Source: Vibrio hippocampi
Lineage (GTDB): Bacteria > Pseudomonadota > Gammaproteobacteria > Enterobacterales > Vibrionaceae
NCBI RefSeq assembly: GCF_921292975.1
Contig: NZ_CAKLCM010000004.1
Location: forward strand, 1-43,202
DNA length: 43,202 bases
Reading direction: 5' to 3'
Under the pieces are notes generated by a model. The model was not told the origin of the DNA, searched no databases, and worked only from the letters and a program-made list of their open reading frames with translations. Positions 1 through 43,202 of this stretch are shown in pieces. Numbering within the stretch: the first letter of the stretch is position 1; each line of letters begins with the position of its first letter. Both the position numbers and the translations under genes were made by a program.

Positions 1-161
1 GCCAGATCTGCGATTAATTGATTGTTGCTTTGCTCTAGCTGGCCAACGCGAACATTTGCCTGGTCGCGTTCGTCGGTGACTGTATCCAGCCGCCACAGCA
101 AAACAGCCCCGGCGGCTAAAACGCCAACCGCCAGGAGCATACGAATTTTTGTTACCACCAT
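1..161 (-). CDS. Rz: Rz inner-membrane spanin, 5' part (continues at 43202)
   Basis: This is the N-terminal 53 codons of an Rz-like i-spanin. They encode a short basic start, a hydrophobic segment (about residues 8-23, rich in Leu, Ala and Val) and then a charged, Gln-rich stretch typical of a periplasmic coiled coil. The reading frame runs off position 1 and continues without a break from position 43202, in frame, to the stop at 42983, for a total of 126 residues. The start at 161 lies 10 bases after the endolysin stop; an in-frame ATG at 140 is an alternative. In the spanin model the product joins inner and outer membrane with the lipoprotein Rz1 in the last step of lysis. The family call rests on architecture and the overlapping Rz1 frame, not on sequence similarity I could compute. 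Confidence 0.85.
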   Translation of the reverse strand, partial: MVVTKIRMLLAVGVLAAGAVLLWRLDTVTDERDQANVRVGQLEQSNNQLIADL

Positions 162-171
162 AGGGCACCCG

Positions 172-759
172 TTAACCATCCGTTGAAAGACACATGTCCG
201 TTTCTTTCTGGCGGCGTGTCACCAAACCGGGCAATTTGACGCCCCCACCGTAAACCCATCGGTTTAATTGGCGGCAAGCTAAATCGTATTGACCTGTTCG
301 AACAAAATGACCGATGCGCGTTTCGCTACCGTCTCGGTTATGTCTAAAGCGGGTACATCCCGTATTAAAAATAAAAGAGGTAAACGCATCGGTTTGGCCT
401 TGTGAGAGCTCAGCATCACCACGCCAATCGTAAAGACAACGTTCAGCAGACTGGATATTTTTAACCCAGTCTTTCGCGATTTGCTCGTCGGTAACTGAGG
501 TTTTAATGACACCGTGAGTATTTCCGACGCCATTGGTAATAAGCCCAGACGGGCAGCGATAAGGATCGCGGCGACACCCTTCGGCGTTACCAATCAGATC
601 AAGTGCCCGAGGTGAGACGCGGAGTTCACCCAGCGATTGACCGGCGATTTCCACCTGGCCAACCGAATTCTGATATTCGGCATCACTTACCGTAACGCCG
701 CCAGTGATCAGCGCGGCGACGGCCGTCACCGAGCAAAGTATTTTTTTGACTCTATTCAT
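172..759 (-). CDS. Endolysin, GH24 lysozyme with N-terminal signal-anchor
   Basis: This muramidase hydrolyses peptidoglycan. Residues 7-24 form a weakly hydrophobic segment rich in Ala, Val and Gly, as in SAR (signal-anchor-release) endolysins or a cleaved signal peptide. The catalytic signature is E60-8 residues-C69-5 residues-T75, the E-8aa-(D/C)-5aa-T pattern of phage lysozymes, with Cys in the middle position. Several further cysteines (62, 69 and others) make disulfide-controlled activation possible. The length (195 aa) fits the family. The ATG overlaps the holin stop (TAATG), so translation is probably coupled. Rz follows 10 bases downstream, completing a holin-endolysin-Rz-Rz1 cassette. 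Confidence 0.93.
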   Translation of the reverse strand: MNRVKKILCSVTAVAALITGGVTVSDAEYQNSVGQVEIAGQSLGELRVSPRALDLIGNAEGCRRDPYRCPSGLITNGVGNTHGVIKTSVTDEQIAKDWVKNIQSAERCLYDWRGDAELSQGQTDAFTSFIFNTGCTRFRHNRDGSETRIGHFVRTGQYDLACRQLNRWVYGGGVKLPGLVTRRQKETDMCLSTDG

Positions 760-1037
760 TACGCATCATCCTGTTCAAGAATGGCCGATACTGAACTTTG
801 TCGATTCAGTTTCGATTCCAGCAGTCGATGATTCTTTTCTTTGTAATACCAAGTAAGACCAAAAGAACAGATACCAAGGATGATGCCGACTATGACGCCC
901 AGTTCGTTAACTGAGAAAGCGCCAAAGAAAGCCGCAACCCCACCAAAAAAAGCAGTAAGACGATCACCTTTAAACGCAAAGAAAGCAGCGATCACCCCTG
1001 CGATGGCAGTAAACCACAATCGTTTTTTACTAAGCAT
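759..1037 (-). CDS. Putative holin
   Basis: A 92-residue protein with two to three hydrophobic segments (about residues 8-22, 27-42 and 46-64) and a charged C-terminal tail, the usual form of a small phage holin. It directly precedes the endolysin with a TAATG stop-start overlap. A holin would permeabilise or depolarise the inner membrane and thereby release or activate the SAR-type endolysin. Identity rests on topology and position; no specific holin family is claimed. It is the first gene after the terminator near 1124-1156, so its expression probably needs antitermination or a promoter in the 1160-1340 gap. Confidence 0.75.
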   Translation of the reverse strand: MLSKKRLWFTAIAGVIAAFFAFKGDRLTAFFGGVAAFFGAFSVNELGVIVGIILGICSFGLTWYYKEKNHRLLESKLNRQSSVSAILEQDDA

Positions 1038-1123
1038 TCTCGCCTCATGCGATTTGAAGGGTGTTTTTGAAACCTAAATTCAGACATCACCAAAAAGGTG
1101 ACTATTCGAGAGGGGTTTAGGCA

Positions 1124-1156
1124 TAAAAAAAGCCCACCGAAGAAATTGGCGGGCTT
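1124..1156 (-). terminator. Intrinsic terminator before the lysis cassette
   Basis: On the minus strand a stem of about nine pairs with one mismatch (arms 1130-1138 and 1148-1156) is followed by a run of T. It separates the 1344-3697 cassette from the holin gene, so read-through into the lysis genes would be limited unless antitermination occurs. Confidence 0.7.
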
Positions 1157-1343
1157 ATAAAAGTTGGCTAGGTGAGCGATTCAGTCCGCCCTCTGGACGC
1201 ACTAAAACCACGTTATATAAAACCATAAACTAATAGCTCAGGAAAAACAACATTAAGTTGTTATATCTTCGTTTGGTTGTTTGAACTTTGTCACACTAAA
1301 GCCCAAATCGAGAAAATAACCGCGTGACGGCTCACGCTTGCAT
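1157..1343. promoter_or_regulatory. Intergenic control region upstream of lysis genes
   Basis: This AT-rich non-coding stretch contains a CI/Cro-like palindrome (1246-1262), a TATATAA run near 1213-1219 readable as a minus-strand -10 element, and a GTGA...TCAC palindrome at 1322-1337. I could not pair the -10 with a well-spaced -35, so the promoter itself is uncertain. Confidence 0.4.
1246..1262. promoter_or_regulatory. Second copy of the AACAAC-N5-GTTGTT operator
   Basis: The palindrome AACAAC-ATTAA-GTTGTT has the same half-sites and the same 5-base spacer as the operator in the cro promoter (6773-6793). Apart from these two I found no other copy with this spacing. It lies upstream of the lysis genes, suggesting direct control by CI or Cro. 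Confidence 0.55.
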
Positions 1344-1673
1344 TTATGTGTTGCCGTGATTCGTCACGCTCTGACTAGATGCCACTTTCTTAGGAGTAAA
1401 AAACTCCTTCATACGCTTGGCCGCTAAAGAAATCCCCTTGATACAGGCTTTCGCATTAAAAGACATCACTATCTTAGGCGGCTTGTTGGGGAAGATGGCA
1501 GCGTCGATTGTTTCATCCAGCAAGACCTGAGAAAGCCCAGTTCGAGCGCGGGCAAACAGACTCACCTTTTCGCCTGGCTGTAACAGTGGCCAACGGAATT
1601 TGATTCGATTCACCAGGCGCGGCTGGTAAGTGCCTTTTTTGTGTGCAATTTTTCGTTTGTGACTTAATCTCAT
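1344..1673 (-). CDS. Hypothetical basic protein, 109 aa
   Basis: Not recognised. The product is strongly basic at both ends (many Lys/Arg in the first 25 and in residues 80-100), with a middle part that looks globular. There is no membrane segment and no cysteine pair. Its ATG overlaps the stop of the upstream gene (1670-1673), so it is the last gene of a tightly packed minus-strand cassette that starts at 3697 and ends at the terminator near 1124-1156. The last codons overlap one of the CGTGA-N4-TCACG palindromes. A nucleic-acid-binding role is possible from charge alone, but nothing more can be said. Confidence 0.6.
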   Translation of the reverse strand: MRLSHKRKIAHKKGTYQPRLVNRIKFRWPLLQPGEKVSLFARARTGLSQVLLDETIDAAIFPNKPPKIVMSFNAKACIKGISLAAKRMKEFFTPKKVASSQSVTNHGNT

Positions 1674-2050
1674 AACATTAACTCTCTATATTGACGGGTG
1701 CGCCAGCAATCGCTATCACCATCGAACACACCATCACAGCCTTGCGGTAACGGTGACTTACATTTTCCACAACACCCCAGCGCGGCCACTTGCTCCTGGT
1801 ATCGCTGTTCGTCTTGCTGGATCAACTCGGCGATGTATTCTTCCCTGGAATACGGTTCGCCAACGACGGCGCGGGCCTGACGCATGACATCAAGGCGATC
1901 ACGGTCAGAAGAAGAAAAACTCAATTCCACTTTAGCCACGCCGAGCTGTTCTTCCTGCTTGGCTTTCTCCGCTTTCTTTCGCTCTCGATACCGTTTAGAA
2001 CGGCGGCGTTCCTGCGCCCGCTTACGCTCTAGTTTGTCTTGTTCTGACAT
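1670..2050 (-). CDS. Hypothetical Arg/Lys-rich protein with C-terminal cysteines
   Basis: Not recognised. From the ATG at 2050 the protein has 126 residues. A helical, extremely basic first third (an Arg/Lys/Glu-rich stretch, residues 3-35) is followed by a globular part with a pattern like a small DNA-binding or ribbon-helix-helix segment, and then a Cys-Cys-x-x-Cys cluster with two more Cys near the C-terminus that could bind zinc. The frame is open up to 2107, but that would overlap the upstream gene by 44 bases; the start at 2050 (or GTG 2059) leaves a short gap, which I prefer. It overlaps the next gene by TAATG. Confidence 0.6.
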   Translation of the reverse strand: MSEQDKLERKRAQERRRSKRYRERKKAEKAKQEEQLGVAKVELSFSSSDRDRLDVMRQARAVVGEPYSREEYIAELIQQDEQRYQEQVAALGCCGKCKSPLPQGCDGVFDGDSDCWRTRQYRELML

Positions 2051-2063
2051 CTTGGCCACGGCA

Positions 2064-2300
2064 TCACCCCGCTGGCCAGAACGAGTGGATAAAGGCTTCA
2101 AACTCAATCGCAGAGTTCAACCCAGCCCAACCACCAAAACCAACCGCAAAACCGCACAGGTAAAGAACAAACATGATTTTCACCATGCTTATTGCACTGT
2201 TAATCAACCAAACCAATAAGGTGAAAAGAATGGATTTCAGCGATAACACCACTGACCCCCAAGCGCGTTTTTTGATTGCATCGATGATCTGCTCCATCAT
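2064..2300 (-). CDS. Small membrane protein, 78 aa
   Basis: The protein has one long hydrophobic stretch (about residues 18-56, two adjacent segments rich in Leu, Ile, Val and Phe) and a short amphipathic N-terminus. It starts with ATGATG and overlaps the stop of the upstream membrane-protein gene (2297-2300), so the two are probably co-translated. It sits in the ATPase cassette rather than beside the endolysin. It could be an antiholin or pinholin-like protein, or part of a membrane complex with the ATPase encoded just upstream. No family recognised. Confidence 0.65.
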   Translation of the reverse strand: MMEQIIDAIKKRAWGSVVLSLKSILFTLLVWLINSAISMVKIMFVLYLCGFAVGFGGWAGLNSAIEFEAFIHSFWPAG

Positions 2301-2521
2301 TCACCCGCCTTAGCCTTCAACTGTTCGACAGGCACTTGAGAAAGCACACGTAACACCGCTACACCTCCAGCAAGGGCAGCATTCACCACCGCGTAAACCG
2401 TAACGCTCATATAATCCTGAAGCGATGGCAGAGCCGCCAAAAGCACGTTAACCAGAGCGATCGCCAGCGCACACTGAACACTCCACAACTTATAAGCTTG
2501 TTTCCAATTACCAATTAGCAT
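2297..2521 (-). CDS. Small membrane protein, possibly holin-like (DUF7940-type)
   Basis: The 74-residue product begins with a Trp-rich amphipathic segment with an S-V-Q motif (residues 6-16), followed by two hydrophobic segments (about 17-31 and 41-58) and a charged end. This resembles a small holin-like family found in phages, in which a W..A.K..SVQ start is conserved; that assignment is from memory and tentative. It lies 11 bases downstream of the ATPase gene. If this and the 759-1037 product are both holins, the genome has two separated holin loci. Confidence 0.55.
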   Translation of the reverse strand: MLIGNWKQAYKLWSVQCALAIALVNVLLAALPSLQDYMSVTVYAVVNAALAGGVAVLRVLSQVPVEQLKAKAGE

Positions 2522-2532
2522 GTAGCACCTTC

Positions 2533-3168
2533 CTATTTTTCCTTGTTACCCAAACGCGCGCGGCCAGTCGGTCCCTGGTCGGGGCCAATCTGCGACATAA
2601 TGACCATTGATTCACGCTGCAAGGCTTCGATTTGCATCAATAGCCCGATGATCTGAAAGTTGTTATTCGTGACGAGTTGCGCTTCGACTGACGGGTCAGA
2701 CGCAATGTTCAGTGACTTACGATTGATTTCTTCGCGTAGCTTTTCGGTGAGCGATTCCAGTTTCCAGCCGTTCGGGTTTTCTCGGGACATCAGAACCGAC
2801 GGTTTGGTTTGCTCGCCAGTGATGAAAGACAGCACCACGACATAATCGTCGGAACGGTTAAATCGGTGCTCCAACAGGTCCGCGGGATGCCCCTCACCGC
2901 TCGACATCAGATCCGCATCATCTAGCAGGAACACGCGATAATTAGGCGTCGCGCTCCCTAACCGGCGAAGATAAAGGTTCAAATCATTTGGTCCCCACAC
3001 ATCAAAGGGTGACGCGTAACGCTTTTTAAATTCTCTTACCGCTTCCTGACTTCGCGTCACGATCACACCTGGAATATCTCGCGCGTAGTAACCCGCAGCC
3101 AAAGCCAAAAGCATCGTGGTTTTACCGGTTCGAGCTGACGAACGGATGTCCTGTTTTAATAACGGCAT
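2533..3168 (-). CDS. P-loop ATPase of unknown role, 211 aa
   Basis: The N-terminus holds a Walker A-like motif ending in R-T-G-K-T-T (residues 13-18, K16) directly after the start. The canonical first glycine is replaced by Ser. A clear Walker B follows (V-F-L-L-D-D, about 79-84), then a possible sensor region with V-V-V-L-S (about 109-113). The second half is charged and helical, with a Met/Gln-rich coiled segment near residues 170-190. It is too short for a terminase large subunit and lacks the Zot start pattern. It is followed by two small membrane proteins and preceded by an HTH gene similar to the terminase small subunit N-terminus. Role unknown; DNA translocation, membrane-linked exclusion or packaging assistance are possibilities only. 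Confidence 0.7.
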   Translation of the reverse strand: MPLLKQDIRSSARTGKTTMLLALAAGYYARDIPGVIVTRSQEAVREFKKRYASPFDVWGPNDLNLYLRRLGSATPNYRVFLLDDADLMSSGEGHPADLLEHRFNRSDDYVVVLSFITGEQTKPSVLMSRENPNGWKLESLTEKLREEINRKSLNIASDPSVEAQLVTNNNFQIIGLLMQIEALQRESMVIMSQIGPDQGPTGRARLGNKEK

Positions 3169-3207
3169 GTTTTCAAATCCTTATTCACCTTGCGGGTGAT
3201 TAAATAA

Positions 3208-3375
3208 CTAACTAAACAAAGCAGGGCCCACCTGGGCCATGTCATACAGATCTTCGCGCTTCTTCCCCTTCATGGCCGAGCTGACGTTCGCCGCTCGAAG
3301 CCGCTTTCGTACCGTGTCGCGACTCAGGTCGAAAGTGATGGCTATCTGGGTGATGTTCATGTATCGCATCGGCAT
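3208..3375 (-). CDS. Truncated paralogue of the terminase small-subunit HTH domain
   Basis: This 55-residue ORF encodes a helix-turn-helix (N-I-T-Q-I-A ... S-R-D-T-V-R-K-R-L) closely resembling residues 14-55 of the terminase small subunit at 42204-42707 (same I-T-x-I-A, R-D-T-V-R-K-R-L and D-V/M..V-G-P-A-L-F landmarks) and stopping exactly where that domain ends. The start could be 3375 or an in-frame ATG at 3360. It is separated by 39 bases from the ATPase gene. It is either a regulator, a competitor of terminase, or the DNA-recognition partner of the ATPase. Confidence 0.7.
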   Translation of the reverse strand: MPMRYMNITQIAITFDLSRDTVRKRLRAANVSSAMKGKKREDLYDMAQVGPALFS

Positions 3376-3378
3376 TCA

Positions 3379-3520
3379 TCTCACTAAAAAAGGATCGTTT
3401 CGGCACCGCTTAGCCCTTGCGGGATCTGCGATTCGTCAGGGATCTGGCGAGAGTGCTGACGGCGCATAGGAGATCCGAAAATTTCCCAAATACCGCGGGC
3501 CTCGCACCCGTGGTTGACTT
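3379..3520. other. Short stretch without a convincing gene
   Basis: Between the HTH gene and the 58-codon gene I see no coding frame with a credible start. Repeated GGATCTG/AGATCC-like segments and a CCGCGGG run occur, but no clear terminator or promoter. Confidence 0.4.
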
Positions 3521-3697
3521 TCAAACGCCCAGGGTCCCCGGTTTTTTCGTCATCACGCTCGGCGTGGTCATGCTGCTGAGTCTGTCTAACTCCTTGTTAT
3601 ACAAAGGACTATCAACGCTAATCCCTGCGACTCGCTTGTCATAAATCGCCAACGATACCGCCAGCGCGACGCTTGATATTTGAATGATTTTTTCCAT
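3521..3697 (-). CDS. Small single-pass membrane or signal-anchored protein, 58 aa
   Basis: Not recognised. The ORF begins with two charged residues and then a moderately hydrophobic segment (residues 4-18, Ile/Val/Ala/Leu). A polar tail containing N-K-E-L-D and a basic, Pro-containing end follows. The ATG at 3697 lies 39 bases after the integrase stop. It is the first gene of the 3697-1344 cassette, which also encodes the ATPase and other membrane proteins, so a role in the same complex is possible. Confidence 0.55.
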   Translation of the reverse strand: MEKIIQISSVALAVSLAIYDKRVAGISVDSPLYNKELDRLSSMTTPSVMTKKPGTLGV

Positions 3698-3736
3698 GTT
3701 GTTTATTCCCCTGTGATAGATGGCTGCTTTTGTGGC

Positions 3737-4981
3737 TCAGGCCGCGCAGTCGCTTAACTGGTCGTGGTTGAATGATCCTGTCGATCTCGTCTCTGTCTCG
3801 GTGCGCAATGCTTGAAATCCTCGGGCGTCGAGCCAGGTGTGATATTGCGCCAGCGCCTCACGCATCGGTTGGTCATACAGCGCCTGATCATAGGCTTTGC
3901 GAATGCTGTCCATTGCGTGGTTGAGAATGCGTTCACTCACCGCGTCATTGATGCTTAATGCGTCGGTCATGATGGTTTTCAGCGCCTTACGGCAGTCGTG
4001 CGCACTCCAGTTCCCCTCACTCACTTGCTTAAGGAGTTTTCTTGATGTGCTGTAACTGATTGGCTTGGCGTGGCCATGACCCGGAAACAGAAACACCCCG
4101 CGATAGCCTTTCTTGGTTTGCCAGGTGCGGTACTGACTCAGGAACGCGACCATTTGCTTTGTGAGCGGCAGTTTGTGCCATTCATTGGTTTTGGTATCGC
4201 CCATCGGAATACGCCAATAGGCATCGGTTAAATCGATGTGGCTCCACTTGGCGAACAGGGTTTCTGTGATCCGAGTGCCGTGTCCGAGTAGCATCACGAT
4301 CAAACATTGCGTGACACGGTCACACTCTAGGAGGCGGTCAAACAGGTTTTGCATGTCGGTCGCAAACAAACGGCCGTCTTTCTCTTTAATCGATACCGAA
4401 ATGAAGTCAGAAAACACCACGCCCGCGAGGGGGTTGGACTCGATACGGCCCAACTTTTCGGCTTGCTTAAAGGCTTGTTTCAGTACCGCCATGACCGATT
4501 TAACGGTCGCCAATGAATGGTGTTCTTGCAGCGGCCAGATCAGCGCATCATCGAGGACCTGACGGGTTAGCGCATCGATGGCCAAGTCGCCCAGGTGCGG
4601 CTGTAGATGACACTTGATCGCGCTTTTGATGGTCGCTTTGCGGGTTTTAGAGCGGTGCGCGTCTTTCTCGATGCGCCCCTGATACCAGTTCAGCACATCG
4701 CCCACGCTCTCGAAATCGGTGTGTAACAGGTTGCTGTTGACGTTCACGGCCAACAAAGCCAGCTTTTCAGGTAAGACTTTCTTCACCGCCTGGACGGTCA
4801 ACACAGGCCAATAACCCAGCAGATACCAACGGTCACGGCGCACCACATACCAAGATCCCGTTTCACGATTCTGGTGAAAGCGAAAGCGCAGCGGAAACGC
4901 CGGATCACGCAAGGTTCGCACGGCTCCAGATTGCTCGGCTTTGATGTTTCGCTCTGAAAAGGTGATGACTTTGGTTTTCAT
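3737..4981 (-). CDS. int: Tyrosine recombinase (integrase)
   Basis: The 414-residue protein has an N-terminal arm-binding-like region (about 25-85), a SAM-like core-binding domain (about 88-185) and a catalytic domain. The catalytic residues R237 (in H-G-T-R-I-T-E), K264, H328 and R331 (H-D-C-R), H355 and the nucleophile Y364 (A-Y-D) are all visible, so it should be active. It would catalyse site-specific recombination between phage and host attachment sites. Since the element also carries a replicon, it could alternatively resolve multimers, as Cre does for P1. It is not a protelomerase: it has integrase size and lacks their extra domains. The attP site is not identified; flanking non-coding DNA (4982-5086 or 3698-3736) is the natural place. 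Confidence 0.93.
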   Translation of the reverse strand: MKTKVITFSERNIKAEQSGAVRTLRDPAFPLRFRFHQNRETGSWYVVRRDRWYLLGYWPVLTVQAVKKVLPEKLALLAVNVNSNLLHTDFESVGDVLNWYQGRIEKDAHRSKTRKATIKSAIKCHLQPHLGDLAIDALTRQVLDDALIWPLQEHHSLATVKSVMAVLKQAFKQAEKLGRIESNPLAGVVFSDFISVSIKEKDGRLFATDMQNLFDRLLECDRVTQCLIVMLLGHGTRITETLFAKWSHIDLTDAYWRIPMGDTKTNEWHKLPLTKQMVAFLSQYRTWQTKKGYRGVFLFPGHGHAKPISYSTSRKLLKQVSEGNWSAHDCRKALKTIMTDALSINDAVSERILNHAMDSIRKAYDQALYDQPMREALAQYHTWLDARGFQALRTETETRSTGSFNHDQLSDCAA

Positions 4982-5086
4982 ACTGGCCCCGGCTTAGGGT
5001 GCCAACCAACCAAACAGACCATAAACGGCCGGGAGGGTGACACCCAATAAGATAAGCTCTCTCAATTTCTTTAATTCATTAATTCT
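4982..5086. other. Intergenic segment beside integrase, possible attP/regulatory DNA
   Basis: The segment contains a near-perfect palindrome GGGTG-A-CACCC (5035-5045) and one copy of the AATTAAAGA-type gene-border repeat (5064-5089). It is a reasonable place for attP or an int promoter, but no core site can be recognised from one genome. Confidence 0.3.
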
Positions 5087-5248
5087 TTACAGTTCAAATT
5101 CAGCATCAAGGCGACGCTGTTCGAGAATGTCCTCGATACGGCGGCGACACTGGACCTTGCCCGGGTTCACTTTCACGATGGGAATGGTGCGAGACTGGTC
5201 ACGCTGTTTGTGGTTCAAAAGATGACGTTCATCAGAGGTTCTATACAT
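5087..5248 (-). CDS. Small charged protein downstream of Q, 53 aa
   Basis: The ATG overlaps the end of the Q gene by 8 bases, indicating translational coupling. The product is highly charged, with a C-terminal helix carrying the pattern R-R-R-I-E-D-I-L-E-Q-R-R-L. This resembles the end of small uncharacterised gammaproteobacterial proteins with an R-x-I-E...R-L motif; that resemblance is tentative. The position, last in the Cro-Q operon, is one where phages often keep small regulators or host-takeover proteins. Function unknown. Confidence 0.6.
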   Translation of the reverse strand: MYRTSDERHLLNHKQRDQSRTIPIVKVNPGKVQCRRRIEDILEQRRLDAEFEL

Positions 5249-5621
5249 TGCCTTGGGTCCTTTTCTTGGTTAATGCCTTGATCACGTAATCGCGCGCTTT
5301 CTTCAAGCGGCGCTTATAGGTGGGCAAGCTGATCCCGACTCGGAGCGCCCGTTTAAGCTGGGTATCGTCGTTCATGTTGCCAACGGCCCCGTACTCCATG
5401 CGAAAGGTGGTTGCAGCTGCCTGATCTTCTGCCGCCAAACGTAACACCGCCGCCTCAACATCGGCCTCGATGCAATCTAAAACAGGGCCACCACCGCCAC
5501 CGCCGCCGAACACCCCTTGACACTCGATCAGCTTGCCCAAAACAGATTGGCCACCGGGCACCAGTGCGCCCTGGTGAACCCAGCGCGCCCATTGGTCGAA
5601 TATTTCATCCCAGTTAGCCAT
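5241..5621 (-). CDS. Q-type antitermination protein
   Basis: The 126-residue product resembles the Phage_antitermQ family. It has an N-terminal W-D-x-x-F-D-x-W-A-R-W segment, a central A-A-T-T-F-R-M-E-Y region and a C-terminal HTH of the form L-x-x-A-L-x-V-G-I-S-L-P-T-Y-K-R-R-L-K-K-A-R. Such proteins load on RNA polymerase at the late promoter and allow read-through of terminators. Unusual is a run of seven glycines (residues 39-45) where homologues usually have a short loop. It lies at the end of the Cro operon, as expected for delayed-early Q, and the late genes contain several internal terminators it could suppress. Confidence 0.75.
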   Translation of the reverse strand: MANWDEIFDQWARWVHQGALVPGGQSVLGKLIECQGVFGGGGGGGPVLDCIEADVEAAVLRLAAEDQAAATTFRMEYGAVGNMNDDTQLKRALRVGISLPTYKRRLKKARDYVIKALTKKRTQGNV

Positions 5622-5630
5622 TAACTCGCC

Positions 5631-5840
5631 TTACTTCACTTCGACGATGAACATCGCTTCACCGCGTCCGTTCTTATGGGTACTGCGGCGCGCCATCGTG
5701 ACCTGGCGGTTTTTGACAAACCAGGTCATACGGTGGGCAATGGTTGATCCCGTTCTGACGGGTTTAGCGCCATACAGGGCTTTTAATTGGTCCTCGGCAT
5801 TCTGCTCACTGGTTGCCGCAAAACGGTTCATTGCACTCAT
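5631..5840 (-). CDS. Hypothetical protein, 69 aa
   Basis: Not recognised. The frame is open to 5879, but the ATG at 5840 overlaps the upstream stop as ATGA, so I take that start. The product is small, mixed-charge and ends with a beta-like stretch (M-F-I-V-E-V). Part of the minus-strand early operon between Cro and Q. Confidence 0.65.
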   Translation of the reverse strand: MSAMNRFAATSEQNAEDQLKALYGAKPVRTGSTIAHRMTWFVKNRQVTMARRSTHKNGRGEAMFIVEVK

Positions 5841-6085
5841 GGGTGACTCTCCTGATCCAATGGTTCGTTGTTCATCCAACGATTGAACAAGCGAACGAGC
5901 GCCCGATAGCGGTCCGCTGCTTGGTGGTTAGTGTTTAATTCACGGCGGGAATGGACATCACAGAACGTTCTCACCGCGTTGGCCGCGTCTTTCTCATCCC
6001 TGACAGCAATCCCCATCAGATCCGACAAGAAACGGCGAAAACTGGCTTTCTGACCGAGCATCACAGCCCCGCGGGTCATGTTCAT
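5837..6085 (-). CDS. Hypothetical protein, 82 aa
   Basis: Not recognised. A basic, helical small protein with H-S-R-R and R-Y-R-A-L-V-R-L-F-N-R-W segments. It is coupled by ATGA overlaps with both neighbours (5837-5840 and 6082-6085), showing it belongs to the Cro-Q operon. No membrane segment, no cysteine cluster. Confidence 0.65.
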   Translation of the reverse strand: MNMTRGAVMLGQKASFRRFLSDLMGIAVRDEKDAANAVRTFCDVHSRRELNTNHQAADRYRALVRLFNRWMNNEPLDQESHP

Positions 6086-6522
6086 GCCACCGCCCTCTTT
6101 TTCTGGTTTCGCAACTTACGGCGGCGATCCAGCTTGCGGACGTAACATTCCGACCAGGCTTCGACCGCGCTCAACACGTGCGCCGGAGCATTCTCGGCCT
6201 CACTGACCATCAAATCGTGATGCTTGATGTCGAGACGGTCGTAAAACTCGGTCAGCGACCCGTATTGGTGACACACGAACGCCCCCAACCGGCGCAGTGC
6301 TTGCAGTTCTTCGGCGCTATTACTGCCAATGACCAAGGTGACAATGTCATCCGGCCAACGGCCCGACAGCTCCAGACGAAGACGACGTGCCCGTTCAGCC
6401 GGATCAGGCAAATAGCCCAAATACAACCGACGAACCCGACCCGCGCCGAGTTCATTCACCAACGCGAGGTATGCCGCCTCGCCGTCATCCTCTGTGCCGC
6501 CTAATAACGCCATTACAATCAT
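6082..6522 (-). CDS. Hypothetical conserved-looking protein, 146 aa
   Basis: I choose the ATG at 6522 because it overlaps the Cro stop as ATGA; upstream codons in the same frame lie inside cro. The N-terminus begins with a beta strand and a Gly-Gly turn (I-V-M-A-L-L-G-G), then R-R-L-Y-L-G-Y-L and a later V-T-L-V-I-G strand, suggesting a small alpha/beta fold of the nucleotide- or sugar-binding kind, but without a P-loop lysine. A basic C-terminal tail follows. Function unknown; it is the first gene after cro. Confidence 0.65.
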   Translation of the reverse strand: MIVMALLGGTEDDGEAAYLALVNELGAGRVRRLYLGYLPDPAERARRLRLELSGRWPDDIVTLVIGSNSAEELQALRRLGAFVCHQYGSLTEFYDRLDIKHHDLMVSEAENAPAHVLSAVEAWSECYVRKLDRRRKLRNQKKRAVA

Positions 6523-6740
6523 GCTGCCCTCTCTGCTTGCGCTTGCTCGTACTCCAGATCGAACAGACTGAAATCGACTTTCCCGCCAGAGATGCGTCGG
6601 ATCTTGTTTCTGCTTTGAGGTTTTGGCGAACGGCGAAAGTGAACCCACTCGTTCACCGTCTTCGGACTGACCCCCATCATCTGGGCCAGCCAGGTTTGCC
6701 CGCCGAAACCCTTCGATTTGATCCAGTCTTGAAACCTCAT
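6519..6740 (-). CDS. cro: Cro-like repressor
   Basis: A 73-residue protein with a helix-turn-helix (residues about 15-36, W-L-A-Q-M-M-G-V-S-P-K-T-V-N-E-W-V), encoded divergently from the CI-like gene. It is the first gene of the minus-strand early operon, with its start 30 bases downstream of the -10 of the operator-bearing promoter. By position and size it acts as Cro: it would bind the shared operator and repress cI or its own promoter during lytic growth. The CI/Cro switch identification is from arrangement, and the binding site is inferred. Confidence 0.8.
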   Translation of the reverse strand: MRFQDWIKSKGFGGQTWLAQMMGVSPKTVNEWVHFRRSPKPQSRNKIRRISGGKVDFSLFDLEYEQAQAERAA

Positions 6741-6769
6741 TTAGTTGTCCTTTCCGCGATTTGCGATAC

Positions 6770-6798
6770 AGATTAACAACAAAACGTTGTTAAGACAA
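6770..6798 (-). promoter_or_regulatory. cro promoter with operator in the spacer
   Basis: On the minus strand a -35 TTGTCT (6793-6798) is followed by a 17-base spacer and a -10 TAATCT (6770-6775). The perfect palindrome TTAACAAC-N5-GTTGTTAA (6773-6793) fills the spacer, so a bound CI dimer would block RNA polymerase. Confidence 0.7.
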
Positions 6799-6936
6799 TG
6801 ATCAAGGCGTGGCATTTTCCGCAAAATGTGGTATTTTGTGGTAATATAAAGCTACGAAAGCCGTGATTAACGAATTAAAGAAATCACTAAAACGTTAACC
6901 AGGTAACAAAAAAGCCCATCAGACAGGGTGCAAAGA
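6799..6936 (+). promoter_or_regulatory. cI promoter region
   Basis: Two further imperfect palindromes, ATTTT-CCGC-AAAAT and CAAAAT-GTGGT-ATTTTG (about 6813-6838), may be weaker operators. TAATAT at 6843-6848 could be a -10 for cI. A gene-border repeat of the AATTAAAG type lies at 6866-6884. AGGG (6925-6928) is the likely ribosome-binding site for the ATG at 6937. Confidence 0.4.
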
Positions 6937-7596
6937 ATGAAATCAGACATAAAAGAAATCATCGGCGACCGATTAAGAGAGCGCCGACTTTTAAAGAATT
7001 GGACCGCTCGGGAAGCCGCCGAAGCGGCGACCCGCGTTGCCCCTGAGAACATCAGTACCGGGCGGTGGCAGAACTGGGAATGTGCTCAACGTAGCCCAGG
7101 CGTCGAAATGTATCCGTATTTGGCCAAAGTGCTCGACACTACGCCGCAATACTTATCCGGTTGGTCAAACGAGCCTGGGATCGGGGTCGAAACCAATAAA
7201 TACGTGGTGGCCAACGTCAACCAGGAGCAAGGCGGCAAAGATGACGAACTCGCGTTCAACGTCGAAGCGTTAAAACGCCACGGCCTGAGTGAGCATAACT
7301 TAAAGCTCATCACCGCCCCTGACGACGCGATGCACAAAGAATTTAAGCGCGGCGATTTGCTGCTCATCGATAAAGGCGCCAACGAGATCACCGGCGCGGG
7401 TATCTATGCCTTGCAAACCCAACACGGCGACCTGTATGTTCGCTATGTGCGGCGCGACATTGGGTCCGGTTACAGCGTCTACGCCGACGACGAACGCCAC
7501 GCCCCAACACAGCAATTTAGTGAAGAAGACTTCGCCAGCAAACTGACCGTGATCGGCAAGTACGTCTTCAAAGGATGCTGGAATCTAGATCAGTAA
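6937..7596 (+). CDS. CI-like repressor, S24-type fold without catalytic dyad
   Basis: The 219-residue product has an N-terminal HTH domain (residues about 8-75) and a LexA/CI C-terminal domain (about 120-219). The conserved G-D-S-M loop is D-D-A-M, putting Ala at the Ser nucleophile position (A131), and the catalytic Lys of the V-K-R motif is Arg (R169). Both catalytic residues are therefore missing, so RecA-stimulated self-cleavage should not occur; dimerisation could remain. The start at ATG 6937 is preferred over GTG 6928 because of the AGGG at suitable distance. It faces cro divergently and should maintain lysogeny by binding 6773-6793. Induction would then need an antirepressor. Confidence 0.88.
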   Translation: MKSDIKEIIGDRLRERRLLKNWTAREAAEAATRVAPENISTGRWQNWECAQRSPGVEMYPYLAKVLDTTPQYLSGWSNEPGIGVETNKYVVANVNQEQGGKDDELAFNVEALKRHGLSEHNLKLITAPDDAMHKEFKRGDLLLIDKGANEITGAGIYALQTQHGDLYVRYVRRDIGSGYSVYADDERHAPTQQFSEEDFASKLTVIGKYVFKGCWNLDQ

Positions 7597-7605
7597 CACA
7601 CGCTT

Positions 7606-7634
7606 TAAAAGCGCGGCCTTGTCGCGTTTTTTTA
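7606..7634 (+). terminator. Terminator after the CI-like gene
   Basis: A GC-rich stem with CGCG arms flanked by A and T runs (AAAA...TTTTTTT) lies just after the repressor stop. Confidence 0.6.
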
Positions 7635-7640
7635 CGGCAC

Positions 7641-7708
7641 CATTAACAACATTTTGCAGTAACAAATAACAACGATACAGCAAAACGAACAACGTCTAAG
7701 GAATTACC
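7641..7708 (+). promoter_or_regulatory. Region with three direct AACAAC half-sites
   Basis: AACAAC occurs at 7645-7650, 7668-7673 and 7688-7693, about two helical turns apart. They match half of the CI/Cro operator and lie directly before the next plus-strand operon. No well-spaced -35/-10 pair is obvious. Confidence 0.4.
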
Positions 7709-7978
7709 ATGCACGGCGAACTATCGTTGATCCACGTCAACACACCGACCGAACTGCGCATCGTACAGCGGCAGCAAAAACAAACCGTCCAATCGGCGAC
7801 CGCCGACTTACTGGCGACGGCGTGTCTTTTGGAAAAAGCACTCGATGGCAATCTGGACGATGAAACCCACGCGCTGATCAATGCGGCGTATTTTCAGGTT
7901 AACCAGGTACAAACCACGTTCGACAAGCTGGTCGCCCAAATCGATAACATCCAACTGGAGGACAAATCCCGTGAGTAG
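7709..7978 (+). CDS. Hypothetical helical protein, 89 aa
   Basis: Not recognised. The sequence is mostly amphipathic helix (T-A-D-L-L-A-T-A-C-L-L-E-K-A-L, then a Gln/Val-rich coiled segment). First gene of the plus-strand early block. It overlaps the next gene by 8 bases, so the two are probably translated together. Confidence 0.65.
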   Translation: MHGELSLIHVNTPTELRIVQRQQKQTVQSATADLLATACLLEKALDGNLDDETHALINAAYFQVNQVQTTFDKLVAQIDNIQLEDKSRE

Positions 7979-8318
7979 TCTCGAACTGGTCCCAGGGATG
8001 GGGCTAAATCTGGATGAACTGGCCGTCTTAAAAGGCCACGCCGAAGGGAAACGCCCTTCACAACTCGGCAAAGAACTTGATCTCACCCCGCCGGAAATGA
8101 AGCTCATCGAGCAAGACATCCGGCTCAAGCTCCGCGCCAAGTCGCCCATGCACATGATCACCCGTGCGTTTGAATTGGGCATTTTACGCGTGATGTGTTT
8201 GGTCCTTTGTTTCTCCATTGTGGCCGACCTCGATGACCAGGCATTACGCCTAAGAACACGCACCCGAAACGAATACAGCCGCACCGTTCGCGGCGGCCGT
8301 AATGAAGCCACTTGCTAA
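7971..8318 (+). CDS. LuxR-type HTH protein, DNA-binding domain only
   Basis: I place the start at GTG 7971, which follows GGAGGA and overlaps the upstream stop; the longer frame is inside the previous gene. Residues about 10-65 fit the GerE/LuxR C-terminal HTH pattern (L-D-E-L-A-V-L-K-G-H-A-E-G-K, then a K-L-R-A-K-S segment and G-I-L). No autoinducer-binding or receiver domain is present. A hydrophobic segment (V-M-C-L-V-L-C-F-S-I-V) follows and then an Arg/Thr-rich tail, so it may be membrane-associated. Similar stand-alone proteins occur in other phages; a regulatory role is likely but the target is unknown. Confidence 0.7.
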   Translation: MSSLELVPGMGLNLDELAVLKGHAEGKRPSQLGKELDLTPPEMKLIEQDIRLKLRAKSPMHMITRAFELGILRVMCLVLCFSIVADLDDQALRLRTRTRNEYSRTVRGGRNEATC

Positions 8319-8335
8319 CAACAGGAACACAACCA

Positions 8336-8980
8336 ATGGGAAGAAATCATCAACAACGCAGTAAAACCAATGAAGAATACCGCGATCAAACGTCCACGGT
8401 GCCGTGGCTGTTTGCCGCGCTCGATGCCGAGTTCCAATTCGGCATTGACCTCGCCGCGACCGACAAATCGGCTAAGTGCGCGGTGTACTTCACCCCAGAA
8501 ACCGACTCACTGTCTCAGGACTGGCTGGCCAGTGTGCCACCCCAGGCGAACGCGACCGGATGGCTTAACCCGCCTTACAGCAACATTTTGCCTTGGGTGC
8601 AACATGCCCGCCAGGAGCAACAAAAAGGCTTTACCACCGTATTTTTAGTGCCGAACGACTGTTCCGGCGAATGGTGGCCAGAGGGTGAGCCCTGCATCAT
8701 TCGCCACATTACCGGCTATTACTACGACCACACCTATAAATCGGGACCAAAAAGCCGCAAAGGCACCACCGTTAAAAAGTGGGCCTCGGGTCGTATCGAG
8801 TTCGTCAACGCGGAAACCGGCGAGATCATGAAAGACCCGCTCAATAAACCAATGTGCTTGATCATCTTTCCAGCGTTCTATTGTGGGCCGACGCTCCATC
8901 AACCGGTCACAAAAATTGAACTCATGGAAAAAGGCCAGACATGGATGGCCGAGAAACAACAGGCCGAACTGGCGGCGTAA
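8336..8980 (+). CDS. dam: Phage N6-adenine DNA methyltransferase (Dam-type)
   Basis: The catalytic motif N-P-P-Y in W-L-N-P-P-Y-S (about residues 77-83) is the motif IV of N6-adenine methyltransferases, and the overall form (214 aa, with W-L-F-A-A-L-D-A-E-F near the start) is that of the phage Dam family. It would methylate adenine in a short target, probably GATC, protecting phage DNA from restriction or timing replication/packaging. The start at ATG 8336 follows AGGA at 8322-8325; the frame extends upstream only to a TTG. It lies between a LuxR-type regulator and a zinc-ribbon protein. Confidence 0.88.
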   Translation: MGRNHQQRSKTNEEYRDQTSTVPWLFAALDAEFQFGIDLAATDKSAKCAVYFTPETDSLSQDWLASVPPQANATGWLNPPYSNILPWVQHARQEQQKGFTTVFLVPNDCSGEWWPEGEPCIIRHITGYYYDHTYKSGPKSRKGTTVKKWASGRIEFVNAETGEIMKDPLNKPMCLIIFPAFYCGPTLHQPVTKIELMEKGQTWMAEKQQAELAA

Positions 8981-8989
8981 GGGGGACAC

Positions 8990-9343
8990 ATGGACGCGAT
9001 AACCCAACATGACGTGAGTTTAATGAGCGCGTTGTTACTGGATGGCATGGACCTCGACACCATCGGCGATAAATTCGAGATCCCGCCCTCTGACGTCATA
9101 CAACACATTTACCCACCGAAGCAGTTTATCCCGGCATCACTGTTCGAAAGCCGGTCACGTCGAGGCACGGTTCGACTCGGTGAAGACTGCATCGAGAAAC
9201 GTTGCTCGCGCTGCCGTCAATTTTTCCCTATCGCCTCCGAGTTTTGGCACAACTGCCGCAACAACCCGGACGGTTTTCTCGGTTGGTGCCGTGCTTGTGA
9301 AATCGACCGCGTCAATGCCAGACGTAAAGAATTAAAGAAATAA
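8990..9343 (+). CDS. Zinc-ribbon protein with N-terminal HTH-like segment
   Basis: The start follows a strong AAGGGGG site. Residues about 70-105 carry C-S-R-C ... C ... C-R-A-C, a four-cysteine zinc-binding arrangement, followed by a basic tail. The first 50 residues (with D-T-I-G-D-K-F-E-I-P-P-S-D-V-I) look like an HTH. It is probably a DNA-binding accessory factor. Its last codons (K-E-L-K-K-stop) are built from the AATTAAAG-type border repeat. Confidence 0.7.
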   Translation: MDAITQHDVSLMSALLLDGMDLDTIGDKFEIPPSDVIQHIYPPKQFIPASLFESRSRRGTVRLGEDCIEKRCSRCRQFFPIASEFWHNCRNNPDGFLGWCRACEIDRVNARRKELKK

Positions 9344-9364
9344 CGAATTAAAGAGACTCACCAA

Positions 9365-10255
9365 ATGGACCAATTACAACCGCTTGAACTCAACAACCAC
9401 GCCGCTGACACCCTCGAAGCCTTTATCGGTCAATTCAATGACATGATTAAGGACTCCGACCGCATGGCGGAAACCATCAACCACCTAAACGCCAAACTGG
9501 AAGACTATCACCACCATAAGAACCGCGCCGAAGGTTATGCCAATCAAATCGTGGATATGGAAAAAGAGATCGGCGATCTCCAGGACGAACTGGAAGAATT
9601 GAAAGGCATTCTATTAACCGCCGAGAAAGTCGCCCACGCCAAAATGAAGCTGGAGAAAGACAACCAGGCGTTAAACCGTGAGCTGGAAATGTCCCGCAAC
9701 CGTGCGAAAGAACTCCAGCGCCAGCTTAACGAAGTCAAAGGCGGCGACAATCCGAAGAAACTCCGCGAACAGATCAAGCGCATCAAAGAGAAAAGCAAAG
9801 AGAAAGACACAAAGAACGCGCGCCTGGAACGTGAGGCCAAACAGTACCGCCAGGAAATCCAAGGTTTGAAGGTTCAGCAGAACCAGGCGTTCGAGAAAAT
9901 CAAACAGCTTAAGCTGGAAAAGCAAAACATGGACTTCACCGGCCTATTCCACAAAGACGACCACCATTTGATTTTATGGCCACAGGTGATCACCTCTCAG
10001 AACGCCGAAACCGGCGAGACTCATCAAAGCCGTGCCCTGTTACACATGCACCAATCCGGCACCGCGCGCCTGATTTCTTACGACATGGACAATAACGCCA
10101 TTGTTACCCACAAAGCGCCAGCCGGTGGCGTCCGGATCCCGAAAGACGTGCAACAGTTCGCCGAGGACTGGCTATTCAATGTCAACGTTACCCAGGACGG
10201 CAATGTCACCCCACGCGACCTGGCACAAACCGACTTAAACAGCAAAGCAGCATAA
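9365..10255 (+). CDS. Long coiled-coil protein, 296 aa
   Basis: Residues about 35-195 form an almost uninterrupted, Lys/Glu/Gln-rich heptad-repeat coiled coil. A globular C-terminal domain of about 95 residues follows, with beta-like segments (H-L-I-L-W-P-Q-V-I; A-R-L-I-S-Y-D). No Walker motifs, so it is not an SMC protein. Found among plus-strand early genes near Dam; its role is unknown. It may be a scaffold for a host-takeover or DNA-organising complex. Confidence 0.75.
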   Translation: MDQLQPLELNNHAADTLEAFIGQFNDMIKDSDRMAETINHLNAKLEDYHHHKNRAEGYANQIVDMEKEIGDLQDELEELKGILLTAEKVAHAKMKLEKDNQALNRELEMSRNRAKELQRQLNEVKGGDNPKKLREQIKRIKEKSKEKDTKNARLEREAKQYRQEIQGLKVQQNQAFEKIKQLKLEKQNMDFTGLFHKDDHHLILWPQVITSQNAETGETHQSRALLHMHQSGTARLISYDMDNNAIVTHKAPAGGVRIPKDVQQFAEDWLFNVNVTQDGNVTPRDLAQTDLNSKAA

Positions 10256-10267
10256 GGAACGGCACCG

Positions 10268-10873
10268 ATGAAAACTATTCCAATGATTTTTAATACTGAC
10301 ATGGTAAAAGCCTTGGTTAACGGTCGAAAGACCGTTACCCGACGCCCAGCTAAAGGCGTGACCTACTCGGACCGTATGGGCTTTGTTTTTAATGGTTATG
10401 CTCATGGCATTGGTTCAAATCACCGCGAGACAATGAACAACATAATAAAACGGCCCGTTAAGGCGGGCTGTCCGGCTAATGTCGGTGATTTAATTTATGT
10501 TCGCGAAACCTGGGCGGACGCTGGAGCTAACGCACCAGAACTTACCTTGTATAAAGCAAATTACCCGGAACACGTACCGGCACACTATGAGAACGTGCCG
10601 AGCCTGGCAGAAATAAAATGGACGCCATCGATCCACATGCCACGTTGGGCCAGCCGGCTAACTTTGAAAGTTACCGATGTGCGAATAGAAACAATGAAAG
10701 AGCTACGCCAAGACCACGAACAGATAAGCAGTGAAGGGTTTGGCAGCTTCCCACAGTTTCGGCACACCTGGCGCAAGATTTACGGCCAATGCGAACCCGG
10801 TGATCTTGTGTGGGTTATCGAGTTCGAAGTCATTCACCAAAACGTAGATACCTATCTAAAACAAGCGGCTTAA
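10268..10873 (+). CDS. ASCH/PUA-like domain phage protein
   Basis: The N-terminus (M-K-T-I-P-M-I-F-N-T ... G-R-K-T-V-T-R-R-P) and the later G-D-L-I-Y-V-R-E-T-W are hallmarks of a widespread phage protein related to ASCH/PUA-like folds, which bind RNA or modified nucleotides. The C-terminal part (G-D-L-V-W-V-I-E-F-E-V) completes the beta barrel. 201 aa fits the family. Biochemical function is not established. Base composition is slightly more AT-rich than upstream genes. Confidence 0.75.
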   Translation: MKTIPMIFNTDMVKALVNGRKTVTRRPAKGVTYSDRMGFVFNGYAHGIGSNHRETMNNIIKRPVKAGCPANVGDLIYVRETWADAGANAPELTLYKANYPEHVPAHYENVPSLAEIKWTPSIHMPRWASRLTLKVTDVRIETMKELRQDHEQISSEGFGSFPQFRHTWRKIYGQCEPGDLVWVIEFEVIHQNVDTYLKQAA

Positions 10874-10884
10874 GGGAAAAATTA

Positions 10885-11319
10885 ATGTCACAAAGAAATA
10901 TCGAAGTGCCAACCGAGAAAGGCTTGGTTTTTGTGCCTGCAAGCAACCATTGTAACGATACTCCTTATCTGGCGGTCACGATGTGCGTGTTTGGTCAATT
11001 TGAAGTGTCTCATGTTCCGTCAGGTCGCCGCCTTGTTGGTGGCTTTGAACGAGCGGTGAATGCATTCGTGTCTATGTTTGAGTTGCAATTGGCAATCAAT
11101 GAACTTGGTATCGATGCCAGTGGTGACAATGACGCCTTTCGCACTGAAATTAATGATAAAGATAAGCAATGTGAAGCGCTGGGCGGAATGACCATCAGAC
11201 AATGGATAGGCATCAACACCACACTTGGCAATATTTGTTCAGAGTTCCCGTGGGAAACCGACCAAGAAGGTCCACACGCAGAGCTGGAAAAGCTCATGGC
11301 CAAGTTAAAAGCAAAGTAA
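10885..11319 (+). CDS. Hypothetical protein, 144 aa
   Basis: Not recognised. The start is ATG 10885, 12 bases after the previous stop and preceded by AAGGGA. The protein looks like a mixed alpha/beta globular fold without membrane segments; the C-terminus is a charged helix. More AT-rich, with codon use unlike the 7.7-10.2 kb genes, suggesting later acquisition. Confidence 0.65.
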   Translation: MSQRNIEVPTEKGLVFVPASNHCNDTPYLAVTMCVFGQFEVSHVPSGRRLVGGFERAVNAFVSMFELQLAINELGIDASGDNDAFRTEINDKDKQCEALGGMTIRQWIGINTTLGNICSEFPWETDQEGPHAELEKLMAKLKAK

Positions 11320-11332
11320 GGGGTAAATTGCG

Positions 11333-11548
11333 ATGCTTGTATCTCAGAAAGTAATAGATGGAATGGAAGCCAAAGGGTTCTATATGGCTGAAGGGGCGGC
11401 GGTTCTTAATGATGTTGTAGTCGTCGAACTTCGACACCCTTTCAGGTCAACGCGAGCTATGACACTAAAAACTCAAGAGTCAGTGAACGTATTCAATAAC
11501 GAAGTTTCACCAGGGGCTTGGGCTGTTTTTCGCAAATATGATAACTAA
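11333..11548 (+). CDS. Hypothetical protein, 71 aa
   Basis: Not recognised. A small protein with alternating hydrophobic beta-like segments (V-L-N-D-V-V-V-V-E-L) and a W-A-V-F end. It is preceded by AAGGGG and lies in line with the neighbouring plus-strand genes. Confidence 0.6.
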   Translation: MLVSQKVIDGMEAKGFYMAEGAAVLNDVVVVELRHPFRSTRAMTLKTQESVNVFNNEVSPGAWAVFRKYDN

Positions 11549-11558
11549 GGATCAACAC

Positions 11559-11879
11559 ATGGAACCATTAAAAGTTAACTGGCTTAGTGCTTGCCCTCGA
11601 TGTAATCACGAAGGGCCGCACAATGTTGAAACAAACAGCGCGAACCCTGACCTATTAAACGAAGGTGATGTCGTTACGTGCAGACAATGTAACCAGGGCG
11701 GAGTGATCGAGTTAGTAGAAGCCGGGATAGTTGAATGTTACTGGGCCGAAGATGATGGCCATTACTGCCAATGTGATAACCCAGATTGTGGCAACTGGTT
11801 TACGGTCTCCGAAATCGGAGCCACTTGTCAGGAATGCAATAAAGGCTCAATGCAGCCGCAAGACGTCGAACCCTACTAA
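11559..11879 (+). CDS. Protein with multiple zinc-ribbon Cys pairs, 106 aa
   Basis: Cysteine pairs C-P-R-C, C-R-Q-C, a C...C-x-C group followed by N-P-D-C, and C-Q-E-C suggest two zinc ribbons in tandem. ATG 11559 is taken over ATG 11538, which lies inside the previous gene. The protein is acidic. It is the last gene before a strong terminator. It may be a nucleic-acid-binding or protein-interaction module; function unknown. Confidence 0.7.
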   Translation: MEPLKVNWLSACPRCNHEGPHNVETNSANPDLLNEGDVVTCRQCNQGGVIELVEAGIVECYWAEDDGHYCQCDNPDCGNWFTVSEIGATCQECNKGSMQPQDVEPY

Positions 11880-11888
11880 CCCACCTCA

Positions 11889-11912
11889 AAAGCGGGCCCG
11901 TCCCGCTTTCTT
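11889..11912 (+). terminator. Terminator ending the plus-strand early block
   Basis: A perfect 8-bp stem AAAGCGGG/CCCGCTTT with a 5-base loop is followed by a T-rich tract. It insulates the par promoter from upstream transcription. Confidence 0.85.
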
Positions 11913-11945
11913 TCTTTATTTCTTTAATTATTTAATTCTTTCTTA

Positions 11946-11974
11946 TTTACATTCAGGACTTTTCGTCCTATTAT
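11946..11974 (+). promoter_or_regulatory. par promoter with AGGAC-N5-GTCCT operator
   Basis: -35 TTTACA (11946-11951), 17-base spacer, -10 TATTAT (11969-11974). The palindrome AGGACTTTTCGTCCT (11955-11969) fills the spacer. The same 15 bases are found in three minus-strand promoters near 18.1, 18.7 and 19.3 kb. Confidence 0.85.
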
Positions 11975-12023
11975 CTCATCACGCGTTAAAGAATTATTTA
12001 ATTAACGAAAGGGATAACAACCA

Positions 12024-12665
12024 ATGGGATACAAAATCGCAGTAGTACAACAAAAGGGTGGCGTGGGTAAATCCACTAATTGCCGCAACCTGGCAGCGGC
12101 TCACGCGGGCTTTGGCTGGGATGTAAAAATCGCCGACCTCGATGTCAATCAATCAACCAGCTTCACCTGGCATAAACGCCGCCTTGCGGCCGGAGTCGAA
12201 CCGGTTGTCGCTGTAGAGATTTTCGGCAGTGCCAGCCAGGCTCTAAAGCAAGCGGATAACTACGACTTGTTTATCTTCGATGGCGCTCCAATGGCTAACC
12301 GTGCAACGCTTGAGGTTGCGCTAGTGTCTGACCTGGTTGTCATTCCAACAGGGCTAGGCTTAGACGATATGGAGCCTTGCGTCATTCTGGCCAACGACCT
12401 AGTTAAAAATGGTGTAGACCGAAGCAAAATTGTTTTCGTGTTCTGCCGAACCACTGGCAGCGATGCCGAACTCCAATACGCTATCGACTACATGGATCAA
12501 ACTCCATACTTCACCGTACCGCACCCACTACCGGAAAAACCGTCTATTCGCGGCGCGCACGATCAGGGCCTTGCTGCTATTGAGTGCAAGTTCAAAGGCC
12601 CGAGAGAATCAGCCGAGCGAATGACTCAGGCAATCATCGATAGACTTAACGAATTAATGAATTAA
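12024..12665 (+). CDS. parA: ParA partition ATPase (type Ib, ParF-like)
   Basis: The deviant Walker A motif K-G-G-V-G-K-S-T (residues 11-18) is at the N-terminus, and Walker-B-like strands (L-F-I-F-D-G-A-P) follow. At 213 aa without an N-terminal HTH it belongs to the small type Ib ParA group, in which a short ribbon-helix-helix protein is the partner and autorepressor. It segregates the plasmid form at cell division by oscillating or forming gradients on the nucleoid. It is the first gene after the operator-bearing promoter; its last codons (N-E-L-M-N-stop) come from a border repeat. Confidence 0.93.
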   Translation: MGYKIAVVQQKGGVGKSTNCRNLAAAHAGFGWDVKIADLDVNQSTSFTWHKRRLAAGVEPVVAVEIFGSASQALKQADNYDLFIFDGAPMANRATLEVALVSDLVVIPTGLGLDDMEPCVILANDLVKNGVDRSKIVFVFCRTTGSDAELQYAIDYMDQTPYFTVPHPLPEKPSIRGAHDQGLAAIECKFKGPRESAERMTQAIIDRLNELMN

Positions 12666-12686
12666 AGATTTAAAGAGGCTTTCAGG

Positions 12687-12923
12687 ATGGCATTAGAAGC
12701 ACCTAAAAAACCCAAAGCTAACCCAAAAGGCAAGCCGCCAACAGGTAACACACCACCAAATGGCCAAGAGAACAGCAAAAAGGGAGAAACAGCTCCGCTT
12801 AACTTCAAACCTGATAAAGAGTTCGTAAAAGAGTGGAAAGTCTACTGTGTAACGAACGACATTTCTCAAATTGACCAATTCAAGAAAATGTTCGAGTTCT
12901 GGAAAGAACATCACGGCGGGTAA
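12687..12923 (+). CDS. Small centromere-binding partner of ParA (ParG-like RHH)
   Basis: The first 35 residues are a flexible, Lys/Pro/Asn-rich tail. Residues about 37-76 (beta strand L-N-F-K-P-D, then two helices with a turn at T-N-D-I-S-Q-I-D) fit a ribbon-helix-helix fold. This is the organisation of ParG/ParB partners of type Ib systems. It should bind DNA as a dimer, link the centromere to ParA and repress the par promoter. It is the simplest candidate for binding the AGGAC-N5-GTCCT palindromes, but this is inference. Confidence 0.75.
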   Translation: MALEAPKKPKANPKGKPPTGNTPPNGQENSKKGETAPLNFKPDKEFVKEWKVYCVTNDISQIDQFKKMFEFWKEHHGG

Positions 12924-13007
12924 TCCGTCAGAAGGGAACGCCGGACGGTTGAAGTATCTCACCCCTACAACCGCCGGCATCAACAACACAACCAATGGGA
13001 TTTAATC

Positions 13008-13175
13008 ATGTTGCAAGCTAATAATACCCTCTCGGGCGCTATGCGTCTATGTGACCTTATGTATCAACCAGCCGACCAGGTGATCGAGTACCTGAAAGAT
13101 AAGCCCGAATTTATGGGCGAGGCTATCGCAAAATTGTGTTACCAGGAACTAGCGAGGCAAGGGGGCCATTCATGA
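13008..13175 (+). CDS. Small hypothetical protein, 55 aa
   Basis: Not recognised. The ORF starts at ATG 13008 and its stop overlaps the ATG of the next gene (ATGA, 13172-13175). The product is helical with several Met and Cys residues. Coupled translation with the following Cys-containing protein suggests a common process. Confidence 0.5.
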   Translation: MLQANNTLSGAMRLCDLMYQPADQVIEYLKDKPEFMGEAIAKLCYQELARQGGHS

Positions 13176-13447
13176 ACATAGCCAGGATGAGCCTACCCGA
13201 TACGTGCTTTAGTTGTCAGCACTACAAGCAAACAGGCTGGAAACACGACCAGTTCGCGCCAAAGGTGGATAACTACGGTTTCAGCATTGATCCGAGAAAA
13301 CAACGTTATGGCCAATGTACCAGGAACAACGCGGAGGTATTTTGGAATGAGAAGTGCCACTTATACACCCAAGACACCGACATCGATGTCCATCCCTGCC
13401 CGAAGCGGCCCGAACCGTTAGAGCCGCGTCAGGAATCACTGTTCTAA
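13172..13447 (+). CDS. Hypothetical cysteine-containing protein, 91 aa
   Basis: Start ATG 13172 is fixed by the ATGA overlap with the upstream gene. It has C-F-S-C near residue 12 and further Cys at C-T-R, K-C-H and H-P-C-P, arranged like a metal-binding site (such as a CxxC...C...C zinc or iron-sulphur site). Small proteins of this type occur next to phage and plasmid genes, but I cannot name the family. It ends at a shared convergent terminator. Confidence 0.6.
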   Translation: MNIARMSLPDTCFSCQHYKQTGWKHDQFAPKVDNYGFSIDPRKQRYGQCTRNNAEVFWNEKCHLYTQDTDIDVHPCPKRPEPLEPRQESLF

Positions 13448-13451
13448 AAAG

Positions 13452-13475
13452 AAGCCCCGAAACCGGGGCTTTTCC
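13452..13475. terminator. Bidirectional terminator between convergent genes
   Basis: Stem AAGCCCCG/CGGGGCTT with an AAAC loop, A-run on one side and T-run on the other, between the plus gene ending at 13447 and the minus gene ending at 13476. Confidence 0.85.
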
Positions 13476-13652
13476 TTACTCTCCATTCTCGACCAGTGCC
13501 GCGACATCAATCCTTAAGCCTTTGAGTAAAGCCGTCGCACAAGACATTTCATGAACGACACAGTCGCCCGTATTGGTTAGATCCTCCATTACTTCTAACA
13601 GAGCCGCCATTTGATTCAGCTTTTTGCTGATTATCGTTTTTTTCCTTTCCAT
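13476..13652 (-). CDS. Small hypothetical protein, 58 aa
   Basis: Not recognised. The start ATG 13652 follows no strong Shine-Dalgarno I can see. The product has a basic N-terminus and an amphipathic helical remainder (L-N-Q-M-A-A-L-L-E-V-M-E-D-L). It is transcribed divergently from the HTH gene at 13841, a typical arrangement for a small regulated partner (toxin, antitoxin, or Cro-like), which remains speculation. Confidence 0.55.
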   Translation of the reverse strand: MERKKTIISKKLNQMAALLEVMEDLTNTGDCVVHEMSCATALLKGLRIDVAALVENGE

Positions 13653-13840
13653 TTAAAAACATACCTTTCCAACTGCAATATATGTTTTGTCATCACTATC
13701 ATTGGTGCGACCAGTAGAATATGCAGTTACGCATACATGCTGTAAACAGCAATGGAAGAAACAGTCCTATACTTACTGATAAACGACAAAAATAGTCCTA
13801 TCGAATGAGACGTAGGTCTAAATAATCAGGAGGGGAATCG
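13653..13840. promoter_or_regulatory. Divergent promoter region of the 13.6/13.8 kb gene pair
   Basis: AGTCCTAT occurs twice as a direct repeat (13763-13770, 13794-13801), 31 bp apart. GTCCTA matches the half-site of the 15-bp operator found in four other promoters. A strong AGGAGGGG ribosome-binding site (13829-13836) precedes the ATG at 13841. Confidence 0.5.
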
Positions 13841-14167
13841 ATGTCACATGAACCACTAATCCACGCAATAAAGGAGCGCAGGGAGGCGGCGGGACTCACT
13901 CAGCTACAAACCGCCGACATGATAGGGGTATCGCTAAAAACCTATCAGCGTATCGAACGGGGCGAAACCGAAATGAAAATGTCACACTATCGAATCTTGA
14001 TCGAAAAACTCAAGACAACGGATCTCGATATTTCTCTCGATATGTTGGGCCTAGACAAAACCACGCCCTGGGACGTTGCAGCGGCAGCAAGAACGCTACC
14101 GCCAGAAGTGAGAACGGTACTAGTATCCCTGCTCATGATGATCTACAGAGACAAAACATCAGAATAA
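13841..14167 (+). CDS. XRE-family HTH regulator, 108 aa
   Basis: Residues about 6-60 form a Cro/CI-type HTH (I-K-E-R-R-E-A-A-G-L-T-Q-L-Q-T-A-D-M-I-G-V-S, then Y-Q-R-I-E-R-G-E). The remainder is a short helical dimerisation domain. It is transcribed divergently from a 58-residue gene. Its promoter has two GTCCTAT half-sites, so it may bind the AGGAC-N5-GTCCT operators; the RHH partition protein and the HTH protein at 18687 are rival candidates. Confidence 0.8.
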   Translation: MSHEPLIHAIKERREAAGLTQLQTADMIGVSLKTYQRIERGETEMKMSHYRILIEKLKTTDLDISLDMLGLDKTTPWDVAAAARTLPPEVRTVLVSLLMMIYRDKTSE

Positions 14168-14485
14168 CTATAATTTTTCGATTTCTTTCATAACACCGAT
14201 CAGTTGGCTTAACACCTCTTTATAATCTGAACCAGAATTCAACCTTTCGAACAACAGCTCGACCGACGCGCCGGCGCGATGAACATCCTCGATCACTCGC
14301 TCGACCGCAGCCACATTATTCGCCAGCTTATCCAAACGCCAAACCGCAACCACATCACCCTGTTTTAGTTTATCGATAACCAGGGGAAGATCATCACCGA
14401 ACCGGATGTCATCACAACCGAAATCATTTAAAGCCTTTAGCTGCATAGCTAAATCATTATCACGAACCGCATAGCCATATTTCAT
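14168..14485 (-). CDS. Resolvase N-terminal domain protein without catalytic Ser
   Basis: The 105 residues align with the catalytic domain of serine recombinases: the start K-Y-G-Y-A, a middle G-D-V-V-A-V-W-R-L-D-K-L and a final E-R-L-N-S. The nucleophile Ser of the Y-A-R-V-S motif is Asp-like (Y-A-V-R-D), and the conserved D-R-L-x-R is D-K-L-x-N. The C-terminal DNA-binding HTH is absent. It should not recombine DNA. It may be a domesticated regulator or dimerisation partner, or a decaying remnant, although the frame is intact. It converges on the HTH gene, ending one base from its stop. Confidence 0.75.
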   Translation of the reverse strand: MKYGYAVRDNDLAMQLKALNDFGCDDIRFGDDLPLVIDKLKQGDVVAVWRLDKLANNVAAVERVIEDVHRAGASVELLFERLNSGSDYKEVLSQLIGVMKEIEKL

Positions 14486-14506
14486 ATTATTCTTATTCCC
14501 TGTTAG

Positions 14507-14520
14507 CGTGACGCGTCACG
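14507..14520. promoter_or_regulatory. Palindrome CGTGA-CGCG-TCACG
   Basis: A perfect 14-bp palindrome 21 bases upstream of the resolvase-like gene. The same CGTGA-N4-TCACG arrangement occurs twice at 1323-1336 and 1355-1368. Likely a binding site, regulator unknown. Confidence 0.4.
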
Positions 14521-14573
14521 CCGCTTAATTTTGTCACATAGTAAATCAGACACGTATCACAGGAAATGACAAA

Positions 14574-14599
14574 GGCGGCGTTTTTGGAATCAAGCCGCC
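14574..14599 (-). terminator. Possible terminator after the lipoprotein gene
   Basis: GGCGGC/GCCGCC arms with a 14-base loop; only a weak T tract follows on the minus strand. Confidence 0.4.
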
Positions 14600-14623
14600 C
14601 CATAAACCACGAACGCGGCCGAA

Positions 14624-14965
14624 TTAACCCTTCGACCAACCGTTCAATTTTACACAATCAGCGACCAGGTAATTAATCTCACCATTGCTAACTGGCAAAG
14701 CCGAATTAATGCACCCCATTAAAACGGTGGCATTTTCTTTTAGCGCTTCGCCTTCGGTAAGGTCAGCAGCATTTAAGAACCCCTTATCCTGGAGCGACTT
14801 CAACCAATGACCAGCCGTCCCGAGCTGGGTCGGCTGATCCGCTTCGGTCCAGCCTTTACGGTCAAGCCCGACCGAATACCCCTTATTAAGCCATTCTGAA
14901 TTTGGGTCACTGCACCCAACCAAGCCAACGACGGCCGCAACCGCCAACAAGGACAATTTACGCAT
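14624..14965 (-). CDS. Small lipoprotein, candidate lysogenic-conversion gene
   Basis: An N-terminal signal peptide (M-R-K-L then a hydrophobic stretch) ends in a lipobox L-V-G-C (Cys18), so the mature protein should be lipid-anchored. The mature part (about 95 aa) has two more cysteines and no recognised domain. It has its own gene borders: a candidate terminator downstream and a long non-coding region upstream. This is the usual look of a moron gene. Superinfection exclusion or surface modification is a reasonable guess. Confidence 0.75.
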   Translation of the reverse strand: MRKLSLLAVAAVVGLVGCSDPNSEWLNKGYSVGLDRKGWTEADQPTQLGTAGHWLKSLQDKGFLNAADLTEGEALKENATVLMGCINSALPVSNGEINYLVADCVKLNGWSKG

Positions 14966-15291
14966 TATTTAACCTTTTAATGATTATGGAGTTTTTCAGG
15001 GTATCCGATCCGGCTGGGCCTGGTCGAGAAGATCACCGCGAAAACGAAATCCACGCGGCACAAATTCGGTAGTCATTATGCCCATTATGTTAAATAGCTG
15101 ATTTTAGATAGCATTACGCCAGTTTTGGCGGATTGAACGCACCAAGCCGCCAAAATTGACGGTTAAGCAGTGATCGAGGTGTGATTTTTGATGTTGTAAA
15201 TTTGTTTCAATTTGGCGAGGTTTTCGGCTGGAAATTTGGCCGGATGATTTGGCGGCCGATTTGCGTCGAAACCGCCAAAAGATCAAGTTTT
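14966..15291. repeat. Non-coding region with TTTGGCGG iteron-like repeats
   Basis: The core (A/T)TTTGGC(G)G occurs on the plus strand at 15123-15131, 15211-15218, 15233-15243 and 15247-15255, and inverted (CCGCCAAAA) at 15147-15155 and 15272-15280. It follows the dnaB operon end. It may be an origin-like, ssi or regulatory region; the upstream part should hold the lipoprotein promoter. The 60-codon frame here looks accidental. Confidence 0.5.
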
Positions 15292-15705
15292 CTATTCTAC
15301 GCCCATCTTATCTAAGCAATACTGTTCAAATTGATATAGCGCCTCATCATCGAAACGACCCGAATCGCGCAAGCTCATCATTTCCATGAACAGGTGACGG
15401 TTGTTAAAGTCCAGGTTCACGTAATCGTGTAGATGAGCCACGCGCGGCGTTTCTGTTCTTCGATACCAGTTGCTAAATGCAGTTGCGAAGAATAAGCCGG
15501 CGCGGCCGTCTTCTTCTATCTGTTCACGAATATCGGCTAAAACATCTTCCTGTGGTCGAGCGTTTGAGATTGTTTTAGGCTCAACCACAAGTGAGCGAAC
15601 AGACTCTAAGATTTTCTGTTGTTGTAGCTTGCTGTATTGCGGGAATTGCTTCTCTAGCTGTTCGATGTACTCTTTCAGCATTGATTGTTCAAATGTCGTA
15701 TTCAT
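15292..15705 (-). CDS. Hypothetical protein following dnaB, 137 aa
   Basis: Not recognised. A helical, Gln/Glu-rich protein with a possible N-terminal coiled segment (K-E-Y-I-E-Q-L-E-K-Q-F) and an acidic C-terminus. Separated from dnaB by 53 bases that include a perfect 7-bp inverted repeat (CCTCTAG/CTAGAGG, 15736-15756). Position suggests a replication accessory role, such as a helicase loader or inhibitor, but the size and sequence do not prove it. Confidence 0.6.
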   Translation of the reverse strand: MNTTFEQSMLKEYIEQLEKQFPQYSKLQQQKILESVRSLVVEPKTISNARPQEDVLADIREQIEEDGRAGLFFATAFSNWYRRTETPRVAHLHDYVNLDFNNRHLFMEMMSLRDSGRFDDEALYQFEQYCLDKMGVE

Positions 15706-15758
15706 ATACTAGCCTTACTATGTGTTATTAATCGACCTCTAGCGGCCGACTAGAGGAT

Positions 15759-17135
15759 TTAATATTCATCAAATGATGAACCAGCAAAGTTATCAAAGCG
15801 GGAGTATTGCCCCTGGAACGTGAGCCTAACCGTTCCGATCGGGCCGTTCCTTTGCTTACCGATGATGATCTCCGCGGTGCCTTTGTCCTTGCTGTCTTCG
15901 TGATACACCTCATCACGATAAATAAACATGATGAGATCGGCGTCTTGCTCAATGGAACCGGATTCCCGCAAGTCTGAATTTATTGGCCGTTTATCTGGGC
16001 GGTTTTCCAACGTTCGGTTTAATTGGGACAACGCAACCACGGGGACATTGAGTTCTTTTGCTAACGCTTTTAATGACCGGCTTATCTCCGCAATTTCTAG
16101 CGTTCTGTTGTTCTGCAAGCCTGGCACCTGCATTAATTGAAGATAATCAACCATAATCATCGACAAGCCGCCATGTTCGCGGGCCATACGACGCGCTTTA
16201 ACTCTGAGTTCAGTCGGAGTAATGCCGGAACGGTCATCAATAAAAATATTGTTCCTTTCCATTAAGTGGCCAGTAGCCGAAGCAATTCGCGCCCAATCTT
16301 CATCATCGAGCTGGCTCGTTCTTATCTTGGAAAGCTCAACACGGGATAATGACGATAGCATTCTCATCATTAATTGTTCGGACGGCATTTCCAAAGAAAA
16401 AATTAATACAGGCTTATCATTCTCCATCGACACGTTTTCACATATGTTCATGGCGAACGTTGTTTTTCCTTGAGAGGGCCGAGCCGCGACGATAATTAAA
16501 TCGGAATTCTGTAAGCCGGCAGTTTTTTTATTTAAATCCATAAAACCAGTCGATAAGCCGGTCACGCCATCGATAGCGGTTTTATTTAATTCTTCCATGC
16601 GGTCGATGGTTTTCTCTAACACCGAACGCGCGCTTTGCATACTATCGACGCTCACCGAATGCTGATTCGAGATCGCCAGGACCTTACTTTCTAACTCGTC
16701 GATAATGTCCGTCGAGGTCGCGGCCTTTGAGTCGTAAGCCGAAGCGACGATTTCATTACCTACCGAAATCACATTCCTTAACACCGCTTTCTCTCTTACG
16801 ATGTCAGCATAAGCGGTTATGTTTGCTGCGCTGGGCGTGTTCTTGGCCAAATCAGCCAAGTAAGCAAAGCCGCCAACATCTTCTAATGATCCTTGCTTTT
16901 CTAATAGTTCTGACAACGTAACCAGATCAAGCGGTTGACCGCCTTCAAGTAACTTTCTGGCGACCTCAAAAATAATGCGGTGATAACGTAGATAAAAATC
17001 AGGCCCCGCCACTTTGTCGGACACATCATCCCAACGGCCATTATCAAGTAGTAACCCACCTAAAACGGATTGTTCAGCTTCCATCGAGAACGGCGGCTTT
17101 TTTAAAGCTTCTTCATTTTGCATTTGTCTTTTCAC
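15759..17135 (-). CDS. dnaB: Replicative DNA helicase DnaB
   Basis: The 458-residue product has the DnaB N-terminal domain (about 15-115, with S-V-L-G-G-L-L-L-D), a linker helix and a RecA-like helicase domain. The Walker A A-R-P-S-Q-G-K-T is at 218-225, and the Walker B (I-M-V-D-Y-L-Q-L-M) near 323-331. The DnaB arginine finger region (Q-R-N-G-P-I-G-T-V) is present. It unwinds DNA ahead of the fork. An own helicase makes the element less dependent on the host. It sits in a minus-strand operon starting at 18051 under a 15-bp operator. Confidence 0.95.
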   Translation of the reverse strand: MKRQMQNEEALKKPPFSMEAEQSVLGGLLLDNGRWDDVSDKVAGPDFYLRYHRIIFEVARKLLEGGQPLDLVTLSELLEKQGSLEDVGGFAYLADLAKNTPSAANITAYADIVREKAVLRNVISVGNEIVASAYDSKAATSTDIIDELESKVLAISNQHSVSVDSMQSARSVLEKTIDRMEELNKTAIDGVTGLSTGFMDLNKKTAGLQNSDLIIVAARPSQGKTTFAMNICENVSMENDKPVLIFSLEMPSEQLMMRMLSSLSRVELSKIRTSQLDDEDWARIASATGHLMERNNIFIDDRSGITPTELRVKARRMAREHGGLSMIMVDYLQLMQVPGLQNNRTLEIAEISRSLKALAKELNVPVVALSQLNRTLENRPDKRPINSDLRESGSIEQDADLIMFIYRDEVYHEDSKDKGTAEIIIGKQRNGPIGTVRLTFQGQYSRFDNFAGSSFDEY

Positions 17136-17140
17136 AACCT

Positions 17141-17479
17141 TTAATCAAAAATGGTCACTTGCTCGTCATCAACGGGCATCACGTCCAGTTCTTCGCCTGT
17201 CCGTTCTCGGTAAACCTTGGCGGCCTGGTGACGGCCGGGGCGAGTAAGAGTAGCGGCCAAACTTAAATCTTTAGCGCGGGACAGTTCAACGCACCCCTTA
17301 TCAGATAAGGCGTGAAGCCCCTTTCTAAAATTCGATGCATCGAGCTCACCCTCGCGAGACTGGGAAATCATGGTCCGCATTTTGGCCACTGGTATCGGCC
17401 CTGTAAATTGTTTGGTTTCCAAAAGCGCCAGGATAAAAAGGGCGTCATTCTGGTTTTTCGAAAATCGGGTTTTCTTCAT
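17141..17479 (-). CDS. Hypothetical winged-helix-like protein, 112 aa
   Basis: Helical N-terminal two thirds with a pattern compatible with a small winged helix (D-A-L-F-I-L-A-L-L-E ... F-R-K-G-L-H-A-L-S-D-K-G-C-V-E-L), then an acidic tail. It ends 5 bases before dnaB begins, so they are co-transcribed. It could load or recruit the helicase or regulate the operon. Not identified. Confidence 0.6.
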   Translation of the reverse strand: MKKTRFSKNQNDALFILALLETKQFTGPIPVAKMRTMISQSREGELDASNFRKGLHALSDKGCVELSRAKDLSLAATLTRPGRHQAAKVYRERTGEELDVMPVDDEQVTIFD

Positions 17480-17508
17480 TTCTTAATCACCTCAAGAGTG
17501 AATAATAA

Positions 17509-17685
17509 CTAGCAATCATAGGGCTGGCGATTACTCTTTATTTGTTCTTTGCACTTATCCACCTTTTGAGTGGATAAGATGGGTACATCAGCCACAACCA
17601 GATCACAAAGCCGGTTAAACTCCGCTAGTGAAATCGGCTGTTCCCATCCCTTACTTAACTCGATGTGAAACGCTTCCTTTCTCAT
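17509..17685 (-). CDS. Small hypothetical protein, 58 aa
   Basis: Start ATG 17685 is taken, since the longer frame begins with TTG directly after the previous stop. The gap holds a perfect GGCCGCC/GGCGGCC hairpin (17701-17719), perhaps an attenuator or mRNA processing site. Function unknown. Confidence 0.5.
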   Translation of the reverse strand: MRKEAFHIELSKGWEQPISLAEFNRLCDLVVADVPILSTQKVDKCKEQIKSNRQPYDC

Positions 17686-17727
17686 GGCCACCGCTCCAAA
17701 GGCCGCCGCAAGGGCGGCCCGTATCAA

Positions 17728-18051
17728 TTAAAACAAGCGGGTATCTAATCCGGTAATGTCAGTAAAGACTGCTTGCAAGGTATCGCCATAAACGCCTGAT
17801 TGGTTGGCCAGCTCTTTAAACTCATACTTGCGAGGCATCCACTTAAGACCGAGAACGGTGTAAGTGTCTGACGGGTTCAGCACTACCTGAACCTTATTAA
17901 TTCCGTCTTTCACATAGTGACGGGTGCGAGGTAAGTCGAACTGGAGGCCGTTCTCGATAGCAACCATGTTTTTAGCGCCAGTCATAGCCATGAAACGACC
18001 GCCGCCTAGTTGTTCAAGAATGGTTTTTGCAATGATTTGATTGTTAGTCAT
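17728..18051 (-). CDS. Conserved phage/plasmid hypothetical protein, 107 aa
   Basis: The pattern I-L-E-Q-L-G-G-G-R-F-M-A-M-T-G-A-K-N near the start and I-T-G-L-D-T-R-L-F at the end recurs in a small protein common in phages and plasmids (recalled, not searched). No function is established. It is the first gene of the dnaB operon, with its ATG immediately after an approximately 83-bp leader repeat carrying the operator promoter. Confidence 0.7.
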   Translation of the reverse strand: MTNNQIIAKTILEQLGGGRFMAMTGAKNMVAIENGLQFDLPRTRHYVKDGINKVQVVLNPSDTYTVLGLKWMPRKYEFKELANQSGVYGDTLQAVFTDITGLDTRLF

Positions 18052-18132
18052 CGTGATTTCTCTCGGTTATGGCCTTGGCACCTTGCCCGGCCTTCGAGAT
18101 AAATATTAGGACTTTTCGTCCTAACTTGCAAG
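18049..18132 (-). repeat. Promoter-leader repeat, copy 1 (dnaB operon)
   Basis: An approximately 83-bp unit nearly identical to 19269-19348 and closely related to 18592-18674. On the minus strand it holds -35 TTGCAA (18126-18131), a 17-base spacer with the operator AGGACTTTTCGTCCT read on the plus strand (18108-18122), and -10 TAATAT (18103-18108). A GC-rich leader with a GGCC-GGCC hairpin and a GAGAGAAA ribosome-binding site leads directly to the ATG. Confidence 0.85.
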
Positions 18133-18184
18133 TGTTATTTTCTTTAATTCTTTATTTCTTTACGTTTAACAGTTCACCAGGCAC

Positions 18185-18207
18185 AAAAAAACCGCCTCAA
18201 TCGGCGG
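18185..18207 (-). terminator. Terminator of the 18594-18220 gene
   Basis: Minus-strand stem CCGCC/GGCGG with a 6-base loop followed by seven T. Confidence 0.8.
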
Positions 18208-18219
18208 CTAACTATGAAT

Positions 18220-18594
18220 TCAACTTGGCAAAACCCAAGGGCGCTTGTACTCCCCAGATAATAATTTATCTACCGAAGTGTTCATCGGCGCAAGGCCATT
18301 CAGAAATGCGACATAAAATCGCCAGATCTTGGCTTTTTGAATTTCCTTTATCTTAAGTTGGGCTCGCACATCAGCATCTGACATAAGACCGCCAATTTCT
18401 TCGCCCTTATCCTCATCAGGCCAATAGCGGTGTTCAAAACCCAGCCACTCAGATTCAGACATACAATACCGATGAATCAATTCATCGCGGCTCAATAACG
18501 GATGATGATCTACCGGATGGAATCCCCCGCCAGTTCTGGCGAAATAAGCACAAAAATCACGGTCATTTAATGCCTGGCGAATAAGCTCTTTCAT
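18220..18594 (-). CDS. Hypothetical protein, 124 aa
   Basis: Not recognised. An acidic protein rich in Trp, His and aromatic residues, with a possible HTH or helical bundle in the middle (L-S-R-D-E-L-I-H-R-Y). It is a single-gene unit with its own operator promoter (copy 2) and its own terminator, so it is co-regulated with dnaB and parA. Confidence 0.6.
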   Translation of the reverse strand: MKELIRQALNDRDFCAYFARTGGGFHPVDHHPLLSRDELIHRYCMSESEWLGFEHRYWPDEDKGEEIGGLMSDADVRAQLKIKEIQKAKIWRFYVAFLNGLAPMNTSVDKLLSGEYKRPWVLPS

Positions 18595-18674
18595 CGATAT
18601 TTACCTCGGTTTTGGCCTTGGCAACTAGCCCGGCCTTCGAGATAAATATTAGGACTTTTCGTCCTGATACGCAA
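18592..18674 (-). repeat. Promoter-leader repeat, copy 2
   Basis: A more diverged copy of the same leader. Operator AGGACTTTTCGTCCT is at 18651-18665; -35 TTGCGT and -10 TAATAT again have 17-base spacing. Differences are mostly outside the operator and the GC-rich leader core. Confidence 0.85.
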
Positions 18675-18686
18675 GCATTACTTTCT

Positions 18687-18998
18687 TTATTTCGTTAATT
18701 CTTTATTTTTCCAGATACAACCAAAGCCGGCGCACTCCGCCAGAATCGCCCAGGCGGCGAACGGGATCCGCTGCATGTTCGTTTTTCTGCCTTCCTGTTT
18801 AGCCTTTTCCACCTCGACAGGATCAAACGCCGCCCATTTACGCACTGTACGGCCGTCAGAGATGCCCACTAGGGCCGCGGCTTCACTCCCGGTCAATTCA
18901 CAGCGTTTAAGCATTTCACGCACTTCTGCGCCCGTTGGTTGCGCCCAATCATCACCAAACGGGACCAATGTTTCAGGGCGGATTGTTTCAAGTTCCAT
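18687..18998 (-). CDS. HTH DNA-binding protein, 103 aa
   Basis: A helix-turn-helix is seen at about residues 24-52 (V-R-E-M-L-K-R-C-E-L-T-G-S-E-A-A-A-L-V-G-I-S-D-G-R-T-V-R-K-W), followed by a helical segment with I-P-F-A-A-W-A-I-L. Similar proteins occur on plasmids and integrative elements. It is the second gene after promoter copy 3, so if it binds the operator it would be autoregulated. Its last codons are the border repeat (K-E-L-T-K-stop). Confidence 0.75.
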   Translation of the reverse strand: MELETIRPETLVPFGDDWAQPTGAEVREMLKRCELTGSEAAALVGISDGRTVRKWAAFDPVEVEKAKQEGRKTNMQRIPFAAWAILAECAGFGCIWKNKELTK

Positions 18999-19037
18999 AA
19001 TTCACCAGTTTGGGCGGACACGCCGCCCGGTTTTATC

Positions 19038-19271
19038 TTATGCGTTTACCAGGGCAGCAATGCCGCGCCAGCTCTTATAATTTTTCTCTACTTCTTCCAA
19101 CGTCGCGAACTCTTTGATTCCCAACCCACGATACGCGCGATGGCTTGCGTTATCAGTGTGCATTTGCCAGTGAGTTCCCCACACATCGGCAACACGTGAC
19201 AGTGTCATTTTGTTACCGCGACTCTCTAAATAAAAAGTAGTTTCGCCAAGTTGTTGAATAACGTTTCTCAT
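19038..19271 (-). CDS. Hypothetical protein, 77 aa
   Basis: Not recognised. A small alpha/beta-looking protein (first strands T-T-F-Y-L-E; later W-Q-M-H-T-D), no membrane part. The ATG lies directly behind promoter-leader copy 3 and the gene is followed after 39 bases by the HTH gene, so they form an operon. Confidence 0.6.
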   Translation of the reverse strand: MRNVIQQLGETTFYLESRGNKMTLSRVADVWGTHWQMHTDNASHRAYRGLGIKEFATLEEVEKNYKSWRGIAALVNA

Positions 19272-19348
19272 CGTGATTTCTCTCGGTTATGGCCTTGGCA
19301 TCTTGCCCGGCCTTCGAGATAAATATTAGGACTTTTCGTCCTAAATTG
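19269..19348 (-). repeat. Promoter-leader repeat, copy 3
   Basis: Nearly identical to copy 1 over about 80 bp. Operator at 19328-19342; -35 TTGCAA, 17-base spacer, -10 TAATAT. Confidence 0.85.
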
Positions 19349-20067
19349 CAACCATTCTTTTTTGCGCCCAGAAGCGCACCCACAGAAGCTGACACGCGAA
19401 GATACTAGCCCCGCAGGGATAAGCGATGCGCTTGCGCAAGCGAAGCACCAAGCCGCTCGACGTTGTTTGATAGACCACGGAACTATATCGGCGCGGTTAG
19501 CTGCACAGGACATCGTTAAATCTCGCCTTACCCTCCTGCTAGACCTCGCGAAGCGAAAGAAGGCTAGGTGATGAGGTTGAATTGAACACAAAAGGTTAAG
19601 TATTGGGTCCACTGGATAATCGTAATTCTCGAAAGTATGACGGTCGGATGACAAAAGAAATGTTCAGCGCTGCCAGCTATAGCACTGAACGTATTATTTT
19701 TGCGTTCACTTGATGCTGGCAGTTGGGGCCCGTTAAATTGCTTAACGCTGATCTTATTGTTAGTACTGAATCTAAATAGCAATTTAATGGGATGTACCTT
19801 TATATCTGTAGCAAAGCGAAAGAGATAATAAGCCTCGCCTTTATGGCGGGCTTATATCCTTCCCTTTAGGGAAGCGGTTAGTTCAGGGCTTAGTTTCGAG
19901 GTTATTTTTTATTTAGCCGGCGATCGCGGACAATGGAGGGTGATAACGGTAGGAAATCAGACGAGAAACAGGATCCGGCGGATCATTTCTGTTTGTTTTT
20001 TGAACAACTTTAACCGCCAGGTACGGCAAAGCCTCCGCCATCAAGCGGATTCAAATAAAAAGAGGGG
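19349..20067. other. Non-coding region downstream of repA, candidate origin
   Basis: About 720 bases without a credible gene. It contains a perfect palindrome CGCTTGCGCAAGCG (19429-19442), nested inverted repeats 19662-19671/19681-19690 and 19670-19677/19715-19722, a 14-bp inverted repeat with one mismatch (19729-19742/19778-19791), a hairpin at 19828-19855 and TTCCC-TTTA-GGGAA (19860-19873). In FII/I-type plasmids the origin and single-strand initiation signal lie downstream of repA, so this is the expected place. A DnaA-box-like ACTGGATAA (19611-19619) is weak. Confidence 0.55.
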
Positions 20068-21114
20068 TTATGTTCGGGTTTCTAGGATGGCCAATAGCAA
20101 GGCGTCAAACTCAGGGCCGTTCGTTAGCCCATGCTCGGCTTTGATTTGATTTTTAGCCTGGTATACATAAACAGGCGGTAATTGTCCCTGTAACTGAATG
20201 AGGCGCTTTTCCGTATCACTACGTTGCGACTGTTCACGTTGTTCACGTTGTTCTCGTTGCTCACTTGCGCGCTTCTCAGCCTCTTTTAAGCGATGGTTTG
20301 CGTCCATCACTCGCTTAGTGTGCTTGTTCTCGCCGGTAAACTCTCGCTTGATACGGGCCAATAGATTACGCAATGAAGGGCGATCCAAAGAAGCAATACG
20401 ATCAGACTCAGCCTGGCGCAATAATTCAGCTTGGCGCTTCTGCTTGGCCGTTTTAAGTAAGCCGTTTTTCTCCTGCCACTTACGAGCCATTGAAAGCATC
20501 GAACGAGTGTCGTCCATCGACAAGCCAAACCCTTTAAAAAAGTTAGGGCGGAAAAAGATCCGCTTTGCTTTGTTAGTTTTGCTTTCCTTGTCGAACTCAC
20601 GAACAACGACAATCATTTCCGCCGCTTCCATGTCATCAATCGCACCATGAACGGGATCGCAAGACTTGCGGCCGTGGCGATATTGTCCGCCCTGACCGTC
20701 ATAGCCTGGTTCGTATTCGTGGAGCTGGCCGATCATCTTCGCGAGTTCTTCCACGCTGGCCTTTACCTCAAACAAATAGTTTGAGTCCGGGCAATAATCG
20801 GCGCGGTAAATCATAGCTCTAACCAGTGCATCGAGGGTTTGTTCACGCTCAAGGCGGATCGAGGTTCGGCGCGGGGCAATGTGCTTGGTCTTCCAGGTGC
20901 CGTCCGACAATTTACGGCGCTTAAGAGTGGCACCGTCTTTACGCAGCTTGCGCATAAAACGGTTTCGGTTCCAGTTATGGCCAGATAGAAGGGCATCCAA
21001 TCGCTTAGCGATAGGATGGTTAGCCATCGGAATGTCAAATTGTGGGGTATATCTACGCCAGCCGCTGCGGTCATCCTGCCACGCTGACGCGTTACTAAGT
21101 CCAATTACGCTCAT
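20068..21114 (-). CDS. repA: Plasmid replication initiator, RepA (IncFII/IncI-like)
   Basis: From ATG 21114 the protein has 348 residues. It is rich in Arg/Lys, with a winged-helix-like arrangement (N-W-N-R-N-R-F-M-R-K-L-R-K-D-G; later a D-P-V-H-G-A-I-D-D-M-E-A-A-E-M segment) and a long charged helix with the tandem Q-R-E repeat near residues 280-300. The pattern agrees with the RepA group of FII/I-complex plasmids as I recall them, and the leader carries an antisense-RNA structure typical of them. RepA would bind the origin downstream of its gene and recruit DnaB. The family assignment is by pattern, not search. The ribosome-binding site is weak. Confidence 0.75.
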   Translation of the reverse strand: MSVIGLSNASAWQDDRSGWRRYTPQFDIPMANHPIAKRLDALLSGHNWNRNRFMRKLRKDGATLKRRKLSDGTWKTKHIAPRRTSIRLEREQTLDALVRAMIYRADYCPDSNYLFEVKASVEELAKMIGQLHEYEPGYDGQGGQYRHGRKSCDPVHGAIDDMEAAEMIVVVREFDKESKTNKAKRIFFRPNFFKGFGLSMDDTRSMLSMARKWQEKNGLLKTAKQKRQAELLRQAESDRIASLDRPSLRNLLARIKREFTGENKHTKRVMDANHRLKEAEKRASEQREQREQREQSQRSDTEKRLIQLQGQLPPVYVYQAKNQIKAEHGLTNGPEFDALLLAILETRT

Positions 21115-21260
21115 TTTTTGATTGCTTTTTCGCTGTAAGGCTTGCAGCAACCGGGCACACGAAGTAAACTTAGTCTTGTGTTTTAGGGTTTCTTCTAAAT
21201 TCTGTCGCCAAAACAAATTTAGAGAAGTGACTAGTTTACTTCCTGACCCGAATCTTGAAC
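21115..21260 (-). promoter_or_regulatory. repA leader with long hairpin
   Basis: The outer arms 21161-21175 and 21229-21242 and inner arms 21190-21202 and 21215-21227 form a long stem-loop. On the minus-strand (mRNA) side the loop reads GUUUUGGCGACAG and thus contains UUGGCG, the loop motif of I-complex and FII rep mRNAs. A GTG-started 21-codon frame overlaps the repA start and may be a coupling leader peptide (speculative). I found no CGCC pseudoknot partner close to the repA start. Confidence 0.6.
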
Positions 21261-21288
21261 CCCGCTCTTGCGGGGTTTTGCTTTTTTA
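21178..21288 (+). ncRNA. Predicted antisense RNA controlling repA
   Basis: A plus-strand transcript would cover the repA leader hairpin and end at a canonical terminator (stem ACCCCGC/GCGGGGT, TCTT loop, then T-rich, 21258-21288). A candidate promoter is TTGCAG-17 bp-TAAACT ending near 21171. Its loop would show 5'-CGCCAA, complementary to UUGGCG in the mRNA. There is no plus-strand gene that would otherwise need this terminator. Exact 5' end is a guess. Confidence 0.7.
21258..21288 (+). terminator. Terminator of the antisense RNA
   Basis: Perfect 7-bp GC-rich stem with a TCTT loop followed by TTTGCTTTTTT on the plus strand. Confidence 0.85.
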
Positions 21289-21414
21289 AGCCAGGTTAAA
21301 TTTTCTTACTTGCCCGCTAAGTCGCCAAACCATAACGCACAAGCCATAAAACAACATTTCGGTGTAAGCCTACCACACGATGCGGAAAGCGTCACGCCAA
21401 AAAAGATCTGCAAT
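21289..21414. other. Gap between repA leader and LexA-controlled gene
   Basis: The minus strand holds only short frames (up to about 30 codons) ending in an M-A-C-A-L-W-F-G-D-L-A-G-K-like peptide. No terminator is obvious. Possibly the repA promoter region. Confidence 0.35.
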
Positions 21415-21618
21415 TCAACTTTCGACGATCTCGCCTGTCTGGGCGGCGTCTTTTTGTTCAAGTTCTTTCGCCGTCAAACTCGCCTGTAAAATCGCCTGGT
21501 GCAATCCAGGGTCACACATATCAGGGTTTTCACTAGCCGACGCCAAAAAGCGCAGAAACTGCGCTAAGTTACTTAATGTACCGGATCGAGTCCCGTCATT
21601 TAAAGCGTTATGTGTCAC
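21415..21618 (-). CDS. Small SOS-regulated protein, candidate antirepressor
   Basis: The 67-codon gene starts at GTG 21618, preceded at good distance by GGAGAG. The product is hydrophilic and helical (L-S-N-L-A-Q-F-L-R-F-L-A-S-A ... L-H-Q-A-I-L-Q-A-S-L-T-A-K-E-L) with no recognised domain. Its promoter carries a LexA box, so it should be switched on by DNA damage. Because the CI-like repressor lacks its cleavage dyad, a LexA-controlled small protein that inactivates CI (as Tum of phage 186 and antirepressors of other phages do) would fit well. The function is inferred from regulation only. Confidence 0.7.
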   Translation of the reverse strand: MTHNALNDGTRSGTLSNLAQFLRFLASASENPDMCDPGLHQAILQASLTAKELEQKDAAQTGEIVES

Positions 21619-21645
21619 TTTTTTCTCTCCTGTGATAAAAATATC

Positions 21646-21663
21646 ACTGTATATCCATACAGT
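21646..21663. promoter_or_regulatory. LexA (SOS) box over the promoter of the 67-codon gene
   Basis: ACTGTATATCCATACAGT is a palindrome of the CTG-N10-CAG type, with a TATAT-rich centre, matching the gammaproteobacterial LexA consensus. On the minus strand it overlaps a -10 (TATACA) placed 18 bases after TTGAGG. Confidence 0.85.
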
Positions 21664-21744
21664 TTATTAGACCTCAAAGCCGCATAATCAGCAAGCCTAT
21701 CAGTAGGATTCATAAGGAAATTTCAAACCAGGCGGTTTTGGTGG
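21664..21744. other. End of the late operon
   Basis: No strong terminator is visible between the gpD stop (21745) and the LexA box, so late transcription may read into the SOS-regulated gene and repA. Confidence 0.3.
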
Positions 21745-22722
21745 TTAATTTTTCGGGGTGATAAGCTTGGCGCTGGAGACGGAGAAACGGTCGGGTTCTA
21801 TGACATGATCGACACTTTCTGCAATCCAAGTACCGTTAGCGCTGGCTTTATGGTTTTGCACAATGACACGCGCCTCGGCGGCCATTTCTGGCGTGAGCGG
21901 GCGCTCTAGTGAAAAGCTCTTTTTGCCTCGTTGTTGCTTGGCCAGCTCCGCGGCCGCGGCGTCCTGCGCTTCTTGTTCGCTGCCATATTGGCGGCGCATG
22001 GTAAACACCGGCTCACCCGAACCGGTTTGCACCGCTTTCTTTTTCTGGTCCTGTTCATCAAACCAATGCGCAATCACCGCCTGGTAGTCACTGCGCTCGG
22101 TAATGGTCACACGGCCGGAAGAATTGGCCGGATCAGAAATTACAATCTCCGTCATATCCTGACCGCTGGCGGTTTTCCCCTCCCCTTTCGGCGTGACCAG
22201 GAGCCTATCGGCGACAGGCTTTGCAATCGCGTCATATTGACGACCAAGGCGATTAAGCAAGTTCACATCTGATTCGGCTTTCTGGTCGATATGGTCAAAC
22301 TCGATACTGGCCAACGCTTCACTAATCACGGGCGTCAGGCCATGTTCAGCGGCAACTTGGCCAACCAGTTCGCCATAAGTGATTTTGTCAAACGTGCGGT
22401 CTTTTGGGGCTTTGATAGTACCGCTTTTGTACGGTGCCGAGACTGCATGTATAACAAGCGCATCCTCATCGAGAGGTTCTTCTAACTCCGTAACCTGGTA
22501 GATTCCTTTAAACGTCAGGTCCTCACCAATCCCGATCCACACTTCTAACTTAGCTCCGGTTTCCGGCAATTCGACAGCCTGATCACGGTTATCGATTTCG
22601 ATTGTCACCGTGTCAGACTTAACGCCTGGCGCGTCATGAACGGTTAGCCGCTCCAACCGGTCATTGATTTTTCGGGTGATGTCGTCACCATTAGCCAGGA
22701 TTTTAAACGCGGGTGGTTTCAT
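21745..22722 (-). CDS. D: Tail hub / late control protein, P2 gpD-like
   Basis: The 325 aa have the gpD pattern: beta-rich start (F-K-I-L-A-N-G-D-D-I-T), central Y-K-S-G-T-I-K-A-P-K-D-R-T-F region and K-S-F-S-L-E-R-P-L-T-P-E-M. The protein forms the base of the tail tube (T4 gp27-like hub). It is the last gene of the tail module, after gpU and gpX as in P2. Confidence 0.92.
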   Translation of the reverse strand: MKPPAFKILANGDDITRKINDRLERLTVHDAPGVKSDTVTIEIDNRDQAVELPETGAKLEVWIGIGEDLTFKGIYQVTELEEPLDEDALVIHAVSAPYKSGTIKAPKDRTFDKITYGELVGQVAAEHGLTPVISEALASIEFDHIDQKAESDVNLLNRLGRQYDAIAKPVADRLLVTPKGEGKTASGQDMTEIVISDPANSSGRVTITERSDYQAVIAHWFDEQDQKKKAVQTGSGEPVFTMRRQYGSEQEAQDAAAAELAKQQRGKKSFSLERPLTPEMAAEARVIVQNHKASANGTWIAESVDHVIEPDRFSVSSAKLITPKN

Positions 22723-22725
22723 GGC

Positions 22726-22953
22726 TTAATCCCATAAGCTGATCCGGCTCTTGTTCTCTGCGGGTCCAAGGTCCGGTAAGTTGATGATCAGCCCAGCGGG
22801 TAACACTGGGCCATATTTGGCGAGGCCGGGATTGGCATCGAGCACAGCTTCAACCGCTTTCGGTCGCTGGCCATAATGTTGATGACAAACCCAATCGAGC
22901 ATATCTCCGCGCCTGGTTTGGTACTGCACACCGTTAGAACTCATCTTTGCCAT
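22726..22953 (-). CDS. X: Tail protein X (LysM-like), P2 gpX-like
   Basis: A 75-residue protein with a LysM-type fold (Y-Q-T-R-R-G-D-M-L-D-W-V ... P-A-G-L-I-I-N-L-P). It overlaps the gpU stop by 20 bases. It belongs to the tail tube end/baseplate assembly. Confidence 0.9.
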   Translation of the reverse strand: MAKMSSNGVQYQTRRGDMLDWVCHQHYGQRPKAVEAVLDANPGLAKYGPVLPAGLIINLPDLGPAENKSRISLWD

Positions 22954-23362
22954 ACTCCGAAATGGTCAGCGTCCCTTTAATCTCTAAAGGGATACCGTTA
23001 TCCGTAAAATACTGATCGTTACGTTCCAGCGACTCGATACACCACAATCCAAGATCCGCGCCGCCGCTCGGCGTACCACCGACCAAACGACCCGGTTCGC
23101 CTTTATCTGCGAACGCTTTCATTCGGTCGAACTGATACAAGTCGGATTTTTTTTGCGGATAAATAGTGATGTTCAGCGTTTTGGTATCACTGTCTGGCCC
23201 ATGAAACTGTTTAGCCGGCTTTCGGTTCAGGCGCGAACGTTTTGCCCAGCGCCATTTCATTGAGGTGCGTAGCTGCTGAAACTGAGGTCCGGAGACAGAA
23301 AAGAAAAAATCCCCGGAAGGGAAACTCAGCGCCAGCATGACGCCGTTTCTTAGTTCATCCAT
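22934..23362 (-). CDS. U: Tail protein U, P2 gpU-like
   Basis: 142 aa with the pattern of P2 gpU (M-L-A-L-S-F-P-S-G-D-F-F-F-S-V near the start; G-L-W-C-I-E-S-L near the end). gpU takes part in tail assembly and length control. It lies between the tape measure and gpX. Confidence 0.88.
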   Translation of the reverse strand: MDELRNGVMLALSFPSGDFFFSVSGPQFQQLRTSMKWRWAKRSRLNRKPAKQFHGPDSDTKTLNITIYPQKKSDLYQFDRMKAFADKGEPGRLVGGTPSGGADLGLWCIESLERNDQYFTDNGIPLEIKGTLTISEYGKDEF

Positions 23363-23365
23363 TGC

Positions 23366-25681
23366 TTAACCTATATCGTACAAAGCGCCACGGCGAGCCC
23401 TGGCTTTCTCTCGATCGCGGCGATCCAGTTCATCACGAACCTTACGCGCCACATCATCACCGCTTTCACCTGGTTGCTGCTCGATAGCAATTTGATAGCT
23501 GGACGTGTAATTCGCCGGCGCAGTATGCGAAGCGGCGATCCCCGTTCTCGCGGGCACCACACCGCCATAGCCGCCCGCATAGGCAGAGGGGCGATTGCTG
23601 TCCTGCTGTACGGTACTGCTGAGCTCTACAGCTTTGGTGACTTTGTCGTCATCGCCGAAGATGCTATCCCACCAACCTTTAACCTTGCCAACGGTATCCG
23701 TGACCCACTGCATCGCGGATTTAAACTTAGCGACAATGCCATCCCATAGATTGCTGAAAAAGTCGCCCAGCGGCTCCCAATACTTCACAATCAACGCGAC
23801 CACACCAATCAGTGCCATAACAGCTAACACAATCAAACCGATAGGGTTAGCGTTAAGCGCCACATTCAGCGCCCATTGTGCCGCAGTCCACACCGCGGTC
23901 GCCGCCGCCATTGCCCGCTGCAATCCAGCCATTAACGTCATACGCTGCATTCCGGTGATCATGGCCATATTCCAGGCGACTTGCGCCATCTTGACGCCAA
24001 TCATCACAGTTTTAAGCGCTATCAACGCCATCACGGCACCACCGACCAACTGAGTCAGGAACGGGAAACGTTCCGCTAAATCAGCAACGCCCATCGCTGC
24101 GCTACCGATCGTGTCCGTCACAAACATCATCATCGGCGCGAACACTTTGCCCAGCGTGGCAGTTAAGTTGCTGATCCGCTGGTTCATGCGCTCGACCGAC
24201 TCATTCGGCCCCAACAAAATCGCCTGGGCCATTTCGTTCGTGGTGGCCATACCGCCCTTAAGCGCGCCGTTCATGCTGCCAATGTTCTGTTTTAGCGTGT
24301 CGATTTCCGGATAAAGCAATTTAATCATTGCCATCGCTTCATCGGTGCCAAACGCTTTTTTCAGTTCCTGTTCTTCGAGCGCGTCTATCGTGCTGCCATA
24401 CTTGCCTTGCAATTCGGCAAGAATATCCGGCATCGATAACAGTTGATTGTTGGCATCAAGGAAATTCAACCCAAGCTTTTCACCCGCACCGGCGGCGCTG
24501 TTGAGAAAGGCTTTGTATTTTGTGGCGGCTTCACTGCCCGACATCGTCGCTTGGAGCTGGCCGAGGATCGATAACTGTTCAGCGAAAGAGACGTTCGCGG
24601 CCGTCGCCGTTGCGCCCAGGTTAGAGATCGCCGAGCTCATTTCCGAGCCGTTGGTTTTAAACGCTTTTACGCTCGATGCGATACCGGCTGAAAAGTATTC
24701 GCCGAACTTCATGTCCCGCTCAGCCGTGGACATGGTGTTCCAACCCTCGATCGTGGTCGCGCCGAACTGGTCAAACTGTTTTCGGTAAATACCGTAACCA
24801 GACGCAAACAAACTGGTCATCTGTTCGGTGGTTGATTTAGTTGCGCCGGCCGTCATTGCTGCAATACGGGTAAATTCTCCCACAGCGGTATCAGACAGCG
24901 ACGAAATACCCGATTTGATGTCATAGCTCGCCGCTATGAATTCGGCTTGTGTGGTGCCGCTCCATTGGTTAGAGAAGTCTTTCGCCGACTTAGTGATCGC
25001 GTCGATACCTTCGGCACCGATCCCCAAGCTCTGGATCGTGCCCTGGGCGCTGGCAACCTGACCATAAGATTCGGTCAATTTAGCCAGGGCATAGGTGGCC
25101 GCACCGACTTTCGCGGTATCCATTGCCGCCGAGCCCATAAGCTGGCTGTTTTTCTCGCGTAACCCGGCGAGTTTTTTCTCTCGCTGGGCGACCGCTTCAA
25201 GCTGATTTTGTTGTTCCTTAAGCCGATCATTTAATCGAGCGGTATGCCGTTCGACTTGATTGGTCGCCTGGCGTAAGTTCTTCGTGCTGATCCCTGCCTG
25301 GTCGAGTTTATTTCTCAACTCACCCAGCTTTTGATTTTCGCGTTCATGCTGTTGGCTCAGTTGCTGCGCTTCACGCTTGGCCTTGTTGAACTCGGTCGTC
25401 ATCGCGCGGGTAGGTTTTTCCGCAGCTCGCATCTGACGCGCCAGGTCTGCGACCTTTTTATTTTGCGCATCCAGGGCACGGCTGGTTTCCACGCTGTCGC
25501 GTTTCAAGCGCTTGAACGCATCGAGATCAGCCGTAGACTGAGAAAGCCTGGAGATCTGCTTTTGCGTCGCCTCGATCGCGGTGGCGGACTTTTTAGTCTG
25601 ATCTGTCACTTTGGAAATTGGCGTCGTGATCTTGTCCACCATTTCCATGACAAACGATAGTTTGCTGGTCGTATCGCCCAT
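23366..25681 (-). CDS. T: Tail tape measure protein, P2 gpT-like
   Basis: The 771 residues start with a coiled-coil region (about 30-190), contain a conserved globular stretch (about 190-500), hydrophobic segments (about 555-650) and a charged end. Its length sets tail length; tape measure length here predicts a tail near 115 nm by the usual 1.5 angstrom per residue rule. It is preceded by the gpE/E' frameshift pair and by a strong terminator hairpin. Confidence 0.93.
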   Translation of the reverse strand: MGDTTSKLSFVMEMVDKITTPISKVTDQTKKSATAIEATQKQISRLSQSTADLDAFKRLKRDSVETSRALDAQNKKVADLARQMRAAEKPTRAMTTEFNKAKREAQQLSQQHERENQKLGELRNKLDQAGISTKNLRQATNQVERHTARLNDRLKEQQNQLEAVAQREKKLAGLREKNSQLMGSAAMDTAKVGAATYALAKLTESYGQVASAQGTIQSLGIGAEGIDAITKSAKDFSNQWSGTTQAEFIAASYDIKSGISSLSDTAVGEFTRIAAMTAGATKSTTEQMTSLFASGYGIYRKQFDQFGATTIEGWNTMSTAERDMKFGEYFSAGIASSVKAFKTNGSEMSSAISNLGATATAANVSFAEQLSILGQLQATMSGSEAATKYKAFLNSAAGAGEKLGLNFLDANNQLLSMPDILAELQGKYGSTIDALEEQELKKAFGTDEAMAMIKLLYPEIDTLKQNIGSMNGALKGGMATTNEMAQAILLGPNESVERMNQRISNLTATLGKVFAPMMMFVTDTIGSAAMGVADLAERFPFLTQLVGGAVMALIALKTVMIGVKMAQVAWNMAMITGMQRMTLMAGLQRAMAAATAVWTAAQWALNVALNANPIGLIVLAVMALIGVVALIVKYWEPLGDFFSNLWDGIVAKFKSAMQWVTDTVGKVKGWWDSIFGDDDKVTKAVELSSTVQQDSNRPSAYAGGYGGVVPARTGIAASHTAPANYTSSYQIAIEQQPGESGDDVARKVRDELDRRDREKARARRGALYDIG

Positions 25682-25700
25682 GTATACCCCTTACAAACGA

Positions 25701-25740
25701 AAAAAAGCCGGGCAAGCCCCTTAGGACTGCCCGGCGTTTT
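25701..25740 (-). terminator. Strong terminator between gpE' and tape measure
   Basis: Minus-strand stem GCCGGGCA/TGCCCGGC (arms 25728-25735 and 25707-25714), followed by seven T. It overlaps the gpE' stop and lies inside the late operon. Confidence 0.85.
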
Positions 25741-26145
25741 CGGCTTGTTCCTGCGCCTTTTCGTGGCGCTGTAATGCGATTTCGTGCCAGCGCATTAACT
25801 CGGCCAGCGACATGCTGGCGGTGGCGCTGGGATTAAAGCCGGTGAATACCAGGAAAATATCCGCTTCGGCTTCCATCACGTCGGCCGGAACGGGGTTTAT
25901 TCCGTGAAAAAACCGACCACCTCCGTTTGCACCGCAACCAGATCGGACGGCTTCAACATATCGAATTCGTTGGCGGTAATGTCACTGATACGCGGCACCA
26001 GTTGACGGTGGGTGTTGATGTCCATACGCAAGATCGAGAACATTTCTAAACCGCGGAGGCTACCAGTGTCCGGCTCACGCAAATTGATTTCAGTGATCTC
26101 ATTGTCACCACGTTTAAGGGACTTTTTCAGTTCAACTTTAGCCAT
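25721..26145 (-). CDS. E': gpE+E' tail assembly chaperone, made by -1 frameshift
   Basis: The gpE frame contains the slippery heptamer T-TTT-TTC (plus-strand 25906-25912) seven codons before... its stop at 25897. After slipping -1 the frame continues to 25721 and encodes A-D-I-F-L-V-F-T-G-F and then M-S-L-A-E-L-M-R-W-H-E, the signature of the P2 gpE' extension. The fusion would have about 141 aa, close to the 142 of P2 E+E'. The frameshift product normally chaperones the tape measure. Confidence 0.9.
25897..26145 (-). CDS. E: Tail assembly protein gpE, P2-like
   Basis: The start is ATG 26145 (the frame is open to 26181 but includes a terminator). The 82 aa match the gpE pattern (K-S-L-K-R-G-D-N-E-I-T; L-V-P-R-I-S-D-I-T). 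Zero-frame partner of the frameshift fusion, between tube protein and tape measure. Confidence 0.9.
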   Translation of the reverse strand: MAKVELKKSLKRGDNEITEINLREPDTGSLRGLEMFSILRMDINTHRQLVPRISDITANEFDMLKPSDLVAVQTEVVGFFTE

Positions 26146-26160
26146 TGCTTTCGCTCCAAA

Positions 26161-26190
26161 TAAAAACGCCCTGCGAACCACGCAAGGCGT
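26161..26190 (-). terminator. Terminator between tube protein and gpE
   Basis: Minus-strand stem ACGCCTTGCG/CGCAGGGCGT (one mismatch), 5-base loop, followed by TTTTATTT. Confidence 0.75.
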
Positions 26191-26229
26191 AAAGAATTAA
26201 AGATTTAATGAATTAACGAGAATTGAGAT

Positions 26230-26745
26230 TTACTGACCCAGCGCCTGGCGAATCTCTTTGTTGCGGTCTTTGCCGTTGACACGGAACACGTTGTTTAGCT
26301 TGTCAATGTGGAGGACCTCTTTACCATCAACTTCAAGCTCGAAGAACTCAACATCGATCACGAACTTGGTGGTCGCTTCCACGCCACCCGCGGCCCATTC
26401 ATTGAATTCTGTTTCACGCCAAAAGCCAGCCTGACGAACCACAACGGATTTGATTTGACCACCGACATCAAGCGCGCCTTTTACGACGAACTGTTCGTCG
26501 CGCGACTCACGGGAACCAATCAGATCGAACACCTTATCCGAGTAATCAGAAACCGTAACTTCTGACTCCATTGCTTCTAGCTTACCAACATCGCGTTTCA
26601 TGGTGCCACCAATGCCGGCACCGTCGAAATCAATGGTTTTGGTGACAATCTTCGGAATTGTCAGTTTGTTGGCCTGACCTGCAAAACTTTCGTTTTTCAG
26701 AAAGGCGTTAAAGTCCACAAGGACCGAGGGAATACGTCCCGCCAT
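26230..26745 (-). CDS. FII: Major tail tube protein, P2 FII-like
   Basis: 171 aa. The N-terminus G-R-I-P-S-V-L-V-D-F-N-A-F and the central E-S-E-V-T-V-S-D-Y pattern are those of P2 FII tube proteins. It lies 12 bases after the sheath gene. It forms the inner tube of the contractile tail. Confidence 0.93.
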   Translation of the reverse strand: MAGRIPSVLVDFNAFLKNESFAGQANKLTIPKIVTKTIDFDGAGIGGTMKRDVGKLEAMESEVTVSDYSDKVFDLIGSRESRDEQFVVKGALDVGGQIKSVVVRQAGFWRETEFNEWAAGGVEATTKFVIDVEFFELEVDGKEVLHIDKLNNVFRVNGKDRNKEIRQALGQ

Positions 26746-26757
26746 TGCTTACCCCTA

Positions 26758-28242
26758 TTAATCAAAAATTGCTTCGTTGTACGTGTTGTTAACGTGTTGA
26801 CGGAAAGTCACACGCTCGGCGACGTCATAGAACCCGAGGTCGTAATCAAAGAACACCTGACCCGTGCCAATCGCATCGATGTTCAGGTCCTTATCCGCCC
26901 AACAAACACCACCGCTGATCACCTTACGATTAACCAGACGGCGAAGGAACGCGTTTACACGGCCTGTTACGCTTTCGACATAGTTCTTAGTAATGTTCTG
27001 GTCTACCGCGTCAAAGTGGGCGTAAATAATGCTGTCGCCGACGATGTAGCGAACACGTTGATGCGGAAGCATGGTTCCATTGGTGAGGCGGTTGCCCCAG
27101 AAAAACCAACCACCTTGTTTGTTGACTAAGGTACACACGTTCATGCTGTTGAGCTGGTTAGCCATGCAGCTGATCGCACCAGGGCCCGCTGACACATACG
27201 GAATGTCGATCGCCGTGCCTTGAATACCGCTGATCTTGCGGTTCGATGGTGAGTTCCAGTAACCCTCCTCATTGTCAACGCGGACAATGTGACCGGCGAC
27301 AATGGCCGACGCATGACGTTTCACATTGGCTTTCAGGTCAGAATCAAACAGTTCAATGCCGCCATGCACGAACAACGCTTCGGCAAACTGACGGGCACGG
27401 TTCACCACGGCGCTGTATCCGGCGTAGTGGTCCGAATCGATGATCGGTGTTGCGTTGAGGTTTTTAGCGACGCGCTCGACTTCTTCGCCAACCCCTGCCA
27501 GGTGCGAATACTCTGGCGTGATAATTAAACGTGGGCGCACACCGAGTTTACCCTCGGCCCCTTCCAGTGCTTTCAAGCCGGTTGATTGACTTGTCTCGGG
27601 ATCAATAGTGCCGATCACGTTGGCTTTGGTCGTGTTCTCGTCCTGACCTTCCGCTACTCGAACCACAATCACCACCGCGCCAACCTGACTATAAATGTCT
27701 TTCAGCGCATCTTTCAGCGTGCCGCCCGTGCCCGCCTTGGCAATCATCTTGTCAGACGTGACCAGCGTCGGCACATTGAGCGGGAAGGCTTCATCCTCAC
27801 CACCGGACAGGTAAGTCGGGTAAGCGTACGCCACAACACCAGAACCATCACCGCCCGCCGTTACAGATACCAGATCATTCGCTTCATCATGCGCATTCAC
27901 AGCGGCAGCCACATCGGTCGAAGTTGAAGTAATAGACCCATCCGCACCGGTGGCCAAAAGTACGGTGATTTTTTCATCTTTAACCGATACCAATAACGCC
28001 GCATCATTCGCAGCCGGATCGACCAGTTCAACACTGATCCCGTTACCACGAATGCCCGTGTTAACCGCTTCGAACGTCAACGCGCTGTTGTCTTCCCCCA
28101 GGGCCAACGCTGCCGCGGTGGCTACCTGGGCATTCGGAGCCGTTGCCACCAAGCCAATGGTAGACGCGGCCAACACAGTGATCGGACGATTACCATCTTT
28201 GAGGTAAAACGTCTCGACGCCGTGGAAATAATTTCCTGACAT
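26758..28242 (-). CDS. FI: Tail sheath protein, P2 FI-like
   Basis: 494 aa, larger than P2 FI (396) because of an inserted domain near residues 40-150 (S-A-L-T-F-E-A-V ... A-G-G-D-G-S-G-V). The conserved C-terminal sheath domain (W-F-F-W-G-N-R-L; R-R-L-V-N-R-K-V-I-S-G-G) is clear. It is the contractile sheath. Confidence 0.95.
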   Translation of the reverse strand: MSGNYFHGVETFYLKDGNRPITVLAASTIGLVATAPNAQVATAAALALGEDNSALTFEAVNTGIRGNGISVELVDPAANDAALLVSVKDEKITVLLATGADGSITSTSTDVAAAVNAHDEANDLVSVTAGGDGSGVVAYAYPTYLSGGEDEAFPLNVPTLVTSDKMIAKAGTGGTLKDALKDIYSQVGAVVIVVRVAEGQDENTTKANVIGTIDPETSQSTGLKALEGAEGKLGVRPRLIITPEYSHLAGVGEEVERVAKNLNATPIIDSDHYAGYSAVVNRARQFAEALFVHGGIELFDSDLKANVKRHASAIVAGHIVRVDNEEGYWNSPSNRKISGIQGTAIDIPYVSAGPGAISCMANQLNSMNVCTLVNKQGGWFFWGNRLTNGTMLPHQRVRYIVGDSIIYAHFDAVDQNITKNYVESVTGRVNAFLRRLVNRKVISGGVCWADKDLNIDAIGTGQVFFDYDLGFYDVAERVTFRQHVNNTYNEAIFD

Positions 28243-28275
28243 GGGGTGTATTCTCCTTGTTTCGGATAATAAAAA

Positions 28276-28295
28276 GCCCAGCTCGAAAGCTGGGC
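28276..28295 (-). terminator. Terminator between tail fibre and sheath
   Basis: A perfect 8-bp stem GCCCAGCT/AGCTGGGC closed by a UUCG tetraloop, followed by TTTTTATT on the minus strand. Confidence 0.9.
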
Positions 28296-28321
28296 GTTAA
28301 TGAATTTCAATTAATAAATAC

Positions 28322-30448
28322 TCAGCCCAGGCTAACCCAAGCTTTCCAATTTTGTCCTCTATCAACAGAGATACGCCTGTACACTGGAGAGGTATCTTTG
28401 GTTAAAATTATCTCTTGCGTTACATATAAATCAGTCGCTGTCACTTGTAACTGACCAAAAGCCCAATCCTCGGGCATACCCAAAACGGTATAATCATCCA
28501 AACCAAGTTCACCGAAATTAACTCGATACGTCATTGTTTCAACAGCGTTGTCTATCGACTCATTTTCCGCAACAAATCTCTCATTATCGAAATAATCTGC
28601 CACGTAATGGGACATCCTAATAAATTTGCTATTGACGTCAGGGCCAAAGATCACGGATTTAGACCCATCATTTCGAGTCACTTCAACCGTTGATGTGTCT
28701 TTCACATCAAAGTCTGCCAATACATCACCAAATCCATCTTGCGCTTGAACAAACTCTAACCTTGAATCTCCTTCAACATAAATAGGCCATCGAGGGGTTG
28801 CAGCCACACCTTTACGTACGTCAATCGTCGGAACGTCCCACTTAATAACTGATTTATTTTTGATAACAAACAATGAATCAGAAACATTACCTGAACCATC
28901 ATCATAGTCAGAAATATCCCCAGTTCCTTTCCCATCTCTATCGCCGCCTACAAAGAAACCAGAACTTATATCAATATTAGTATTGTCCGCTCTTAAAATT
29001 CCGCCTCCGGTCGTCTCATCAATATGATGCAAGCGAGTTTCCACACCCACATTTCGTATTGTGATGCCTCGACCTTTGTATACATCAACGGCATAAGCGC
29101 CATTTAGCTGATTATCAACAGACGAATCACGAATGGTTGAGTAGTTCAAGCCAAACAACTCATAGCCATATTTGCACCTAGATATGGAGTTATCATCTAA
29201 AATCCAAGTAGTTCCAAAAGAGGTACTAGCCGACTCTTTAAATGCATTTTTTATATGATGGACACAATCGATTGAGCGAGCGCCTTTAAACAACAGGTGA
29301 TAATGATTGGAGGTGTTATCAGAAAGGTTCCAAGCCTCGTAAATAGACAAAGCACCTCTAGCTGCAACGTTCATAAACTGGCTATGAGCCATGTTAGGAC
29401 TAGCCACCAATGATGCTAGTTTCTCAGCAGGCGTACCTCGAAAATCAAATCCAATACCGGAGAAAAGGTGGTTCCTTGCGGCTTTGCCTGGTCGCCCATT
29501 TTCACCATCAAACTGTGTTATATGAAAAATGGCTCGCTTCGCATACTCGTCAGGCAAATTAACATCCAATGACACCAAACGATTGGTGTCCATCAGCAAG
29601 TCTGAGCCAGCCGTAAAAATAGTATTCTCTGGTCCGAACGTCTCAATGGAAAAACCGCTGCTGCCATGAATGAGCACAGGAGTAACAAAACGGAAAAGGC
29701 CATCAGGTATTTCCAGTTTTTTTCCGCCAAACTCCAAAAATTCTTGAAAGATCTGACCTACATCTCCTGTATTATCATCAGGGGCTTTTAAGTCTCCAAC
29801 CAAGTTTAACTTCTGGGCTCTTAGGCGGTTTGCTATAGATACATATGGTGTTTCAATTGAGCGCCTAAAAGCTACCTGATCCGAACCATGACGTTTATCA
29901 AGCTCGTCATCAGATTCATCACCTCTCATTGCTGGAACTAAATTATCAAATGACCATGCTCTACTAGCCGTAACGACATTTGGATCCATTTCAACAATCG
30001 GGTCTGCACTGGTGATCACAAATGTCATTTCCAGCGTTACCGGATTCGACACATTACCGTTATTAATTGGCTTAGGAACGTAAACCCGAGCACAGTTACC
30101 AATGGCGTGAAAATATGTTTGACCGTTAAACGTGGCGACTGCCGCAAACTCGCGAATTACGACATCATTGATGTCATCCGGCAAAATTGCCTCAACCTTC
30201 AAAATAGGCACTGAATCCGGCGTCGGCTGTAATACATCCACCGAATTAACTGGAATTCGATGCAATTCGTTCACCAATGCCTGGGCCTTTCTATCTGGCT
30301 GAACATACGTATCGTTTGCATCACCAAAAGCAATATGAGTGAACTCAACTTGTTTATTTAACAGCTTACCGTTCTGTTCGGCGTTTTCCCCTAATACGGT
30401 CAAGATAGAACCGTATTGCTGTTCATTTTCAGGGACTAAATTTGTCAT
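28322..30448 (-). CDS. Tail fibre/tailspike with P2-like N-terminus
   Basis: The 708 aa protein combines an N-terminal domain resembling the virion-anchoring start of P2 gpH (Y-G-S-I-L-T-V-L-G-E-N ... V-E-F-T-H-I-A-F-G-D-A) with a middle region (about 220-560) that looks like a right-handed beta-helix (repeated short strands and Asn turns, N-N-T-S-N, as in tailspikes). The C-terminus (R-I-S-V-D-R-G-Q-N-W-K-A-W) resembles a pyocin-knob/tail-fibre tip. It should decide host range and may degrade polysaccharide. The middle is visibly more AT-rich than the flanking genes, suggesting exchange. No gpG-like assembly chaperone follows. Confidence 0.85.
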   Translation of the reverse strand: MTNLVPENEQQYGSILTVLGENAEQNGKLLNKQVEFTHIAFGDANDTYVQPDRKAQALVNELHRIPVNSVDVLQPTPDSVPILKVEAILPDDINDVVIREFAAVATFNGQTYFHAIGNCARVYVPKPINNGNVSNPVTLEMTFVITSADPIVEMDPNVVTASRAWSFDNLVPAMRGDESDDELDKRHGSDQVAFRRSIETPYVSIANRLRAQKLNLVGDLKAPDDNTGDVGQIFQEFLEFGGKKLEIPDGLFRFVTPVLIHGSSGFSIETFGPENTIFTAGSDLLMDTNRLVSLDVNLPDEYAKRAIFHITQFDGENGRPGKAARNHLFSGIGFDFRGTPAEKLASLVASPNMAHSQFMNVAARGALSIYEAWNLSDNTSNHYHLLFKGARSIDCVHHIKNAFKESASTSFGTTWILDDNSISRCKYGYELFGLNYSTIRDSSVDNQLNGAYAVDVYKGRGITIRNVGVETRLHHIDETTGGGILRADNTNIDISSGFFVGGDRDGKGTGDISDYDDGSGNVSDSLFVIKNKSVIKWDVPTIDVRKGVAATPRWPIYVEGDSRLEFVQAQDGFGDVLADFDVKDTSTVEVTRNDGSKSVIFGPDVNSKFIRMSHYVADYFDNERFVAENESIDNAVETMTYRVNFGELGLDDYTVLGMPEDWAFGQLQVTATDLYVTQEIILTKDTSPVYRRISVDRGQNWKAWVSLG

Positions 30449-30451
30449 GCT

Positions 30452-31096
30452 TTACTCCAGAATTAACGGAAGCGGACCAGAACGGACCACAACAGCAACG
30501 CGAGATAAACACACCATTGCATTGCTGGACGAACTCACCATAGAACTGATCACCCACGGACCAGACCGAACTTGATGTCCTTGCCGGCTCATGGCGATAT
30601 GTTTTTCTGGGTTTTCCACCTGGCTAGTAACGGTGATCCCGACTAGGTGGCTACGAGTGTTTTTGGCTTGATGAATTGATGGCACTAACTGTTGCAGTTC
30701 GGTTATATCTACCGGTTGATTGGTTGACTTAACATCGACGCGGAAAGTACCTTTCGCCAGATTTTGCTTATCTTCAAACCACTCAGTGAGTTTTACATCA
30801 TCACCACGAATCGCTTTTAACACCCGTTCAACCGCGCCGCGAGTGCCTCTCATTCGGTTAATATCGACACTTTGCTTTATCACATCGCGCTTTCGTGCTT
30901 CTGGCCAATCACTTTGCCAACTGTCCACACGTAGCGCCCAAGCAAGATAAGGCAATAATTCAGCCGGGCATTTATCCGGGTCCCACAAGGTCGAAATCGG
31001 GATTTCTATTTCGCTGATCCGTGATAGTGCCCCCGCCAAGTCCCGCTCTAGCTGATTGAGGTTTCTTGGCAACAACGATTTATCTGATTCAGACAT
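30452..31096 (-). CDS. I: Baseplate/tail protein I, P2-like
   Basis: The 214 aa have the pattern of P2 gpI (L-P-R-N-L-N-Q-L-E-R-D-L; L-P-Y-L-A-W-A-L-R-V-D; R-K-R-D-V-I-K-Q-S). It joins fibres to the baseplate wedge. It overlaps gpJ by 8 bases and is followed by the fibre after 3 bases. Confidence 0.92.
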   Translation of the reverse strand: MSESDKSLLPRNLNQLERDLAGALSRISEIEIPISTLWDPDKCPAELLPYLAWALRVDSWQSDWPEARKRDVIKQSVDINRMRGTRGAVERVLKAIRGDDVKLTEWFEDKQNLAKGTFRVDVKSTNQPVDITELQQLVPSIHQAKNTRSHLVGITVTSQVENPEKHIAMSRQGHQVRSGPWVISSMVSSSSNAMVCLSRVAVVVRSGPLPLILE

Positions 31097-32231
31097 ATGT
31101 CACCACCATGCCCGTACAGAACGGCGCTTCATTTTCAGCGGCATCGATGTCATTCCAGCCGGTTAAACGAACCTTTGACACCCCTTCAACTTTTAACGCC
31201 CAGTGAATGCCGGACACGTCAATTTCACCGCCGAAGCGGTTTTCAGTGGCCAGATAGTCAGCAAGGCGCTGTTTGGCGGTTTTAACAACCTCATCAGGGG
31301 ATGGACCAGGCTTAATCGTCAGTTCGGCTGTAACGCTGTACTCGATCACCGTGCCTGGCTCGACGGTCAATTCATCGGTTAAGGGGCGGAACGGTTCAAT
31401 GTAGGCGCGCGCTAAATCACATAAGCCGCGACTCGGTGTTCCGTTACCGGTTTTCGTTAACAGGTAAAGCACCACCTCTATCGGGGCCGGACTGGTCACA
31501 GCGACGTCTTTAATGTCTGGATGAGCACTTTTCGCATGGAATTTATAGGCATCATCCGGACCCGCAACACTGTAACCACCTGGTGATTCGTGTAAGCGCT
31601 GACGATAAGAATCGTCGTCTTCCTTTTCTTCACCCAACACCTTGGTTTCAGTCTTGATCAGGGTCAGTGTTGCGATACCCGTGGTGTCATCTGGCCAGCC
31701 CAACCGCTCCCAGCGCAGCACATAACTTTCCCCCTGGAGCACATAGCTATAACACTCAGCGCGATCGCCATCTGGCGATTCAACTATCCAACCGGTTCTT
31801 TCCGTGTCCGGCACTTCTAAACCACTCGTTGGGTCGCCCACAATCACCGCATAGTTACGGCCCGACTGAACCGTTATCGCCCCGGATACCGTCATCGGAT
31901 AGGCGGCGGTGTCACTGACCTCGGTCACGGTTTTTTTCAACCGTTCAACCGGCTTTCCGTCAGGGGCCCGGTAGTACGTCACCCCGATATGGTCCAGTTC
32001 GGAGCCTTTACCATACGCAAGGGTTAATCCTTTAGCCTGTTCGTTCGCATCATGACGGACCATCACTTCGCGATAAGTGTTCTCAGCGGTCACACGATAA
32101 CCGGGATCGCTTGGGGCCGGATTTTCAAGCCCTGCCCGTTTCACCGTGTCTTTGAGTAAGGTTTCGTGATCCACCTGCTTGACGACGTCCAGCGGTGGCA
32201 ACTGAGACAAATCAATTACTTCGTTGCCCAT
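31089..32231 (-). CDS. J: Baseplate protein J, P2-like
   Basis: 380 aa, with the gpJ signature (V-I-D-L-S-Q-L-P-P-L-D-V-V at the start; L-A-Y-G-K-G-S-E-L-D-H-I-G-V). Length somewhat greater than P2 gpJ (302), mainly through an inserted beta-rich part at about 110-200. Forms baseplate wedges with gpW and gpI. Confidence 0.93.
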   Translation of the reverse strand: MGNEVIDLSQLPPLDVVKQVDHETLLKDTVKRAGLENPAPSDPGYRVTAENTYREVMVRHDANEQAKGLTLAYGKGSELDHIGVTYYRAPDGKPVERLKKTVTEVSDTAAYPMTVSGAITVQSGRNYAVIVGDPTSGLEVPDTERTGWIVESPDGDRAECYSYVLQGESYVLRWERLGWPDDTTGIATLTLIKTETKVLGEEKEDDDSYRQRLHESPGGYSVAGPDDAYKFHAKSAHPDIKDVAVTSPAPIEVVLYLLTKTGNGTPSRGLCDLARAYIEPFRPLTDELTVEPGTVIEYSVTAELTIKPGPSPDEVVKTAKQRLADYLATENRFGGEIDVSGIHWALKVEGVSKVRLTGWNDIDAAENEAPFCTGMVVTYV

Positions 32232-32577
32232 CGAATAAAATCCCCTCTAAGGTGACAGGCTCGCCGTTGTAGGTGAGTACCCCTTCTAAATCCAGTTCTA
32301 TCTGGCCATCACCGACAGGCGTGGCTTTCATTTCAGACAAGCGGAAATCTTCCAGGCCGTTGTGAGGGTTCGCGATGGCTTCGGATACCCGCACGTAACA
32401 CAGCATTTCAAAACTCTGATCGAGGTTGCGGTCTACGACTTCATGCAGACGTGACCCGTATTCACGGGCACCGACCAAGCTCCCGAGAGGTGTGTTAAAC
32501 GCATCGGTTAACCGCTGGCGCAGATAGTCGAGGCCGCCGATTGTTTTACCCGTTAGGGCATCGGTGCCTTGTTTCAT
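32212..32577 (-). CDS. W: Baseplate protein W (gp25-like)
   Basis: 121 aa. D-Y-L-R-Q-R-L-T-D-A-F-N-T-P-L-G-S-L-V-G-A-R-E-Y-G-S-type core typical of gp25/P2 gpW, with the E-P-R-like region. It overlaps gpJ by 20 bases. Preceded by a border repeat copy that supplies the start context. Confidence 0.92.
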   Translation of the reverse strand: MKQGTDALTGKTIGGLDYLRQRLTDAFNTPLGSLVGAREYGSRLHEVVDRNLDQSFEMLCYVRVSEAIANPHNGLEDFRLSEMKATPVGDGQIELDLEGVLTYNGEPVTLEGILFDGQRSN

Positions 32578-32578
32578 T

Positions 32579-32601
32579 TCGTTAATTCTTTAATTCGTTA
32601 G
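32579..32601. repeat. Gene-border repeat of the AATTAAAG type (example copy)
   Basis: On the minus strand the stop codon of the PAAR gene begins a run TAACGAATTAAAGAATTAAC followed by the ATG of gpW. Similar AT-rich runs occur near 5064-5089, 6866-6884, 9326-9354, 11906-11948, 11988-12010, 12649-12676, 18141-18162, 18681-18706 and 26190-26218, nearly always at gene ends. Confidence 0.7.
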
Positions 32602-32885
32602 TTTGCGAAAACGTTGGGGCTTCCGGCAGCGACCGCGGAGCCACAGTCCACCGGATCGCCGACACGGCCAATAGGCTGACCGTTGGCATAGACAGAAGAT
32701 GAACCCGCGGCAAGTGTGCCGGCGTGGCAACTTGGAGAGGGGTCGCAGTGAACGCCCCAGGCATCACCAACGCGGTGAACCGGCTTACCATTGATAAATA
32801 CGTTCGGGCTTCCAGCGGTTGATGACCTCGGCGGGAAAGCACCGTGCCCAGTACCACCGTCGCCTTGCCTAGTGACTGCTGGCAT
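32598..32885 (-). CDS. PAAR-domain spike tip protein
   Basis: 95 aa with PAAR repeats: V-T-R-Q-G-D, P-N-V-F-I-N-G-K-P-V-H-R-V-G-D, S-S-S-V-Y-A-N-G-Q-P-I-G-R-V-G-D and a final P-N-V-F-A-N, with His and Cys residues that could bind a metal at the tip. It caps the gpV spike for membrane piercing. It overlaps the upstream gene by 17 bases. Confidence 0.93.
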   Translation of the reverse strand: MPAVTRQGDGGTGHGAFPPRSSTAGSPNVFINGKPVHRVGDAWGVHCDPSPSCHAGTLAAGSSSVYANGQPIGRVGDPVDCGSAVAAGSPNVFAN

Positions 32886-33354
32886 TCATGTACTCCAAAA
32901 GCTTATCTCGGCCGCTGCTGTAGTCATGAAGCACCACACAACGCCAGGACTGGCTGGCAGTGACTTCGGTTTCTGCGGCGGTAGTTGGGTCGGTTTCGGT
33001 GTATTCCACCGTCACTGTGAGCACATACTCGCGCCGGCTTATGCTACTGGGCCGAAACTCGATCAACTCTTTACCCGTTGGCAGTTCGGGCCAATCCGCA
33101 ACACGAACCACCTGGTCAGCGTCGAGATAGTCGATAAATTCCGGGACAAACAATCCGGTCAGGCTATCCGATACCAGGCGAACGCCATCGGCGGCGCTGG
33201 TAATGGTGAACTGGTCCGGCTGTTCTGGTGTGATGCTCCAGGTGTAACCCGTTAGGGTTTGGTCATCACCGAGTTCAAAATAACAGTGATACGCTAATCC
33301 GGTGGCGGTGTCCGGCTGCTGAAAAAGCAGTTCCTCGCCTGGGTGCCAGGTCAT
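32869..33354 (-). CDS. Hypothetical protein in baseplate block, 161 aa
   Basis: Not recognised. The protein is beta-rich, with many Thr/Val strands and a W-R-C-V-V-L-H-D-Y near the end. It overlaps gpV (1 base) and the PAAR gene, so it is in the spike assembly operon and may be a spike-associated or baseplate component. Comparable genes occur between V and PAAR in VHML-like phages, as far as I recall. Confidence 0.7.
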   Translation of the reverse strand: MTWHPGEELLFQQPDTATGLAYHCYFELGDDQTLTGYTWSITPEQPDQFTITSAADGVRLVSDSLTGLFVPEFIDYLDADQVVRVADWPELPTGKELIEFRPSSISRREYVLTVTVEYTETDPTTAAETEVTASQSWRCVVLHDYSSGRDKLLEYMNASSH

Positions 33355-34064
33355 TAGTTAAAGTCGATCCTCGATGCACTGAATGTCATATTCCCGCCGG
33401 CTGTCACATCCATATCGGCATCCGTGGCCAAGCTCATCGCGCCGGCAGACTTCACCGTTAAGGTTTGGTCGGTATGAACATCGATCGCCCCTTTGGCGGC
33501 CACTGAGACGTTTTTGTCACAGTTCACCGTGGCATTCCCTTTCACCGTGGCGGAGAGGTCCTTTTCAAAGGTGGCGGTGGTGGTGCCTTTTATCGTGCCG
33601 GTGACGTTGCCCTCAACGGTGGCTGTCACATCGCCTTTAATCAGCCCTGTGACATTACCCTCGATAGTGGCCTCGACATCGCCCATGTTAATTAGCTCCA
33701 GCTTATGGGTGCCGCGGTGATGAGACACTTTCGAACCGTCGCCAAACTCGACCAAGAACAAATCAGGGTCATCACTCGGCGCGGAACGTTCGCTGTAGTA
33801 ACTGCCAGGGAAGACTTCACCAAATCGCAGATCGCCCGGTGAGATCACCGTGACCGCCTCGCCAACCTCTGGAAACCACCACACAATGGCCTTACCGGAA
33901 CGGATAGGCTTCACGGGAAGTTTCCCGGTTTTCATTGGGCTTTCTTCTGTGCCATAGGACACCACGACCCAACGCTCGACCGGGTTACTTTCCTCAATGA
34001 TCCCGCGGACGAATACTTCTTCGAGTTTGCGCTCCAGTTCGCTGACGCGTTCCTCTAAGTCCAT
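33354..34064 (-). CDS. V: Baseplate spike protein V, P2-like
   Basis: 236 aa: an N-terminal OB-fold region (about 20-115) followed by a long run of short repeats (V-E-G-N-V-T-G, I-K-G-D-V-T-A, T-V-K-G-N-A-T) forming the trimeric beta-helix needle (about 125-230). It carries the PAAR tip and pierces the outer membrane. Confidence 0.93.
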   Translation of the reverse strand: MDLEERVSELERKLEEVFVRGIIEESNPVERWVVVSYGTEESPMKTGKLPVKPIRSGKAIVWWFPEVGEAVTVISPGDLRFGEVFPGSYYSERSAPSDDPDLFLVEFGDGSKVSHHRGTHKLELINMGDVEATIEGNVTGLIKGDVTATVEGNVTGTIKGTTTATFEKDLSATVKGNATVNCDKNVSVAAKGAIDVHTDQTLTVKSAGAMSLATDADMDVTAGGNMTFSASRIDFN

Positions 34065-34660
34065 CCATCCACCCCGACACTGTCGCTACCTTCGATTTCT
34101 ACCTGACCAGGTAAAAATGTCGGCGGATTAATCAGCAAGTTGCCCAGGTGGATTTGCTGCTCAAAGGTGACAATCATCGAATCAAAGCCGAACGCTTTCT
34201 CTTTGCCTCCCTTACCCGGCTTAAACGAGCCCGGATAGAGGTTAATCGAGTCAATGGGCACCGACTCAACGCCAATATCACCCAGCCCCCAGTTTTGACG
34301 GCCCGAGACAACAAAATCCGTGATCTGGTTTTTCTCGGCATCTTCTTCGGTATAACCGACCACAAGCGCCACCATTGCCGCCAGATTACGCACGGCCAGC
34401 GGCAAATCTGGCGTTTTGCTGGATAAGATGCAGTGCAAAGCGAATTCACAGTTAAACGGGATCCGCCCGCCTGTCACTGCGCGCCCTGGTTTGGCTTCGA
34501 CCATTTCAATCAGTACCGCGGGCGTGTCGATTTTAAACGACTCCCCAGGTGCGATGTCGGTCGGATCATACAGGGCCACCGTATCGAGAAGCGGCAAGCG
34601 TTTTTTAAGCTCGGCCTCGATGGCGTCATGCAATTCAGTAAAGTCTTTAAGCGCGTTCAT
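34055..34660 (-). CDS. Tail completion-like protein, 201 aa
   Basis: Start ATG 34660 is chosen; the frame extends by four codons. The pattern (L-H-D-A-I-E-A-E-L-K-K-R-L-P ... V-A-L-Y-D-P; R-N-L-A-A-M-V-A-L-V-V) suits a tail-terminator/minor tail U-like protein in Mu/lambda-like joints. It overlaps both neighbours. Role in closing the tail end before head joining is inferred. Confidence 0.7.
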   Translation of the reverse strand: MNALKDFTELHDAIEAELKKRLPLLDTVALYDPTDIAPGESFKIDTPAVLIEMVEAKPGRAVTGGRIPFNCEFALHCILSSKTPDLPLAVRNLAAMVALVVGYTEEDAEKNQITDFVVSGRQNWGLGDIGVESVPIDSINLYPGSFKPGKGGKEKAFGFDSMIVTFEQQIHLGNLLINPPTFLPGQVEIEGSDSVGVDGWT

Positions 34661-35264
34661 GATTGACCACATAGTTCAGCTCCTGATCCAACTTCTTGCG
34701 AAATTCATCAGGGACCCGAGATTCCAAACGCTTTAGCGCCTGGGTCGCCGGGTCGGCAATATCAATCGCAATATGTTGCACCGGGAAACGGCCGCGTAAA
34801 TGAGCCGGGAGAGAGTTAGGATTCGGTTTTCGACGCTTTGCCGTGGTTGTATAGCGGCCTTGGTTCCGGCTGGCCCGGATCCAGACTGCCGAATCATAAC
34901 CGTACAGATCCGACACAAACGCGCCCTCGTATCGGTGTTTTTTTAACGATACGCCTTTTTTGGTCTGCCTCGCCTTACCGGCTTTTTCAGCCAGAACGGG
35001 CGAAATACCGATCCATAATATGGTGACGGCTTCCGCACCTTTACCGACTGTTTTCAGACTAAAGCGAAACTTAAGTACCTTTTGCGGGATACCGGTTAGC
35101 TGGGACACTTCCCGAGCGGCGCGGCTATACATCCAACGCATGGTTTTCTTTATCGCGCGTTGTCCGGCTTTTTCTAACTGCTTAGGGGTGGCGGCAATCT
35201 TGGCGCTAACCCTTTGCAGTTCTTTAGAAAAGTTAACCTTAAAATCAACACCAGGTGCGGCCAC
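34647..35264 (-). CDS. Minor tail protein Z-like
   Basis: I prefer the GTG at 35264, which has GGAGG at proper distance; GTG 35273 is too close to it. The 205 aa include the region F-S-K-E-L-Q-R-V-S ... R-A-I-K-K-T-M-R-W-M-Y-S-R-A-A-R and G-I-P-Q-K-V-L-K-F-R-F, typical of the lambda gpZ/tail completion family. It connects the tail end with the head. Confidence 0.82.
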   Translation of the reverse strand: MAAPGVDFKVNFSKELQRVSAKIAATPKQLEKAGQRAIKKTMRWMYSRAAREVSQLTGIPQKVLKFRFSLKTVGKGAEAVTILWIGISPVLAEKAGKARQTKKGVSLKKHRYEGAFVSDLYGYDSAVWIRASRNQGRYTTTAKRRKPNPNSLPAHLRGRFPVQHIAIDIADPATQALKRLESRVPDEFRKKLDQELNYVVNHERA

Positions 35265-35637
35265 GTCCTTCACCCTCCGGGCTCTGTTTGGTCGCGTCAG
35301 GCTGATCGTTTAAAAACAGATAAGTGACACCGTCATCTTTGGCATAAGGCTTAGTGACGTAGTATTCCACCCCGTCTATTTTGACCGACCAACTTTCCGG
35401 TTCGAGCTCGATGTCTACGCAATGGCGAGACTCGATCACGACATGCGGCTGACGCATTTGCAGATCCTGACCACCTTTGCCCCCGCCGGTGATTTCCACA
35501 TCCAGCATCGGCTGGTTTGGCACGGCGTCCACTTTGAGCCATTCCCCTAAAGGCGGCTTGATCAGAATTTCGTGGTGACGGCCAAGCCGCCGGAGTATCC
35601 GGCGACTGGCACGTTTAAAGGGGTCACGCTCACGCAT
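35245..35637 (-). CDS. Head-tail joining protein, lambda FII-like (likely)
   Basis: 130 aa with a basic N-terminus and a beta-rich remainder (V-E-I-T-G-G-G, H-V-V-I-E-S-R, E-Y-Y-V-T-K-P). Position directly after the major capsid gene, and content, fit the lambda FII type. The Gln/Glu/Arg-rich C-terminal end overlaps the next gene. Confidence 0.7.
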   Translation of the reverse strand: MRERDPFKRASRRILRRLGRHHEILIKPPLGEWLKVDAVPNQPMLDVEITGGGKGGQDLQMRQPHVVIESRHCVDIELEPESWSVKIDGVEYYVTKPYAKDDGVTYLFLNDQPDATKQSPEGEGRGRTWC

Positions 35638-36653
35638 TAAGCGCCTGGTTCAGTTTTTGGCGTGAACTTGATACGACGCACCGCCAGCGGGCTAGTACAT
35701 ACGTTCATTGGGTTAGATTGCGCTTCCAGATCAACGCCCTTGTTCATCTTCTTAGGCTCTGAATTGGTGTAATACGGCAGGCCGACCGTGTTCACAGTTT
35801 CGTTGTAGTTTGCTGGCGAGAAGTACGTCATGAACATTTTCGGCTTACCGACTGGCACAACCACAGCACCGTACTTGGCAGGCATTGGGTCCTTATCACC
35901 GAATTTTTCGTCGTATTCTTCCCACCAGGTGCCTTGCCAGAACACACCACGGCGAACATCTTCACGCAGGTTTTCACCATCATTTTGACGCTCAAATGAT
36001 TTGTAGAAGCTCTCATTTTCCAGCATTTCATCAAAGAACTCTGGGCGACAAAATGCACGATAGCCCTTAGCCTTAATGCCTTTCTGGTGTTTTTCAGAGT
36101 CACGTTTCACCTGGATAAGCTGAGTTCGTAGCGGGGCATTGAAATCAACCGTGTTTTCACCATCGGTTTCTTTAATATCGAAGACCTTAAACAGATCAAC
36201 AATCAAATTACCTTTTTTGCCGTACACCTTGCCAAAGATGGCACCAAAGCGGAAATACTCGATCGTCGCATCGATACTTTGACGAGCAATCTCCAACTTT
36301 TCATCGATCACAACCTGTAGGCTTTCGAGTTCGTCTTCTTCACCGAACGCGCGGCTGTTTTGAATATCATCGGCAAACACACTAGCCGGCACTGGCAAAT
36401 GCACCGCGCGGAATGTGTAGATTTTACGGTCTGGATCATCCAGAGGCTTACCGTCTGCACCACGTTCTACATCTTCAACAAGTTGGATTTGGCCGTCTTT
36501 GTATTCAATGTCGATAGTGGTTGTACGAATGCCTTTTTCTTCGAACAATTTCAGTTCAGCCAGGCGAGTTTTAGGCACTTCCAGGTTATTGATAGCGGCC
36601 GTTAGTGGGCGGATTTCAAATTTACCTGACTCCAGCGCTGCTTGAATTTCCAT
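35637..36653 (-). CDS. Major capsid protein, lambda gpE-like
   Basis: 338 aa with the HK97-fold features of lambda gpE: R-T-T-T-I-D-I-E-Y near the start, V-H-L-P-V-P-A-S-V-F-A-D-D-I-Q-N in the E-loop/spine region and F-M-T-Y-F-S-P-A-N-Y at the C-terminus. It follows a decoration-protein gene as in lambda. Confidence 0.95.
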   Translation of the reverse strand: MEIQAALESGKFEIRPLTAAINNLEVPKTRLAELKLFEEKGIRTTTIDIEYKDGQIQLVEDVERGADGKPLDDPDRKIYTFRAVHLPVPASVFADDIQNSRAFGEEDELESLQVVIDEKLEIARQSIDATIEYFRFGAIFGKVYGKKGNLIVDLFKVFDIKETDGENTVDFNAPLRTQLIQVKRDSEKHQKGIKAKGYRAFCRPEFFDEMLENESFYKSFERQNDGENLREDVRRGVFWQGTWWEEYDEKFGDKDPMPAKYGAVVVPVGKPKMFMTYFSPANYNETVNTVGLPYYTNSEPKKMNKGVDLEAQSNPMNVCTSPLAVRRIKFTPKTEPGA

Positions 36654-36693
36654 GTATCTCTCTCTTTATCGAAATGGGAATGAAACGCCCTGA

Positions 36694-37053
36694 TTAACGC
36701 AGGACGATCTGTTTTTTAGCCAAGTTGGTGACGGCATCCGCCTTTTGAACGTCGGTGATACCATCCGGCCAGGTCAGCTTGTCGTCATACACACCGCACA
36801 CTCGCGCGTGAGCTACAGCAGGAACCGGACCCGCAGTTGCATCGATGTGACCATACAAAATAACTTCGGCCGTATTCGCCTCAGTTGCATCGACCGCCAG
36901 GTCTAACTGGGTAAACGTACCGTCATCTTTTTCGCCTAGCACCGTACCGGACGCATACGCGCCACCAACGACGACGATCTGATCTCTTGATACGCCAGCA
37001 ACCTCACCCGCTACGTGCGCGCCAGGACGTGGCAGCATTGCATTTACTGTCAT
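36694..37053 (-). CDS. Head decoration protein, lambda gpD-like
   Basis: 119 aa. A-V/I strands and G-T-V-L-G, with D-A-T-x-A-N-T-A-E-V-I-L-Y region typical of gpD-type cementing proteins (HP/D family). It trimerises on the capsid surface and stabilises the expanded head. Confidence 0.88.
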   Translation of the reverse strand: MTVNAMLPRPGAHVAGEVAGVSRDQIVVVGGAYASGTVLGEKDDGTFTQLDLAVDATEANTAEVILYGHIDATAGPVPAVAHARVCGVYDDKLTWPDGITDVQKADAVTNLAKKQIVLR

Positions 37054-37096
37054 TGCCTTTCCTTACTTTTCAGGATTAAAAGAAACCGCCGGACGC

Positions 37097-37600
37097 TTAG
37101 CGACGTTTGGCGTAAATATCGTTCGCGTTTAAGGCCGCGGGCTTTTTATCTTTGTCGGTGATCTGACGAGTTAAGTCGCCGTTCTCATCGGTTTCGGCTT
37201 TCGCTTCGTGAATCGCCTTGCCGACCATCTTCACCGGGTCATCGATACAGCCGACAAGCGTGTCAAAACTGCCAGACAAACCCGACGCGGCTAACGTATC
37301 TTTCAAGCCCGTGGCCATCTTGATTTGGCTTTCCGCTTCTGCTTTGGTGATCCCCTCTTTCAGCACTGACGCTGAAAAAGCAGGAACGCCCGCTTTCGCA
37401 CAAGCGGCGACAAGGTCCGCGGCGTGACCGATGGCCATTTCTGGCGCTGGTCCTTTAATCGCTTCAATGGCATCTGGTCGCTGCTCTGTAATAGCGGCAA
37501 TTAAGTCGGCCGTGCTGAATACATCTGAGCCCGGCAAACTCAATGTCACGTTGTTGTTGCCTTCATCTGCGCCGGTGGCGTTGTTGTTTGGATCTGGCAT
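37097..37600 (-). CDS. Nested scaffold protein (Nu3-like) inside the protease gene
   Basis: An in-frame ATG at 37600 is preceded by AGGAAAG eight bases upstream, a strong internal ribosome-binding site in coding DNA. It would give a 167-residue C-terminal product starting M-P-D-P-N-N-N, equal to the scaffold of lambda-like phages. Confidence 0.75.
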   Translation of the reverse strand: MPDPNNNATGADEGNNNVTLSLPGSDVFSTADLIAAITEQRPDAIEAIKGPAPEMAIGHAADLVAACAKAGVPAFSASVLKEGITKAEAESQIKMATGLKDTLAASGLSGSFDTLVGCIDDPVKMVGKAIHEAKAETDENGDLTRQITDKDKKPAALNANDIYAKRR

Positions 37601-38452
37601 TGTTTTTTTCTTTCCTGTTTTGAGTTCGGCGATGACGCCCTCCAGACTCCCGAGACGGTGAGCCATACCTTTATCAACAGCAGCCTGACCCACTAAGATC
37701 CCACCGCCGCCGAAATCGTTAATGACCGTGTCACGATCAACCGCCATATTTCGGGCGACACGCTGGACAAACACTTCGGCGAGATCGTCCAGGTGTTTTT
37801 GATAAGCCGCTCGACCTGTCTCCGTGCCAGGGTCCTGACGTTTATTCGGTGACTGGCTAGACACGATTTCAATGGTTTCGAAATCGTCGTCGGCCTTCTC
37901 CTTACGACGGCGCATCTGTAACACTGTGCCAATAGAGCCCGCGCTCGCCGTGGCATCGATGACCACTTCTTCACACGCGCTCGCAATCCAGTAACAAGCC
38001 GAACAGGCCATCCCGCCGACATAAGCGATAATGCGTTTTTTACCGCGGGCCTGATAAATCATTTCCGCCAGTTCATGAATGCCGTTAGCTTCACCGCCAG
38101 GCGAATCACAGTTGAACACGATGGCTTTGATTGACGGGTCATTCAGTGCCTGAGTAAAGTCCTGCGCCAATAATTGGGTGGTTGTTCCCCCGCAAATATT
38201 GGTAAACAAATTCGCATAACGACTGATCACCCCGCTCACGCTGATCAGGGCGACGCCACCTTCGCGTTTCTCCATTCCTCGCGTGATACGCTTGCCTGAT
38301 TTGGTCGCCAGCGATTCGGGAACAAAGTCATCCAATGAGAGGCTGTCCACCTCTCGATTGGCGATGTCACTCATCAGCGACAGCAGTTGCTGATCCAGTG
38401 CCCACGGCTGTGACATCAGATAATTCAGGGCGAATTTATGTTTCATCTTCAC
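37097..38452 (-). CDS. Head maturation protease (S49/ClpP-like), lambda gpC-like
   Basis: 451 aa. The N-terminal about 290 residues are an S49/SppA-like protease: G-V-I-S-R-Y start of fold, C-D-S-P-G-G-E-A oxyanion region and G-G-M-A-C-S-A-C-Y-W-I-A with the nucleophile Ser; the catalytic Lys lies further on. The C-terminal 160 residues form the scaffold-like part. It overlaps the portal gene by 17 bases. It processes the procapsid. Confidence 0.92.
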   Translation of the reverse strand: MKMKHKFALNYLMSQPWALDQQLLSLMSDIANREVDSLSLDDFVPESLATKSGKRITRGMEKREGGVALISVSGVISRYANLFTNICGGTTTQLLAQDFTQALNDPSIKAIVFNCDSPGGEANGIHELAEMIYQARGKKRIIAYVGGMACSACYWIASACEEVVIDATASAGSIGTVLQMRRRKEKADDDFETIEIVSSQSPNKRQDPGTETGRAAYQKHLDDLAEVFVQRVARNMAVDRDTVINDFGGGGILVGQAAVDKGMAHRLGSLEGVIAELKTGKKKTMPDPNNNATGADEGNNNVTLSLPGSDVFSTADLIAAITEQRPDAIEAIKGPAPEMAIGHAADLVAACAKAGVPAFSASVLKEGITKAEAESQIKMATGLKDTLAASGLSGSFDTLVGCIDDPVKMVGKAIHEAKAETDENGDLTRQITDKDKKPAALNANDIYAKRR

Positions 38453-39923
38453 CGCCTCCGGTCGTTTCTAAGGCACTAAAAAGCCCGCCTAGTTTGGCGG
38501 GCGGTTCAATACCTTCTTTTTTACAAGCCTCTTGCCATTTCTTGAGCAATCTAGCGTTAACTTGCATGTTCTTTTCAATGTCGGTGCCGTATTCCGCGGC
38601 CTCTCGCTCACCGTTGGAAATGTGAGACGCGACCGCCTTGTTACGGGCGTTAATGTCCTGCTCTGGATGTAGGTGTTTCCACGCATCCGGACGGACATCG
38701 ACCGCATAATATTTCCACGGATCCGATGCAAAGCCAGGAGCCGACAATAGTCCGGTTGTGATCAGCACTTCAATCACCCAGCGCCAGATCCCAAACGCAA
38801 CCTGAAAACCGGACAAATTTTCCTGATCAAAGCTGATTGAACGGCGGTATTCGTTAAGAAAGGCACGAACCAAACGGTCGTTAAGCCCTGCCCAATCACC
38901 CGTTAAAAGTGGATACGGAATATCCATCCCAGCAGAGTAAAGCAGCGACTCCCATCGAACAAAATCCGCGTAACCTTGGCCAGTATCATCGCCATCAAAC
39001 GGCAATGCTTTTTCACCGGGCACCATGCGAAGCCAGGTTCCAGCGCTGATTGTCTCGCTCGTACTTGCAGCCTCGGCATCGGAATACATCGGCTTACCGG
39101 TGTTTGGGTCGAATTCCCAATCCGCCTCACCAAACGATTCACGATACAGCACCCCGGTAATGCCAGAGCGCTCACGTTTACGGATCAACTCGTTATCGTT
39201 GTATTCGTGGAACGTGCGGTCCTTAAGCAGTGCCGCGGCTGTTTCCGGTTCCGCTCGAACTTGCCCCGGACGAGTTGGCTTATAGTGATGAATCACATCA
39301 CGAGCCGGAACGCGAATGCAGTCATGCAAGCTGACCGACTCGATCCCATCATCTGGGTGCGCCTTATAGAACCAGTACGCGACTTTCACCTTACCGTTAA
39401 ACTCGATCCCCTGAATAATTCGGCGGGTCGGACTAATACGGCGGTTCAATTCCTGCGGACACATATCCGCCTCTAACAGTTCCACCTGGATAGGTGCAAC
39501 CAGACCAGAATCAACACGACGATTTAGCCGGCGGATAAACACCTCACCCGACATGCGGCGCGACAAAGCGGCTAGGTGGCAAAGCCCTCCGAAATTTAAA
39601 TCACCCCAAGGATCAAGCTGCATCGAAATAATGCGCCACAGCTTATTAGCCTTTTTACGAAAACCGTCATCCTCGCAAGTGCTCATCAGAGTAAAGCCCT
39701 TGCCGATTTCGTTGGTGGTGTTTTTGTTTATCCCCGAGCGCATCAGCAAGCTGTTGCGATAGGCGTGTCGAGTTCGATTTCTTAGCGGTTTACCTGCCGT
39801 CGCTAACGCTCGGTTTGGTCCAATTGAGGGCGCGGGCCAATTTCGGCCGCGTGGCTCTCGCGTTGCCCCCTCATAAGAATGCGAGTTCAACGGTTGGCCA
39901 TCTAGTCCAACAATACGCCCCAT
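38436..39923 (-). CDS. Portal protein, lambda gpB-like
   Basis: 495 aa with the phage lambda portal pattern (R-N-R-T-R-H-A-Y-R-N; L-L-E-A-D-M-C-P; H-H-Y-K-P-T-R-P-G-Q; W-E-S-L-L-Y-S-A-G-M-D-I-P-Y-P-L-L-T-G-D). It forms the dodecameric portal for packaging. An intrinsic-terminator-like hairpin lies in its last codons. Confidence 0.95.
   Translation of the reverse strand: MGRIVGLDGQPLNSHSYEGATREPRGRNWPAPSIGPNRALATAGKPLRNRTRHAYRNSLLMRSGINKNTTNEIGKGFTLMSTCEDDGFRKKANKLWRIISMQLDPWGDLNFGGLCHLAALSRRMSGEVFIRRLNRRVDSGLVAPIQVELLEADMCPQELNRRISPTRRIIQGIEFNGKVKVAYWFYKAHPDDGIESVSLHDCIRVPARDVIHHYKPTRPGQVRAEPETAAALLKDRTFHEYNDNELIRKRERSGITGVLYRESFGEADWEFDPNTGKPMYSDAEAASTSETISAGTWLRMVPGEKALPFDGDDTGQGYADFVRWESLLYSAGMDIPYPLLTGDWAGLNDRLVRAFLNEYRRSISFDQENLSGFQVAFGIWRWVIEVLITTGLLSAPGFASDPWKYYAVDVRPDAWKHLHPEQDINARNKAVASHISNGEREAAEYGTDIEKNMQVNARLLKKWQEACKKEGIEPPAKLGGLFSALETTGGGEDET
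38478..38502 (-). terminator. Terminator-like hairpin inside the end of the portal gene
   Basis: Minus-strand stem GCCCGCC/GGCGGGC (38483-38489 with 38496-38502), 6-base loop, followed by TTTTT. Confidence 0.7.
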
Positions 39924-40138
39924 TAGCGGATCCCTCGGTCAATATTGGTTGTGACTCCGGAAAACGCACTGATTCGAACGCCGTTTTGACGGGCAATCGT
40001 TCGCAGAATATGACGCTTAGCCTTAAGCAAATCGTTGAGGCTTCGATATGTGACTTCGCGGCCGTCAATTTTGACGGTCAGTTCGCCACTGGCGATCGCT
40101 TCGTCTAACGCGTCAATATCATCTTTTGTGAATGCCAT
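39923..40138 (-). CDS. Head-to-tail joining protein W, lambda gpW-like
   Basis: 71 aa; A-I-A-S-G-E-L-T-V-K-I-D-G-R-E-V-T-Y-R-S core typical of gpW. It lies between terminase and portal as in lambda. Confidence 0.92.
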   Translation of the reverse strand: MAFTKDDIDALDEAIASGELTVKIDGREVTYRSLNDLLKAKRHILRTIARQNGVRISAFSGVTTNIDRGIR

Positions 40139-40147
40139 AAGTCACCA

Positions 40148-42223
40148 TCATAAACTTGAGCGACGGCGGCGACGCTTCGGCAGCGCCACGACTTCACCGT
40201 CACCGGTTATCAATTCGGAACTCTCATTGATTGGCACCGCCCAAGGTGGTGCATTATCCCAATCAACAATCTGATCCGCTTTTAACTTGTAAATCCCCGC
40301 CCAGTTGTAAACGAACAGGTCGAACGTTTCGTTACGGGTAGAAACCTTTTCCCATTTACCGGAGACGTTACGTTCTTCGGCTAACAACTCATCAAAGAAC
40401 CATTCCGGCAACCAGTCCGGGAACCAACAATAACGACGACCCGCGGTATCGCGCTCGATGGCGTTCGATACCGTGTCTTTGATTCGGTCCGTATTGATTT
40501 GGAAAACCGGCACATCACCATAAGCCCGCGCTTTTCGGTCGCTCCGCTTGGTGTTGTCCGGGTAGGATTCTTTGATAACAGGTCCTTTGCCCTGACCTTT
40601 TACCAACATGAATTTGCGGTGAAGTCCTTCGCCTTTCAGCTTGCGATAAAAGGCGTAGGCGTTATCGGTCACGCCATCTTCACCACCGGAGTCACACGAG
40701 GTTAATAAGATCGGCATTCGGCGTTCGCTGCCATCGTCCAGTTCGTAGGACTTGTTAATCACCTTATCGATCAACAAATCCCAATCTTCGAGGTGCGTGG
40801 CCGGGTTCACCCGGACAAATTTGTCCGGGTTTTCCGGATCGGTTCGGTTGGATTTCTCAATCCTGAACCGGTCAATGACTTGGTGTTCTAGATCAGAGCC
40901 CCAAGCCAGCACCATGACATCAAAGCGAGCGGTTTTCGCACCCGCTTGAACGTCAACGGCGGCGGTGAGGAATCGCGCCCACTCAGGCACCACACGCACA
41001 CCCAAATCGGTGCGGCGGTCCATTAACAACTGAACGCTTTGATCCCCCTTACGCGGCGGCGTAAATGCTTTTCCCTGGTCGGTATTGACCGTGGTTTGTA
41101 AATCGTTGAGATCGCCCGTTTTCTCGTACTGCTCTAATGCAGATAGGTACTTGTAAACGAGTTGATTCCAAGTCTGGAATGCAGCGGTTGGGCCTTTCTG
41201 CCAGAAACTGGCGACGCGAGTATCGCGGCGAGAGCCGGTGATCACGCCGTTCTGATCAGCCTGACAGCCTTCGGGGATCCAAAGACCGCTTGCATTGAGC
41301 GTCATTTTTAACGACTTGCCGCCCGTCATGCGCTTGTGTTCACTGTGCAAGCTGCCGCAATGCGGACAGCACAAAAACACTTCTTTCGAGGCTAACGACG
41401 GATCGGCGATGTCTCTATCCCATTGCAACAATGGGAAGTCCGGCTCGAACCATTCGCCACAGTCCGGACATTGCCAGTAAAACAAACGGCGGTCGCCCTG
41501 GTTGTAAAGGGACAAAATCCCATGAGTGGGGGGCGCTTCGTGGGCCGTCGCGGGGCGATAGGTCGGGTCGGTAATGTAAAAGCCTGGCGACCCTTCGGCG
41601 AGGGTCATGCCTGACGACATAAACGTTTGAGTACGTTTCGACGCCAGCAAGAACGCCGAACCCTCGCTATCTACGTTAAGCGGGATCCGGTCATAGTCGG
41701 TTATCGCAACATATTTCCAGTCGGAACTGGCGAAGATGTTTTTTGATGGCCAACCAATTTTTAAAAAGTTGCCTGCTTTGAATAACTTGTCATGAACGTT
41801 GTTGTCATGCGCCCGAGGTGATAGCTTCTCTTGAATCTCCGGACTGGCATTAAACTCACGCCCTAGACGTTTTTTTGAGTATTCCGCGGCTTTCTCTTGG
41901 CTGATTTGCACCAGGAGAAAATCGGCCGGATTGTTGACGATGGTGTCACAGATCCAGCCATCAATAAGGCTGACGGTTTTGGATGTTCGCGCAGGGCCGG
42001 CGAAGATCACCGAGCTGTATAAGCGCGACTTCAAACAATCCATTGGTTCGTGAATATAAGGGACTAAATCCCCATCCCACGGCACCATTGACCCGCCTTG
42101 CTCAACATGCAGCAAACGGCGGGCGCTTTGTGATACGGGCTCTCGATTCGGCGGTCTGATTAAACTCGCTACTTCACGCCGAATCTTACCCGGCGATGCG
42201 TAGCTATTTAACATCAGGCTCAA
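40148..42223 (-). CDS. Terminase large subunit, lambda gpA-like
   Basis: 691 aa with a Walker A-like G-P-A-R-T-S-K-T (residues 76-83), a zinc-ribbon (Y-W-Q-C-P-D-C ... C-C-P-H-C, about 235-290) and the C-terminal nuclease domain with acidic residues. It cuts and translocates DNA into the head. It overlaps the small subunit by 20 bases. Confidence 0.95.
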   Translation of the reverse strand: MSLMLNSYASPGKIRREVASLIRPPNREPVSQSARRLLHVEQGGSMVPWDGDLVPYIHEPMDCLKSRLYSSVIFAGPARTSKTVSLIDGWICDTIVNNPADFLLVQISQEKAAEYSKKRLGREFNASPEIQEKLSPRAHDNNVHDKLFKAGNFLKIGWPSKNIFASSDWKYVAITDYDRIPLNVDSEGSAFLLASKRTQTFMSSGMTLAEGSPGFYITDPTYRPATAHEAPPTHGILSLYNQGDRRLFYWQCPDCGEWFEPDFPLLQWDRDIADPSLASKEVFLCCPHCGSLHSEHKRMTGGKSLKMTLNASGLWIPEGCQADQNGVITGSRRDTRVASFWQKGPTAAFQTWNQLVYKYLSALEQYEKTGDLNDLQTTVNTDQGKAFTPPRKGDQSVQLLMDRRTDLGVRVVPEWARFLTAAVDVQAGAKTARFDVMVLAWGSDLEHQVIDRFRIEKSNRTDPENPDKFVRVNPATHLEDWDLLIDKVINKSYELDDGSERRMPILLTSCDSGGEDGVTDNAYAFYRKLKGEGLHRKFMLVKGQGKGPVIKESYPDNTKRSDRKARAYGDVPVFQINTDRIKDTVSNAIERDTAGRRYCWFPDWLPEWFFDELLAEERNVSGKWEKVSTRNETFDLFVYNWAGIYKLKADQIVDWDNAPPWAVPINESSELITGDGEVVALPKRRRRRSSL

Positions 42224-42707
42224 CCTCTAACAATCCGTGATAAAGATAGGTTCGGGATTCATCGGCCCACGCTTCAATGTATTCGAGCGATTCGGGCGAC
42301 ATTTTGTAACGACGTTCCAGGTTATCCGGCAGCGACTCAAAGGCACTGACCAAATATTTCAGTGTGGCCGCCAGATCGAGACGATAATCACCATCAGGGA
42401 TCAACTCGCCGATTTCAGTCTCATACTTCAACCGCTCCCGTTCGGACTGGAAAAAGTCTTTCCTGTCTTTCGGAACCATCTTGTTCGGGTCGTAATCGTC
42501 CTCGGACTTGTTCGATGTTTCGGCCGCAAATAAAGCCGGACCAACATCGGCCAGGGCGTAAATATCCACACCGGATTTTTTCCCGCTGGGTTTGACCCTG
42601 GCTTCTTTTAATCTTTTTCGCACCGTGTCGCGGTGCAGTCCGAACGCCTCCGCTATTCGGGTGATGTTCCAGGAAAAGGCGTCGTTTAAATGGCTGACTG
42701 ATCCCAC
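42204..42707 (-). CDS. Terminase small subunit (DUF1441-type)
   Basis: 167 aa: N-terminal HTH (I-T-R-I-A-E-A-F-G-L-H-R-D-T-V-R-K-R-L) for binding the packaging site, then a charged region and a helical C-terminus. The HTH resembles the stand-alone ORF at 3208-3375. First gene of the head module. Confidence 0.85.
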   Translation of the reverse strand: MGSVSHLNDAFSWNITRIAEAFGLHRDTVRKRLKEARVKPSGKKSGVDIYALADVGPALFAAETSNKSEDDYDPNKMVPKDRKDFFQSERERLKYETEIGELIPDGDYRLDLAATLKYLVSAFESLPDNLERRYKMSPESLEYIEAWADESRTYLYHGLLEVEPDVK

Positions 42708-42727
42708 ATTTCCACCTCAAGGCATAG

Positions 42728-42793
42728 CGACCCGATGCGTGAAGGGCGTCATTTCAGGAATATGTGGAAGTGGTCCCCTATTGCATCGGGTCG
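42728..42793. repeat. Inverted repeat next to terminase, candidate cos/pac
   Basis: CGACCCGATGC (42728-42738) and its exact complement (42783-42793) flank a 44-base spacer with TGTGGAA-like repeats, between terminase small subunit and Rz1. The usual position of a packaging recognition site. Confidence 0.5.
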
Positions 42794-43077
42794 TTTTCGG
42801 TTTGGCCTGGTTGCGATTGCTGCCAGGCACGAATGAGTTTGAATCGTTTATCGCAAGACTCGATCACCGAAATCAGCGCGTCATTGTCCGCGGCTAAATC
42901 CGCCCAGGTTGACCCAGCAAACGGCGGGACAACACAATCGACCGTATAAGCCGGCGGCGGGGTACGATAAATGACTTCGGTTTTAATCACCGGTGGCGGT
43001 GGTTCGCTCACGGCGCAACCGGATAAGATCATCAGGCAAAGGCTGGACACCGCAATCTGATTGATTTGCCGTTTCAT
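42778..43077 (-). CDS. Rz1: Rz1 outer-membrane spanin lipoprotein
   Basis: 99 aa: signal peptide with lipobox L-S-G-C (Cys21) followed by a Pro-rich stretch (P-P-P-P; T-P-P-P). It overlaps the end of Rz by 95 bases in a different frame, the embedded/overlapped Rz/Rz1 arrangement. It is unusually long for Rz1. Confidence 0.88.
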   Translation of the reverse strand: MKRQINQIAVSSLCLMILSGCAVSEPPPPVIKTEVIYRTPPPAYTVDCVVPPFAGSTWADLAADNDALISVIESCDKRFKLIRAWQQSQPGQTENDPMQ

Positions 43078-43202
43078 AGATCACCTTTTGACGCTCAGCG
43101 CGGCGCTGTTGCGCTTGCTCCAAATCTTTGACCAGGTTGGCCACTCGGGATTGTTCGTTCTGGTAGCTGCTTTGCAAGGCGGAAACCTCTCGGCGCTGCG
43201 CT
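42983..43202 (-). CDS. Rz: Rz inner-membrane spanin, 3' part (from position 1)
   Basis: The last 72 codons of Rz, plus one base of the junction codon; the codon GCA is formed by bases 2, 1 and 43202. They encode an Arg/Gln-rich coiled coil (about Q-R-R-E-V-S ... L-E-Q-A-Q-Q-R-R-A-E-R) and a globular end with one Cys. In-frame continuity with 1-161 shows that the molecule is circular or circularly permuted. Confidence 0.88.
   Translation of the reverse strand, partial: AQRREVSALQSSYQNEQSRVANLVKDLEQAQQRRAERQKVIYETANQSDCGVQPLPDDLIRLRRERTTATGD

Follow-up and report, generated by a model that had tools for sequence, protein, structure and literature searches.

In conjugative plasmids, RP4 and RA3 among them, KorC serves as a global repressor. 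The KorC targets of RK2/RP4, plasmids that enter our comparison from papers only, are taken from the available parts of PMC12365149 and PMC7314908. In RA3 (IncU), KorC acts as a global regulator across replication and stability functions (available parts of PMC7414963 and PMC9455977), and the korC unit of pOXA-48 (IncL) has a predicted KorC site between its -35 and -10 (PMC12365149, available text). Our literature search, whose scope did not extend to the RA3 KorC paper (Plasmid 2013, 70:131) or the 1990 korC paper, revealed no earlier account of a phage-plasmid KorC or of the structured leader described below. Here we analyze a window of 43,202 nucleotides, the whole of contig C4 of its host genome, that carries both.

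The 15-bp palindrome AGGACTTTTCGTCCT occurs at positions 11955-11969, 18108-18122, 18651-18665 and 19328-19342. All four copies are exact, there is no fifth site elsewhere in the window at up to three mismatches, and these four are the only exact matches in the host genome (4.59 Mb). Base composition predicts 8.8e-5 exact 15-mers and 0.04 occurrences of AGGAC-N5-GTCCT. In 100 shuffles with three mismatches allowed, the mean was 0.95 matches and at least four were reached in 2; because mismatches were permitted, these shuffles are no test of exact copies. The AGGAC/GTCCT arms are present at all four sites, with the outer T or A substituted on one side in two of them. The sequence confirms the original prediction that each palindrome sits within a 17-bp promoter spacer, and the downstream genes are as it stated. 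The parA promoter (11946-11974, + strand; -35 TTTACA at 11946-11951, -10 TATTAT at 11969-11974) encloses a predicted KorC-type operator at 11955-11969 (+; CAGGACTTTTCGTCCTA with flanks), upstream of a short ParA of 213 aa (12024-12665, +) and its small RHH-like partner (12687-12923, +; phrog_6024). Three leftward promoters (- strand) read TTGCAA-17-TAATAT, TTGCGT-17-TAATAT and TTGCAA-17-TAATAT. The promoter at 18103-18131, with its predicted operator at 18108-18122, precedes a 107-aa gene (17728-18051, -; phrog_9437, unknown function) that heads the unit of a DnaB-type replicative helicase (15759-17135, -); that at 18646-18674 (operator 18651-18665) precedes a 124-aa gene (18220-18594, -); and that at 19323-19351 (operator 19328-19342) precedes a 77-aa gene (19038-19271, -) heading the korC unit, which is predicted to be autoregulated. 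The 124-aa and 77-aa products have no Pfam or PHROG match. Judged from sequence alone, multiple maintenance units thus stand under the predicted operator, at four promoters.

Each leftward palindrome lies inside an 83-bp cassette running from the -35 to the ATG. Pairwise, the cassettes share 72, 81 and 72 of 83 positions; in flanks of 60 bases they agree at only 14-34 positions on the upstream side and 15-23 on the downstream side. Because each sits in this shared cassette, the leftward palindromes cannot count as three independent sites, and the duplication speaks for a reading in which all four palindromes are mere passengers of copied promoters, with no dedicated regulator. We consider that reading extremely improbable: the parA copy has different flanks and the opposite orientation relative to its own promoter, and relatives retain the arms while the centre varies (L061, AGGACGGATAGTCCT; L066, AGGACTTTACGTCCT). 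The parA promoter also lacks the leader that follows the other three. At the parA promoter the palindrome holds the equivalent position in L062, L063 and L088, and likewise, with its different centre, in L061. L088 also has one intact-arm place within a gene. The exact 15-mer is found in 53 IMG/VR stretches, whose flanks, apart from the loci discussed by name, are unrelated.

The gene at 18687-18998 (-) encodes a 103-aa protein that, by homology and its HTH residues, belongs to the KorC repressor family. It is 41-45% identical to IncP proteins annotated as KorC, and W18, P21, R50, R53, W55, I78, W83, A90, G91 and I95 are unvarying across 12 aligned sequences; the recognition helix is at 49-56 (GRTVRKWA). 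An insertion after the HTH (60-69) carries an extra helix absent from the aligned IncP proteins, which speaks against equating it fully with them. The closest solved folds are the HTH proteins Aca1 and AcrIF24, many other HTH folds following at lower Z; Aca1 was solved on palindromic DNA. Among 296 host-family genomes, KorC matches (E <=0.001) occur in 8: strongly in the host's own and in G180, of the same genus, whose match has almost the coordinates of that in Vibrio sp. HDW18, at E 3.7e-9 in G027, and near the limit in five. A tblastn search of the phages collection with KorC gave no match.

The distribution of the palindrome follows this protein. In 12 whole records retrieved via ParA or RHH, all 4 KorC carriers have the palindrome and none of the 8 others does. 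In IncP and IncU plasmids it occupies the matching promoter position, and R751 shares its arms. We interpret the palindrome as most likely a KorC-type operator, TAGGNC-N5-GNCCTA, sited between -35 and -10, which supports the original proposal of a maintenance-gene regulon under one repressor; the check it suggested in relatives finds that KorC carriers have the motif at the equivalent promoters and non-carriers lack it. The operator arms covary with the KorC recognition helix, in counts uncorrected for kinship. Some observations count against the KorC reading. Cores with residue T show three arm types, and none in 11 of 36; of those with Q, 2 have AGGTC, 1 has AGGGC and 13 have no such arms. 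A strict scan misses the AGG palindrome at 53 of 120 KorC-family loci (32 of 64 distinct KorC cores), and at some loci the arms are imperfect. L095, L096 and L103 show no palindrome of this kind. The parA gene is, on these sequences, an inconstant KorC target: its promoter has intact arms in 5 of the 9 carriers where it is visible (the window, L061, L062, L063 and L088), a degenerate site in L033 and no arms in L066, L097 and L228.

The original prediction had named three candidate readers of the palindrome, and co-occurrence favors the HTH protein at 18687 while disfavoring the RHH protein at 12687 and the Xre-type protein at 13841-14167. If an RHH ParB-like protein read the palindrome, and the copies acted both as a dispersed centromere and in par autorepression, the copy at the parA promoter would be accounted for, and RHH ParBs do regulate promoters through centromere repeats (PMC9499535, available text). 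The RHH protein is nevertheless a very improbable reader, because eight records (L058, L064, L065, L067, L222-L225) retain parA-RHH and contain no AGGAC-N5-GTCCT. L225 has a single loose, unmatched TAGG-like place. Furthermore, in the IncP and IncU plasmids the palindrome accompanies KorC although their ParB is annotated as the ParB/RepB/Spo0J type, and the feature common to RHH carriers is a different one, arrays of 8-bp repeats. The Xre protein and the CI-type repressor at 6928 are DNA-binding-type proteins on the same element, but either is a still less plausible reader: an Xre homologue is missing from the palindrome-bearing L066 stretch and present in palindrome-free L058/L064, and the CI-type gene occurs in KorC carriers and non-carriers alike. 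N15-type centromeres consist of dispersed inverted repeats that accompany partition genes. Here the palindrome goes with KorC and not with parA-RHH, and we rejected both the palindrome as such a centromere and RHH or Xre as its reader.

The palindrome is therefore left with one strong candidate reader: very probably it is the operator of the KorC-family repressor encoded at 18687-18998, controlling four promoters. From the sites, promoter geometry, protein family, co-occurrence, arm/helix covariation and leader covariation observed here, we infer the following course of events. A KorC dimer would bind the AGGAC/GTCCT arms within the spacers of the four sigma-70-type promoters and block RNA polymerase, holding down parA-RHH, the dnaB unit headed by the 107-aa gene, the 124-aa gene and, by autoregulation, its own unit of the 77-aa gene and korC. 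Upon entry into a KorC-free cell this repression would be released and all four units would rise, and the transcripts of three of the four promoters would begin with a conserved hairpin leader.

That leader lies at 18049-18098, 18592-18641 and 19269-19318 (all -), a hairpin followed by Shine-Dalgarno and ATG. It is shared with IncP and IncU plasmids, and compensatory changes back its structure: one pair reads GC in 20 sequences, GU in 13 and AU in 2. We judged it less likely to be a DNA operator because its arms are asymmetric (the gap between inner and outer stem is one versus two bases) and its pairs change via G-U intermediates. Rfam has no family for it in the window at 11500-20200 (E up to 1) or in L221, L092, L202 and L207 (E up to 0.1), and in the available literature on the klcA/kleA leader and promoter, mentions of a 'leader' concern other transcripts. 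The cassette pattern occurs in 1 of the 296 host-family genomes, the host's own. A scan for the leader pattern returned 12 loci, of which two (L229, L235) resemble coding coincidences. L096 has two leaders without the palindrome, and in eight phage contigs it is an octad array, not the palindrome, that precedes the leader promoter.

These octads bear on the partition locus. ParA, with its ATPase match starting at residue 4 and no N-terminal HTH, is the short type Ib form. Two octad arrays lie near the par genes, one upstream of the parA -35 (11911-11942, +) and one at the parA-RHH junction (12647-12670, -). Two more lie immediately upstream of a -35, that of the dnaB unit (18139-18162, +) and that of the 124-aa gene (18682-18705, +, overlapping the korC 3' end). 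The others are found between the integrase gene and gene 5241-5621 (5066-5089, +); as a pair 45 bp before the S24/HTH (CI-type) repressor gene (6868-6883, -); before the gene at 9365, overlapping the 3' end of gene 8990-9343 (9325-9356, -); between genes 25897-26181 and 26230-26745 (26190-26213, -); and between genes 32212-32577 and 32598-32885 (32577-32600, +). Three of these nine arrays adjoin palindrome promoters, and shuffles gave none.

We consider it probable that the octad arrays, rather than the palindrome, are an RHH-bound dispersed centromere and regulate the promoters they adjoin, a reading compatible with the KorC operator. Of the 8 KorC non-carriers, 7 have an array at the parA promoter or the parA-RHH junction, as do all 9 carriers viewed; L097, from E. 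coli, has another unit sequence at the same array places; and the octads replace the palindrome before the leader promoter in the eight phage contigs. In a consensus-free scan, period 8 is the richest in runs in 8 of 10 loci. The omega protein of pSM19035 offers a precedent, binding 7-bp repeats which overlap the promoters of copS, delta and omega (PMC9499535, available text). Against this, the putative RHH reader has a poor two-helix model (pLDDT 58) and a weak best PDB sequence match (an RHH structure, E 0.42); period 8 ties with other periods in L065, L067 and L225 and has no runs in L067 (consensus-free scan) or L215; a WTTCKTTA array was not found in L065 or L225, and none was called at parA in L224. 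The octads may alternatively be RepA iterons or sites of another AT-rich regulator. They are still the better centromere candidates, and the original suggestion that the dispersed palindromes serve as centromeres is not supported.

Segregation and transcription may be coupled in these phage-plasmids. In this tentative scheme, which we hold at somewhat below even chances, a two-protein global circuit would place KorC on the palindromes and the RHH ParB on nine dispersed octad sites serving as centromere, some of them beside the same promoters, and would couple segregation complexes with partition and replication transcription, a coupling like those of RK2 and pSM19035 though assembled from unrelated components; the leader would be an undescribed cis-acting RNA element of IncP, IncU and phage genomes, used with either operator. 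For a phage-plasmid KorC, our analysis names a candidate binding site and target genes; the arm/helix covariation offers a first step toward sequence-based prediction of KorC specificity; in the octad arrays there is a concrete candidate for a phage-plasmid's dispersed centromere; and the leader is a candidate RNA element with a defined hairpin. The sequences further suggest that a control cassette of KorC, operator and leader passes between plasmids and phages or phage-plasmids.

Compared with known systems, the likeness to the phage proteins Aca1 and AcrIF24, which are linked to anti-CRISPR genes, is one of fold. The pSM19035 omega/parS system resembles the window in its short ParA with an RHH partner and its short direct repeats at several promoters, but it has 7-bp units in arrays of 7-10, whereas the window has 8-bp units, 2-4 per array, and RHH binding is putative. 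The likeness to pOXA-48 rests on site position as published, with one KorC site there versus four here. RA3 shares the leader and a palindrome within promoter spacers; unlike the window, its arms are TAGGCC with helix RTF, and its korCp is constitutive whereas the window korC is predicted to be autoregulated. The window, a myovirus-type phage-plasmid whose KorC has the extra helix after the HTH, differs from IncP-1 also in its targets: the first genes are parA, the phrog_9437 gene and two without a Pfam match, in place of klcA/kle, although an unrecognised kle-gene relative may be among them. With IncP-1 KorC/O_C it shares a small HTH repressor, a site between -35 and -10, the same leader following it and several maintenance promoters, and in R751, of which 12,000 of 53,423 bases were compared, the palindrome arms are identical to those of the window.

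The original prediction placed one 15-bp palindrome between the promoter hexamers of four transcription units, and this arrangement holds exactly: the window contains four copies, at 11955-11969, 18108-18122, 18651-18665 and 19328-19342, all of them exact and each lying inside a 17-bp promoter spacer (8.8e-5 exact copies expected, versus 4 observed). A search of the host genome, where the window makes up the whole of contig C4 (43,202 bases), found no exact 15-mer outside these four copies. Each of the three leftward copies lies in a promoter-leader cassette of 83 bp that runs from the -35 hexamer to the ATG, with 72-81 of 83 bases identical between pairs; the copy ahead of parA (12024-12665) differs from them in both flanks and orientation.

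To identify the protein that reads the palindrome, we compared its distribution with those of the regulatory genes. Nine of 13 first relatives carry the palindrome, and a homologue of the HTH gene at 18687-18998 (minus strand, 103 aa; here korC) is present at eight of these nine loci and at none of the four without the palindrome; the sole palindrome locus that has no homologue, L008, is a fragment that ends beside the site. Because five of the 13 relatives had been found through the palindrome itself, we also examined whole records (n = 17, nine with KorC), in which the arms AGGAC-N5-GTCCT occur in 8/9 KorC records versus 0/8 records without KorC. In the 12 records drawn by ParA or RHH, the corresponding counts are 4/4 and 0/8. 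ParA and RHH are found both with and without KorC, as is the CI-type gene (6928 in the window). The Xre gene at 13841 was rejected as encoding the reader, since its co-occurrence with the palindrome fails in both directions. The only intact-arm site of locus L066 lies upstream of its korC homologue; in Aliivibrio phage H905 and locus L064, neither of which has korC, the parA promoter occupies the same place with the sequence AGTATTTTTCGTTCT, whose arms no longer match. The palindrome is thus a predicted KorC-type operator, and the proposed regulon of plasmid functions under one repressor is real in sequence terms. In Vibrio sp. HDW18 (L061:16345-16359), an operator-like AGGACTTTTCGTCCC is found directly upstream of the korC homologue, without the leader.

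The dispersed palindromes had also been suggested to serve as centromeres, a role for which a second repeat makes the better candidate. Arrays of WTTCKTTA units with a period of 8 bp, found independently of the palindrome, occur nine times in the window and in none of 100 shuffles; by our gene list, all nine lie between genes or at gene ends. A run count that uses no consensus gave period 8 as the highest in 8 of 10 loci. An octad array is present at the parA promoter or the parA-RHH junction in seven of eight records without KorC (none was called in L224) and in all nine KorC carriers viewed (the window, L061, L062, L063, L033, L066, L088, L097 and L228). It is therefore more likely that the octad arrays, as putative targets of the RHH protein (12687-12923), form the centromere than that the palindrome does.

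The leader that follows the leftward promoters is predicted to form a 7-pair hairpin, common to 35 distinct leaders from phage-plasmids and from IncP and IncU plasmids. In the alignment, 99.6% of 245 cells pair, compared with at most 46.1% in slid registers, and the covariation score is 0.201 versus 0.157 in shuffles (0/500 shuffles). Three pairs show changes on both sides, a result also reached by 24/500 shuffles, and three pairs are invariant; single-sequence folds of five leaders show only a moderate gain over shuffles (z -1.2 to -3.6). A covariance model gave 38 strong matches in 24 sources, mostly its own training sequences, and a KorC operator adjoins 36 of them, the two without one being from Sphingobium. 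There was no strong match to the model in L058, L064, L065, L067, L095, L097 or L103. Matches outside the training set include both promoters of the IncP plasmid R751 and one more in the V. campbellii plasmid L088; further ones are part of a set of 47 matches in 54 sources, the weakest of which are doubtful. A second hairpin, at the Shine-Dalgarno sequence, is plausible in IncP leaders, and the case for it is weaker in phage-plasmid leaders. A further cassette, at L088:21354-21426, appears to have decayed, with a degenerate operator and leader and without an ATG in the normal position.

The proteins scanned in the window include myovirus products (sheath, tape measure, capsid, terminase), lysis proteins and a tyrosine integrase, together with a CI-type repressor with an S24 domain, ParA and DnaB. 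A weak RepA-like match lies at 20068-21216: NCBIfam RepA_IncFII_LM is hit at E 3.4e-10, which does not reach the model's cut-off, and Pfam IncFII_repA at E 0.0066. The origin may lie in the ~700 bp of apparently non-coding DNA that separate this region from the korC promoter. Vibrio sp. HDW18 and V. campbellii LJC011 have plasmids related to the element; the circular Aliivibrio phage H905 and several IMG/VR contigs are also among its relatives. The H905 gene at 7438-7806 (PP986400.1), which overlaps a homologue of the window's 17141-17479 protein, is annotated as ParM, a doubtful label.

In eight phage contigs, an octad array is found at the promoter ahead of the same leader. Seven of the eight carry a KorC relative, and ParA and RHH are present in both contigs whose stretch extends that far. 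DNA up to 1.5 kb away from korC gave no match to a KorC operator in six of the seven, and one imperfect operator in L227. The KorC relatives of L227, L228, L230-L233 and L236 have the helix RKIRKW, and the leader promoters there have octads in place of the palindrome. Phage contig L202 has its KorC gene beside a large terminase, a DnaC-like loader and an O-like initiator. In the phage contigs L226, L237 and L202, a KorC operator and leader precede a RadC-like gene (for L226 and L202 by a match to Pfam RadC) and korC lies a short way downstream, an arrangement that is a phage counterpart of klcA-korC.
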